The position numbers and the translations under genes are program-made. Below the pieces are notes generated by a model. It was not told the origin of the DNA, ran no database searches, and saw nothing but the letters and a program-made list of their open reading frames with translations. Positions 1 through 64,000 of a stretch of DNA of 64,000 bases are shown here, piece after piece. Position 1 is the stretch's first letter. Every line of letters begins with the position of its first letter. The stretch is from Physcia stellaris (Eukaryota; Ascomycota; Lecanoromycetes; Caliciales; Physciaceae): NCBI GenBank assembly GCA_018902385.1, contig JABSSW010000005.1, positions 930,001-994,000 on the forward strand. The letters run 5' to 3'.

Positions 1-1773
1 ATTTCTGTTGCGATAAAATCGTTTGAATAATTAAACAAATGACGTTGCATTGCGATCAAATAATATAATTAAAAATGACGATTTTTCAATCAACATCGAA
101 AAAGTGCGAAAACAATCACAATTCATTTCGCGTGCTTCGATAAACTATAACTTTTGAAATGATAAATTGAAAAATGAAATCGTGCGAATTTTGACGCGAA
201 AAATCAATGTCGAATTGCGATAACATAAATTTGCGTTGCTGTTGTTGTGAATATGACGTTCAAAAATAAATGATGAAATTGTTTGCACAAATCGTCATAT
301 TCGAAATGCGCGAAATCGTTTGATTTAATAACAATTATATCAAGAACTGAAAACAATTGAATCAAAATAAATTGCTCAACGAACAAATTTTATCTCGAAA
401 CAAAAATCTTTTTTCTTGCGATAAAGCGCAATTTGTTTATTTCGTTTCTCTGTTTTATGATTTGATGATGAAATTTATCGTTTTGAATGATGTCGTATTT
501 TAAATTATCGCGATGATCATTTGATATCAAACAAAAACGACAATTTAAATTCGCGTTTTGAAATTTGAATTTCGCATTAATTTGTTGTTGCGACATATTT
601 TCAGTTGTGATTAAAAGAAAATGCAAATTTTGATTGATTGCGATAAATCGAAAATCACGAATTCTTGATTCAAATTATGCAAAAAATTCAAAATGTTGAA
701 AACATTATTGAAATTGCTTTCATGCGATTCGAAAGTCAAAAAAACATTGACTCGTCGCATTCGCTCATTGAAATTAAAAGCGACAAATATCATGTAAATA
801 TTCATAAAATTTCGATAACTGTTTCGATAAAAATCGAAATCATTCAAAAATAAAAAGTATGACAGAAAAAAAATCTTGATATTGCTATTGTTAGCATCGA
901 ATTGTTTTTCGTAAAATGTGCGAAAATAAATTTTCAGTTTCAATTCTTCTCTTAAGAAAAACGAATAAAACAAGAATTGAAATCAATTTTTCGCGTTCAA
1001 AAAAATCGACAAATTAAAAAAATATTTTTCGAATGAAATTGCGATAACATCGAATTGTCGTAATGCATATTTATATTTGATTGTCGACGAATTACGTTGC
1101 GTTCAATAAAAAAAAAATATTCATGACATAACATGATTTCGTGCTCGTCGAATACTTGTGAAAAAAATGAAAATGAAAAAATTTCATGATTTCAGAAAAC
1201 GTATTGTATTTTGAACTTGATTATTTTTTGTTTCGAAAAAGAAATTTCGTTACGATAATCAAAATCTATTTCGATTACGCGATTCAAATGTTGCAAATTG
1301 CAATTAATGATCACACAATCATAAACAATTCAATCGAATGAAAAAATGAATTTGTCGTTGCGATAACGAGCAAATTGCTCATTCGTGATTTTCACAAATG
1401 TCGTTCAGACAAAAAATTGTCAAAGTTCGATCGAATGAATTTTAAATTTCTCAAAATCGAAATGCATTTTATTCTTGAACTGAGATTGTAAAATGCGACG
1501 AAATAGAACAAAAAAGTCAAAAAAATAAAAATATTCTCGAAACACATGAATTGTTTTTTTGAATTTTTGCTTTTTCGTTATCGATGACAGTTTCGCAACA
1601 TTCAAAAATAGCAGTGTTCGTCGCATCGACAATTGCGATAATCATTTTTTTGTTCGTCGACGTAAAAAAACGTAATTGTTTGATAAACGACTTATCGTTG
1701 AGTGAAATTTCAACATTTTCAAAATCTTTTTTAAATTCGTGTACTGTTTACGAAAAATGTCACATTTTTTACA

Positions 1774-2202
1774 TCATAATTCGAGAACTAACATGAATGA
1801 ATCGAGATTTTCGTTCATCACACGTTGTTGCGATAACGACTCAAAAAAATCTTGTGAAAAACGATGAAATTGTATCGAAAAAGAAAACATGAAATTGAAA
1901 ATTTCGTTTGAAAATACGAATGATGTTGCGATGATTGTAAATTTCTCAATAAAAATCTTTTCGTTAACAATATTTTCAAATTCAATAATGAATTGAATGT
2001 TTTTTTTTTTCTGTTGCGATAACAATCTGAAAGTTTGATACTGATTTGTCAACTGAATCTTTTCGAGATTGATATCAAAAAAAAGTTCGAATTTGATGTT
2101 TTCGTCTGTCATCTCTTTTTCGATTTGAGATGTTGATTGTTTCATTACATCGCGTAATCGATTGATGAGTTCGTTCACGTTCTTTACGATAAAAGTCAGC
2201 AA
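1774..2202 (-). CDS. Hypothetical ORF, Gly/Pro/Trp-free, 142 aa
   Basis: Open frame in AT block I on the minus strand. The product is rich in Ile, Phe, Glu, Lys and Gln with no Gly, Pro or Trp; it contains an amphipathic stretch around residues 1-75 that could be coiled coil. It includes two of the dispersed motifs read in sense (LLSQQ and IIATS). No family recognised. The lack of GG/CC lengthens frames by removing some stop contexts, so openness alone is weak evidence. No promoter or intron could be identified. Could be a fragment of a larger spliced or decayed gene. Confidence 0.2.
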   Translation of the reverse strand: MLTFIVKNVNELINRLRDVMKQSTSQIEKEMTDENIKFELFFDINLEKIQLTNQYQTFRLLSQQKKKNIQFIIEFENIVNEKIFIEKFTIIATSFVFSNEIFNFMFSFSIQFHRFSQDFFESLSQQRVMNENLDSFMLVLEL

Positions 2203-3716
2203 ACTCGTTCGTGTGAAAATGATTACACATACAATTACGTTGTTTCGATCATTCGATCAATTTACGTTTGAAATTTTCTTTCACTCGATATCGTTTTTTT
2301 GAAATTGTGTTGTTTTAGCACGCTTTGTTTCGACAATTGAAAAAAACGCATTGCGAGTCTGAATGTCAAAGAAACGAAAATTTCGATGTAATCTTAAAAA
2401 CATTGTCGTGATTATTAGACAAACAAATCTAAATGTTGCGATAATTTAAATTTGATGAAAATGTGATTTGTCTGAATGACGATGTGTTGAACTTGATGAA
2501 AATGTGTTGAACTTGATAAAGATGTTATTTGTCGACAATAATTCAATGTCTCGAATGTTGCAACGAATTCGAAAAAGCAAATTATGTTTAAATGAAAAAT
2601 CAATAGAAATCAATCATGTATGTAAGTGCGTACAAATTTCAAGAAAAAATTATCGTAATTGCGATAATCAATGAAACATGATGTTGAAATTCAATTTATT
2701 TATCATCAGAATTGCTCGTCGTGTGTCGTATCTGTAAATTGTGATTGCGATAATCAAAACGAAATTTTCGAAAATATTTTTGCATTTATTTCGCGATTGC
2801 TTTTGTTTCTTCTTTTTCGTTTTTCTTTTTCATTTTTTTTTTATCATTTTCTCATCATCTTTTCATCATCTTTTCATCTTTTTCACATCTTCGATTATTT
2901 CATTGTTTTTTTCGTCATTTTATCGATTTATTCTTCAAGTCATCACTGTCATCTTTGTTGTATTTGAATTCTTATCGTAATTATGACGAAAAACGTTTCA
3001 ACGAGTTCTAAGATTGCGAAGCAAAAAGCAACTTCGTTCAAACAATTCTCAATGACAATATCATCGAAAAAGTTTTCGCAAACGATCATCGTTCACGAAA
3101 ACAACGTTGAGAAAAAAAATCGTCAATTTTCAAACAATACGACAGTTTTTATTCTTGTTACGTTGCGACAAAAACTTTTTGCATTCGTCAGCACACTCAA
3201 ACAGAAATATCGTAAAACAATATCTGTATTTGAAAATCAGCAAAAAAAAACTGCATGATTTCAAAAAAAATTGAATCGTCTGTTTCGATGAAATTGTTTC
3301 TTGTATTTCACGAATGATTTTTGACAAAAAATCGTCAAAAAATGTCACGAAAACAACTTTGATGTAAATTTTTCTGAAATACAATCTATTCGTTTAAAAA
3401 TCATGAACGATGTAAAGTTTCGAAAGAACAAAATCATAAATAAAATGACGATACAATGCATAAAAATGTTTGTCACATACTTTTGATTTACGATAACAAA
3501 AACATGTGACAAAATGCTTAAAAACGATCGAAAACTTCACAATTAAAACGAAATATATCATTCGCAATTTGCTTAGAAAATTTTTCGTCAAAACGTTCAC
3601 GTCTAATAATTTTTTCTCGATGTGAAATTACATGAAGCATTACGTCGAATACGAAAAAAATTTTTTGTTGAATCAATATTACATGCGAAATCAATGATTT
3701 TTTATCGCAATCGTAC

Positions 3717-4136
3717 ATGAATAATTTTAATTGTGTTCAATCAGTCATTTACGTAAATCTTGTCATCGAAATCAAATTTCTGTTAAACGTGAAAGAAACG
3801 AATACAAAAGTCAAGAATGTTCGAAACAAAATTGTCAAATTTTACGATCAATTGTTTCTGAGCGATGACTTCAAGAAAATTACGAAAAAAAATTTCAAAA
3901 AAATGAAACGTCGTTATCGTAATGCTCATGACGTTTCGAAGAAAAAAAACGAAAATTTTTTGAAAAAATGTTACGTATTCATCGATGTTTTTCTTTCGAA
4001 ATCCAAGAAACGTACGAGAGAAAAAATGAAAAATATCAATTTCGACATCGATACAGAAAATGAAAATGATCAAAAAAAAATGCAAAATGATCAGAAAAAA
4101 AAAAAAAACGATCTTGTCGCAATTTCAGAAATTTGA
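3717..4136 (+). CDS. Hypothetical Lys-rich ORF, 139 aa
   Basis: ATG-started open frame in AT block I. The C-terminal half is extremely basic (runs of Lys, Arg and Asn), ending in a low-complexity D/Q/K/N segment with the imperfect repeat NDQKKMQNDQKKKKND. No domain recognised. Sits at the start of the plus-strand polarity zone of block I, ahead of further plus-strand frames at 4504-4770, 4895-5158 and 5175-6197, which are in different frames and may or may not belong together. Possibly decayed; confidence that it is translated is low. Confidence 0.2.
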   Translation: MNNFNCVQSVIYVNLVIEIKFLLNVKETNTKVKNVRNKIVKFYDQLFLSDDFKKITKKNFKKMKRRYRNAHDVSKKKNENFLKKCYVFIDVFLSKSKKRTREKMKNINFDIDTENENDQKKMQNDQKKKKNDLVAISEI

Positions 4137-5174
4137 TGATCAAAAATGTCGTTATGTTTTTGTGCTTTTTGCTATCGTATAACATTGATATTTCGAAAGC
4201 GAGAAATTTTGATGTTTGTCTTGCTATTGCAATACGTAATCTGACTCAATCATTTAATTCAATAAAATTATTTTGTTGCTGTCAGCTCGTTATCGTAAAT
4301 ACATCAGAATTATTTCATATTTCTATTTGTCATTTTCTGTCTTATGATTGAAATTGAAAATCTAACGTCGATTACATGATTTTTGATTCATTTCATTTGC
4401 AATGACGTTTTTTTTCGTTTATTTCACTTTTTTTTTGTTTTCATTTTTTTGTCGATTTCATCATCAATTTTGTATTTTGCTGATTTGATTTATTATTAAC
4501 TTCTTGAACAGTTTAAAAATGACAAATAAACGAGCAACACAAATTATCGCAATTTTCAATGAAAAAAAACAAAAATCAACAACGATACAGAAAACAATGA
4601 TTTTCAAACAAATAACAATGACGATAATAAATTCATTAAACGTGACGTTCGTTTCAAAAATTTTATCGCATCGAATGTCATCGTCTTTGTTAAAAACAAT
4701 ATGTTCGCAAAAACTCAAAGCAAAAAGTTATCGAAACAAATCGCTATTACGAAAATATTCGTATTTATAAAGAATTTCATCACAACGAATCACGATCAAA
4801 TAATATTTTTGAATAATCATTCAAAAAATCGATTATGACATTTTATCGTAAATCGAAAAAGTTCGAACTCATGACTCATTTATGAGCGAATTTCGTGCGT
4901 TTTGTTCAACTTTTACGTGATCAGATTGAACTGAATGTTTTCGCATCTGATGTTACGATAATCGAATTAAAGATTATTAATATTCAAATCATGTCGAATG
5001 TCTTTTCAAAAATGATTATTGTCAAAGATGCTTTTCGTTTCAAAAATAATTACGAAATTTCGATCATCAATGCGCAACGATTCTCAATGAACTTTTTTTC
5101 AAAAATACAGTTATCGCAACAAACATCGATATCTTACGAAACAGAACATTTTCTATGAGAAAAAAGCTTTCGCT

Positions 5175-6197
5175 TTGAATAAACAAATCAGAAAATACGA
5201 AACAATTGTTGACGCATTGAAAACAACTATGAAAAAAGAAAAGTCGATCGATGACGACGAACTTAACAATTTTTTTGAAAACGAATTTTCACTGATTCAA
5301 GTGAAAATGTCTTATATCGAAAAATCATTAACGCTAAATCGAAAAAAATTCAATCGTTACATCAAAAATCATGAAAATCATTTATTCGTTATCGCAATGC
5401 GATTGAAAAACGAAATAATTAATTTGATTTTGTTCGTTCATCGTGTCGACAAAAAATTGAAAAATGTCATTCAACTAAAAATGACGACTGATTTTAAACT
5501 GCTTCGTGACATTAAACAGTTTGAAAAATACGAGATTGCGACGTGACAAATGATTGCTTTGTTCACGAAAGCGCACATGTGTATTTGCGCGATTTGCGAA
5601 ATTATCACGATTGATAATTTTTCAACGTTTGTTCAATACAAATATTTCAAAAATAAATTATCGCAATTACGTCGCGAGAATGCGTTTTCGTCATTGAAAT
5701 CACAACACAATCATAATTTTGTTGTTGAAAATTCTTTTCGACAATCGTTTATCAACTTCGACAACGAAAATGATGACGATTTTGACTTAAATAACGAAAC
5801 TGAATTTGTTATCGCAAACGTTTCGAATAAAAATGCTATCAACGCAAATATCAATATCGCAAAATCTGATGCTGTCGCTATTCAAAATGACGTCTCGATC
5901 AACAAGAAAGTTGAATTTATTGTCGCAACGACTGTGAACGAACATGCTCTCGAGAACGATAATGTTAATGAAAAAATCATCGTTGTCGTTCAGAATGACG
6001 ATTCGATCAACAAAAAAATCGAATTTTTTATCGCAATCTTCTTGAATGAAAATGTCGTCGAAAAAAAGACTGTTACTGAAAAAATCGTTATTGACGTTCA
6101 GAATGAAAATTTGATTGACAACGAAATCGATTTTGTTATCGCAACTTTCTTTGTCGAGAAAAACGTTGATGTCAATAATCAGCAATCTGTTTTTTAA
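5175..6197 (+). CDS. Hypothetical ORF with 36-aa tandem repeats, one in-frame stop
   Basis: A 1023-nt frame interrupted by one TGA at 5544-5546: 5175-5546 encodes 123 aa (charged, probably helical) and 5550-6197, with its own ATG, encodes 215 aa. Residues about 88-210 of the second part form 3.5 tandem copies of a 36-37 aa repeat of the type E-F-x-I-A ... V-Q-N-D-x-S-I-N-K-K-(I/V). Repeats are diverged at DNA level but keep their frame and hydrophobic/acidic pattern. Each begins with the dispersed word TTATCGCAA or a variant, which encodes the (V/I)IA of the repeat. No Gly, Pro or Trp. No family recognised. It is the best candidate in block I for a once-real protein. Confidence 0.3.
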
Positions 6198-7285
6198 AAC
6201 AACGTCATTCATTTCGATTTTTATACATTCGACTTCTATATCGATCAACTTTTGAAAATGAATTGAAATTTCTTTATCTTATCGCAATTGAAATGACAAC
6301 TTGAATGCGTATGATGAATATTTTGCATTTTTCTATTTTGAATAAATTCATGCTGATCTTTTTTTCGTTATCGTAATAGATTTCATATCAAATTATTTGA
6401 AAGCGATTTGAAATTTCTTCACGCGCATTCTAAAATAATGCGACGACGAAAAAGACTTGATTATTTCTTGATATTGAAAAATTATGAAAATACTTTATTT
6501 TAAATACAGCTTTCGAAGCAAGAAATAGTATTTGAATATCATGAATTCACAATTTCAATTCGATTATCGCAATTACGTCGTGCAATGTGTGTGATATTTC
6601 GTTGATAAAACGTTTATCATGAAAACGATGTCTTGATCGTCTTGTCTCGATCATGATATAATAATTTTACGTTTATGTTGAACGACAATGTCTTTATCGT
6701 AACATGCATCTTATCGAATATGCATTGTCGTTGCAAAATAATCTTTCGATTGAAAAACAATTGCTCGTCGTTAATCGTATAATCATCGTAACATGCGTTT
6801 TATCGAATAGACATTGTCGTTGCAAAACAATTTTTCGATTGAAAAACAATTGCTCGCTATTAATTGTGAAATTATCGTAACACGAATTTTACTAAATATC
6901 TATCGTTTTTTCGAAATAACGTTCTGTATATAAAATAGTAAGTTGTCATTTATCGTGCATATACTGTAACATGACATTTATTGTCAAGTTATGATCATTG
7001 ACGTATCACGTAATTGATTTTTGACAGTTCTTTTTTAATAACTGTTTTTTTATCGTAATCATTTATCAATCATGTCAACATGATAACTACTTCTTGACGT
7101 AACGAGATCAATTACGTTTATTGTCTAAACTGTACAGTTACAGTCACATTTTGAAGACAATTATTTGATATAGACGTTTCTGCACAGTTATCGTAACACA
7201 AAATTTACGCTAAATAATCGCTCAAGAACAGTTATTTCTTAATAACCGTAACTCTATCGTAAAATCAGAACTTAGAATTTCGTTA

Positions 7286-7732
7286 AGGTATAGAACTGAT
7301 ATCGCGAGTGCTAGAGCGACACGAAACTGGCGCGTCATGTTCAGTAAAAAAAAGCCTTGACAGCACGGACCAATCAAAGCTTGCTTACAGAGATCCGTAC
7401 CATTAATCCTGTCAGCAGGGTTAGGGTTGCTTGGGCAAGTTAAAAGATTTTTTGCCTGTACAACTCTAACCCTTCTGGCAGGACTGATTTTATTTTTCCT
7501 GCAAATTCTGCACCCAACTCATGTCTCGTTTTGGAGAATATACCATAATTAAGCCCCCCGTACACGATTTGCATCACACCCATTCTGTAGGTCGTTCAAG
7601 CCTCGATTTCGTGCTCCTTCCTATGCGCTGATCTAACAGCAGGCCAGCTCGAAGAATGCGCCATATAAGCGTCTCTCACTCAGACTGCCATTCCATATTA
7701 CGTCACTTAGGAAAACCAACACTTCCAACTAA
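7286..7732. other. Boundary region of island 1 with telomere-like inverted repeat
   Basis: Base composition changes abruptly at about 7286. At 7408-7429 and 7461-7482 lie the arms of an imperfect inverted repeat (about 18 of 22 positions), each containing GGGTTAGGGTTG or its variant; the 31-bp loop includes the small palindrome CTTGGGCAAG. No gene is visible here; it is the 3' flank of the ATP-grasp gene. The telomere-like word TTAGGG recurs at the termini of elements A, B and C and in the 57-63 kb repeats. Confidence 0.5.
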
Positions 7733-9580
7733 TCATTCTCGTTCAAAGCGTGCAACGATACCATGAACATCCATAGCTGCAGATGGAGAGTAAAAGAGCA
7801 AAATCTCGTCCTCCAGCGCCCTCTTCCATCCTTTGGGAGTACCGAAACGCTTATATGCAACCACGTTGTTGTGATTCCGTATCTCCTCCCCGAAGCGAGC
7901 GATGATACTTTCATTGTATGGTGGCTGGATGTCAGTCACGTCAAAAGCCACAGACTTCCGCGCTAACATGAACATTCGCGCAATCACGGCGTTGAACTCG
8001 ACACGTGGGAGGAAGTGCAGCGCACCGAAAGAAGTGATATGGTCATACTTGCCGGCACCCATTATTTCATCTTGTATACGTCCGACGCTGACGGAGCCTG
8101 TGTAATGCCGCATGACCTGCGCGGTTTTCAATGAGAGCGAAGACAGATCCACGCCGCTGATTTCTGCGGTCCAGCCAGCTTCGTGTATCTTCGTGCCGAT
8201 GCCACCAGTGCCACATCCCAAGTCGAGCACGCTACCAGAGTAGTCGAACATGGAACAGTATTCTGATTGCCATTTGTAGAAGGGCTGTTTAGCAAAGGAT
8301 TCGTCATATGTCGGTGCTACGGAGTCGTAGACGGCAGCTATGGAACTCCCTTTGGGCTTGAAAAATTGGTGCGGATCTACGTTAGAGCTCTCTGCTCTCG
8401 GTGGAACGTTGTCCGTGACCTGTACGGCCACATTGACGGGATTTGAGCTGGCTCCTCCCTTGTGATCTTTTGGATGATCGATTCCGTTGCAGTCGGCTTT
8501 ATCGATGCGAGGCAGAGTGTTGCCGTCCATCAATCCCTGATGCGCTCCAACGTTTTTTGCTTTCTTTTGGGAGAGTTGAAATTGTTTGGTATGAACGAGC
8601 ATATCGAAGAAAGCCTCATGGCCACCTGGATATGTCTCTCTTATGACTACGTCATCGCTGCGAGTCTCCTCCGGTGGATAGAATATAGTAGCCATATGGT
8701 TGACCTCCAGGCAATAAATGTCCCCACTACCTTCCTCGACACGCATGTCAACACGGCACCAACCTGCACGGCCTTGCATCCTGAGAGACTCGAATGCCTT
8801 GATAGCCGCTTCCTGAAGCCGTGACCTACGAGGCTCTTCTTTCACAAATTCCATATGGGTTGCGCCCTCACCAAAAGGAGCCCATTTGTTGCTATAGCTC
8901 AGCCAGGCTTGGTCTGGATCAGTATCAGGAGCAAAGAGAATATCCATTGGCTCCAAAGCAACAACCTGATCTCCCATTTCCACGACTACAGCGAAGCTTT
9001 CGGTCCCACGTATGTAGTCTTGTACAATGGTCTTGCGATGGGGCTCCTTGGTCGACATTGTGTCAGTCATCCCTTTTACAGCTTCTTCTGTGTAACAGAG
9101 GGAATCCAAGCCCATCGAGCCCAGTCCATCAGTGTATTTGACAATTTTGGGAAAATGACCAGGCGTATCCCCGGGAACAAGAAGACCTTCCATGACCCGT
9201 GCTGCCTCGTAGAAGTCGGCTTTAGTCTTGCCAATGAATTCGGAAGGGTTGCAAAGAATACGGTCCGTTTTGCTCTCAAGATATTGAGTTGCTTCCACGC
9301 CGGCGACATTGTCCGTAAGTTGGCCCCACTGGTACAGATTACCGCTTAGAGAATGGTCAATCTGGGTACCAGATTGACTTACCATGAGATTCAAATACAT
9401 ATCATAATTTCCCTTGCACATCGCATCGATATCTGCTTTTTCTGCAGATTTTCTAATGAGTGCTATGTCGAATTGATGGTGAGTGCTGTCGATGAAGGAG
9501 CCTGGATTTTGCATCGGATCGTATTCTTCAAAAATATTCCCTGTGCCTTCGTACGACGAGTTCACCACACAGAACTTCAT
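7733..9580 (-). CDS. ATP-grasp ligase fused to SAM-dependent methyltransferase
   Basis: Uninterrupted 615-codon frame with an ATG at 9580. Residues about 1-335 match the fungal D-Ala-D-Ala-ligase-like ATP-grasp fold: a Lys-bearing ATP segment (FPKIVKYTDGLGSMGLDSL), a VQDYIRGTESF strand, and the metal-binding GWCRVDMR ... YCLEVNHMATIFYPPEE segment. Such enzymes form an acyl-phosphate and couple a carboxylate to an amine. A hydrophilic linker (about 345-395) leads to a class I methyltransferase (about 400-612) with motif I VLDLGCGTGG and a GALHFL post-I region. The fusion suggests amide formation and methylation of one product. First gene of the polyamine-type cluster; transcribed away from the GNAT gene across a 1.8-kb gap. 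Domain calls are from motifs; the substrate is unknown. Confidence 0.85.
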   Translation of the reverse strand: MKFCVVNSSYEGTGNIFEEYDPMQNPGSFIDSTHHQFDIALIRKSAEKADIDAMCKGNYDMYLNLMVSQSGTQIDHSLSGNLYQWGQLTDNVAGVEATQYLESKTDRILCNPSEFIGKTKADFYEAARVMEGLLVPGDTPGHFPKIVKYTDGLGSMGLDSLCYTEEAVKGMTDTMSTKEPHRKTIVQDYIRGTESFAVVVEMGDQVVALEPMDILFAPDTDPDQAWLSYSNKWAPFGEGATHMEFVKEEPRRSRLQEAAIKAFESLRMQGRAGWCRVDMRVEEGSGDIYCLEVNHMATIFYPPEETRSDDVVIRETYPGGHEAFFDMLVHTKQFQLSQKKAKNVGAHQGLMDGNTLPRIDKADCNGIDHPKDHKGGASSNPVNVAVQVTDNVPPRAESSNVDPHQFFKPKGSSIAAVYDSVAPTYDESFAKQPFYKWQSEYCSMFDYSGSVLDLGCGTGGIGTKIHEAGWTAEISGVDLSSLSLKTAQVMRHYTGSVSVGRIQDEIMGAGKYDHITSFGALHFLPRVEFNAVIARMFMLARKSVAFDVTDIQPPYNESIIARFGEEIRNHNNVVAYKRFGTPKGWKRALEDEILLFYSPSAAMDVHGIVARFERE

Positions 9581-11394
9581 CCTGGTGCCAGGCTATAAAA
9601 AGCCTCAAACGATAGCAGGCTATTTTGATTGATACCTACGACTTCATCTCCCACATATCCTAAGCTATATATTGTGGGGTTCTCGAGTTGAATCAATTGA
9701 GGGTTGCTAGTATTGCGCTCGTACTCTAGATATCAGCGTTACTCGGCCTGCTGGACAGCGGGGCTGATGCACTCATAATAACAAACGATGAACGCCATGA
9801 CGCATCAGGGAGGAGATCTGGTCGAACGTACCTCGCATATCGCTGCTGCATATGTACTGCGAGCGGTCTGCATTAACCAGGTCAGAGCAGATTTTGATGA
9901 AATCTTCAGATGACGGATGATAGACAGATGCATCTATTCAAATGAAAGCACATTCAATCTCAGCAGAGGAATTTCCAAGGACCTCGATCGACAGCTTGCA
10001 GGTGGGCATGTAATTATACATGGCTATGGCGACGGTACCCCACTGCCGCCTCTTCATGGTCATGGTCATACTGGACATGATCACTCGGCCCATTCTTGAA
10101 TGCTGGCCAGATTGGGATATGATTCTTGCTGGGCTCGTTCTTTTGAATCGATGGATGGTAATCAAGTTCTGCTTGTGCGTGCTGCATGATCTCTTCGGAG
10201 GTCTCCAGGCATAGCACTACACACATCACTATAATATACATCTAGGTACAGGCTGCTCAGCCGGAAACCCAGCAAGTCGATGCCGAATACGATAGCACGT
10301 AGAGGGATAAATCAAACGTGTGTACTAGTATATGCATGTGTCTCTAATAGGAGCGCTTACACACCTGCATCATGTCGCCATCACCCCGCTCCCAGCTGTT
10401 GGAGCCCCACACGAGGCCGGAGAAGATATGGACTCTTTCTCCTAAATCTCTTTGTACCATTTGAATATGATTGGAATGGGGAACCAGCGGCAGCGGCCTT
10501 TGTTCATGGATCTTTCGCTGTCCGTTCCAATCGAATCTTACTTCGGCATCAGAGCCGACAGGCACGGGTCTCGGCCCCTCGTTACCACAGGGTTCCTCAT
10601 CGGTACCGTAACATGCGCAGGCCTTAATCCGTGAACCACACAAACCTCGTAGTCAAGATATTTCTGTGGAGATTGATATCAACCTGGGAATTTATTTTGA
10701 ATCTGATCCAGGTTCCAAGTGTGGTCCAGGTTTTGCTGTTGCCGTTGTCACAGAGCAGTCTATTGGTCATTTGGAACGCGAGACTTATCGCTGATAATTC
10801 GCCTTCAACATATCAATTCATCATCCGGAAGGAGGACTCTCGAAGAGATGAAGACTTAGATCGGTAGGGATGACTATTATTGGGTTTACAGTACCTATGA
10901 TACTACACTGAAGCTAGAGTGTCTCCCGAAGAAGTGCCCACGAGCTCATGCCATGCTTCGTCCCAACAGGCGTCAAACCATAAAGATTCGAGGGTTGGGG
11001 GAGAATTTCTAGACCGAGTTCTGCGAAAACCATGCTGGGAAGACCTTGAGGCGCATCCAACGGAGAAGTCGTAGCCGAAAGGCTAGACACCGACAACGAC
11101 GGGCGATAGGCCAACAGGCTGCATGTACGCTCGTCACTCCGACGTAGTCCTCCGCCCGGTTGGGCTTAGGGGTGTAATTGCCCATTTCAATCAAGACAAT
11201 CCTCCCTTCTTACAGTTCGTTCAGGGCTCTGCTCAACTGTCAACCCCCTACCCACCACTTTCGCTTTTACTTCCGGCTGAACACCAACCTTCAAAATAAA
11301 TTCTTTTTTACAGGATTGATTGGATTTGTTTGGTTTGTTAAGCCCAGCCACCATACCACATCAAGGGAGCAAGTATTCGGTGCGTCGAAATACT
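9581..11394. other. Intergenic region upstream of ATP-grasp and GNAT genes
   Basis: 1.8 kb between two divergently transcribed genes, presumably containing both promoters. No confident gene. Open frames occur at 9917-10099 (plus, His-rich, separate entry) and 10344-10643 (minus, 99 aa with three Cys near its start and no recognised domain, not convincingly a gene). Confidence 0.5.
9917..10099 (+). CDS. Small His-rich ORF, 60 aa, doubtful
   Basis: ATG-started frame whose C-terminus is a His-rich tail (LHGHGHTGHDHSAHS), a pattern seen in metal-binding tails. It lies between the ATP-grasp and GNAT genes. I do not recognise a family, there is no signal peptide, and the opposite strand is also open here. 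Could be chance or the last exon of something larger. Confidence 0.15.
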   Translation: MIDRCIYSNESTFNLSRGISKDLDRQLAGGHVIIHGYGDGTPLPPLHGHGHTGHDHSAHS

Positions 11395-12393
11395 ATGCCT
11401 ATCCTCCCACCAGACTGTTCACTTGCTACGATCGACCAACGATGTGATATTTGGGATGCCATCTGTGGATCAAACCAACCCCTCGAAGCCCTCTGGCCCG
11501 TATGGTTCGAGGGAGACGAAACTCAGCTACGGTACATGGAGCTTTTAGGTAAGATACCCAGCATAGCTCGATTCCAGATTGTAGTACTTCAGGTCAGCCC
11601 TTCAGGCCATGAAGATATCATTGCTATGGGTAACACCATACCCTTCTTCTGGCCTGAGATCTCGAATCAGGGTAGAAAAGCTTTTACGGAGACCCTTGAA
11701 ACACTCCCTGATGGCGGCTTCGATACCATTCTCTCTCGCGGAGTACTTCAAGCACATGCTAGGGGCGAGGTATCCCTTGAGTCGACTCTCCCTATAACCG
11801 GTGACCAAGAGCTGGATATACCAACAAGCCAGCGGACGGAGACACCCAACACTCTATCGGCCCTAGCCGTGGCTGTACGGCCTGATCGCCGACAGCTAGG
11901 GCTCGCAGTGATCATCATTGAGACCATGAAGAACCTAGCTCGGCGGGCAGAACTTCAGCTTCTCGTCGTTCCAGTACGCCCTACGCGGAAACACGAGTTC
12001 CCCACGGTGGACATAGCAGACTACATCAAATGGACACTGCCTGGAACCTTGCCAGTCTTTGCTGATCTAAAGGAAATCCCGGCAAGCCAAGCATATGACC
12101 CTTGGTTGCGCAAGCATCTGCGTCTTGGTGGACAATTCGTCAAAGTCGCGAGTTCGAGCATTAACGTGCATGGGACTGCCGTCCAGTGGAAAGAGTGGAC
12201 GGGAATAGACTTCAACACGTTCGTAAAGGAGGATTCAAGCACGGCTACTGTACAGGCTCAGGATACTTCAAAGGAGATGATCTTCGAAATCACAGTGGAA
12301 AGAGGGCTTGCGCCACTGCGTTTCAACGTACGAGAACAGGTCGCATGGTACATAGAGCCGAACGTATGGATTTGTCATTCTCTGGACAAATGA
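11395..12393 (+). CDS. GNAT-family N-acetyltransferase
   Basis: 332 aa; the first in-frame ATG is at 11395 (the frame stays open upstream but without ATG). The central region shows a GNAT acetyl-CoA motif, LSALAVAVRPDRRQLGLA, in which VRPDRRQLGLA fits the Q/R-x-x-G-x-G/A pyrophosphate loop, followed by a strand-helix ending LLVVPVRPTRKHEFP. The second half (YDPWLRKHLRLGG, AVQWKEWTGIDF, WYIEPNVWICHS) resembles a subgroup of long GNAT proteins common in actinobacteria. It would transfer an acetyl group from acetyl-CoA to an amine; beside ornithine decarboxylase and the deiminase a polyamine or aminoacyl amine is a natural guess. No introns. The bacterial-like resemblance could indicate old horizontal transfer; that is inference. 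Confidence 0.75.
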   Translation: MPILPPDCSLATIDQRCDIWDAICGSNQPLEALWPVWFEGDETQLRYMELLGKIPSIARFQIVVLQVSPSGHEDIIAMGNTIPFFWPEISNQGRKAFTETLETLPDGGFDTILSRGVLQAHARGEVSLESTLPITGDQELDIPTSQRTETPNTLSALAVAVRPDRRQLGLAVIIIETMKNLARRAELQLLVVPVRPTRKHEFPTVDIADYIKWTLPGTLPVFADLKEIPASQAYDPWLRKHLRLGGQFVKVASSSINVHGTAVQWKEWTGIDFNTFVKEDSSTATVQAQDTSKEMIFEITVERGLAPLRFNVREQVAWYIEPNVWICHSLDK

Positions 12394-13090
12394 ACAGGAA
12401 TTAGACAAATGACTATGATTCGGCAGATGTGTGTATGGATCATGGCTTTGATAGCATTAGTCAGTCATGAATACGACCATAAAGCAAGTGCAGGTATGAC
12501 GGATCAATATGCTTAGAAAAGTGTTGCACGGGGAACACTCCCCTGCGTGGGAAGTCCTCTTTCAAAACTCGAAAGAAATAGGAGGCCTGGAAGCAGCTTG
12601 CATACCAAGGTCGGCTGAATTTGCCATGAGTCTTGACATCAGAGGGTATGTACCTAGTTTCACTCTTCACGGTAGGCATGCTTTCTTTTGACTCTCAAGT
12701 TCTGAGAACCTCTAAGAGCCGAGGCACCAAGAAATGAGGATTTGAAAACGTGGGAGTAAAAAACTTTTTAGATCATTGCAGGATCTTGGCCTCGTGTATC
12801 TCCTTTCTTGAGCATACAGCGCCCCCTAGATTACTGGATCTTGGGAGGCTCGAATAAGAACCACATGTCTTTCAATGTGGTTGAATAAAATCTTAGGGAG
12901 GGGGGGAAGGAGCAGAGTCGATATGCTTCCTTCTTCCCTCTCGCAAGGATCGGGCTCTTACTATGACTACAGTATGATACATTCATAGACATGGCTCGCT
13001 GAATACATACAAGATGTCATGCAGGTTAGTGAAACCATTGAATTGTGTTGAGGTTGCAAGCGTGTAGGCTATTGATTGTTAGCGTTGACT
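12394..13090. other. Convergent intergenic region
   Basis: Shared 3' space between the GNAT gene (plus) and the decarboxylase gene (minus). No gene or repeat recognised; a short G-rich run occurs at 12897-12907. Confidence 0.5.
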
Positions 13091-14567
13091 CTAGGATGAT
13101 GTGTTGACGTGTAGTGACCAACCGCCCATGTTTTCGTACATTAACCAGTCTCCAATCTGCACCTCGGAGTCGAACCAAGTTGACTTTGTGATGCAGTCGG
13201 TAGAATCGCAGGTGGGACCCCACACGGAATATGGACGACCACCAGACTTATGGTCTTCGCCCTGCTTGCATATCGAAGAATAACCTGTTATCAGTTGCGG
13301 TACAGGCTTCTCCTTCTCAATGAGCACATTCATGAAATTTCCATACACGCCATCGTTCTGATACAGCATATCAGGGATCTGGAAAGAGCCCTCCATCTTG
13401 TTCTCCCTCCTCGCAATGACCTTGCAGGCAAGAGTGTAAGCACTCCGGGCAAAGAAGCGACCTGGTTCGGCAATGACACAAACATTCGCGCTAAATTCCA
13501 GCTTCAGACTCTCTCTCAGAACTTTCGCCATCATCGAGAAATTGCTGTCTTGAAAACCCCCACCAATATCTAAAGTATTCAGATGAAACCCAACCTCGGC
13601 CGCTTGACGAAAAACAATCTTTGCATGCTGGACTGCCGTCTGAAAACAACGGGGATCGTTGGCTCCCGTGCCTAATGCCAGATTAGTTCGGCTCATTTTG
13701 CGCGAGATTCCATATCGTAATACCGATATGGAAACTGACTCCAACCACGTTGAGGCCAAGCTCCCAAGCCCTTTCCAGTAGAGCTCGAGTAGAGCTTATG
13801 GGGGCACCGAACTTGTCTCCGAAAGCTACAAGCGCGGAATCATCACTAGCGAAGATACGAAGGTAGAGCTGAGCATCTGGACAGAAGCACTTGATCTTGT
13901 CAAGTTCTTCGCGGTTGTCAAATGTCATCTTTCGCACACCGCTCTTGCTCGCAAGGCCCATGGCTGATGGGTACTTGCAAGGACTTGCAAAAATAATTCG
14001 GGATGGGTCTACGCCTAGAGACAGGACAAGACGCAGCTCTCCAGCCGACGCGCAGTCAAAACCGGTACCCAGAGCGGCGAGATACTTGAGTAGGGTGGGA
14101 TCTGGGTTGCATTTAACAGCTTGGCGGGTCAGCCGGGATTCGGGAAAGGACTGGGGCACAAGACACCGACCATAAAAAGGTTGTACTTGCGGCAAAGTCT
14201 CCTTCCATCTCCGGTGCTGCCGGTACACTTGTCCTAGGTCTGCAATGAAAAATGGGTCATCTTCCCTAAGCTGACATGGTTCATCACCAAGGCGAGTAAT
14301 TCGACTTTGTATGGCTTGGGAAATCAATCTCTTCGGCGATATTTGGCCTGCTGGTGGGCTGATATTGAATCGGGGATCAATGCTATGTGTAACCGGGGTT
14401 GAGAGTTCTGCAAGGGCTGGGGGAACCGATGAGCCATGGATCGAAGGCATGCCGTGCTTGCTATTTTGGTTTGTGGGGTTGGTTGAAAGGGTCGCTTGAA
14501 CAGGCCGGGGATATCTCCGATGCTCTCGGTTTCTCCAAACCTGTCTTATATCTCCTCTTAATGCCAT
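13091..14567 (-). CDS. Ornithine decarboxylase (PLP group IV)
   Basis: Three exons: 14567-14171, 14119-13724 and 13671-13091, giving 457 aa, normal for fungal ODC. Intron 1 (51 bp, donor GTCGGT, CTGAC branch) is a multiple of three and without stops, so it is easily missed; removing it restores the canonical PFY-AVKCNPDP. Intron 2 (52 bp, GTATTA ... CTAAT ... TAG) restores SFHIGTGANDP. Visible catalytic elements: PLP Lys in AVKCN (about residue 135), FDCASAGEL, SFHIG, LDIGGGF, EPGRFF and the WGPTCDSTD signature carrying the Cys and Asp that favour ornithine over lysine or arginine. The N-terminal ~100 residues are a variable extension. It decarboxylates ornithine to putrescine in the cytosol. 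Its place among a ligase, an amine transporter and a deiminase suggests a pathway-dedicated copy; whether a housekeeping copy exists elsewhere cannot be seen. Confidence 0.9.
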
Positions 14568-15514
14568 AAGGATACCCTAAAACTCCCATGCAAAGGCTCA
14601 AAGTCAAGTGAGAATCCCATGAAGCAAGAAGTTTATGGACCTCTTAGCTGCATGCATCTACCGCGGCCAGCTCTTTCGTCACAGTAGAGCCACTCCCCCC
14701 AGTCTCGCTCGGGCGATGGCTCCATGTCCGCGTATGTTGTCTGACCGGAAAGGTCAGGACTCCACCTTGACGTTACGGTTCTTCATCGAAGCAGATTTCT
14801 CGCCATGGGTACATGCGCAAGACCTGCGCGGGCACTCGTGCCCTTAGAGTGACAAGTGTTGTTATGCGCGGCCTAGCAATTTAAATTCTTTCTGTGGGCG
14901 CAGCGCGTCCGATCTACAAGTAGGAGATGCGAGTCTGTCTTAGTCTGACGATGCACTGACAAGATCGATACCACATAGGGAGTACGAGCTGCGAGTATGT
15001 CGGAAGACTGCGTACTCGTAATTCTTTCTCGCCGTCGTTCGACGTGGTGCAGACAGTGCACATGCGATCCACTGTCAAGCGTTCCGGTAGCTCCTCATTC
15101 CGGCAAGCGAGGGGTTAAGTGTTTGCAGTGGATGCAGTCCAACTATCCAAAATCAAAGCTTCATGTTTGTTTGAAAACAGAGGACGGGCTAAGGTACCTC
15201 GTACATACGGACTCGTACGGTCTTCCTCGGCCGTGGGGGCCGGGCGCAACAGCGGCTCGGCGCGACCTCAGAAACTAGTGGAGATATAATAGTTCTAGAA
15301 GCCGATTGGAAGTCGATTGCGGGGCTCTAAGCCCTTTACAGGCTACGCGACTGCAGGTTGTGCATCTGTAACAGATTACCTGGTAGGCTAGTACTAGTAC
15401 TCACCTACGCCAGCTACCCGCCGCCCCTTAGTGCGCGCATTGATGTCGCAATATCCCCGCCCGCTACCGTGATATCATACTTTACCTGCACTATTGCGGG
15501 GGTTCAGTATGCTG
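14568..15514. other. Intergenic region, no gene seen
   Basis: Promoter side of the decarboxylase gene and 3' flank of the transporter. Several short frames on both strands (for example 14635-14847) have no recognisable content. Nothing else supported. Confidence 0.4.
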
Positions 15515-17194
15515 TCACTCTGCTTCTTCTCCGCTCTCCTTCGCTGCCGGAGACCATCCACCTCCAAGAGTGGCTACCGGTATCGCCGTCACGCCAGTCA
15601 ATAAGCCAAGTGTCCACCCCATCGTCCCCCACCCTGCTTTCTGGACAATCGGTCCAGCCCAGACAGGACCCAGCAGAAGACCTGATGCGAAGGCCATGCT
15701 GTAGAGGGCAAAGGATTGTGCAACTGCTCCTTTGCTGCCAAACACACCAGGCTTCTCCTGTTCCACTGCCCTCAAGGAATCCTCAATCTCCACCATCAGC
15801 GCGGGAGTGCCAAGGCTGATAAAGAATCCAACAAGAGCAAGCAGCGCGCAAAGAAGGGTTTTTTGCTCGAGAGTATTATCTGTGACAAACCGCAAACATG
15901 TCAGAGGTGGGAGTAGCAGGAGAAAACTCAGAAATGAAACAACTCGGACCCCAAACCGGTCGGCCAGCCAACCTTGGTTCTTGATTAGCTAGAGAGCAAG
16001 AGTGGGACCATGGAATTCGACTTACCGTTGAACGGCTCGAAGACGGCAGGTAAAATTGTTGGGAGAAATATCAAACCAGCTCCAAGTGAATCCCAACCAA
16101 AGATTTTCTCCACGTATATAGGCAGCGTCTGCGGCACTCTGTCAGTCGGATGATGTACGTGTTGTGGCAGGAGGAAAAGCATACGGTGTCAAAGGCGGCT
16201 ATCACTGAAGCTTGCACCACAGTGCCCCATAGTGCTATCAGAATCCGCGGCTGCTCTAGGAGAGTCGAAAAGGTATAAAATTCACCGTGCCCGCGCTCGG
16301 AACTCCACAGTGCGTGTACAGGGCTTTGAGCGAGAAGGGGAGTTTCTTGGCTCGCCAGTGCTTTTCCTTTCCATCTCTGCGCTGTTCGTGGGTCGATCAT
16401 TGCCAGCCTCAGCAGAAGATCCAGGGCGATGATAGCAAAGGCGAGACCGAACACAGCATAATAGCCTGCGGCATGGTAAACTACTCCCCCTGCCAAAGGT
16501 CCGCAGGCAAAGCCCAATGAAGTAGCAGCTCCAAGGTAGCCCAACATCTTACCCAAGGCACCGGCAGCGACAGTATCAACCACAAGAGCAGTACCCGCAA
16601 CATCGACCATTGCAGTCGATGCTCCTTGCAATAGCCTCCCGATAATGTATACGCTTGTAGATCGTGCAACTGTAAGAATGATCATTGATGTGGCAAGTAG
16701 GACCAGGCCCCCTAAGAAGGGCAGCTGCCTGGATTTACTCTGATCTGCCACATATCCGAAGAAGGGCGAAGCTGCAATACATGCACCGGCTTCGCAAGCC
16801 AGTAGTACGACCACCCAGTGCTGCTCTGGTGATTGTGGGATTAGCAAGTAGACCACGAAGGCATAACGCCATTAGTATGCGCAAACTTACCGTTTTCATA
16901 GGAAACACCGGCTCGGCTATGCAAAGCTGAAGGAATCACCGGCACAATCTGGTATCTTCAGCCTTTCGCCTCACACAAGTCTAAGGAGTCGAGAAATACA
17001 ATCCCATAGAGAAAAGAGTCCTGTACACAGACAAGTCAGCTCAGACTTAGGCGCAGCAAAGATTGCCAAGTCTCATTCACCGTAAACAGAGCAAGAGACA
17101 CAACGGCAACGATGAAAGTGGGGGAAGAGCGAAAATGCAGCCATTTAGGCGGTATGTCGTGCCAGTTCTCCTCTTGTTCACCCACACTGTCCAT
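15515..17194 (-). CDS. MFS transporter, vesicular monoamine transporter-like
   Basis: Six exons inferred from splice sites and homology: 17194-17081, 17020-17000, 16948-16891, 16825-16185, 16128-16026, 15972-15515, about 464 aa. The start is MDSVGEQEENWHDIPPKW, followed by TM1 (SSPTFIVAVVSLALFT). The loop between TM1 and TM2 carries DSFLYGIIVPVIPSAL typical of the VMAT/polyamine DHA1 group; the first long exon contains GYVADQSKSRQLPFLGG, matching the MFS G-x-x-x-D-(R/K)-x-G-R/K loop. The second half contains LPIYVEKIFGWDSLGAGLIFLP and LADRFGVR. Proton-driven export or vacuolar loading of an amine is the usual role of this group. It shares a divergent promoter with the deiminase gene. Exon 2 is only 21 nt, so the 5' exons are the least certain part. 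Confidence 0.8.
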
Positions 17195-17951
17195 CGTGCT
17201 GGCCAGCAGCCTTCGATTCCGGTTACAGCTTTGACTGGGATTACTGATGAACTGTATGCCGAGTAGAATCTGCGGAGGGGGATGTGGATAGCCTGTCGAA
17301 AGAGGGTCGTTGATGTCGCAATAAGACCAAAGAGAATCTTTTCTTGTCCGCCGGTCTACTCTTGGAAGGTTGACGCGAAGACCACACTAGTGCCATGCAA
17401 TGCCTCGCGATACGAACCAGTCATTGTTGGATGAGAATCTACGAAGACTAAGAAAAAATGGTGGCGGTCACGAGAGGAAACAAGAGGCTGGTGAGTGGAC
17501 GAAGAAAATATTGTCTTGGTCGTCGTCCTGCGGAATGCGGCCTGCGTGGCTTGCTTGAGAAATTCGCTCCGATGTTTGGTATATTGGCACTGAGTACGTA
17601 ATGCAGCTATTGCGGGGAAAGGCTAAGGTAAGCCATACTGACAAAGCTAGGTACATATGTACTGTACGAGGCACAGTACATATGTATGGTGAGCATGCCC
17701 TCCTTATTTCAAATCGCGAAGATCTCCGGGCTGCCCGGGACGAAAACTGTCCCAACGCCCCTGCGGAGTGCGGATGATGCCCCGCCTACCAATCGCAAGC
17801 GGATATCGTGAAAGGGGCTGCGCATCGAACTTGCATCTCCGGGAACTTCTCGGTCCGCATGTGCCTCCGTTAAGTAGTAACCAAAAGGAACCGTCTCTGA
17901 AAAACACCATCTCTAGCAGTTCGTTATCGCCAAATGCTGTAGTTCAACGAA
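17195..17951. promoter_or_regulatory. Bidirectional promoter between transporter and deiminase
   Basis: 757 bp between two head-to-head start codons, both strands presumably promoter. It contains a long inverted repeat (separate entry). The divergent arrangement suggests co-regulation of the two genes. No TATA box stands out. Confidence 0.55.
17652..17686. promoter_or_regulatory. Inverted repeat, candidate operator
   Basis: Perfect 14-bp arms TACATATGTACTGT and ACAGTACATATGTA separated by 7 bp (ACGAGGC). Each arm itself contains the palindrome TACATATGTA. It sits about 265 bp upstream of the deiminase ATG and 457 bp upstream of the transporter ATG. Such symmetric sites suit a dimeric regulator; no regulator gene is seen in this window. 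Confidence 0.5.
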
Positions 17952-19487
17952 ATGAAGATGGAGACTGCTAATGGCGAAACACACTTCGAAGGGTCTTCAG
18001 GCCAAAGCCTTTCAATTTCACCATCCAATGATAACACCACGGATCAGAAGACTGTTCTCAATGGAGCGCATGGTGGCCCCTCTAACAGCCCAGTCACCAC
18101 ACCTTCTCAGGGAACCACGGTTGAAGTTCTTACTTCCACAAGCATGGAACCACCCAACAGAATCATAACCAAACAAACCCACAGCAGGTCGAGTGACCAT
18201 CACAATACATCCGTCGGCGGTCTTTCCAAAGGTATTGCCAAGAGCCACTCCGCCAATATCACTCCGTTCAACAGTGACGATGCAGCGGCCGCTCAATCCG
18301 GTGAGTATTTCTTTCCGGCAGAACAAAGTCCACATAGAGCAACCATCCTCGCCTATCCATCTTACAACTCCCTCCCAGCGGACCTCGTCGAGCCGGTGCG
18401 TGCTGAAATCTCGGAGCTCGCCAATACAATTGCCTGCTTCGAGCCTGTCCGTCTGTTCGTCAGGCCTGAAGACATGGATAAAGCTCGAGCTCAGGTACTC
18501 CGCCACATCGATGATCCCTCCCACATCACCTTTCATCCAATGCACGTGAACCACTGTTGGGTTCGCGATACGGGCCCAGTATACGTCCACAGTACCGGTC
18601 CTGACCGACACCGCTATGCCATCCAATTTGGTTTCGACGAGTGGGGTGGTAAGGCTCCTGTATCGGCGGCTGATGGCGAAGAACAGCTGGTGTGGGGTCT
18701 GGACTGGCCTGTGCTTTCGAAGGTTGAGCTCGCCGAGAATACAGTCTTCGCCAGTCGTGTGATTGATGCCGACGAACCCAAAGTTTTGAGATTGAATGCT
18801 GAGCTAGGCGCTGAGGGTGGCGGACTGATAGTGGACGGCGAAGGTACATTGATAATCACAGAAAGCTGCATGCTTTGTGATGTCCGAAATCCGGGCTGGT
18901 CGAAGGCGAAGATAGAGGGGGAGTTGCGACGACTGTTGGGTGTTGAGAAGATTATCTGGTTCAAGGGAGCCAGGAACTACGACATTACAGATTGCCATGT
19001 GGATGCCGTAGCTCGGTTCGTCCGTCCCGGTGTGATTGTCATGTCGAGACCGCATGACACGCAGCCGCGAATCTGGATCGATGTTTACGAAGAGGCCTTG
19101 GAAATCCTGAAGCGAGAGACAGACGCGAAGGGGCGCCCATTCGAAATAATTACGATGCATGAGCCTGATATCACCCCGTTGGTAAGGGGTCCAGAGAATG
19201 AGATCGTGACCAGCTACGTCAACTATTATCATGTCAACTCTGGTGTCATTGCGCCCAAGTTTGGCGATGAGGAAATGGATCGCAGGGCATTGGAGACCCT
19301 GAAAGCTCTGTACCCGACTAGGGAGGTCAAACAGGTTTTCCTCAACGCCTTACCCATAGCAGGTGGAGGTATTCACTGCGTGACGCAGCAGGTTCCATTT
19401 TCAAAAATGCAGGACACATGGGTGGAGGAGTTGCACAGGAGGTCGATCGCGACGGCGAAACATATGGCAAAGGCGATGTCTGCATGA
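17952..19487 (+). CDS. Agmatine deiminase / peptidyl-arginine deiminase family enzyme
   Basis: 511 aa, single exon, ATG at 17952. A Ser/Thr/Asn-rich extension (about 1-115) precedes the PAD_porph-type domain (about 116-505). Family landmarks: FFPAEQSPHRATILAYP, WVRDTGPVYV, IQFGFDEWGGK, EGGGLIVDGEGTLI, DITDCHVDAVARF (His of the catalytic set) and GGGIHCVTQQ with the nucleophilic Cys at residue 476. These enzymes hydrolyse agmatine to N-carbamoylputrescine plus ammonia, or deiminate arginine residues. Agmatine as substrate fits the neighbouring ornithine decarboxylase and amine transporter. EGGGLIV replaces the EGGSIHV commonly seen in agmatine deiminases, so another guanidino substrate is possible. 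The low-complexity N-terminus is unusual for the family. Confidence 0.85.
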   Translation: MKMETANGETHFEGSSGQSLSISPSNDNTTDQKTVLNGAHGGPSNSPVTTPSQGTTVEVLTSTSMEPPNRIITKQTHSRSSDHHNTSVGGLSKGIAKSHSANITPFNSDDAAAAQSGEYFFPAEQSPHRATILAYPSYNSLPADLVEPVRAEISELANTIACFEPVRLFVRPEDMDKARAQVLRHIDDPSHITFHPMHVNHCWVRDTGPVYVHSTGPDRHRYAIQFGFDEWGGKAPVSAADGEEQLVWGLDWPVLSKVELAENTVFASRVIDADEPKVLRLNAELGAEGGGLIVDGEGTLIITESCMLCDVRNPGWSKAKIEGELRRLLGVEKIIWFKGARNYDITDCHVDAVARFVRPGVIVMSRPHDTQPRIWIDVYEEALEILKRETDAKGRPFEIITMHEPDITPLVRGPENEIVTSYVNYYHVNSGVIAPKFGDEEMDRRALETLKALYPTREVKQVFLNALPIAGGGIHCVTQQVPFSKMQDTWVEELHRRSIATAKHMAKAMSA

Positions 19488-21127
19488 TGACGTAGATTGA
19501 CATTGATCCTCGAAGAATACGCTAATCTCGAGAAAGATATATAAGCGAGGCTTGGCACGTTTCAGCCCACCTGTAAGTACGAGTAGCACTCGTGTAATCA
19601 GAATCCAAGCAAAGTAGATGAAAGCGAATATGTTAATCGATATGTATTATTTGAAGTATCCCTTGAAGCTTAAAGTGCTACGCGTCTTATACTCGTGGGG
19701 GTATAACTATCCATTTGGCGCCCAGCGTGATAGGTGTGCTCAAGGCGCCAAATGCAGGGAATGACTCCAGATTTCGACGACTACTAAATCCCAGCTTGGA
19801 TTCACCATGGATGTCGAGCTTCCTCCTAGATCTTGTTTGCATATTCCAAAGCATAGGGGTGGGCAGAACCACGAAGCTACCTTGCAAAGGCCGTAATCGT
19901 TTGCAATATCGTGGGCCTGTGGGTTGCAGACTGCTTGTTCAACCCGACATTCAATCAGATTCCACAAAGGTCGACAGGATCATAGCGACATCAGGACAGT
20001 CATCATAGGCCATACGACTCAGATGTCCCCTAGAATGCAGGTTACGATGCTGTCCTCGCTACAGACCTGGAAGATCCGAGAGATCCGATGGACTAACAGA
20101 AGCAGAGACACCTCGGCTAAGGCAATAACAATGATGTAACCCTCGTTAAAGCCAGCTTATCGGGTCTTAACGCTCACTCTGTTGATTGCACGCTTCGCAA
20201 CTCTTTTACCGACACATATCGGTATTCGCTGCTGCACTTATGGAACATCCATTGTAGGCTTTTCAGGGGGTCTAGTCTCCACAACGCTCTTACCAGGTAT
20301 GACTCATACTCAATGTGAGTAACCGGAAAATACTCAAGACGACGAGACTCGAAAGATCCCGCCAACTATGCCGGGCAAGTGGTAGACCACAGCTAGAGTA
20401 ACTGCAAAGGGATTCGAGGGCTCCCGACAGACATCGAAGAAGATACCCATGTGTAGAGCTCTAGCACCTGTCCCATCCACCTGGAAATTCATTCCTTATT
20501 CATTGCCGCATGGCATTCTCGCTCTTGTATTTCTTTCGATGCACAGCCGACTTCAAGATCTCTTATGTTGTCTTGAGCGAGCAGCATCGCGAAGTTAGAT
20601 GTAGACATCTTCAACCTATCAATGTTTTAACCGTGTAGAAGCATCATGGCCTCTATCTGAGCGGGGTACGACGATGGCGCAATTAGGTTTGCTGCAATTG
20701 TACGAGAGTAAGCGCTAGTGCATGCACCATTGGATGTCAGCAAGCCCTGGGCTCGACAGGGCCAATCAGACGGTCTTTCTCTCAAGTCCAGAACTCTTTC
20801 CGGCAGTGGGTGGCTTACCCATTACAGTGACATGGTATACTTTTGCCATTGATCCTTATCCACAAGTGGTAGAAACTGCCATGTCATTCGCTTAGTTGTG
20901 TTACATTACATACGTTGCGGTACATTCTGTGTCTTCTTTTGGCAAGACCAACCGCCCAAAGCAGAGTGAGACCACTCAAAGGCTGCTTGATCGCGTCGCC
21001 CAAAAATCTTGCAGGGTGTTGGGAGAGCCAAAGGTGCATCCTTTGAGCTGTCTTAAACTATATCATCCCTCGTGTGACAGTGGCTGACACAACTCTCGCA
21101 CCTCAGACTTTGAGCGTGACATTCAGC
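19488..21127. other. Gene-poor intergenic region
   Basis: 1.6 kb of ordinary composition after the deiminase. I see no convincing gene, repeat or RNA; short frames on both strands show no domain. Confidence 0.4.
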
Positions 21128-22429
21128 ATGGCAACGTCAAACATACGGTATCATGAAGATCGTGGTCCAGCGATTCTCGTAGTCTTTTGGACATCTAGTA
21201 TCATCGCTCTAGTTATCACGCTGTCGCGGCTTCTGTCTCGTAGCCTCATCAAGGCTGTGGGCTGGGACGATTGGACCATGGTTTTGACAACAGTAAGTCG
21301 ACCTTTGACGTACTTATCCCTCCGTCGCACTGAACAGGAAATTTGCAGCTGTTGTTTCTTGGATTGACGGCCGGCATGACCCCCTTAGCACTGGCTGGCC
21401 AATTCACGCACTCAACCTCCTTATCGCCAGTTCAATTAGACAACGTTTTGCGCTTAGCTCTGATTGGCCGAGTATTCTCTACATTGGCCCAAGGCTTGTC
21501 TAAGGTCTCGGTTGCTTTGCTTGTGTTAAGGTTTTCTGGACCTATCGTTTTATGGCGCAGGAGATTTCTAATCGCCTGTATTGTCTCAACAATCCTGTTC
21601 ACTACCATTAATGTAATACTTATCTGGATCCAATGCATTCCAGTAAGGGCGCTGTGGGCTAAGGTTCCTGATGCACAATGTTTACCCAAAGGAGTCCAGA
21701 ATCATTACGCCGTTTTTCTGGGATGTAAGTTCTCCTTGCACAGATCGATATCACAGGCTTTAAAGGCGAGCAGGTTGGAATGTTTCCATGGATCTTTTAC
21801 TTGCAATCATTCCAGTCACCATAGTGTGGAGCCTCAAATTGGACCTTCCTAAACGGCTTTGTCTGTCTGCAGTCCTTGGAGCAGGTGTTCTGTAAGCTAC
21901 AGTAATTCACCCAACAGGTTGGTCTTGCATGTCTAACTGTAGGGAGCAGAGCCGCGATATGCGCGGCCTTGAGGACATTATATCTCAGTATGCTGTCTAC
22001 GGCTTCCGACCCAACCTGTAAGTTGTCATATGGATCGGTACTAGTCAACGTATTGACGAACAGAAGGGGCAAGTTTTCCGGTAGTCGTTTGTACTGCGCA
22101 CGTATTTCCCCTTCCAAATCAGGAAGCCTGTGATCACTAACCCTCAATGGATTCATAGCATCGAGATACTTTTACTCATTGTGTGTGGATCGATACCTAC
22201 ATTAAAGCCATTATATGACCACCTGCAAAATCGTAGGCGGCCACAGAGTTCCACTGCGACCGAAGAAGACCCCAACAGCATCAGAAACCAAGGTTTTAAG
22301 CGGCAGCTACATAGCGAGTCAAGTCCTGGTTCACTTCAGACTCACGAAACCTTGAGGTCAATGTGTTCTGGCATGTCCAAGGCTATCCTTATCAATACTC
22401 GAGAGCTCCGACCGACTGAGGACTACTAG
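21128..22429 (+). CDS. Fungal rhodopsin-domain integral membrane protein
   Basis: Multi-exon gene of the fungal seven-TM rhodopsin-domain (SAT4-like) family. The first ATG in frame is 21128. Exon 1 is 21128-21292 (ends GWDDWTMVLTT, a family hallmark), exon 2 is 21349-21724 (AGMTPLALAGQF, ALAQGLSKVSVALLVLRF-type helix, INVILIWIQCIPVRALW), exon 3 starts 21774 (WNVSMDLLLAIIPVTIVWSLKL), then an exon with AAICAALRTLYLSM near 21945-22018, and a last exon from about 22135 (WIHSIEILLLIVCGSIPTLKPL) with a polar cytosolic tail to 22429. The last two splice junctions are approximate. Members are often found beside secondary-metabolite clusters; their biochemical role is not well defined. Membership of the upstream cluster is unproven. 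Confidence 0.7.
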
Positions 22430-25400
22430 CTAGTAAGTTTCCCATAATAAAAGGTTCGCCATTCACCCTGGTTAATTGTGCGAAAATGATACTCTTGAGC
22501 GGAACGGTATAGTTGTGAGTCAAGATCTACATTGAAACTCATCTCCCACTTTAATCCTGGCCCACGACTTAATCCGAACGTCATTCAATCAATTTTACTT
22601 GTATTGTTCCCAGTATAATGTTGAAACCATTTGTACATACTTAATTGATAATATGGCTGTAACAGAGCGTTAGCTTTATTGTCTACACCTAGTGAGGAAA
22701 TCTTTAGAGACTTGCCGGGTATATCAAAAGGCCCATAAAGCCATTGATATTACACTTACCAGCAAGTACGAGGATGATTAGGGAGACTGCGAATAAAGTT
22801 TCCTTTTCTCCTACATGGGGTTAAATACTATTTGGACTACTGATTAACGTCATAGTTTGCTGCATTATGGTTTGAAGACTGAAAGCAGCTGTTATTGGGG
22901 GCTGGGTTCTCGTTAAATCCAAATTCACTTTCACGCACTAGGGATGTATGGTTTTGATAAATTAGAAGAAGTTTGCAGCGACATTCTCTGTATATGTATT
23001 TAAGCTCGTCTACTCCGAAAAGCTTGAACAGTAACGATGGATCAAGTGACGGACTATATTTGCAGTCACTGAACAGGAACTCATGTCAGGCTATCTTTGA
23101 ACTGCACGAAAAGAACATCTCGCATTGAAATTTAGAGTCAAGAATTGTAGTCTGGCGTGCAATACCGAAAGGGTATCAAGTTCTGTGAACAGGTCAACAT
23201 CTGGCCAAGTCGCTTATGTTTTTTTCTGAAAGCTCGGCGTGTGTATGAGCTCAAAGTCATACATGTCTCAATTTACTGTTCATGGTTAGCTTTGGTTTTC
23301 AGGTTGAGATACATCTAGCTTTGTCTTCAATGTCTCGAAATCGTTGTTCAAGTTGGCGAACTGACAAACAAACTGAGACATGTTTCGCATTATAATTCGC
23401 TTATTTATAAGATTCTGCTGTACTTCATAGGCTTTTTTAATCTATTCACAACTTCAACATAGAAAAATATCATCATTTCTCTCCGACGCCTTCAAGCAAT
23501 AGTGGCTTCAGTAGCTCGAGAGTCTCAGATCAGAATTAAAAACAAGTCAATTCGCAATCCTGTCACGAACGATCGATCGGCTTATCTATATTTTCTCTGT
23601 CGTCTATTTTTCCGATCATATTATTTAGCTTCGAGATCTTAAATCAAACTGCGTTTCAGATTCGCGAAACAATTTTGAGTCGCTCGTCTGCTCAAGGTAA
23701 CCCTCAGCGTGATCACACATGATTCGATCTCATCTTTAAAGGTTGTCAATTTAGTTGCGTTCTCAATTCCATTTTAAATTTCGACACATTAAGTCACATT
23801 TTCGTTAATGATAATCTATTAGTCCTTGCTATTCCTGCTGCGCGAAGGCGACAGAAAAGAAACAATAATCCAAACGACGCGAAAGAGCACGCAAAAAGTG
23901 ATTCGAAAAAAGAAATCAAGAAAGAAGAAATCGAGAAAAGCGACACTGTTGAAGAAAAAGCAGACGACGCTGAAAAAGAAAATAGATGATGAAAAGAATA
24001 AAATAAAAAAAAAACAACGAACGACGTGATTTCGAAAAAGAAGAAATAACTAGCAGCAGAGACGAGAATCGCAAAAAATGTGCAGAATATATTCTAACAG
24101 ATAATTATGATCACAAGCACTGATATAATCGATTTGTAAATTTCGAATATCTTGTTCAATCAGAATTTTATTTTTCTTATCGGAGTGCTCAAAGAGCCAA
24201 AGCATCGCGTACTTCACCTTTAGAAAATTTAGTTCTTGGTTCGGAAAAGAAGTATTGAGAACATGACTTTCTTATGAAAGTTCTAACGTCGAAGACGTGA
24301 GTCACAGATCGTACGTCACAAGTACAAATCACTACTTATTCTGTCAAGAAAAATTAATTGTTGACATCATTTCTGAAGTCTATTTTGTGTAGCTTCTGTT
24401 GTGTCTCATCACTAGAAATTCATGAATTATTGATGAATCGAAAGATATTCTAAAGAAACAATCGCTGAAGAGCAGAAAGTTTCTCGCATCCATTAATAAC
24501 ATAAGTGTACGAGAAGAACGAACATAAAACTTGATGTATCTTGACAAACATGCGAAGCTTGAAAAGAAATAGAAATTTTCGAAACAAAAAATCTATTATT
24601 CTATTGAAGAAAATCGAAAATCGTAGTGTTATTCACGATATTTTTCGGAGTGTTAATGTCATAATTTTATTTTTTGAATGAAAACATCAAGGTTCTCTCT
24701 GCTCTTTTTTCACTGTAAGATTAATGTTTTTTTTCATTTCTCGTCGTTCTTCCGCTCGTTCAAGCAGACGCAGATAGCAATCATAAGAATCAAATTCATT
24801 TCAGGCGCACAATTCACATAATAGATCTGACGATCAGAAATCAGTTGATCAAAATTCATGAAACTTTTTTCAATGTTTGCAATCGAACGTTCGTTCAGAA
24901 TGATTTCAACTGATCGATCAATTCAATTTCTTTTCAATTGCAATGTGATCGATGCGTCATTCGATTTGTTGATGAAACTGATTTCGTTTCTACTGAACAT
25001 CAAGAAGAATTTGTCTTTGATTTGTCTCTCTGTCAGCGCAGCTCTACGGTTTTTTTTGCAGTGTGAAAACGTTGTCGAATTCAATCTCACATACGATGAA
25101 AAAATCAGTCTCATCAGATGCCTTTTCGATGAAACTTTTGTTGATGACAAACAATTTATTCTTAAGATGAAACAACTTTCTATCGATGACGTCGATGAAA
25201 ATCTTTCGATCGAAAATGAACATGATTTTGCTTTTGCACTTGCATACATCGCGTTCGTTCGTGTCGATGATGCTGAAATCGTCGTCAGTAAAAAAATCAG
25301 ACATCACGTCTTTTTCTTTCATCTTCAGAGTGACGAGTTGAGACTGACAGAACTCTATGAGCACATCGAGAAATGAATTGAACGATTGAAAAGTCATTGC

Positions 25401-26112
25401 AGCGAAATGACTGTTGTGTCGATGACGACTATCGACGCTGATGACTGATTATTATTCGTGAGACGAGTATCTATGCAGCGATCGCAGAAATCGTGAGAAT
25501 ATAAACAGAAAAAAGAAGTATTTAATGATCAGTTCGACTCTAAGCGAAAATTGCTGATCACTCTAGTAGACAAAGAGCTGATGTATGTTTTCAATCTCGT
25601 CAAGTGTCATTGCGTGAAGCGTCGATCACTCTCAGTCGCGATCTCGAACTACTGCGACAATCAATCACAGAGAAGTGACATCGATTGCACTCGCCATTTT
25701 GATATTTACTTCGCGTCACTCATCGTTATTCTACGTCTGAACAAATATCGACAAATCAGATCAAACATGAAGACAGCGATGAACGTGTATTAGTGTTGAA
25801 ATGTACAACGTGACGATTGATGATTCGTGTTAAACAATTCGTCAACGATAAGCGAAATGTGACGGCTCAGTCTCAAAGACTTAGCAACAGATCTTCTAGA
25901 GTAGAAGTTCGTCTTTATCTAGCACACCTCTAGATTCTACTTCTCTAGATGATCACTAACTTATTTTGATACAGTTCTGAACACGAAATAATTAAATCTC
26001 AACATATAGGACCGCTTCTTCATGTCTATGCCTTTTCTTCCATTCGAGAGCGTGTCAGTCAGACTTCTCATCTTTCTGTGAGACACAGTTTGACACAGAT
26101 GAAACAGCAAAA
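22430..26112. other. Transitional, progressively AT-rich gene-poor region
   Basis: Between island 1 and element A. Composition drifts toward AT-rich, with GG/CC becoming scarce from about 23.8 kb, though not as extreme as blocks I and II. A purine-rich stretch at 23850-24030 encodes only Lys-rich low complexity. One longer frame at 24858-25376 is listed separately. No known gene or repeat family recognised. Confidence 0.5.
24858..25376 (+). CDS. Hypothetical ORF, 172 aa, Gly/Pro/Trp-free
   Basis: ATG-started frame. The product begins with a mixed hydrophobic/basic region and continues as an acidic, Leu/Phe-rich segment; no Gly, Pro or Trp. No family recognised. Overlapping frames on the minus strand (24923-25249, 25044-25397) are also open, which weakens the coding case, since GG/CC-poor DNA rich in TCG/CGA tends to stay open in several frames. 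Confidence 0.2.
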   Translation: MKLFSMFAIERSFRMISTDRSIQFLFNCNVIDASFDLLMKLISFLLNIKKNLSLICLSVSAALRFFLQCENVVEFNLTYDEKISLIRCLFDETFVDDKQFILKMKQLSIDDVDENLSIENEHDFAFALAYIAFVRVDDAEIVVSKKIRHHVFFFHLQSDELRLTELYEHIEK

Positions 26113-26221
26113 TCTAACATCCACTCTAACGGTACCGGTGCACCGGTACCGCAAATTTTGGTGAGTGGGGTTAGGGTTAACTAGCTCCGGTACCGATGAA
26201 ATGTTCAGCCAGCGGTACCGG
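26113..26221 (+). repeat. Terminus of element A: palindrome plus telomere-like tract
   Basis: From the outside inward: TCTAACATCCACTCTAAC (26113-26130), a perfect 20-bp palindrome GGTACCGGTGCACCGGTACC (26131-26150), then TTTTGGTGAGTGGGG, the telomere-like GGGGTTAGGGTTA (26167-26179), and a second weaker hairpin with CCGGTACCG/CGGTACCGG arms (26187-26195, 26213-26221). The half-palindrome GGTACCGGTGC is the same word found in the satellite units that follow. Ordinary host DNA lies immediately to the left. Confidence 0.8.
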
Positions 26222-27715
26222 TGCGAGTTCTCGATGAAAACTTAACATATGACAAATCTGAAAGCAGTTCTGAAATCAGCATGAAAAAACGCATCATTTT
26301 CATATATATAATGTCCCGATTGGGCTAGCGGTTGATTTTATAAAAAATTTTCAAGCAAGATTTTCGAAAATTTCGACTAAGTCCCGAGATTCTTGCGGTA
26401 CCGGTGCTGTTTCTCGATGAATACTTGACGTATCGTAATTTTGAGACCAGTTTTGAAATCTACAAGAAAAACGGAATAAAAAAGTGGTGGGGTTGAGCCG
26501 GATCGGGTTAGCGTCTGATTTGTTACGAATTTTTCGAATTTTGATAACTCGAAAATTCGACTAAGTTTCGAGATTCTTGCGGTACCGGTGCTGTTTCTCG
26601 ACGAATATTTGACGTATCGTAATTTTGAGACCAGTTTTGAAATCTACAAGAAAAACGGAATGATAAAGTGGTGGGGTTGAGCCGGATCGGGTTAGCGTTT
26701 GATTTGTTACGAATTTTCGAATTTTGATAACTCGAAAATTCGACTAAGTTTCGAGATTCTTGCGGTACCGGTGCTGTTTCTCGACGAATATTTGACGTAT
26801 CGTAATTTTGAGACCAGTTTTGAAATCTACAAGAAAAACGGAATGATAAAGTGGTGGGGTTGAGCCGGATCGGGTTAGCGTTTGATTTGTTACGAATTTT
26901 TCGAATTTTGATAACTCGAAAATTCGACTAAGTTTCGAGATTCTTGCGGTACCGGTGCTGTTTCTCGACGAATATTTGACGTATCGTAAATCTGAAATCA
27001 GTCTTGAAATCTACAAGGAAAACTGAATGAAAAAGTGGTGAGATTGGGCCGAATCGGGCTAGCGGCTAATTTGTTACGAATTTTTCGAATTTTGATAACT
27101 CGAAAATTCGACTAAGTCCCGAGATTCTTGCGGTATCGGTGCTGTTTCTCGACGAATATTTGACGTATCGTAATTCTGAAATCAATTTTGAAATCTACAA
27201 GAAAAACTCAATAAAAAAGTGATGAAATTGAGCCGGATCGGGTTAGCGGCTAATTTGTTACGAATTTTTCGAGTTTTGATAACTCGAAAATTCGATCGAG
27301 TTTCGAGATCTTTGCGGTATCGATGCTGTTTCTCGATGAATATTTGACGTATCGTAATTCTGAAATCAGTTTTGAAATCTACAAGAAAAACTCAATGATG
27401 AAAAGATGAAGTTGAATCGAATCGAGTTAGAAACTAATTTGTTACGAATTTTTCGAGTTTTGATAATTCGAAAATTCGATTAAGTTTCGAGATTCTTGCG
27501 ATATCGATGCTTTTTCTCAATGAATATTTGACATATCGAAAATTTGAAATCAGTTTTGAAATTTACGTTAAAAATAAAATAAAAAAGTGATAATGTTTAG
27601 TCAAATCGAATTAGTGTTTAATGTTTTACGAATTTTTCGAATTTTTTTATCTCGAAACTTTAATTAAATTTCGAGAATTTTGCGATAACGCAATCGTTTC
27701 TAAATTTGTACATGA
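26213..27715 (+). repeat. Satellite array A, about 183-bp units with GGTACCGGTGC cassette
   Basis: About eight tandem units; cassette starts near 26213, 26396, 26579, 26762, 26947, 27130, 27314 and 27497 give a period of about 183 bp. Each unit reads cassette, then TGTTTCTCGACGAATATTTG, a middle block with CCAGTTTTGAAATCTACAAG and GAGCCGGATCGGGTTAG, and an end with CGACTAAGTTTCGAGATTC. Units nearest the terminus are GC-balanced and nearly identical; they become stepwise AT-rich away from it (GGTACCGG to GGTATCGG to GATATCGA). Changes are mostly CC to TC and GG to GA. Homologous arrays with a different cassette occur at 34.05-35.39 and 38.4-39.2 kb in opposite orientation. Confidence 0.85.
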
Positions 27716-27769
27716 ACGTTAATTGAATTAAAATAATAAAATAACAAATATATTAATATCAAATCAACA

Positions 27770-28640
27770 AAATTCATGCACGAATATAATTTAATTCATG
27801 CACGAATATAATTTAATTCATGCACGAATATATTTTAATTGATGCACGAATATATTTTAATTAATGCACGAATATATTTCAATTCATGCACGAATATAAT
27901 TTAATTCATGCACGAATATAATTTAATTCATGCACGAATATAATTAAAATTCATGCACGAATAAATAAAAATTCATGCACGAATATAATTTAATTCATGC
28001 ACGAATATATTTTTAATTCATGCACGAATATATTTTAATTCATGCACGAATATTTTTTAATTCATGCACAAATAAAATTTAATTCATGCACGAATAAATA
28101 AAAATTCATGCACGAATATAATTTAATTAAATGCACGAATATATTTTAATTAAATGCACGAATATATTTTAATTAAATGCACGAATATAATTTAATTCAT
28201 GCACGAATATATTTTAATTTATGCACAAATAAATAAATATTCATGCACGAATACATTTATTAACTTTAACAATACAAATTTACTTTTACACAAATCATTT
28301 AATTAATTGCGCGAATAAATAAATATTCGTGCATGAATAAATAAATATTCGTGCATGAATAAATAAATATTCGTGCATGAATAAATAAATATTCGTGCAT
28401 CAATAGATAAATATTCATGCACGAATAAATTTAATATTTGTAACAATACAATTTAATTTTTACACGAATCAATTTAATTTTCGCACGAACAAAAAAAAAT
28501 TCGTGCATGAATAAATAAATATTCGTGCATGAATAAATAAATATTCGTGCATGAATAAATAAATATTCATGCATGAATAAATAAATATTCATGCATGAAT
28601 AAATAAATATTCATGCACGAATAAATTTAATAAATTTAAT
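27770..28640 (+). repeat. Minisatellite of element A, TTCATGCACGAATATAATTTA type
   Basis: Several dozen imperfect units of roughly 20-22 bp. The core TTCRTGCAYGAA is palindromic or nearly so and is separated by AT spacers such as TATAATTTAA or TAAATAAATA. From about 28320 units appear mainly as the reverse complement (TTCGTGCATGAA). The same minisatellite lies at 32.17-33.59, 36.16-36.59 and 37.27-37.76 kb, always between the satellite array side and the leader of an OrsD frame. It contains no GG or CC. Confidence 0.85.
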
Positions 28641-29166
28641 AATAAAATTTTATTCTTTTTGCAATATATAAACAACGAAATTTTGTCTTTAATTCTTTTT
28701 CAATCGTTCACATTTTTCACATTTTCACACATTTACACACGAAACATACACACGATACACATATTGACAACAAATTTACAAAATACACATACGAAACACA
28801 CATACAACATACATATTCAAACGATATACACAAAACACAAACACGAAACACACGCACGAAATATATACACGCAACATATACACAACACATACACATTTAC
28901 AATTTTCACACGAATTACATACGCGAAATACAACACAAAAACATTAAAAAATCTTTGAACGTTAAGTTTATTTCAATTTGTTAATTTGTTTTTTGATTTT
29001 TTTGATTTTATTGTTTTATTGTTTTATTGTTTTATTGTTTTATTGTTTTATTGTTTTATTGTTTTATTGTTTTATTGTTTTTTGTTTTATTGTTTTATTG
29101 CTTTACTGTTTTATTGTTTTATTGTTTTATTGTTTCTTTTTATTTTCAAGAAAAAAACTTTTCAAA
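28641..29166 (+). promoter_or_regulatory. Leader of OrsD-type gene, copy A
   Basis: Upstream segment shared by three copies (also 31629-32165 and 35539-36150 on minus). It starts with a TATATAAA-like box (GCAATATATAAACAACG), continues through about 300 bp rich in ACACA/ACACGAA, then TTCAATTTGTTAATTTG, and ends in an 8-bp microsatellite (TTTTATTG)n at about 29005-29135, directly before the ATG at 29167. It reads as promoter plus long pyrimidine-biased 5' leader. Long open frames across the microsatellite (LLFYCFIV repeats) are a by-product of an 8-bp repeat. Confidence 0.6.
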
Positions 29167-30526
29167 ATGTCGTTTTACGATATCAACAATTCTAACGTCA
29201 TTGACAACGTTGAACGAATTAACGATTTTCTTTATTACAATAAAGAATTCAAAATCGTTTTTTGTACAAAATGTCACGTCGTTATAAACAACGAAAACAA
29301 CGACAAATCAATTACTCATTTCAATTCTAACGTTCAACATCGAAATTTAACTTTCAACGAGAAAAAATCAATTATAAACGACTTGAAAAATTACACACTT
29401 GTTTGACGAAAGATATTGAAATTCCTCAAAATTTCAAGCATTTTTTCCGTTTTTGTACACATATAACGACGCTTTTTCGTGTAAAAAGTGTTCGTATGTT
29501 GTACGTAAAAAAAAAAAATGAGTACTCATTGTAATCAACAACACAATGACAAAAAAACAAAACAATCAACAGAAACGTTTTATAATTCGAACGTATACGC
29601 GCAAATTTTTACAACAAATCGATATCGAAAATTTTTCGCTGTTTTATTCAACGACAATCAAATCAACGTTACACGTCAAAATTCAACGTTACAAACAAAT
29701 TTTACAAACGACGAAACAAATCAAATCAACGAATATAATCAACAGTTAAACGATATCAAAATGCAATCGATTCAACGAAACGAAACGACACAATTCAAAG
29801 AATACAATTTGTTTTTACAACAATCATATTTTCACGAATATCTTGAAAACAAAAACATTGACGAATTAATTCAATCTGTTAATACAAAATTCTTGAAACA
29901 ACACGAACAATTACGATGTTTACACGAATTAACGATTGAACTCGCAATTAAATCGAACGAATTAATTCAAAAATTCGATATTCGATTAAAACAATTGTTA
30001 CATACAGATAAAGCAATCGATATTGCTTTACATAACAAAAAAATGAATCCGTTTCAAGAATTGCAAAATACGTCGTCAACTCAAGATTATTATTCGACGT
30101 TTGCAGATTTAATCTGTTATATTTATTATTCAATCGAAATTGAAAAATCGAATTATTCGCAACCGATTATTACAACGAAAATTGCTCAATCTATTCGATT
30201 AATTACGCAACTTTTGTCTCGAATCAACGAAATTGACAACAAAAAACAACAAGACGAATTTAAACAAATAATTAAAACGTCTATTATTCGATTAACGTTT
30301 GAATTGTTATGTCAAAAAACAGAACAAAAACGTCTCGACAAACACGCAACGTTTGACAGTATTGTTGTCACGTTTTTTATTTGCAAATCAATAAGTTCTG
30401 TTCATAAAACGTTCATTAAAACGTCAATGATCGAAAAATTATGCAGCAAACTTCTTTACATGCTTCGATATTTTTTTATGTTATACGTCAATTATCGAAA
30501 CGAATTAAACAACAACGATGAAAACG
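29167..30526 (+). pseudogene. OrsD-type (DUF3505) zinc-finger protein, N-terminal part, copy A, broken
   Basis: ATG at 29167 encodes a start matching copy B (MSFYDINNSNV...). The first CxxC...H...H finger is present in residues about 30-60; the frame is then interrupted near 29.40-29.52 kb and resumes from 29518 with the region after the second finger. Copy A reaches about 270 bp further downstream (30256-30526) than copy B, encoding a segment with LTFELLCQKTEQKRLDKHATFD and a hydrophobic Leu/Tyr-rich stretch. It ends at 30526, where inverted copy B begins; the apparent last 25 codons of the frame after that point are antisense of copy B. The family (PF12013, OrsD) occurs in large fungal proteins, including, as I recall, ones related to telomere-linked helicases; no helicase region is present here. 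Confidence 0.65.
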
Positions 30527-30527
30527 G
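30526..30527. other. Tail-to-tail junction of elements A and B
   Basis: Plus-strand homology to copy A ends at about 30526; from 30527 rightward the sequence is the reverse complement of copy B, beginning with GTTTAAATTCGTCTTG, which corresponds to positions 30247-30263 of copy A. The two arms differ at many codons and carry different cassettes, so this is not a recent perfect palindrome. Confidence 0.7.
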
Positions 30528-31628
30528 TTTAAATTCGTCTTGTTGTTTTTTGTTGTCAATTTCGTTGATTCGAAACAAAAGTTGCGTAATTAATCGAATA
30601 GATTGAGCAATTTTCGTTATAATAATCGATTGCGAATAATTCGATTTTTCAATTTCGATTGAATAATAAATATAACAAATTAAATCTGCAAACGTCGAAT
30701 AATAATCTTGATTTGTCGATGTATTTTGCAATTCTTGAAACGAATTCATTTTTTTGTTATGTGACGCAATATCGCTTGCTTTATCTGTATGTAACAATTG
30801 TTTCAATCTGATATCGAATTTTTGAATTAATTCGTTTGATTCGATTGCAAGTTCAATCGTTAATTCGTGTAAATAACGTAATTGTTCGTGTTGTTTCAAG
30901 AATTTTGTATTAACAGATTGAATTAAATCGTCAATGTTTTTGTTTTCAAGATATTCGTGAAAATACGATTGTTGTAAAAACAAATTGTATTTTTTAAATT
31001 GTGTCGTTTCGTTTTGTTGAATTGATTGCATTTTGATATCGTTTAATTGTTGATTGTATTCGTTTATTTGATTTGTTACGTCGTTTGCATAATTGACATC
31101 AATTGTTGTGTAATCGTTATTCGAAATATTCGTGTTATTTGAAAAATTAACAGCGAAATATTTTTTGTATCGTCCAGATGTAAAAATTTGAGCGTAAATG
31201 TTTGATTCGTAATTTTTTTCTTTGTTTTTTGAAATATTCTTGATGTTATGTTGTTGATTCAAATGTGTACGTATTTTTTTATCGTTTCGTACAACGTACG
31301 AACATTTAGAGCAAGAAAACGCATCGTTATACGTATATAAATACGAAAAAAAATGTTTGAAATTTTTCGAAATTTTGACGTCTTTAATCGATACAAGTGA
31401 ATATGTTTTCAACGTGTTACTGATTTCTTTTTTTTCGTTGAACGTTAAATTTCGATGTTGAATATTTGACTTGAAATGTGCATCGAAATTGTCGTTTTTA
31501 TCGTTGTTTAAAACGTCGTGACATTTAGAACAAATAACGATTTTGAAATCTTTATTGTAATAAAGAAAATCGTTAATTTGTTCAACGTTGTCAACAACGT
31601 TAGAATTGTTAATATCGTAAAATGACAT
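30527..31628 (-). CDS. OrsD-type double zinc-finger protein, N-terminal part, copy B
   Basis: Open frame from ATG 31628, about 367 codons of genuine homology before the inverted junction (the frame runs on to 30492). It shows two fingers: C33-x2-C36-x14-H51-x6-H58 and C106-x2-C109-x12-H122-x4-H127, matching the OrsD/DUF3505 pattern (CxxC ... HxxxxH twice). Then come SNIYAQIFTSGRYKKYFAV and LLQQSYFHEYLENKNIDDLI, regions that follow OrsD in large fungal proteins. One Gly, and Pro/Trp almost absent, as the DNA lacks GG and CC. Differences from copy A are largely conservative (I/V, D/E, S/T, K/R), suggesting past selection on the protein. Truncated at its C-terminus by the junction. Nucleic-acid binding is inferred from the fingers. 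Confidence 0.7.
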
Positions 31629-32165
31629 TTTGAAAAATTGATTTTTTTTGTCTTAAAATTGAAAGAAAAAAGAATTAAAAACGTAAACAAAAAACAAAAA
31701 TCAATAAAACAATAAAACAATAAAACAATAAAACAATAAAACAATAAAACAATAAAGCAATAAAACAATAAAACAATATAACAATAAAGCAATAAAGCAA
31801 CAATAAAAAAACAATTGAAAAAACAAACAAAAAACAAATTAACAAATTGAAATAAACTTAACGTTGAATTTTTTTTTGTATTGTATTTTGCGTATGTAAT
31901 ACGTGTAAACGTTGTACGTGTATATATGTTGTAAATATGTTGCGTGTGTATATTTCGTGCGTGTGTTTTCTGTTTGTGTTTTGTGTATATCGTTTGAATA
32001 TGTATGTCGTATGTGTGTTTCGTGTGTGTATTTTGTATGTTTGTTGCGAATATATGTATCGTGTGTATGTTTCGTGTGTAAATGTGTGAAAATGTGAAAA
32101 ATGTGAATGATTGAAAAGAAATTACAGAGAAAATTTCGTTGTTTATATATTGCAAAAAAATAAAA
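31629..32165 (-). promoter_or_regulatory. Leader of OrsD-type gene, copy B
   Basis: Same plan as copy A, read on the minus strand: TATATAAACAACGAAATTTT at the distal end, an ACACGAA-rich 5' leader and the TTTTATTG microsatellite at about 31700-31810 before the ATG. Confidence 0.6.
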
Positions 32166-32169
32166 TTTT

Positions 32170-33590
32170 GTTATTGAATTGATTAAATTTATTCGTGCAT
32201 GAATATTTATTTATTCATGCATGAATATTTATTTATTCATGCACGAATATTTATTTATTTATTTATTCGTGTAAAAATTAATTTGTATTGTTAAAACTAT
32301 TAAATTTATTCGAATATTTATTTATTCATGCACGAATAATTTATTCGTGTGAATATTTATTTATTCATGCACGAATATAAATTTATTCGTGCACGAATAT
32401 TTATTTATTCGTGCATGAATTAAATTGATTCGTGTAAAAATTAATTTGTATTGTTAAAATTATTAAATTTATTCGTGCATGAATATTTATTTATTCGTGC
32501 ATGAATATAAATTTATTCGTGCATGAATATAAATTTATTCGTGCATGTATTAATGTTTATTAAATTTAATATTAAATTTATTCGTGCATGAATATAAATT
32601 TATTCGTGCATGAATATTTATTTATTCGTGCATGTATTAATGTTTAATATTTTTATTATTAAATTTATTCATGCATGAATATTTATTTATTGTTGCATGA
32701 ATATTTATTTATTCGTGCATGAATATTTATTTATTTGTGCGTGTATTAATGTTTAATATTTTTATTATTAAATTTATTCGTGTATGAATATTTATTTATT
32801 GTTGCATGAATATTTATTTATTCGTGCATGAATATTTATTTATTGATGCACGAATATTTATTTATTCATGCACGAATATTTATTTATTCATGCACGAATA
32901 TTTATTTATTCGTGCATGAATTAAATTGATTCGTGTAAAAATTAATTTGTATTGTTAAAATTATTAAATTTATTCGTGCATGAATATTTATTTATTCGTG
33001 CATGAATATAAATTTATTCGTGCATGAATATAAATTTATTCGTGCATGAATATTAAATTTATTCGTGCATGAATATAAATTTATTCGTGCATGTATTAAT
33101 GTTTATTAAATTTAATATTAAATTTATTCGTGCATGAATATAAATTTATTCGTGCATGAATATAAATTTATTCATGCATGAATATTTATTTATTCGTGCA
33201 TGAATATAAATTTATTCGTGCATGAATATAAATTTATTCATGCATGAATATTTATTTATTCGTACATGTATTAATGTTTATTATATTTAATATTAAATTT
33301 ATTCGTGCATGAATATAAATTTATTCATGCATGAATATTTATTTATTCGTACATGTATTAATGTTTATTATATTTAATATTAAATTTATTCGTGCATGAA
33401 TATTTATTTATTCGTGCATGAATATAAATTTATTCGTGCATGAATATTTATTTATTTGTGCATGTATTAATGTTTAATATTTTTATTATTAAATTTATTC
33501 GTGCATGAATATTTATTTAATCGTGCATGTATTAATGCGTATTATTTTTAATATTAAATTTATTCGTGCATGAATTAAAAAATTAATATT
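32170..33590 (-). repeat. Minisatellite of element B
   Basis: Longest copy of the TTCRTGCAYGAA minisatellite, about 1.4 kb, mostly TTCGTGCATGAA separated by TATTTATTTA or TATAAATTTA. A higher-order pattern is visible: a spacer containing TGTATTAATGTTTA and TTTAATATTAAA recurs every 150-250 bp (for example 32545, 32630, 32745, 33090, 33265, 33350, 33465, 33525). Confidence 0.8.
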
Positions 33591-33698
33591 TTTAAATTTG
33601 TTCATATTGTTTATTCAATCTATATATTCTTGTTGATTTCAATTTTTATTTTAAAATATCAACATTTTCTTGAAAATATCTCAAAACAAATTCACATT

Positions 33699-33965
33699 AT
33701 GTCTACAATGTCAAACACAGATTTTGTTGAATATTTAGAATATATTCTTGACAGCAATTTCGATTCGATTGTATCAACAATGACAAACGAAAATTTACGA
33801 AATCAATTCGAATATTTTCTCGATTCTAATTTCGATTATATTTTGACAACAATTTTCGACGTTTTGTCATTATTATCGAAACAAAACACGTTTACATTCG
33901 ACGAAATATGCACAATTATTCACAATATGTTTAAATCAACATTTCGACGAAATGTTGATTTTTAA
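33699..33965 (+). CDS. Small acidic ORF of element B, 88 aa
   Basis: ATG at 33699 begins MSTMSNTDFVEYLEYILDSN. The protein is short, acidic and helical-looking, with two similar segments (YLEYILDSNFDSIV and QFEYFLDSNFDYIL) and a basic end (KSTFRRNVDF). It lies between minisatellite and satellite array and is transcribed toward the array. A positional counterpart, also starting MST, sits in element C at 37920-38177, but sequence similarity between the two is weak. No family recognised. Confidence 0.35.
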   Translation: MSTMSNTDFVEYLEYILDSNFDSIVSTMTNENLRNQFEYFLDSNFDYILTTIFDVLSLLSKQNTFTFDEICTIIHNMFKSTFRRNVDF

Positions 33966-34049
33966 CAAATTTATCAAAACAATGTGAGTTTTCTTGATTT
34001 GATATTAATGTTTTTGTTGTTTTATTATTTTATTCAATTAACGTTTATA

Positions 34050-35390
34050 TACAGATTTGAAATTCATTTCGATAACGCAAACTTTTCGAAATTTAATCGA
34101 ATTTTCGAAATACAATAAATCGAAAAATTCGTCAAAATTTGATTTTTATTCGATTCGACTCAACTTTGTCAATTTTTATTTTCAAATTTTACGAATATTT
34201 CAACATCGATTTCAAATTTTCGTTACGTCAATCTTTCATCGAACAAAGATATCGATATAGCAGAATTTTCGAAATTTAATGAAATTTTCGAGATAAAAAA
34301 AATCGAAAAATTCGCAAAAAATCAATCATTTATTCGATTCGATTCAATTCTGTCATTTTTCATTTTCATTTTTTACATAAATTTCAAAATTGATTTTACA
34401 TTTTTGATATATCAATTATTCGTCGAAAAACGACTTCATTATGACAAATTTCTCGAAACTTAATCGAATTTTCGAGATACAAAACTTCAAAAATTCGTGA
34501 AAAATCAGTCGCTAACCCGATCGGGCTCAACCTTACCACTTTTTATTTCCATTTTTTTCGCAGATTTCAAAACTGGTCTTACATTTTCAATATGTCAAAT
34601 ATTCGTCGAGAAACGGCTTCGGTACCGATGTTTTATCGAGACTTAGTCGAATTTTCGAGATACAAAAATTCAAAAATTCGTAGAAAATCAGCCGCTAACC
34701 CGATCGGGCCCAACCTTACCACTTTTTATTTCCATTTTTTTCGCAGATTTCAAAACTGGTCTTACATTTTCAATATGTCAAATATTCGTCGAGAAACGGC
34801 TTCGGTACCGATGTTTTATCGGGACTTGATCGAATTTTCGAGATACAAAAATTGAAAAATTCGTAGAAAATCAGCCGCTAACCCGATCGGGCCCAACCTT
34901 ACCACTTTTTATTTCCGTTTTTTTGTAGATTTCAAAACTGGTCTTACATTTTCAATATGTCAAATATTCGTCGAGAAACGGCTTCGGTACCGATGTTTTA
35001 TCGGGACTTGATCGAATTTTCGAGATACAAAATTTCAAAAATTCCTAAAAAATCAGCCGCTAACCCGATCGGGCCCAACCTTACCACTTTTTATTTTTTT
35101 TTTACGTAGATTTCAAAACTGGTCTTACATTTTCAATACGTCAAATATTCATCGAGAAACGGCTTCGGTACCGATGTTTTATCGGGACTTAGTCGAATTT
35201 TCGAGATACAAAAATTGAAAAATTCGTAAAAAATCAGGCGCTAACCCAATCGGGACATAATGTATGTGAAAATGATGCAGTTTTTTACGCTGATTCCAAA
35301 TCTGGTCTCAGATTCTTCGTATCATAAGTATTCGTAAAATAATCGCTTCGGTACCGATGTTGTCACCGAACATCGATACCGAAGCTAACG
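34050..35390 (-). repeat. Satellite array B, about 183-bp units with ATCGGTACCGAAGC cassette
   Basis: Homologous to array A in reverse orientation. Cassettes lie near 35350, 35168, 34986, 34804 and 34620 (period about 182-184 bp); further units at about 34436, 34252 and 34074 are decayed to AT-rich forms. Common unit sequence is shared with A (CGTTTCTCGACGAATATTTG, CCAGTTTTGAAATCTGC, GCCCGATCGGGTTAGCGGC), whereas the cassette is different. GC-balanced units lie next to the terminus at 35.4 kb; decay grows toward 34.05 kb. Confidence 0.85.
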
Positions 35391-35456
35391 AACCCTAACC
35401 CCACCCACCAAAAACATCGGTACCGAAGCTTCGGTACCGGTAGAGTGAATGTTAGA
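35345..35456 (-). repeat. Terminus of element B: two hairpins and telomere-like tract
   Basis: From inside outward: a hairpin with 17-bp arms GCTTCGGTACCGATGTT (35345-35361) and AACATCGATACCGAAGC (35369-35385); ACCCTAACCCCACCC (35392-35406); a 22-bp perfect palindrome at 35418-35439 built from CGGTACCGAAGC and its complement; then GTAGAGTGAATGTTAGA to 35456. The cassette ATCGGTACCGAAGC is identical to that in array B. Immediately outside is a truncated OrsD frame of element C. Confidence 0.8.
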
Positions 35457-35538
35457 ATTCTTCGTTGTAATAAAGAAAATCGTTAATTTGTTGAACGTTG
35501 TCAATAACGTTAGAATTGTTAATATCGTAACAAGACAT
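35457..35538 (-). pseudogene. OrsD-type gene, copy C, first 27 codons only
   Basis: ATG at 35538 begins MSCYDINNSNVIDNV and stays homologous to copies A and B for 27 codons, up to ...YYNEEF, where the sequence is replaced by the terminus of element B. The rest of this copy is not found in the window. Its leader and minisatellite follow on the right. Confidence 0.75.
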
Positions 35539-36150
35539 TTTAAGAAATTTTTTTTTTCAATGAAGCAAATAGAAATAACAACGTAAACAATAAAACAATA
35601 AAACAATAAAACAATAAAACAATAAAACAATAAAACAATAGAAAAATAAAACAATAAAACAATAAAACAATAAAACAATAAAACAATAAAACGATAAAAC
35701 GATAAAACAACAAAACAATAAAACAATAAAGCAATAAAACAATAAAGCAATAAAATAAAAAAACAATTGAAAAAACAAACAGAAAACAAATTAACAAATT
35801 GAAATAAACTTAACGTTGAAAGATTTTTTTTTATTGTATTTCGCGTATGTAATACGTGTGAACGTTGTACGTGTATATGTTTCGTGCGTGTGTTTCGTGT
35901 TTGTGTTTTATGTATATCGTTTGAATATGTATGTCGTGTGTGTGTTTCGTGTTTTGTTTTGTGTATATCGTTTGAATATATATGTCGTATGTGTGTTTCG
36001 TATGTGTATTTTGTGTGTTCGTTGCGAATATGTGTATCGTGTGTATGTTTTGTGTGTAAATGTTTGAAAATATGAAAAATGTGAATGATTGAAATAAAAT
36101 TACAAAGAAAATTTCGTTGTTTATATATTGCAAAAAAAATAAAATTTTGT
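35539..36150 (-). promoter_or_regulatory. Leader of OrsD-type gene, copy C
   Basis: Third copy of the leader on the minus strand: TTTTATTG microsatellite at about 35587-35760, then the ACACGAA-rich segment and TATATAAACAACGAAATTTT near 36110-36130. Well conserved with the other two leaders, though its gene is only a stub. Confidence 0.6.
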
Positions 36151-36159
36151 TGTTAAATT

Positions 36160-36595
36160 TATTAAATTTATTCGTGCATGAATATTTATTTAATCATGCA
36201 CGAATATTTATTTATTCATGCACGAATATTTATTTATTCATGCATGAATTGAATTGATTCGTGTAAAAATTGATTTGTGTTGTTAAAATTATTGAATTTA
36301 TTCGTGCATGAATATTTATTTATTCATGCACGAATATTTATTTATTCATGCACGAATTGAATTGAATATTCAATTCGTGCAAAAATTATTTTATATTGTT
36401 AAAATTATTAAATTTATTCATGCACGAATATTTATTTAATCATGTACGAATATTTATTTATTCATGCATGAATTGAATTGATTCGTGTAAAAATTAATTT
36501 GTATTGTTAAAATTATTAAATTTATTTATGCATAAATATTTATTTATTCATGCACGAATATTTATTTATTCGTGCATAAATTAATTTTAATTATG
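36160..36595 (-). repeat. Minisatellite of element C, first block
   Basis: TTCRTGCAYGAA-type units with AT spacers including the recurring spacer TTCGTGTAAAAATTAATTTG. Followed on the right by a non-repetitive AT segment and a second minisatellite block. Confidence 0.75.
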
Positions 36596-37265
36596 TAAAT
36601 ATTAATATGTATTATTATTATTATTAAACAAGTTTGTTCGTGAATTTTTTCAAAAAAATTTCATGCAAAATTTCAAAATTAAATTTGAATTTGATAAAAT
36701 TGCGAAAATCGACATTTCGCAATTGCTTTGCGATGTCATCGATTTCGCATTTTAATAACATTTACATTCAACAAATAAAATATACAAACGAAAATTCATT
36801 TTGAAACTCAAAGTGAATTCTATTCAAACAATTAATAATATCGAAAATTCATCGAGTGCGCATTGAATTATGATCGAAATTGCATTGAAACGTTGCAAAC
36901 ATTGTCGAAAATTTTGCGCAACACATTTTCGCAAACACAAATTTGACAACGACGTGATTTTCGAATTTTCAAAATTATTGCGATAATGAATCGATTTTTG
37001 TCATTTTTACGATTTTGAAATGCGTTCATTTTGCTTTACAATATGAATTATTCAAATGAAAATCATATGTGATTGTTAATTGCGATGCAAAATGTGCAAT
37101 AATTGAACGTTGTTGAAACGTTTTGAAATGATCTTGACGTATGTTTCGATTGAAAATTCGAATTATGTATTGATTGAATTTATCGACTTTAAAAAATACG
37201 AACGCAAAATTGATCAAAATGTTTTTCGATCGATCATTCGCGTTAAGCGAATTTACAGAATATTT
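36596..37265. other. AT-rich interruption between minisatellite blocks
   Basis: About 670 bp of non-repetitive, GG/CC-free DNA. It contains TTGCGATAAT (about 36979) and other TTGCGA/TCGCAA words like those dispersed in AT block I, so it may be a fragment of block-I-type DNA inserted in or left between the minisatellite blocks. No gene recognised. Confidence 0.4.
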
Positions 37266-37269
37266 TATT

Positions 37270-37765
37270 ATAAAAAAATTTTATTTATTTGTGCATGAAT
37301 TAAATTATATTCGTGCATGAATTAAATTATATTTGAACATGAATTAAATTTTATTCGTGCATGAATTAAATTTTATTCGTGCATGAATTAAATTATATTC
37401 ATGCATGAATATTTATTTATTCGTGCATTTAATATTTATTTATTCGTGCATGAATATTTATTTATTCGTGCATTGAATATTTATTTATTCGTGCATGAAT
37501 ATTTATTTATTCGTGCATAAATATTTGTTCATTTGTGATTGAATATTTATTTATTTGCATGAATTAAATTATATTTTCATCGTGCATGAATTAAATTATA
37601 TTCGTGCATAAATTAAATTTTATTCGTGCATCAATTAAATTATATTCATGCATCAATTAAATTATATTCGTGCATCAATTAAATTATATTCGTGCATGAA
37701 TATTTATTTATTCGTGCATGAATAAATTTTTATTGTAAATATTATTCAATTTATTCGTGCATGAA
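37270..37765 (-). repeat. Minisatellite of element C, second block
   Basis: TTCGTGCATGAATTAAATTA and TTCGTGCATGAATATTTATT units, about 500 bp, same core as the other minisatellites. Confidence 0.75.
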
Positions 37766-37919
37766 TAAAAATATTCATTTATGATTTAATTTTACTTTTG
37801 AATTAATTTTCATGTTTATTTAAACAATCATCATTTCACGTTTAATTTTTTGTTGATTCAAATCATTTATTCAATCACAATTCATCATACAACGAATATA
37901 TTTATTATTCATCATAAAT

Positions 37920-38177
37920 ATGTCGACTTTTGTACACGAAAATTTTAACGATTATTTTACAACAATCGACGATTTCGAAACATATCTTGTTGAATTTATT
38001 GATTCAATTTCAAATTTTATAATCGATGACGAACTTTTGATTTATTTGCTTAAATCAAAAAAAAATATCGAAAATTATTTTTGGATAAATATCGTTTATG
38101 ACGACGAAAACGATGAAAAACGATTGAATAAAATTATAATTCGTGAATATAAACGATCTAATGTAAATGATCAATAA
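37920..38177 (+). CDS. Small acidic ORF of element C, 85 aa
   Basis: ATG at 37920 begins MSTFVHENFNDYFTTIDDF; acidic and aromatic-rich with a basic tail. Same place and orientation as the 88-aa ORF of element B (between minisatellite and satellite array, reading toward the terminus). No family recognised. It contains one Trp (TGG), unusual in this GG-poor DNA. Confidence 0.35.
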   Translation: MSTFVHENFNDYFTTIDDFETYLVEFIDSISNFIIDDELLIYLLKSKKNIENYFWINIVYDDENDEKRLNKIIIREYKRSNVNDQ

Positions 38178-38399
38178 TTTGTAATTTTAATTATAAAATT
38201 CTAATTGTTATAGAAATTTATTCAATTTTCGAACGAACAAGAAGATTATTTTGAGAATTTGTGATCATAAAATTCAATAATTTTTCGAAATACAATGTAA
38301 GTTTGAAATTCGAATTACATTGTTTTAAATTATAAGCTTATTATTAATAAACAGTGATTTAAAATTAATTTTCTTTTATTTACAATTTATATATCAATT

Positions 38400-39195
38400 T
38401 TAATAGCGATTTCAATAACGTCTTTTTTTTTCGTAAATTTGTTTAGTTTTAAGTGAATTTTCAAATCGATTGTATTCAAAAAAATTCGATTTTCGAAATA
38501 TTTTCGTGACGAAAATTTGAAAAAATCATAAAAAATTAATCGTTAATTTAATTAATCTCAATCTTATCATTTTTCAACTTCAAATTTTACGTAAATTTCA
38601 AAACTGATTTCAAATTTTCGATACGTGTAATATTCATTAAATAACGACATCACTTTCAACGAAATCTCGAGACTTCGAGAAATTTTCGACACGAAAACTT
38701 TCAAAAATTCGTATAAAATCAGTCACTAACCCGATTCGATTCAATCTTACCTCTTTTCAATTTCATTTTTTACGTAGATTTCAGAACTGGTTTTACATTT
38801 TTGATACGTGTAATATTCATCGAGAAACGACTCGGGTTCCAACGAAATCTCGGAACTTCGAGAAATTTTCAACACGAAAATTTTCAAAAATTCGTATAAA
38901 ATCAGGCACTAACCCGATTCGACTCAACCTTACATCTTTTCAACTCCATTTTTTGCGTAAATTTCAAAACTGGTTTTACATTTTCGATACGTGTAATATT
39001 CATCGAGAAACGACTCGGGTTCCAACGAAATCTCGGGACTTCGAGAAATTTTCAATACGAAAATTTTCAAAAATTCGTATAAAATCAGGCACTAACCCGA
39101 TTCGGCTCAACCTTACCTCTTTTCGATTCCATTTTTTACGTAGATTTCAGAACTGGTTTCAAAATTTCGATACGTGTAATATTCATCGAGAAACG
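38400..39195 (-). repeat. Satellite array C, about 183-bp units with TTGGAACCCGAGC cassette
   Basis: About four or five units homologous to arrays A and B, cassettes near 39200, 39012, 38830 and 38650, spaced about 183 bp. The cassette CGTTGGAACCCGAG replaces the GGTACC-type words of A and B; flanks such as CGTTTCTCGATGAATATTAC and the AGAACTGGTTT block are shared. Units next to the terminus keep GG/CC; those toward 38.4 kb are decayed. Confidence 0.85.
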
Positions 39196-39307
39196 GCTCG
39201 GGTTCCAACGAAATCTCAAATCGTTGGAACCCGAGCTAAGTAACCCTAACCCCACCCACCAAAATCGTTGGAACCCGAGCTCGGGTTCCGTTAGAGTGAA
39301 TGTTAGA
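39196..39307 (-). repeat. Terminus of element C, abutting the NRPS-like gene
   Basis: Hairpin with 16-bp arms GCTCGGGTTCCAACGA (39196-39211) and TCGTTGGAACCCGAGC (39221-39236); TAACCCTAACCCCACCCACC (39241-39260); perfect 20-bp palindrome GGAACCCGAGCTCGGGTTCC (39270-39289); terminal GTTAGAGTGAATGTTAGA (39290-39307). The terminus overlaps the stop codon of the NRPS-like frame (39303-39305). Confidence 0.85.
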
Positions 39308-42300
39308 ATACGTTTTTTCGCTCCAAATTCTCCAACAAGTCCACGACGTCTTCCGACCAGTTTTCGGGCTCACAGATCCATTCAACAATCCATTTTACCA
39401 GATCCAAAATCCCGACAACATCCCTTTCTTCCAGCAACATCAAGTTCCATCGTAGTCGGAAGCTCAATGTCTCCGCATCGACAAGTCCACACATCCAAGC
39501 GACACCGACTGGCCCATCATTACCATCTCCGGGCCTCCCCACAGGTTGTAATCCACTACTTGAAGCATTCCGTTCTCTTCCATGAAGACCAGAAATCCAA
39601 TTGAAAATTTGTCTCCTAGCCTGCATCCTTAGATTCTGGCTATCAGCATCTAGCTGGGACAGTAGTGACATCGATAGATGCTGATTCGCGGTAAGATTCT
39701 GTTGCTCCCCTTCCAATCGCTGATATAGCTGCCCGATTTCTTCCTGCAGTTGGATACTGACAACGTCCGTTACGGACGTCAAGGTCGGTCCGGCAATGTC
39801 ATACGCATTTGGTAGGTGTTGTTCGAGATCGGGAGTCATGAATGGCCATGCGCGACCGGCCATCAGCACTCTGAGGATGGCATACGGCTGTTTGGTCAGG
39901 TGAGAATTTAGAAGGACGATTGTCATCTTTGCGACAATCATCGGTGACAGAGCCTGCGAAGATCTCGGCTTTGTCATATTTGGACAATGCACCGTTCTCA
40001 GCATGATACCAGCACCTTGCTTCGGTGACGGGCAAGTTTCGGTACTATTGTCGTTTGCCGCTGTGGACTGTTCAGCGCCAGATTCAGCCATGGAGGGATC
40101 ACGAACTTGATCATGACCGGCAGGCCACAATGCGTCTGATTTTGACCCGTTCTGCTGGAGTAGCTTCTTCTGATGCTCCATTGCGCGCTTCGCCAGCGGT
40201 GAATGCTGATAGAGATAATATGAATCTACGAACAGCTTGAATGGTATTCGGTTTATAACTCCATGTCCGTCCAGGATACTCTGCAGGTCCTCTGCCCAAG
40301 ACTGAATCGATATCGCATCATAGACAGCATGATCTGCGACGATAACGAGACTGAACGTTCCCTTGTCCTTCATCCTCGCAATCCCCACACGAAACAATAT
40401 GCCTTTCGCAAGCGAACCTCTCAAATGGGAAGGCGGAGATAAGGCATCTCCAAGAGCTTCGGTACTTTCTAACTCTAACAAGTCTTCGATAGCAAGGTCA
40501 AAGTATGAGGTCTGCGCTTTGAGAGCTACAAGCAGTCGCAAGTTCTCACTGTACTCCGCGGCGACGGTACGAAGAACAGGCCACTGCAAGAGCGAAGTCT
40601 CGATTGCTTGACGTACTTGATGATATGACGATAAAGATGTCGCCATGATCCATTTGTGGTGGAAAGGTGTCTCCTTCATCGCAATCCATGTGGTTGTGCC
40701 GGCGATAGGATACACCTCTTCGACATCCTTGCTCCACGATAAACCTAGACTTTGCAAGATTGGCTCAACGCATGATTCGGTGAAGCCACTTCGCTCTTCG
40801 AACAATAGCTCTTCATGGTCTGGCGGGCCACATCTGGTGAGAGCAACCGGATGCTCATGACCAATGCTTTGCGTCCTGCGTGATGCCAGGTCGTCCACAC
40901 TTGAGGAAGTCATTTCAGCAATGGAAACGCCTATCCCATGTTTGATCTTGAGCATACTTGCAAATTTCATCATCGAAAGACTGTCTAGGGTCATAGATAG
41001 AGGTTGATTGCTTAATGACGGATCTTGTGAATCCTGACCCAGTAGATTGCCAAGTTCCTCAAGCATAACCTTCTTTACCCAGTCGTTCAAAGGACCTGAA
41101 TGCTGTGGAGTACCACCTAGGACGTGCTTTTGAGTGTCCAAATATAAAATCACAGAATTTCTCAATTTAACCTTTTCAACTTTCCCAGACAACGTCAATG
41201 GGAAGGTTTTTAGGTCCAGATCTTCCAGCGTCAGGATACTCTCTGGTACCGCGGCCATACCTAAACGCTCTCGGACAAGCTTTTGGATTTGCAGTACATC
41301 CGGTCGAAGCCCACTCGGTACACGCATAACGGCGACAGGCACTTCTCCAGCTATCTCATCAGTGACACCAACAACTTGCACCTAGCGAAGTTAGCAAATA
41401 ACCGCGAGTAGAGGTGAAACAAACCTGAATCGAGGGAAATTGCGCATTAATGCAATGTTCAACCAAAGCAGGAGACAAGTTCTCTCCCCCACGAATGATC
41501 ACATCCTTATACCTCCCAAGGATAAATACCGCACCAGACGCATGCATCCTAGCCTGATCGCCGGATGCAATCCACCGGCTTCCACCCTCTTCATAGAAAA
41601 CCTCCTGCTTATTACCAAGGTAACCAGGTGTAAGTGCGGGAGTACTGAAATGTAGTTCGCCAGTGTCGCCCATCACGCTGCATTCCCGCTTCCCAGGTGG
41701 ACAGATCTTGATCTTGACACCGGGATTAGGCTTACCGATACTGGCGAAGCCTTGCTCGATTATCGGCTCATCGTCATCATTCCAGCTCAAGAGGGCAAGT
41801 GCCTCCGTCATGCCATACGCTGGAAGGGCATTCCTGGCTCCAAAACCTGCAGGATCTTTACACTTCGCCAGAACCTCTGGCGACACCATAGTTGCGCCAA
41901 CATACACAAACTTCAGAGACCGGACTCTTGCCGGGGCGAAAGTTGGTAAAGCAAGAAGCTGATCAACCACCGCCGGGACCGCCAGCATTCTTGTGCATGA
42001 TTCTAGCTCGATGGCTTCCAGACTGGCTTGAGCATCGAAGTAAGGGGAGGGTATAACGAGACATGCACCTGTGGCCCAAGCTCCTAGCATGACGCTTATG
42101 CCACCGATGTGAGAGATGGGAAATTGTTGGAGCCATCGTTCTTCTGACGCTCTGAGTCCAGCGGCTTGTGAGATGCTGATGAAGCTTGCGATGTTCTTAC
42201 AACTTGTGATACAGGCTTTCGGCAAGTCAGACGTGCCACTTGTGAATACTATGAGGGCGGCATCGTTTCCGGAGATTTGGGTTTCAAATGTGGCAGGCGG

Positions 42301-42885
42301 CGGCGTTTTCATCAAGTCCTTCAAGCGCAGCCACCCTCCATTTGTCGGAGAAACACCAGCTATTAGGATTTTCAACCCATTTTCACAAGCCTTTGCGTCA
42401 CGGATCTCATCAAATTTAAGCGCACATTGCTCATCAGAGACAATCATCGCATCTGGTTTGACAACATTCAAGTAATGCCTGACTTCATCGATCCGATCAA
42501 GACTTCTCACGTCCAAGGGCACCAGAGAAACGTTCAAAATCGCAGCAGCCAAAAGACAAATTGCGAATTGAGCAGAATTAGGCAAAAAAGTCGCTAGCGA
42601 TTGACGTGGTCGGAGACCTTGCATGTGAAGTGCCGATGCCAACTGTCTGGCATGACGGTGAAGGTCTTGGTAGGTGTACCGTATATAGTCTTCTTTGCTG
42701 TGTCTTTGCTTTTTGGTGACAGTAAACAGAGAGTCGTCGTTTTGTCTCGTAGAGACAAGAGCAGGCCGATCACCGTACTGGTTCAAGATGCTCGCATATA
42801 TATCCCTAAAGGATTCCATAGATGGAATGTGTTCTGGACCTTCCCAGTATGACATTCCACCTTTTTGATGTCGAATGTCGTCCAT
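39303..42885 (-). CDS. NRPS-like enzyme, adenylation - carrier - condensation-like
   Basis: Two exons: 42885-41425 and 41381-39303, joined over a 43-bp intron (GTTTGT ... GCTAAC ... TAG), 1179 aa. First in-frame ATG at 42885. The adenylation domain (about 30-570) has FTSGTSDLPKA (about 214), AYGMTEA (357), SGDQAR (441), GRYKDVIIRGGEN (457) and PLTLSGKVEK (548). The carrier domain (about 590-660) has LDSLS with the phosphopantetheine Ser at about 621. The C-terminal domain (about 690-1175) resembles a condensation/acyltransferase fold; its active-site motif reads DHAVYDA instead of HHxxxDG, keeping the second His and the Asp. The enzyme should activate an acid, tether it and transfer it to an acceptor. 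The frame ends in the terminus of element C, so the natural C-terminus may have been cut slightly. Neighbouring glycosyltransferase and P450 suggest a lipid-type acceptor. Confidence 0.8.
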
Positions 42886-43487
42886 GATGAGACCAGCTTT
42901 CGATGTGGTAACGGAACCAACGTTTGGATTATTAGTATTCGAAATATTGAATCCTACTGAGTAGCGGTCAAGACTTATCTCCCACAAAGCCCTTCGGTGT
43001 TGCCTTTCACGCCGTTTATTCGGTCTCGAAACATGGAATTCAGGGCTCGGCCACTCGCTGAAAGCCTTGCTCTTCTTGATGGCGTGTCTGCCCTCTTCGA
43101 CCTACGTACTACAATCCTTGCTAGTGAATGTTCGTGGAGAGTCTTGCCAGGGACGAAGCGGAGTGTTGGTAAAACTAATAATATTTAGCTTCTGTGATCC
43201 GATGGGAAGGCTGTATGATATCTATGAATCATGAGACCATTAGTTCCAACCATTGGAAAGATTAAAATTCACAATGGTTTTGATTGGCCGAGAGTGACAC
43301 CCCACTTTAGACGAGCTCCGTCGATGGTAGTCTTCCCGTGAATGGTGTTCGTTGCTATTATGCATTCTACAGCCCGAATCTTGAGCATCGCTTTGATGAC
43401 GACACTCTACACAAGTGTCGACTCATATAAACACAATAGGGCTTTCAATCCCATCACATCGCATGATCATCCTTAAGTTACGTTAAG
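42886..43487. promoter_or_regulatory. Divergent promoter region of island 2
   Basis: About 600 bp between the head-to-head starts of the NRPS-like and sulfotransferase-like genes. No binding site recognised with confidence. The region just upstream of 42885 stays in frame to 42987 without another ATG. Confidence 0.4.
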
Positions 43488-44418
43488 ATGGAAAGCGTCA
43501 AGGGAATCTCGGAAACGAAGCTTGATAAGGAGATGAAAATTTTGGTCCTGGGATTGGGCCGAACCGGGACGACAGGTGATGGAATCCCCCCCCACTCTGT
43601 ATTGCATTGCAAGATCTCATAGGCTAATATGTATTCAGCTCTGGCCTCGGGATTGCGGCAACTGGGATACGCTCCCTACGATTACGTCGACCGCTTTCCC
43701 CAAAAGAATTCTCATTTCTGGTCTTCGCGAGTGCCATCTCAGCTGTGGGACTCGGCTATGAGAGCAAAATTCTACGGCATCGGCAAATCATGGACCTCGG
43801 CAGACTTTCGGGCACTCACGGAGGGTTTTGACGTGAAGGACACTGTATCTTAACGATTATCGTCTAGTGCTAAGGATATGGCAGTGCATACTCGACGTAC
43901 CCTGTTGTTTCTTCGCCGAGGACCTCTGCAAAGCCTACCCAAACGCAAAGGTCATCCTCAATACACGGGATCCAGACGAATGGCTACAGTCGATGCAAAA
44001 CACTCTTTTTACCATTTTCCAATGGCGATCTTGGCAGATCCTTCGATATCTAGATCCCACGTTCACAGGCGCCTGGTGTCGGCACAACGAGCTGATATGG
44101 GGTTATTTCTGCGATAACGAATATGACAACAATGAGAAATGTAAACGGCGGTTCTTGGAACACTATGAGTATGTAAGGAAGGTGGTGCCGGCTGAGAGAT
44201 TGCTGGAGTACAACATCAAAGACGGGTGGAAACCAGTGACGGATTTCTTGGGATTGCCCGAATTCCGCGGGGATGTCAAGCGGAATAGTGCTGAAGACTG
44301 TTTGGTGAAACACGTGGAGCTGTGGTGGACGCGTCTAAGGATAAGTCTCTTAAATCTGGCTGTGGTTGTAGCTGGATTTGGTGTGGTCTTGGTTGGGTTG
44401 GCATTGGCTCAAGCATGA
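43488..44418 (+). CDS. Sulfotransferase-like P-loop protein with C-terminal membrane helix
   Basis: Exons 43488-43575, 43639-43832 and 43885-44418, 271 aa. Introns of 63 and 52 bp (GTGATG...CTAAT...CAG; GTGAAG...GGCAG). It begins MESVKGIS; the 5'-phosphosulfate-type loop is KILVLGLGRTGTTAL (about 17-31), followed by LRQLGYAPYD and, mid-protein, AKVILNTRDPDEWLQSM, matching the fungal Sulfotransfer_4 (PF17784) family often misnamed NAD-dependent epimerase. The last 25 residues are hydrophobic (LNLAVVVAGFGVVLVGLAL) and probably anchor the protein in a membrane. Sulfate transfer from PAPS is the family expectation; this subgroup is poorly characterised. Likely co-regulated with the NRPS-like gene through the shared promoter. 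Confidence 0.75.
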
Positions 44419-45294
44419 TCGATGTGATTCAAGGTGATAATTGCCGGGTTTCATTGCTTTTGGTAATTGGTACACGTAGATCATTCTTCTTGGGCCTACT
44501 ACATCGCATTCCTTGTAAATATTCTGATCTAGAAAAATGCGAGCCGAGACATGATTAGAGGCTAGTCTAATACAAATCTTTAGACTATAAGATTGGTACA
44601 AAAAAGGTGGTGTACGTGTATTGGCTCTTATTCTTTTTTACGGAACTGGCGGATAGAATTTCATTTTAGCATCCCTTCTTTCGGCGTGAAATATCGCACC
44701 AAGATCTCCCGCGCGTCGTCTCACTTAGCGTCGCGTTTGCTGTCTAGCGTTGCACTACTTTTTAATGTTCATCGTCATATTGCTTTAGCTTTGAATAGCG
44801 CGGGTCTTGAAAACGAATGAAGGATCAGTATTGATGTCAATTCTTGACATTTAATTCTTCACTCCACACCAGATTTGTTAAATTCCCTCAAGAGAGATCA
44901 AGAACCGAGAATCAACTCTTGGCATGATTTTTCATTGTGCTAATCGTCTAATTTTCAATGATCTCAAAGATTGCATCGCACGATCGTAATTCAGGTACCT
45001 CGCTCTCAAACGTAGTGACTTTATTCCAAACCTGAAATGGAAAGAGAAACGTCATGACAATAATTGACTTCGATACTGGACATGTTGGCTGCATATGGTT
45101 TAGATCTAGGATCTGCACCGAGAAAGTCCGTGCCGTCTCGCTACTGTAAAGTCGATCTTTCATCGCGTAGGTTTGTTTTTCACTTTCAAAAATCGGTCTC
45201 TACACGGATAGACTCTTCTTAAGTCCATTCGAGATATTAATGAGATGGTCTTCTTATTCTCTTTGTTGCGCTTGGAATCGTCCCAATCCGAAAG
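44419..45294. other. Intergenic region, nothing recognised
   Basis: About 880 bp between the sulfotransferase-like and glycosyltransferase genes; 3' flank and promoter. No repeat or additional gene seen. Confidence 0.4.
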
Positions 45295-47224
45295 ATGGTG
45301 GATAAGGTCGCGATGTCTTCTCTACACTCGCGTAAAAGTGTGGAATCCAAATGTGGAAGAAGCGCGACCAGAAAGCCAGGTCGACCCTTTTCAATCGCCT
45401 TACTATACTATTGCAGCACTGCTTCAATTATGACTTCATTCACTTACATCTTCTGCCGTGTAGCATTCACTTTCCTTGCAAAACAAGTAACCCTTAAGAT
45501 GTGGATCGTCTTGATTGTGGAGGTTTTGACATCAAGTGAGTCAAATCACGCACACTTCTCTTGCCCATCTGACAGTTCCAGTTCCGAGAATCTTCTCTCA
45601 GTCAGGGACGATGACGGCTAGTAGGAAGGCTCAAGGTGATCGCATATCTCGAGTGGTGGACGTTGAGCAATTGCCCGCAGTGGACGTTCTTATCGTTTAC
45701 TGCGGAGAAGGAGACGAGATGGTCCTGAACACCGCGAAAGCAGCCTGCATGTGTTATCCGGATCATCTACTCCGAGTCATCATCCTCGACGACAGCAATT
45801 CTTCTCAGCTTGCAGATAATCTCGAGATTCTAAAGCAGCAAATGCCAAACCTTTATTACGCGACGAGGAATCTTGACTTCAAAACCTATTCTAAGGCTTC
45901 CAACCTCAACTTTGGAGTCCGTTACCTGGAAAGTCTTGAGAGATACAAAGCTCCCTTCCTAGCCGTGCTGGACGCTGATATGATACCGGAACCGGAATGG
46001 CTACGGTGCGTCCTTGCTCGATTTTTTCACAACAGCCGCGCCGCTCTTGCTTGCCCATATCAACGCTTTTACAATATGTCTGCAGGAGATCCTCTAGAAA
46101 TTAATGCTGACCTACGCCGTATCGAATGCATGGTCGATCTTGGTGACTTCTCAGATCAATCTCTGTGCACGGGCTCAGGCTTCGTCATCCGCTCCTCGGC
46201 CCTCGAAGATATTGGCGGGTTCCCAGAGGACGGTATGCAAGACGACTTGCTGCTGTCCTTGTATCTTGCCAGTGCTGGTTGGCACTGCGTATACGTTCCA
46301 AACCCCGTGCAGTGGGGGCGGGCTCCCGATACCATGGCTGCTTACCTTGGGCAATGCCAAAGGTGGACGGTGGGTCTCATCTCCATTCTCGACCTCGTGC
46401 GTTCGGGAAGAGTGAAAAAGCTGTCAAGAGAGGCAGCTCGAAATTTGGTCCTGTGGGGCATTATAGTCTGCGCTACGGCTTTCATTTGGACTTTCACCTT
46501 GGTGGCGATGCCGCTGTGTGTGTCGGCTTGGGAACCTCTTATCCCCTCACACGAACATCTACGCTTACTGCTACGGCTTGCGACTTTGGATTTTGCCATG
46601 CAGAATATATGCCAGGGTATCATGTCATATTATTTGGACTTTCGTATACCAATTTCGGGCTTTACTGTCTCTATATGGAGTCAACCCTGGCGCGCATTGA
46701 TTGTGTTTCGATACTTTCTGATCCCTAAACTTTTTAGTGGACATTCTCCAAACTTTGCACCAACAAACATCATAGGCGACAATGATCGAGAGCTTGAGGC
46801 TCGTGCGAGTCGTTCTCGCTTGGCTTGTTGCAAGGTGGTATTATGGGATTGTGGAGCTTGGATTTACCTTCTCATTTTAGGGATTTCTTTTAATCGCGCT
46901 GTCTCTTTGATCGGCGATATATTCCTCTTAGATAGCGGCGTACAGAGACTGCATCCAAGTGTCTTGTCAGCAGCGTGGCCACCAGCTCTTCTCCTGTGGG
47001 CCGCAGTGACGAAGGCTGCCTGGGTACCTGTCTCCTACGGTTTGTGGCCCCCTCCTGTGGCCACTCGGGACATGGAGGCGCGAGGGAAATTTGATGTGAA
47101 GTACCCCAGCGACCAAGTCAAGAGAGATTATCTACGTCGGCAGGGTCAGTGGCCTCTTGCTGTGAAGTGTCTGGTCTATCTTATGGCTCATTTGGTCATG
47201 GAGAGCGAGAAGCCTGCGTTGTAG
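45295..47224 (+). CDS. Processive family-2 glycosyltransferase (cellulose-synthase-like)
   Basis: Exon 1 is 45295-45535, exon 2 is 45576-47224, with a 40-bp intron (GTGAGT ... CTGACAG), 629 aa. The N-terminus carries two hydrophobic segments (about 32-80). The GT2 core shows ILDDS (152-154), DADM (213-216), EDGMQDDLLLS and QCQRW (about 335), i.e. the D, DxD, D, QxxRW set of processive membrane GT2 enzymes. At least four TM helices follow (WGIIVCATAFIWTFTLVAM, LLLRLATLDFAMQ..., DCGAWIYLLILGISF, AAWPPALLLWAAV). Such enzymes extend or attach sugar chains at the membrane using UDP-sugars. In this cluster it probably glycosylates a lipid or membrane-bound product. The intron is short; without it the frame closes at once. 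The start at 45430 is the alternative. Confidence 0.8.
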
Positions 47225-48038
47225 TCTTTACAGCGGTTATTAAAGAGTAGTCCACTTGTGTTTGCTGCCTTCATGATATCATTAATCATCGGATCAAGTC
47301 CCGTAGCTTAACATGAATTTTGTAATGATTTGGGGAATTGTTCGGCAACGATGGTATTTCAACCAGCAGTTGATCAATATCAAAGCCCTCAGCGCCACAC
47401 TGGAGCACGACTTTCTTCACTCCTCGACAATCTGAGAGCATTATGGTCTTGCCTCGGTCATCGCCGAGTCCTTGATCGCCGAAGATAAAGGATGTCAAAA
47501 TTATAACATATGCTTGAGCTAACTCATGCAATAGAGTGGGACGCCAATCATTTTTCAGCCATTCGGAAAATATCCCACGTCGGTCGTTCGGATGCTATCT
47601 TTCGCCGGAGTTTTTAAATTGAGCGACATTATCTCTCAACCAGTTAGATACTACTGCAACAGGTGAGGTCATTAGATTTTAGAGGCCGACGCGTATGGAG
47701 AAGTCCGAGGATTCCCTTTGCTAGCGCAAACCCCAATGTACCTCTTACGCCTTCATGTGGCAAGAAATACGCCATCTCCGGCATTGATTAGCCTTTTCAA
47801 AATGATGATGCAGCTCTTTCGTGGTTCTGGAACAGTGCTGCGTCCCTTGTGCCAGTACGCAGACCCTGGAAGTCGCTTATATTAAGCGATATCCAAAATC
47901 CTACCTATTCGCAGCAAGCTTGGCGTTATCTGATCGATCACGATCAAGCGAAGTTCGGGAGCATCCAGTTACGACCTCAATACTTTCCCTAATCCACTGC
48001 TTCGTCATGATCTGTGTTGTCTGTACCCAGTCACTAAA
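47225..48038. other. Intergenic region upstream of P450
   Basis: About 800 bp. A minus-strand frame at 47286-47531 (81 aa) shows no domain and is not called. Probably the P450 promoter. Confidence 0.4.
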
Positions 48039-49664
48039 ATGATTTCGAATGTGCTCAATCTGATCTGGAAGATGCAACCAATCCTTTGGATGTTATGCAT
48101 TGCTTTCCTTGCCAGTATACTCATCCAGTCTATAAGAGCAGGTATTCGTCGAAATAATCTCGCCCAACTCCACGGTTGTAAATCCATACCGACAGTCCAC
48201 CAACCAGATGGACGATTAGGCCTCTTGTTCCTCTGGCAGAACATAAGGAACTTTCAAGGACGTACGTTCCTTCAATCATGGGACGAATACCTCGCCAGAA
48301 ATGGAAAGTCGCTTCAATTCTGGTTCCTCGGTCAACGGCACCTGGTCACTTCCGATCCCGAAAACATCAAGACAATCCTCGCCTCATCCGTAGACGACTT
48401 CGAGCTCGGTCCAGGGCGCAGACGTGGATTCGCTCCCTTGTTCGGAACCGGTGTACTTGCCGTAGACGGCGAGCATTGGCGTAAAGCAAGGGCTTTGCTT
48501 CGACCGTCTTTTGCTAAAAGAGAACTCAATGATGTCCAAGTTCTGGAGACACATTTTCAAAACTTTTTGAGTACACTACCAGCCGAGGGAGAGGCGGTTG
48601 ATCTTCAGACCCTGGTGAATGATTTGACACTGGAGATATCGAAAGATTTGATATTTGGTGGCTCATCGAGGTCTAACGTGGAGAATAGTCGATTCTCCTC
48701 AGCCTGTGATGTCGCACTTGAAGGTGTTTTTCGGAACGTCACATTTGGACGTTTGAGTATGATCTTTGATCAGACAAGTCGTTCAGCAAGACGTATCGTT
48801 CATGGTACCATCGATCGACACGTGCATCGTGCGCTTACTGATATGAAATCTGAACCTCTGGTAGCCGACGGAAACTCCACTTCCAGAGACAGTAAATACG
48901 TCTTCTTACAAAACCTTGCAGAGCGAACTCGGGACGCGACACTCTTACGATATTTAAGTACAAACGCCCTATTAGGCGGTAAAGATACAACACCAAGCCT
49001 TATAGGAAATCTCCTATACATCCTAGCCCGACGGCCGGATATCTGGGCAAAGTTGCAGATAGAAGCTCGAGGTTTATTATGTCAGCCCCTGAACCATGAC
49101 AAGATTAAATCAGCCATGTATCTATCTCAATGTCTGAACGAAAGTAAGTTAAGCACCCATCGAATCAAAAATCTCTAATCACACCAGCGTCCAGCTCTAC
49201 GGCTCCGTTCCACGACCCCGCAGAACGGTCGATGGTGTAACAAAGATACTGTTCTCCCCGCGGGGGCGGATCCGATGGCAGCGCTCCAACCCTCGTATTG
49301 AGGGGGACCCAGGTACACTTGGCCATGTATCACATGCACAGGGACAAACGCATATACGGGGACGACGCGCACGAATTCAGACCGGAACGTTGGGACACCA
49401 TCAAGCCTGGTTGGAGTTTTGCACCATTTGGGGTGGTCCGCGTGTGTGTATTGGACGTGAGTGATTTTTTCTTCAACCAAGAAGCTCATGGTCGTTGATG
49501 GTTTTTTAGAACAATTCGCACTGATGGTAGCTACGTATATCATCTTGCGTATTTTGCAGAGTTTTAGGGCGATTGAGTCTGCAGATGACGAGCCGTGGAA
49601 AGAGAATATTTCTATCGCGTTGACTTGCGCGTCTGGATGTAGAACTAGACTTTTTCGGGCGTAG
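48039..49664 (+). pseudogene. CYP52-like cytochrome P450 with two frame breaks
   Basis: Exons 48039-49143, 49195-49456 and 49510-49664; introns 49144-49194 (ends CGTCCAG) and 49457-49509. The N-terminus has a membrane anchor (ILWMLCIAFLASILIQ); FAPLFGTGVLAVDGEHWRKARALLRPSF is characteristic of the CYP52/fatty-acid hydroxylase group; LGGKDTTPS is the oxygen-binding helix, ETLRLR the ExxR, FRPERWD the PERF-type motif, and the heme loop reads FGGGPRVCIG once frame is allowed for. Exon 2 needs two one-base shifts, each in a G run: near 49262 (GCGGGGGCGG) and near 49431 (TTTGGGGTGG). Both look like single-G losses, so the gene is either recently inactivated or affected by homopolymer sequencing errors. 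Expected role: terminal hydroxylation of a fatty chain at the ER. Confidence 0.75.
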
Positions 49665-49711
49665 TCGGTCAGAGCAAGAAGCGGGTGTTTTAACGCACTG
49701 GGAATCCAGAT

Positions 49712-52700
49712 TGCAGGTCAGCCGACCTCGTTTGTTTATCTCGATTGATTTGATGAATTTCATCTGATTTCGATTAATTTCATTTGAACTCGATTGATCG
49801 ACTAGTGCGAAACACATAAAATGTATATACATAAATAAAGCATTTAATCGTTTTTTTTCAACATTATACATATCATGAATGCATTCGCGAATTTCATCGA
49901 TTTGAAACAAATAATAAAAAATTTCTAATATATTCGTAACATATTCTTAACTGATTTAAATTCATAGTTGATTTCAGAATTTTCAATTGTTGATTTGAAA
50001 TCGAAAAATGTTTTCGTAACATTTTTTCGAAATCAAGAGAAAATAACAATTCATTATCAAAATGTTTACAATACATTAATAACATATTTTTTCAAGCTCG
50101 ACATAGAAATTTCGTCTTTTGAACAAAAACGCATTCAAAACGAGCGAATTTGTAAAAAAAAAAAAGATTATGAAACAAGTTAATGATTTGATTGATTAAC
50201 GTGTTGCAAATATATTAACAACATGTTAAATTGTTGAAAAAATTTCTATAATTTTTGACGATAATGATTCAATGTCAATAATTGTACAAAAAATTAAATA
50301 CAGCATCGAGCTTTCAAAATTTTCAAAATCGTCGAATAAAAAAACAGCATATGTTTTGAATTTGACAAATAAAAATTTAAAAAACATCAATGCTTTGAAA
50401 AACGTAAGCGAAAAAATTAACAATCATTTATCAAAATTTTCTTAATGTATTCAAAACTTTATTAACAAACAAAATAATTTCAATATTGCAAATCACAAAT
50501 TCGATCTTCTCGCAATGCAATTTGTTTTTTAATGAATAATGTTCATTGTCGTAATTTTCATTACAAATGTACAGAAAATACAATATGTTCGCAATTGAAT
50601 ACGAAACTCAAAACATTGTTTTATTATCAATTAATTGAAAATATTTGAAATATTTTTCACAGAATTCGAACGACATGTTTCAGAAAGACATCAAAACACA
50701 ACGCAACGACGTAAGATATATTCACATTTGCAAAAAAAATTTGACAAGATTTTGACAATATGTTGACAAAATATTTAGATAATATAATGCGATTCATAAA
50801 CGTTTTTTTCAAAAGAAAACTTGTTCGCAATTCGAAAAATTTTGCAATAGTGTTTATGTGATCACGAACAACACGATACGAATCAATTGATTGACAAAAT
50901 ATTGACAAAATATTTTTAATCTGTTAAATTGTGTTCGAAATTTCGATTCATTTCGTGAAATGTATCAATCATCGACGTCAAAATGAACATTTTTTTCAAA
51001 TTATATTATCAACATTGATGTCAAAAGTCAATATCATTCGTGATTTGATTTATGATCGTTCGATTGCGAATAATTCATGTGCTTTTTTCAAAAGCAATGA
51101 TACGAAAAAACATGAATGTGATTAGTGCATTCAATATATTATCAACATATTATTAAGATATTATCAAAATTTTAAATTATAATCATATTCAGACGAAATC
51201 AAAACTCGAAATTGTATCATGCAATGTCGAGTTTCGTTTATTTTTGTCACAAAATCTCGTTGTGTTTTATGCAATTTTTATTTCGCATGACAAATATATT
51301 CATTTTTCGTCGAAATTTTTCAAAACATTCAAAAACATCGTGAATACGATTTACATTTTGATTGAACGAATCAACAATTCGAAATTCAATTTAAATACGT
51401 AATTTTTTTTCAATACATTGATAAAATATTAACAATTTTTAAAATCATTTTTTTATCAATTTTATCGTTCAAGAATTTTGTCGTGACAAAAAATTATTCA
51501 CGTTGTCGAAAACGCATTTTTCGTTAATCAATATGAACAAATTTCGATTGTTGTTACAAAAACATCGAATATTGATTTATTTTTTTGATCAAAATGTTGA
51601 AACTGTTCAACATTACGTTGTCATTCGAAAAGAAAATATCGAGCATGCAAAAATAAGCAAAATTTTGAAAACGCGTTTTCAATATATTAACAAAAAATTG
51701 AAATCAGTATGTGAAAAAAATTTTCATTGAGAGTGATTTTTTCATGATCATATGTATGTTGAATGAACAAATTCAAATTCTGTTGAAATTGAAATTTTTT
51801 GAATTAGATATGTTTTTTCAAAAAATTAAAAAAATCGATTTCAATGAGATCGTCTTTGCGATATACGAAAAAAAACAAAATAAAAAAAAGTATTGAGAAC
51901 GCTTTCAAAATACATTGATAATATTTTATTAATTTTTATGCAATGTTTATTTTTTGTCGTGTTTTTATGAATCGACAAATTGAATGAATTTACATGTTAT
52001 TGTTTCAACATGTGTTTAAACATGTCGAAACAATAATTCGACAATCAATCAAATGACAACACATTCACAATGTCGATTTACATGAAATAATAATGAATAT
52101 AAATGCAAAACAGATGAAAAATATATATAAAATTTTGTTAAATTTTTAACAATATGTCTTTAATGTATTAACAATAAATCTTGTTTTATATTTGATTTTC
52201 ATCGATTCACAAAATCGACATTGAAAAATTCATTTTCAATTCGTAATATTGTTTTGTCAAATTCATTTCAAACGTGATGTGATTAAAACATTTGATACGA
52301 TCGATTCGTTCAAAAATCATTACAATTCGTTTGTAACGCTTTTGAGTTGTCAGAACAAACGAAAATATTTCGATTTGCTCAATTTATTAAAAAGATTTGT
52401 AAAGCTTCATCAAAATTTTGAAAATACATTGACAATAATTTATCAAATCAATTTTCGAAAAAACGATCGATTCAAAAGTGAATAAAACATAAATCGCATT
52501 CAAAAATCGTCGCAAAATTATGTCAAAAATGTTTTTTAATGAACAAAAAAGTTTTTCATCGCATTCGAAAACATATCAATGCGATAAAGCAAACACATTA
52601 CAAAAACAATTCATTTGACAAAAAATTGTTTATGTTAAAAACAATTCAAATGTAAATCAAAACTTTATCAATACATTGATAAAATATTGTGAAAAAATTA

Positions 52701-55700
52701 ACAATTGTTAAAAACGAAAAATGTGATCGAAAAAATGTTTTGCAACAAAAAATGTTCAAAACGTGAAAAATTAATCACAATTCTCGAAACAATAATTTAA
52801 CAAACAAATTTTACATCGAGCAAGAACGATCAAATAAGCGAAATTTTTTTCAATACATTTGAAACACGTTGTTAATGTGTTTAGTTTCGAAAAAACGCAA
52901 TCGTCAAAATGTCACAAAAAATTCGAATTTGATATTGTATGAAATGTTTTCATTCGGCAATTTTACAACGCAAACTCAATTTACATCGACTTTTGATGAT
53001 AAATTTTTTTCACGAAATTCGTTTCGAGCACGAAAAATTTCACGTCAAAAATTTCAACAAGCGAGATGAATAACAGACTTGATTAAAACTTTGACAATGT
53101 ATTGACAAAATATTACAGATTTTCGAAATTTGTTCGAAGAAATTATTTCAAATTCGCAAAATACAGAATTATTTTTACAAAAACGTCGTGTGAAATTGCA
53201 ATTGAAACAAGCGAAAATTCGAAAATTGAAATTAAAAAACGAAAAAGTCGCGTTGAAAAACGAACAACTTAAAAGTAATTTGCATAATATTTTTTTTTAA
53301 TGTATTGACAATATCTTGTCAATTTTTTATCAATTAAATTTTCTTTCGATTGTCAATATTGTTTCAATTGATAACACATTAACAATATGTTATTTGTTGA
53401 TTAACATTGTATATTTCGATATTAAAATCAAATTCAAAATGTTTTCAATGTATTGAAAATATCTTGTTTAGAATTAAACGATTGTATATGTTTCATTAAT
53501 AGAAACGAAAATTTGATATTGCAAATATTCTTTGATAATTTTGCAACGTGTTAACATGAACGATACAAAATTGATAATTATTTCAATTTTGTAAATTTTA
53601 TAATATTGTAATCAATATTGTTTTATGTTTATTTTTTTGATACAAATGATTGAATCATTTTTCGAATCAATATATATTAAACAAATTATCAATTATAAAT
53701 TGTTTTTTTTATTACGAACATGTTTAACAAATAAATTTGACAAATAAATAATTTGATAAATTGATTGATTTGACAAATATGTCGAAATAAAAAAATTATG
53801 TTTTTATTTTTATTAATTAATTTCGAAATTAACGTGAATCGAAATTTGACGTTCGCGTATTATTTGCAATTTTAACAATTTGTATTTGTTTATTTTTACA
53901 AATTTATTGTTTTTGTTTAATTAATCAATAATACGTTTATTCAAACACGATTCATCATAATTTCAATAAAATTAAAACAAATAAACGTGAAAATTTTGTT
54001 GAATATCGTCATATAATTTTTTTTCAAATTAAATTTAAATTACAATTTTTTCGTTGATTGTGTTGTTAAAAACAACAATAAAAAATAACAAAAAATAACA
54101 AAATTTTGAATTCGAAAATGTATACAATCGATATCGAATCAAATTATATCGTTGAAATCGTTGACGATATAACGAAATTTTCGAAATTAAACAAATGTTT
54201 TTAACAATTTGTTATTTGTTTAATATTAAATTTTTTATTGTTTGTTAACAATTTAATTGTTTTTTAACATGTAAAAAATATGTGCAATTTATGAATAAAT
54301 TCAAACGTTATTAATATTGCAAAAATCGTGAAAAAAATGAAACAGAATGAGAATATTCTTAATATTTTAACAACGTATTAAGAGAAATTACGGCAATGTC
54401 ATCGTTAAATTTTTTAAAACTCGAAACGTTTAATATTTTCTCAATACATTAACAAAGTATTTTTTTTTCATGAATGATCGAATGAGAAAAACAAAATGAA
54501 TATATTAATAACATATTAAAAGAATTTTGCAATTAAACATGTCGATTTCTCGAATAAGTTTTAATATATTGTTAACACATTCGTAACATATTGTCGTTTG
54601 TTGATGTTTTGACGAAATTTATTTTAATTGTATGCATTTTCAAGCATGAAATCACGAAAAGCAAAAGTGAAAACGAATCAATTTTTTCTCAATGTGTTAT
54701 AAACATATTGAATAAAAGTTTCGTTGCATATCGAAGTTTAAATACATGCAATTTCTAAGATATTGTTAAAATGTTGTTAATGAATTGATAATTCATTGTC
54801 AATTCATTTTATTCATGTTTCAGAAATTTTTGATTGATTTGCATCATTCGCATCAACAATTTCGCTGTTGAATGAATCAGATTGCTCAAATTTCGACACG
54901 ATTTCATCGTTTTCAGTAATTTCGGCAGCGAAATGACTGAAAAAATCGCATTCGAAATCACGCATCGAACAATCTGATTTTCGAAATTAATTAATATATT
55001 GTCAATGCATTGACAATGAATTATTTATTTTTGATTTTTTTTTTTTGCAAAAGTCGCACTTGCGTTTTCATTTTACGATTTTTTTGATTTTCGTATAATT
55101 GAATTAAACAATCGATTGTTAATGTATTAACAATGCATTGTTCAAAAATCATGATGAGAAAACGAAACAACGACAATACATTAATAAAACATTAGAAAAA
55201 TATTGAAAATGATTTATTTTTTTTTCGTTTTTGTGCATGCGTTTGGGAATTGCAAATTTGTTAACACGAAAATTCTTGATTGATTTTTTGAAAACAACAA
55301 CAACAATTTTTGTCTGTTTTTCGTCGAAAAAGCGATTGTCATTTGTTTCGTACGCGTTTTGAATTCGCATCATTTTGACAAAAAAAATTGCAACATTTTG
55401 ATAAAACATTTCTAATACATTGTCAAAGTATTGAGTTTATTTTTGTCACGTTTCATCTCGTTATTGAAGCTGGTTTTCGGTCGAGTTTTCATGAATGACT
55501 TGTAGTTTTTGTCGTCAAAGTGAATGCTAATATGAGCACGAAAATTGTCGATGTTCGACAAAAAAATTTAATGCGTTGTCAATACGTTGACAACGTGTTA
55601 TCAACACGTTGTTTTCATTCATTTTTTTGTGACAAAACATTGAAAAATCGTCGTCATTTGTCACATTCAGACGACAGAATAATTCATCGAAAATCAAAAA

Positions 55701-56253
55701 TGCATAGAGTTCGCTAAACTGTCGAAAGCGAAAGCAATTAACAAGATATTGTCAATGTATTAACAATATATTGTCGATTGTTTGATAATAAATCATGTTT
55801 TTCGAGTTTCGTTCAATTGAATATATTTTCAATCGATTGAAAATAAATTAGCAAAAGAATGTCGCAAGTTTTATCAAGCAACTTTCAATATCGTAATACA
55901 TTGAAAATATATTAAGAATTCATTTGACATAGTGAAAGCAAAATTCATTTCAAATTTTAGAAATGATCAATTCGAACAGCGTTTTTTCAATTGCTTGTAA
56001 CGAACATATTTATACATCATATTAGCAATGTATTTGAAATGCTTTTAGTTTTAAATTATCATTTACTCAAAATCAAATTTCATGATTGCTCGAGTCTGCA
56101 AAGCTGTATGATGATTAGATGAGTAAATTCGTGAAGAAAGTGAACGTATTTTTAATTTGATGATTGATTCGGCGTTAGCGATTTGCGGCTCGCAGATCAA
56201 TCGAGATCAAATGAGATCAGCCGAGGTTCTTCGCTGAGGTCATCTGACCTGCA
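49712..56253. mobile_element. AT block II: 6.5-kb unit bounded by inverted repeats
   Basis: Starts 48 bp after the P450 stop. The ends match as inverted repeats: TGCAGGTCAGCCGACCTC (49712-49729) versus the complement of 56236-56253, TGCAGGTCAGATGACCTC, 16 of 18. A second matching segment lies inside (about 49778-49800 versus about 56195-56217, roughly 21 of 23; ATTTCATTTGAACTCGATTG against ATCTCATTTGATCTCGATTG). The interior is AT-rich with only a handful of GG/CC pairs and no recognisable gene. No target-site duplication seen. The right end has kept more GG/CC than the left. Class unknown; the inverted ends would suit a DNA transposon or a non-autonomous unit. Confidence 0.55.
49920..56050. 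repeat. Dispersed CAATACATTGACAATATATT-type motif, about 30 copies
   Basis: A roughly 20-bp word, consensus CAATACATTGACAAAATATT, recurs every 100-300 bp with variation (examples near 50062, 50208, 50757, 51413, 51684, 52428, 52668, 53097, 53303, 53443, 54443, 54995, 55125, 55575, 55750, 55893). The word contains two near-inverted CAATRYATTG halves. Spacers show no repetition I could see and include short open frames (for example 51503-51730, 52249-52485, 52869-53069). It is the counterpart of, but different from, the TTGCGATAA array of block I. Confidence 0.65.
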
Positions 56254-57240
56254 CGCTCCTGGAAACCGTGACTCGCTCGAGTTTTGGGGGCAGGAATAAG
56301 AAAACGGTAATTGATCAACAAGCGAGATGCCACGTGATCCACCTCAATTGCTTGGCAGTAGGCCTACTAGAAATCCGCCTTGAGCACACCCACAGATAGT
56401 CAATATTATGCATCCCTAGAACCACGATATCAGAACCAGATAATTCGACTTGTTAATGCTTTATTATACATGCCCTGCGTATTGCTAAGAACCCTATTTT
56501 CTAAAAACGACAACGAGAGCGGCACGTCATAGGAAAATTGTGCTATGCATTTACTTACTCGGCGTGGTGCCGACGACAACGGGAATTGATAATGTCAAGT
56601 CGCCTCTTGTGTAAATCGTTCAGACTAGACAGGGTGCTAATGCAGAGATGACGAAATGACATGCACTTGCTCGAGGTGAGAAGACGCGGATCCGCCCTTG
56701 ACTCAAAAGGTATGGAGATGACATGAAATAGAGGTGGTCGGTTTTCCCCGTCCGTCTCATCGAAGCTTTTGTTCTTGCTCTTCTCCTCGCCCTTAGTGAT
56801 CAATTTCTTCTCGTCATTCTCGACTCTCCTCAACCTTCTCACTCCCCTCGATCGTCGTTGGTGATGGGTTTTTCGCCCGCTTCGCCCTCCTCGTTCGTTA
56901 AACCCAATTCGCCCTCCTCGCTCGTTAAGCCCACTTTTGCTTTCTCGCCCGTTAAGCCCACTTTTCCTTCATCGCTCGTTGGATCCACCTCGCCGTCCTC
57001 GCTCGTTGGGCCCCCTTCGCCCTCCTCACTCGTCGTAGTTGCTCGAGTCTTCGTCCTGGAGAAGAGTGCCTCTTCTCTTTGCCCTTGCTACTTGATTCAT
57101 CGTCTTTGATACTCGGTCCATGGCCCTTCTCGCTCGTCTCCTCGACATTATTATCCTTGCTCTTCTCTTCGCCCTTGGTCCACGATTCCTCGTTCTTGCT
57201 GCTGTCTTCATCGCTCTTGATCCTCGATTTTCCCCTCCCC
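56254..57240. other. Ordinary-composition region with a short coding-like minisatellite
   Basis: Right of AT block II composition returns to normal. At about 56870-57035 lies a 30-36 bp tandem repeat (CGCCCTCCTCGCTCGTTAAG and variants) that reads SPSSLVKPT-like on plus and an NERGG-like pattern on minus. Minus-strand frames here (56555-56842, 56952-57395) are Glu/Lys/Ser-rich with no domain. I cannot decide on a real gene. Confidence 0.4.
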
Positions 57241-58560
57241 AACGTAGTGGTGCAGGCCAAAGTAGTAGTGTTAGGGTTGGGATTTGTATGTTTGGGGTGT
57301 GTTTTTGGTTTGTGGTTCAAAGCTTTTATCTCCGTAAGTTGTATGTTGAATTGCGCGCAAAAGCGATGATGCGAGATAAGTAGTGATGCAGACAAAATTG
57401 TGGTTTTAGGAGGAGAATTTGACTGTTCGTCTTTGACACGCGGTTCATCGTTATTCTCGCTCTTTATTTCAAAATTTCTCTTCTTGCTCTTCTCCTCGGC
57501 CTCCGGTGTTCGGTTCTCGATGCTTATCTCTCGTCCTCAGCTTGAACCTGGACTTCAGGTTCATTATTCCTGTTCCGTTTGTATCCTACTGGTATTTAGG
57601 AAATTTACGAGAATTACTTTAACTTATGATGCCATCCCATCCTTTCCTCTCTCAAAGTAGCAGTGCAAGTAAATTAGTATTGCAAGCAAAGTAGTGGTGT
57701 TAGTCATCCTGATGGTATTAGGGTGGGGGTTCGTTTGTTGCGGGAGAGGTTTTTGGTGTTTAATGTATATCCATACATTGTATCTTCATCGCGCGAAAAA
57801 GTGGTCGTATCAGCAGAAGCCGAAGTCTTAGGGTGGGGGTTGGTTTTTTTGGGAAGAGGCTGTTGGTGTAGAGTCTCTATTCTCGTACATTGTACGAGCA
57901 AATATAGTGGTGTTAGGGTGGGGGTTTGTCTGCTTGGGGGACTGCTTTTCCGTGTGTGCTGTATTTCTCACGCATTATACGTTCAATCACGCAGAAAAAT
58001 AATGCTGCAAGGAGGCGTTAGGGTGGGGGTTTGTTCGTTTGGAGAGGTTTTGTTGGCGAGTGCTGTAGAGTCACTATTTTCACAACATGCACGTCGATCG
58101 CGCAGAAAAGTAGTGTTGCAAGTAGGTGTTAGGATAGAGGTTTGTTTGTTTAGATACAGATTTTTGGTCTGCGATGGATTTCTCAGACCCTGTACTTTGA
58201 CTTCGCGCAAAAATCATAGTGTATGCAAAGTAGTGGTGTTGGCAAAAGATTGACTTGATGGTGTTAGGATGGGGATTCGTTCAACTGGTGAGAGGTTCGT
58301 GGTCTGTTGGATGTAGAGTCTTTATCTCCCGCATACATTGTACATTCAATCGCGCGGGACAATAGTGGTTTCAGGGTGGGGGTTTGTTCGTTTGAGCAGA
58401 GATATCTGATTTGTGCAAAGTATAGATGTTAGGGTGGGGGTTCGTTTTTTTAGGGAGAGATGGTTGATATGTGATGTAGAGTCTCTATCTTCGTATATTG
58501 TACGTTCAATCACTCGTGGTTCAAGCAAGATAGTGGTGCAGGCAGGTGTTAGGGTGAGGT
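57241..58560 (+). repeat. Telomere-like G-rich repeat array, left part
   Basis: About ten degenerate units of roughly 60-130 bp, all with the G-rich strand on plus. The hallmark is GTGTTAGGGTGGGGGTTTGT followed by TTGTTTGGGGAGAGG; the rest of the unit has GTAGAGTCTCTATCCTCGTA, CATTGTACGTTCAATCGCGC and GGAAAAGTAGTGGTGCAAGC. Copies begin near 57267, 57717, 57828, 57911, 58016, 58126, 58263, 58369, 58428 and 58546. Each unit has several G runs able to form a quadruplex. Confidence 0.75.
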
Positions 58561-60460
58561 TTGACTGATATATAGTACATCTGCCTGCATTTCTAACCTA
58601 CTGATAAGTAGGGAAGCTACGGTAATTGTTATAACTTACTACGTCATCACATCACTTCCTCTTCACGCAGTTCTCATGTCTCGTACATCAATTCAATCAT
58701 CATCAAACATTCATCAACGAATCTCTTCCACCAGAGTAACGACAACCATTTCTCATCCAGGATATAAGGAACATCATTTGAATGTTATCTACATTGAGTA
58801 CCTCAGTATCATTTTTTAATGCAAGATTTAAACACCCTTTAGCAGCTCGAGACTTCGTGCTCGAGATGCGTGTATCATATCAGTTGACAAAATTGGCTAT
58901 TAATGCCACGCAGCGAGGCTGGGGAATCAAAAATAGTATATCTGCCTCAACGTAAGTTCCGCGTTACAACTTCGGTAATCTTGTATCATGCAGGGTGGCT
59001 TCAGATTCTCCAACTGTAAAGTCGTCGTCAACTGCTGTGGGTGTATTGCTAGGCATTTGGGCTTCGTGGGAGAGAGCTCAACCTGGAAAAAAAACTTAAT
59101 GGGAGGAGACTGGGTGCCATGCACTTGATAACGGGTAAATTCCAAAATCTACTTCTTCAACATCTCCGACTCTATTTGGGCTGGCTGGACCAGAATGCTG
59201 AAGCAAGTAAACGAAATTGCAGAGGTTGGGACTTGGCAAGTCGATATAGACGACCTTCCTCTCGAGCTTCTGGTTTCTGCAACTTTCATTCTTCTTATTC
59301 TGAAACCGAGATTACATACTATCCTTCCCTTTTTGAAGTCCCTTCTGATCTATTTTATGCCTCTTGGGCGACGTCTGTGAATTTCCTGCGGCGGTTAGGG
59401 TCTTGGGATTCGAAAAGCGCTTGGTTTCGACACAGTGACGAGTCCAGTTTGGCACGCTCTAATCTTCGTAGGCATAATGCTCTCTAACCACCGCTCACAC
59501 TCTGAAAATACATTTTGATCTAGCAATCAGATGTATGAGGCTTAGCCGTCGCCGACTTTCGTTTGTTGGGTTGTTAAACGCTTTGAGTTTCGTGAGAGAG
59601 ACCTCGGGCGGGAAAAAGAACTGAATGCAAAGAAATTGCGATGTCATTGCAGTTGATGACTGATGATACTTCAAGAATTGTTTGAGGGCGAGAATTGTTT
59701 GAGAGCGATTCGTTAATATGCAAAGATCGCTCAAAGCTTGGAAGTTATCATAAAACAAAAGCGAACTTTCATCCCGAAGACAATTAGTATTGGTTCATGA
59801 ACGGTGATGTCCCTTCACTTACAGCGATGTGAAATATATCCCAGTGTTGATTTCTTCCGTAATGGAGCTGGCATCCAGAGTCAGGGTAAGTTTATCTTGG
59901 ATAATACCACTAACGCGGAACGGTATTAATGTATCCCCACAATTTTTCATGAAGATGATCTGCATTACACTCGGAAGAAAGTGGAAGCATCCAAGGTCGA
60001 TAGAGAAAGCTTGTAAAATAAACAGTCAGCTCTCGGAACGAGAAATTGCTTCGGTACAATGTCTGCGTAGACGTATGGAAGTATAGTTTCTGGTCTCCAA
60101 GATATTATGCAGCCTGCTGGTTATTAGGAAGCTACGGGCATCCCTATAACTTATTTTGCCGCCAAATCATCATCTATACGCAGTTCCCGTCTCTCGTACA
60201 TCAGCTCAAACATCCATCGATCCGCCCACCCACCCAGGATATGAGTCCCCACCCTCCCACCCACAGCATGACAATTAAGGTCGGGTTATCGTATGATTCC
60301 GCCACATCATTCACCTCATCACGCCTTTATCGTGGAAACTATCTCCCACCTGTACAAATTGAACTTGCCACTCCAACAATCTGCCTTAGTGGAACCATGT
60401 CATGGCCGTCCACTGTGCCAGCGAATAGCGATGGATCTGATGAAGGCGCCGCGGTCAAAG
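58561..60460. other. Non-G-rich interval inside the telomere-like repeats
   Basis: Contains no TTAGGGTGGGGG copies. A separate diverged repeat, beginning CCTACTGATAAGTAGGGAAG and ending near the CGCAGTTCTCATGTCTCGTA region, occurs at about 58600-58720 and 60115-60215, with a partial copy at about 57585-57650. Another diverged pair lies at about 59040-59105 and 59565-59630 (TTTCGTGAGAGAGACCT-like). Short frames on both strands have no recognised domain. Confidence 0.4.
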
Positions 60461-62725
60461 TCGTGGTGTTAGGGTGGGGGTTATCCGTTTGGGGAGAGGC
60501 TGTTGGTTTGTGCAAGCAAAGTGGTGATATTAGGGTGGGGTTTGTTTGTTGGGAGGAGAGGGTTTTGATGTACGGTGTAGAGGCTCTATTCTCGTACATT
60601 GTACAAGCAAAAGTAGTGGTACAGACAAAGGTGATGATGCATGAAAGGCAGTGGTGCAGGCAAAGATTTTGGTGTTAGGGTGGGGGTTATTCGTTTCGGG
60701 GAAGCTGATGGTGTGTGCTGTAGAGCATTTTTCATCTTTTATCAATCGCTGTCAAAAGGGGTGGTACAAGCAGAAGTAGTGGTACAGTCAAAGTAGTGGT
60801 TTTAGGGTGGGGGTTTGTTCGTTTGGGGAGAGATTGGTGTAAAACCTCTATTCTTGCAAATTGCCCAATCCAAAATAATAGTGTTAGGATGGGGATTTGT
60901 TCGTTTGGGGGAGAATTTTGTTGTATAATGGGCAACCTCTATCCTCGTACATTGTACGAGCAAGAACAGTAATGCACGCAAGGCAGTGGTGTTGGTGGTG
61001 TTAGGGTGGGGGTTCGTTTGTTTGAGCGAAAGTCTTTGGCGTGTGGTGTAAAGTCTCTATCCTCGCAAGTCAGAATAGTAGTGTCAGGATGGGGATTTGT
61101 TCATTTAGGGAGAGGTTTTTAGCGTATAGTGTAAAGCTTCCATCTTCGCACATCGTACAAGCAAACAGTGGTGTCAGGATCGGGGTTTGTTTGTTTGGGG
61201 GAGGTTGTTGGTGTGTAATGTAGAGTCTTTTTCCTCGTACATTGTACGTTCTCTGAACGATTCCAAGGGTAGTATGTTTCGGACAGGCCGTATACGTCAT
61301 ATGGTTTTAAAATGAGTCAGCGACACAATTGTAAATCTTCATGCACTTTGTGATCAATCTGGGATCAATGGCATCATCGACGCGGAAAGGTCGTGGTACA
61401 TGTAGAAGTAGTGGACTCGGCGGTGTTAGGGTGGGGGTTTGTCCGTTTGAGGGAAGATTGTTGGGAGTCGCTGTTTTCGTTTTACTAACCGCTGTCCCGC
61501 TTAACGAAGTGAAAAATCGACTTTCATACATTACGCTTCAATGCTCGCTTAAGTAGTGATGCAGGTAAATTGATGGGCTTAGTGGTGTTAAGGTGGGGGC
61601 TTGTCTGCTGAGGAGAGATTGTTGATGTGTGACGTCAAAACTTAATTCTCATAAGTTGTACATTTAATCGAGCGGAAAGCTAGTGGTACCAGTGTGAGGG
61701 TTTGTTGGGTTGGTGGTTGATAATATGCCGCGTAGAATCTTTATTTCAGGATTTTGTACGTTGTACTCGCGGAAAAGCTGTTGTACACAAAGAAGTATTG
61801 GTGTTAGGGTGGGTGTTTGCTTGTTAGGTGATAGGCTGTTGAGGTGTAGTATAGAATCTCTATCTTCGTAAGTTGTACGTTCAATCAATCGCAAAAGCAT
61901 CGGTACATGAAAGAGTAGTGTCTCATGCAAGTAGTGATATCAGGATGTGTGTTAGGGTGGGGGTTTGTTTGTTTGGAGAGAGATGGTTGATTGTGGTGTA
62001 GAGTATTCAATTCAGTAGAGTATACGTTCAATTCACGGAGAAGTGTTTGTATAAGCAAAACTAGTGATGTTAAGATGGGGGTCTGTCGAATGAGAGATTA
62101 TTGATGTGTGATGTAGAGCCTTTAATCTCTTTTATTGTGGATCAAGAGTGGCGGTTTCCGCAAAGCAACCGTTTGAGCCAAGTAGTTTTAGGGTGGGGGT
62201 TTGATTGTTCGGGAGAGGTCGCTGGTGTGATTTAGTGCTTCTGTTCTCGTACGAACAACGGCTCGAAAAAGCGATAATACAAGCAAAGTCGAGGTGTTAG
62301 GGTGGGGGTTCGTTTGTATGATGATAAGTATTGCTGTATGATGTAGAATGTTTATTCTCGTACGAGGGGTCGCGCGGAAAGAGTGGTACAAGCAAGTAGG
62401 TGTTAGGGTGGGGGTTTGTTTGTTTGAGAAGACGTCGTTGGCGTGTACTGTAGCGTCTTTATTCTCTTATGCTGTGTGTTCGTTCCCGTGGAAGATTACT
62501 GATACATACCAAGTAATGATACAAGTCAAGGAGTGGTGTTAGGGTGGGGGTTTGGTTGTATGGGGAAAGGTACTTTTGCTGAGAGGTCGTTGATCTCCGG
62601 TGTACAATCTCTATATTCGTACAATGTAGGTTCAATCGTGCGGAAAAGTTGTGGTGCAAGCATAGTGGAGGTTCATGCAAAGTAGTGTTAGGGTGGGGGT
62701 TCGTTCGTTTGGGGGAGTTCGTTCG
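60461..62725 (+). repeat. Telomere-like G-rich repeat array, right part
   Basis: About nineteen further units in the same orientation, starting near 60468, 60529, 60673, 60801, 60884, 60998, 61081, 61172, 61424, 61586, 61692, 61801, 61952, 62068, 62186, 62298, 62401, 62539 and 62688. Some carry GGATGGGG instead of GGGTGGGG. Many units also contain the near-palindrome TCGTACATTGTACGA. Minus-strand frames give recurrent NPHPNTTTL/QTPTLTP-like peptides, which are translations of the repeat. Confidence 0.75.
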
Positions 62726-64000
62726 AGTTTGCTGTAGAGTCTTGATATCATATTTATCAAGCGCTGTATCGCTTAACGCGGTAATGGTTGAAAGTTTTGT
62801 TAATGTCGCAGATCTTGGACGAAGAATTCCGGCGTTGACTGAGATCGAACACGGGAAGATCAGGTTTGAAACAGATGCCGCTCGAGTAGATTCAAGGGTT
62901 TTCGACAATGAGGTCTACATCGACAAGCATCGTGGAGGTTCTTAATGTTCCTCCATTCCGAAATACGTCTCGCTTCGTGGTCCGGCAACTAGAGGGATTT
63001 CGTTTGTTTATTTGAAGAGTTCTATCATCATCCAGATATGGGCTGCGCTTCTCTCGCCCAGACTATGAGTTCTTCGCCACAACAGAACTGACTGGAAGTT
63101 GCGAGAAACCTTGTTAAAGTAGTTCACCATTTGTCTGGGGTCAAAAGGAGAAGGTTTTATCCTGTTTGTCTTCGGAGGCGGTCAATTATGTGATTATAGC
63201 AGTCTTTTTGCGGCAAGAGGTATAGATGGACATGATGGAAGCAATCGGAAAAATTGAACTTTGAGTTAGGATATGAAGTTAAACTCTCACCGAGGATGTG
63301 AAACAGGCGAGAATAATTTACTCCTTTCTCGGCTTTTATGCATCGGAATTCCAGTATGGAAGCTTGGATATCATAGCGCTTTGATAAGATACATGACACA
63401 GCCCCGAACAGTAATTCCCGATGTTCCGACTGGCGGAGTCCAGGAGATCAGAGCGATGGCAAAGGACAGGGAAGTTGTTCGCCCTCTACGGATTCGATAC
63501 CATTTGGGTTCTACAGTCGGTAATCACGGATCCTTCGGTGATGTAACTGTACCGGAAGCTATCTCAGACTTCAATATCTGCTTTCGTGGTGTCGCAGAGG
63601 AGGGAGAATACCCTTTCGAAGCAAGCGAATAGAATGTATGCCGACATCTTCAGTGTTTTGCGTGTCTAATCTGGTCGTGTTGATCAAGAGACAAGTGCTG
63701 GCAGGCATTTCCGCATGCTGCTCGCGCAAGTGTTCAGTTCAACGGCTTTCTGTATTAGGTTTTGATGGGCTGAAAACGAATCTACCACTGAGGCTAGAGA
63801 CAAAAAATTTGGTGATGTGAAACAGGCCTGGCTTCACAATACTAGGGAAGAAACGAGATGAGTCAGATGTCGAGTTCTGACAAGCGATTTGATACAGGCT
63901 CGAGGCCTTTTGTGAAGTAATGGTCGATTTTCCGACTCGATGTCCGAGCTACCATGGAGGAGGAAGAGAATCGCCCGTCTATAAGAGTCAATGAAATAAA
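62726..64000. other. Right-end region, mostly unassigned
   Basis: Ordinary composition to the window edge. One 119-aa frame at 63273-63632 is listed separately; nothing else recognised. Confidence 0.35.
63273..63632 (+). CDS. Hypothetical ORF, 119 aa
   Basis: ATG at 63273. The C-terminal two thirds look protein-like (VIPDVPTGGVQEIRAMAKDR, SFGDVTVPEAISDF), with balanced composition including Gly and Pro, unlike the frames in the AT blocks. No family recognised, no neighbour to suggest a role; may be an exon of a larger gene. Confidence 0.3.
   Translation: MKLNSHRGCETGENNLLLSRLLCIGIPVWKLGYHSALIRYMTQPRTVIPDVPTGGVQEIRAMAKDREVVRPLRIRYHLGSTVGNHGSFGDVTVPEAISDFNICFRGVAEEGEYPFEASE

Follow-up and report, generated by a model that had tools for sequence, protein, structure and literature searches.

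Three related AT-rich DNA elements (A, B, and C) have their ends in the analysed window, a 64,000-nucleotide stretch of Physcia stellaris contig JABSSW010000005.1, and each end joins a constant part, formed by an 18-bp tip and a telomere-like tract, to a word of about 16-20 bp that is specific to the element. Copies of this word from one element agree, apart from a single one in the tip region of A (site 72), and those from different elements disagree. Sequence comparison points, with a probability of about 0.5, to recognition of the word by an OrsD-type protein that the element itself encodes, site and candidate reader diverging together.

Layout of the elements and their conserved ends

The 18-bp ends at 26113 (A), 35456 (B), and 39307 (C) deviate from GTTAGAGTGAATGTTAGA by 1, 1, and 0 mismatches, respectively, against a chance expectation of 0.08 (Table 1). 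The initial annotation had described unit flanks, a telomere-like tract, and a terminal sequence shared by A, B, and C, and the shared end and tract are confirmed, with 16-17 of 18 positions identical between ends and 22-23 of 23 between tracts in pairwise comparison. Together with the tip and the tract, the leader and the 22-bp word of the AT-rich arrays are less variable between elements than the element-specific word; the leader reaches at least 80% identity in 23 of 27 comparisons (80-column windows, gaps left out; lowest 40/59). A and B are oriented tail to tail, and the B terminus cuts C inside the OrsD-type gene of C. A single simple insertion of A-B into C is unsupported, because the left flank of A, inspected by eye, does not continue the C gene.

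The word occupies the same positions in all three elements (terminus bases 19, 28, 72, and 97, then one position in each satellite unit of about 183 bp), forming an inverted pair at the tip, an inverted pair in the sub-terminal hairpin, and a single copy per unit. Directly behind the 18-bp end lies a perfect palindrome of 20 bp in A, B, and C, extending to 22 bp in A and B, which in each element consists of that element's own word. Folded as single-stranded DNA, the terminal palindrome and hairpin gave z values of -6.6, -7.2, and -6.7, with none of 200 shuffles as good in any of the three cases. In the arrays, units A1-A4, B1-B4, and C0 match the 16-mer of their own element exactly, C1-C2 carry one change, and A5, A6, and A7 carry 1, 3, and 3 changes; in the inner units A8, B5-B7, and C3 the element's own word is not intact, and B5-B7 fit the A and B consensus about alike (9-10/20 each). 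The 5' arm of the A hairpin (site 72), TCATCGGTACCGGAGC, differs from word A by 5 changes and from word B by 2. The proposal that palindrome, hairpin, and better preserved units share one word therefore does not hold throughout A, where site 72 is B-like. Pfam matches below the cut-off also occur, such as DUF3764 (E 0.0013) on a satellite ORF.

Table 1. Positions of the features of elements A, B, and C in the window.
Feature	Positions	Strand	Basis or remark
A conserved 18-bp end, TCTAACATCCACTCTAAC	26113..26130	+	identity 16/18 to B, 17/18 to C
B conserved 18-bp end	35439..35456	-	match to GTTAGAGTGAATGTTAGA
C conserved 18-bp end	39290..39307	-	match to GTTAGAGTGAATGTTAGA; adjoins NRPS-like reading frame
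A terminal perfect palindrome, word A (GGTACCGGTGC) and reverse complement	26131..26150	+	sequence
B terminal perfect palindrome, word B (GGTACCGAAGC)	35419..35438	-	sequence
C terminal perfect palindrome, word C (GGAACCCGAGC)	39270..39289	-	sequence
A 23-bp tract, telomere-like core	26156..26178	+	22/23 same as B, 22/23 same as C
B tract, telomere-like core	35391..35413	-	sequence identity
C tract, telomere-like core	39242..39264	-	sequence identity
A sub-terminal hairpin, 5' arm B-like, non-A word; 3' arm word A, 2/16 changes	26184..26224	+	
B sub-terminal hairpin, word B, one transition in one arm	35345..35385	-	
C sub-terminal hairpin, 16-nt word C exact in both arms	39196..39236	-	
A satellite array, units A0-A8, about 184 bp	26197..27684	+	A8 decayed
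B satellite array, B0-B7	33917..35372	-	word B in B0-B4, absent in B5-B7
C satellite array, C0-C3	38492..39223	-	C3 decayed
A 22-bp AT-rich tandem array	27771..28631	+	word TTCATGCACGAA, common to A, B, C
B 22-bp AT-rich tandem array	32186..33575	-	word as in A and C
C two 22-bp AT-rich arrays (36166-36628 and 37286-37774)	36166..37774	-	other sequence between
A broken OrsD-type gene	29167..30540	+	out of frame at about codons 80-117
A stretch matching B codons 43-181 (approximate)	29293..29709	+	divergent block
B OrsD-type gene, 365 codons up to A/B junction	30534..31628	-	OrsD domain residues 21-128
B divergent block, codons 43-181	31086..31502	-	comparison with A
C OrsD-type gene, first 27 codons, cut by B terminus	35457..35538	-	
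B small ORF, 88 aa, toward terminus	33699..33965	+	no Pfam match at cut-off
C small ORF, 85 aa, toward terminus	37920..38177	+	no Pfam match

Variation of the word within and between elements

The mean word distance within an element was 0.050, compared with a mean of 0.227 under relabelling, and a value as low was obtained in 1 of 1296 relabellings, bearing out the earlier claim that the word is kept in step between terminus and array; between elements, copies at the same position differed by 0.340. The 16-mer words differ at 6/16 (AB), 8/16 (AC), and 6/16 (BC) positions and all three contain GGWACC and a final GC. The idea of unrelated words was therefore rejected, and the term exchangeable cassette is too strong for homologous variants that have a core in common. 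The divergence of the 12-column core alone (2/12, 5/12, and 5/12 for AB, AC, and BC) is not significantly above that of the flanks (Fisher p 0.69, 0.18, and 0.10); for AB, the 16-column word exceeds the flanks in divergence by a marginal amount (p 0.052).

A contrast was found in the ratio of fixed to polymorphic columns, which for AB, AC, and BC was 9/0, 8/1, and 9/1 in the word block (columns 9-28) versus 12/31, 23/37, and 16/34 in its flanks (Fisher p 8e-5, 0.0056, and 0.001), in counts that omit the inner units A5-A8, B5-B7, and C3 as well as unit 0 of A and B, and in which units within one array are not independent of each other. The word boundaries follow the reading of the initial annotation and our own, a choice removed in part by a scan of 164 20-column blocks of the unit, in which the blocks starting at columns 7 and 8 tied for first (most fixed-different, least polymorphic). 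The top-ranked blocks overlap the word, and the block that stands out is wider than the 12-column core and shifted to the left. Within elements, pairwise differences in the 16-column word numbered 0/96 (A), 0/96 (B), and 2/48 (C), and those in the flanks 65/1005, 54/993, and 46/501. In unit 0 of A and B, the flanks follow position (22:4) and the word follows the element (4:0; p 0.0026). The unit-0 flanks are thus orthologous yet each carries its own word, and therefore common descent of the flanking units, named beforehand as an outcome that would speak against the proposal, is excluded as the source of the word match for A versus B.

The OrsD-type gene and its divergent block

The B protein matches the Pfam family OrsD (PF12013) over residues 21-128 with 36.9 bits (gathering cut-off 26.6; E 5.5e-9). 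The separate pieces of the A gene gave no Pfam match reaching the cut-off, OrsD (PF12013) included, and eight putative zinc ligands are still legible by eye across its frames. The AlphaFold2 model of the B protein, computed from one sequence, had a mean pLDDT of 38.0. Comparison of the A and B genes revealed a mosaic, with 135/414 bases differing in codons 43-181 and 41/678 in the remainder (log-likelihood ratio 66.1; maximum 18.7 in 60 permutations). Synonymous divergence (dS) was 1.5 in codons 41-180 versus 0.22 in codons 1-40 and 0.18 in codons 181-365, with a dN/dS of 0.2 in codons 41-180, from a count that dropped 3 of the 365 codons for gaps and skipped codons read as stops. Plain positive selection on the finger block is unsupported, given this dN/dS and the divergence of synonymous sites; the mosaic is also present in these sites and therefore reflects old divergence or recombination rather than demonstrated adaptive change. 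Gene conversion could also have contributed to the low divergence of codons 181-365, as these are close to the centre of the A/B inverted repeat.

In A versus B, the sole comparable pair (A being broken and C lacking the finger region), the divergent block spans the greater part of the OrsD region and some sequence downstream; by eye, its start lies ten residues past the first cysteine of the fingers (residue 33), and its end is well downstream of them. The suggestion that the word is read by the element's own zinc-finger protein thereby gains indirect support from the position of the block, weakened by its extension downstream. The element-specific words, together with the difference between A and B in the DNA-binding part of the candidate reader, suggest that every element has an address and a putative address reader of its own. 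A finding against this reading is that no copy of the word with at most one mismatch was present in the OrsD promoters.

Competing explanations and likeness to known systems

If the OrsD-type protein binds the word, it would load densely on its own array and tip, and the bound protein could mark, activate, or synapse the element's own ends. A change in the reader would then favour matching changes at every site. Re-amplification appears to affect the units near the tip, with decay of the inner ones. Also running counter to this reading are the absence of a matching word at site 72 of A and in inner units, and the 12-column core, which alone does not surpass the flanks in divergence. The word copies sit in tandem and inverted repeats, where conversion, unequal exchange, and template switching are common. 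Passive concerted evolution by such events (short conversion tracts, unequal exchange, or template switching at inverted repeats), with the word unread, would keep the copies of an element uniform and would also give the decay of inner units expected when homogenisation fades. However, this rather doubtful alternative does not predict the gene mosaic, nor a word that is more uniform than its flanks within an element in a block more diverged between elements, and for unit 0 of A and B, which kept its own flanks while its word matches the array, it would call for conversion tracts about 20 bp long that hit the word.

Recognition of the word by a silencing or telomere-associated host factor, with elements diversifying the word to escape or exploit the host, fits the telomere-like tract between two inverted word pairs and a unit of about 183 bp, near the nucleosome-repeat length, but a single host should impose a single word and three coexist within 13 kb, which makes it improbable. 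Hardly probable is the view that the words are replication-origin iterons, the elements replicating through hairpins with an element protein as initiator of iteron specificity. The palindrome and hairpin do fold as single-stranded DNA far better than shuffles, and fixed word positions with variable sequence resemble geminivirus iterons as described in the available part of PMC12548392; against this, no replication-initiator, helicase, or nuclease family reached the cut-off in the 11 of 26 A-C ORFs scanned, from elements that are truncated.

The proposed binding of the word by the OrsD-type protein has its closest parallels in plants. In excerpts on the soybean CACTA (En/Spm) element Tgm, which has TnpA-like accessory proteins, short conserved terminal repeats accompany a variable sub-terminal motif with direct and inverted copies and stem-loops, as in A-C; an element-encoded DNA-binding protein is thought to recognise the motif, a role for which the OrsD-type protein is the candidate here, and the motif differs between subfamilies, reader co-evolution being raised as a question (PMC2613891). 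The direct and inverted copies are present in A-C as in CACTA/EnSpm, but all three ends read TCTAACAT[T/C]CACTCTA[A/C]C, a TCTAAC-type terminus instead of a CACTA start, and the motif lies in satellite units of about 183 bp as well as in the palindrome that immediately follows the 18-bp tip. Element-specific short motifs in tandem repeats whose units evolve together are found in A-C as in Arabidopsis VANDAL elements (PMC5735166, in part), whose VANC protein, in the sections available, has conserved and highly variable regions and is sequence-specific for its own copies (PMC5735166), with binding shown by ChIP-seq and EMSA (PMC5735166, PMC10398659); the reader of A-C is putative. VANDALs are MuDR-type, and the accessible text of PMC5735166 makes no mention of a terminal motif palindrome. 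The initial annotation knew of no described fungal element of this kind, which agrees with the literature matches listed, although the plant CACTA and VANDAL elements share the logic.

Other systems resemble A-C in single respects. Long ends with tandem repeats and a layout as long inverted arms, seen in A/B, recall Drosophila Galileo/Foldback, where the Galileo repeats hold sites of the zinc-binding THAP domain of the transposase, according to the portion seen of PMC3688188. In their two longest matches, the A/B arms share 76-80% identity, and their junction, near 30535, is off centre; since A and B have different words, they do not form a homogenised inverted repeat. Geminivirus iterons and Rep, as partly documented in PMC12548392, likewise keep repeat position and pattern while sequence differs among close relatives with a cognate reader, although for one geminivirus this identity proved dispensable in replication; unlike these circular ssDNA viruses, A-C are chromosomal and no Rep domain was found in the 11 of 26 ORFs scanned. 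In the same ORFs, from truncated elements, no transposase family (tnp2-type, MULE, THAP/P-type) reached the cut-off. Helitrons and Helentrons have a 3' CTRR end and a Rep/helicase, and these ORFs gave no Rep or helicase family at the cut-off, one kind of end being in view. By eye, no target-site duplication was common to the flanks of A, B, and C, none of which has both ends certain. The non-eukaryotic collections searched returned eight viral_contigs matches to the terminus, none with an adjoining palindrome by eye, no viral and three bacterial matches to the tract (the latter taken as chance from their titles), and no relatives of the B protein, none of the 36 stretches fitting its pattern being confirmed.

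Dispersed words also occur in two unrelated AT-rich blocks, TTRCGATAA at 1-7.3 kb of the window and an ATTRAYAA-type word at 49.7-56.3 kb. By 9-mer count, the former block was narrowly flagged (22 versus simulated 17) and the latter was not (top count 12 versus simulated maximum 31). Strict periodicity of the TTRCGATAA word was unsupported (best period 106 bp, with a power of 7.3 against 7.4 for the random 95% level), and only its even spacing holds. As a speculative and rather unlikely extension, each AT-rich lineage might have a private repeated address and its own reader, the unrelated blocks with their private words included, and the finger block and word of A, B, and C might form matched specificity modules, subject to divergence or exchange in an otherwise shared element, amounting to modular self/non-self labelling of eukaryotic mobile elements.

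How selfish elements recognise only their own ends and avoid the machinery of others has been best worked out for the VANDAL and CACTA elements of plants. The three sister copies described here, which lie within 13 kb, combine a constant tip with a variable word that recurs in step at set positions, and one pair shows a divergent block in the candidate reader. The decayed inner units and the leftover hairpin arm are possible records of earlier words, and, if the binding is true, fungi would offer a system for following the joint change of address and reader.

Ends of elements A, B and C

The gene blocks of the window, of ~42-54% GC, are interrupted by three AT-rich regions, and their genes are of fungal secondary-metabolism type, including an ornithine decarboxylase domain, an AMP-binding enzyme, a P450, a sulfotransferase, and MFS and peptidyl-arginine deiminase-type proteins. 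The source is probably an ascomycete. Allowing one mismatch, the window has three copies of an 18-bp end, where 0.08 would be expected; they form the tips of elements A, B and C. These are taken as true element ends because their outer flanks are unlike one another, the C end adjoins an NRPS-like reading frame (AMP-binding_C above the cut-off, Condensation just under it), and the B end is positioned after codon 27 of C's own OrsD-type gene. From the tip inward, all three carry a perfect 20-bp palindrome, the tract GGTG[A/G]GTGGGGTTAGGGTT, a hairpin, a ~183-bp satellite and 22-bp AT-rich repeats, followed by an OrsD-type gene directed away from the tip; a small ORF directed towards the tip is present in B and C. 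The single-stranded fold of each end was better than 200/200 shuffles. No transposase was found in the 11 of 26 ORFs scanned in this region.

The 22-bp arrays contain a near-palindromic word, TTCRTGCAYGAA, common to A, B and C; each of three core 9-mers occurs 23-42 times per element and is absent from the window's other AT-rich blocks. The A and B genes meet tail to tail, off-centre, and A is ~270 bp longer than B at the junction, giving a spacer within a long inverted repeat.

Positions of the features in the window
Feature	Position	Remark
AT-rich block 1	1-7.3 kb	
Short inverted repeat	7408-7482	CCTGTCAGCAGGGTTAGGGTTG ... CAACTCTAACCCTTCTGGCAGG; telomere-like cores; edge of block 1; by eye
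Middle AT-rich block	about 24-39.3 kb	
Tip of A	26113	rightward
22-bp array of A	27771-28631	
A/B gene junction	30258-30545	
22-bp array of B	32186-33575	
Tip of B	35456	leftward
22-bp array of C	36166-37774	
Tip of C	39307	leftward
AT-rich block 3	49.7-56.3 kb (49712-56253)	
AATRYATTGAYAA matches	51.4-55.8 kb	10/10 in window
Tandem 27-bp repeat	56881-57033	5.7 copies

The element-specific word and its flanks

In the alignment of the satellite units, one block takes a different form in each element. The 16-mer words, CTTGCGGTACCGGTGC in A, ACATCGGTACCGAAGC in B and TCGTTGGAACCCGAGC in C, differ at 6 (AB), 8 (AC) and 6 (BC) positions; they are homologous, with GGWACC and the last two bases, GC, in common. 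Their positions are alike in the three elements, at bases 19, 28, 72 and 97 from the terminus and once per unit. The mean word distance within elements was 0.050, compared with a relabelling mean of 0.227, and 1/1296 relabellings was as low. The own element's word was the nearest for 11/12 tip sites, sites 19 being compared as 11-mers; the exception, site 72 of A (distance 2 to B, 4 to C and 5 to A), seems to be the remnant of a former word of B-like type.

In the proximal units (A1-A4, B1-B4, C0-C2), the 20 columns 9-28 held 9, 8 and 9 fixed differences and 0, 1 and 1 polymorphic columns (AB, AC, BC), whereas fixed/polymorphic counts in the flanks were 12/31 of 159, 23/37 of 162 and 16/34 of 160 columns (Fisher p = 8e-5, 0.0056 and 0.001). 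A scan of 164 20-column blocks ranked the two that begin at columns 7 and 8 jointly first, with a score of 0.43 versus 0.22 for the best block without word overlap. Divergence by itself is a less striking signal: the 16-column word differed at 6/16, 9/16 and 7/16 columns and the flanks at 28/167, 39/167 and 34/167 (p = 0.052, 0.0075 and 0.040), and for a 12-column core the divergence was not significant against the flanks.

In unit 0, the unit nearest the tip, 22 informative flank sites join A0 and B0 against the arrays and 4 join each to its own array, whereas 0 word sites join A0 and B0 and 4 join each to its own array (p = 0.0026). The flanks thus pair A0 with B0 while the word pairs with its own array, and therefore the word was altered inside orthologous units; for A and B, this comparison of units is the strongest evidence of more than shared descent. 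Inward, the word is lost from the units: in A there is 1 change in A5, 3 in A6 and 3 in A7, with A8 still more distant, and B5-B7 are about equally similar to the A and B consensus (9-10/20 each; 7-8/20 to the C consensus). We infer that units are re-amplified near the tip and decay inside.

The OrsD-type gene as candidate reader

The B protein has an OrsD domain (PF12013, 36.9 bits, cut-off 26.6, residues 21-128), in which two C2H2-like fingers were recognized by eye. All eight ligands are retained in A across its broken frames (by eye), the separate pieces of this gene falling below the OrsD cut-off. The A and B genes form a mosaic, as codons 43-181 differ at 135/414 bases and the remainder at 41/678 (log-likelihood ratio 66, maximum 18.7 among 60 permutations). 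In codons 41-180, dS is ~1.5, a rough value near saturation, and dN/dS is 0.2; dS falls to 0.22 over codons 1-40, a value from just 4 changes, and to 0.18 over codons 181-365. By these values the block looks like an old, constrained divergence within a younger frame, a pattern that exchange or specificity types maintained over a long time would produce, and unlike a burst of amino-acid change. Conversion near the A/B junction could have reduced the C-terminal divergence, but the leader too is at least 80% identical in 23/27 window comparisons of the three elements (minimum 40/59, excluding gaps), and C lies outside the A/B inverted repeat.

Words of other AT-rich blocks and known systems

With 2.4 copies expected, TTRCGATAA is present 36 times in 1-7.2 kb and twice in the rest of the window. 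Its spacing is even, with a mean of about 205 bp (CV 0.46 versus 0.96 random, 0/2000 as low), and its strand switches near 2.9 kb (14/15 on + before, 19/21 on - after), between longer ORFs on the - strand to the left and the + strand to the right. Its flanks are unconserved except for a purine bias immediately 5' (29/35), and the 8 ORFs scanned, of 14 listed for block 1, gave no Pfam family at the cut-off. Inverted copies of TGCAGGTCAGNNGACCTC, near-palindromic at their core, bound block 3 at its two ends; the block contains every window match of AATRYATTGAYAA (0.07 expected) and a dispersed ATTRAYAA-type word (34 ATTRAYAAW matches versus 2.7 scaled from block 1), and the one ORF scanned of 8 listed, some extending outside the block, gave no match. 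A plain 9-mer count narrowly flagged the TTRCGATAA block and left block 3 unflagged. These patterns suggest that private addresses may be common among the AT-rich elements of the window.

Relatives of A, B and C in logic are found in several systems. In CACTA elements the tips are conserved and the sub-terminal motifs variable, co-evolution of a TnpA-like reader with the motif being posed as a question (PMC2613891); VANC proteins of VANDAL elements bind motifs that accumulate and co-evolve in tandem repeats (PMC5735166); Galileo has several THAP sites within the tandem repeats of its ends (PMC3688188); and geminivirus iterons are constant in position and variable in sequence (PMC12548392). By their terminus, A, B and C do not fit CACTA. 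No fungal case was among the matches listed in the literature search, and in the excerpt of a study of TET/JBP-bearing fungal transposons VANDAL appears as background only (PMC12730594). Word matching, the unit-0 contrast and the gene mosaic are observed, the last in one reader pair (A, B); we infer that the OrsD protein is most likely a word-binding self-marker: it would bind the word and thereby label its own copies, serving either TnpA-like end synapsis or VANC-like anti-silencing, while site and reader would change together.
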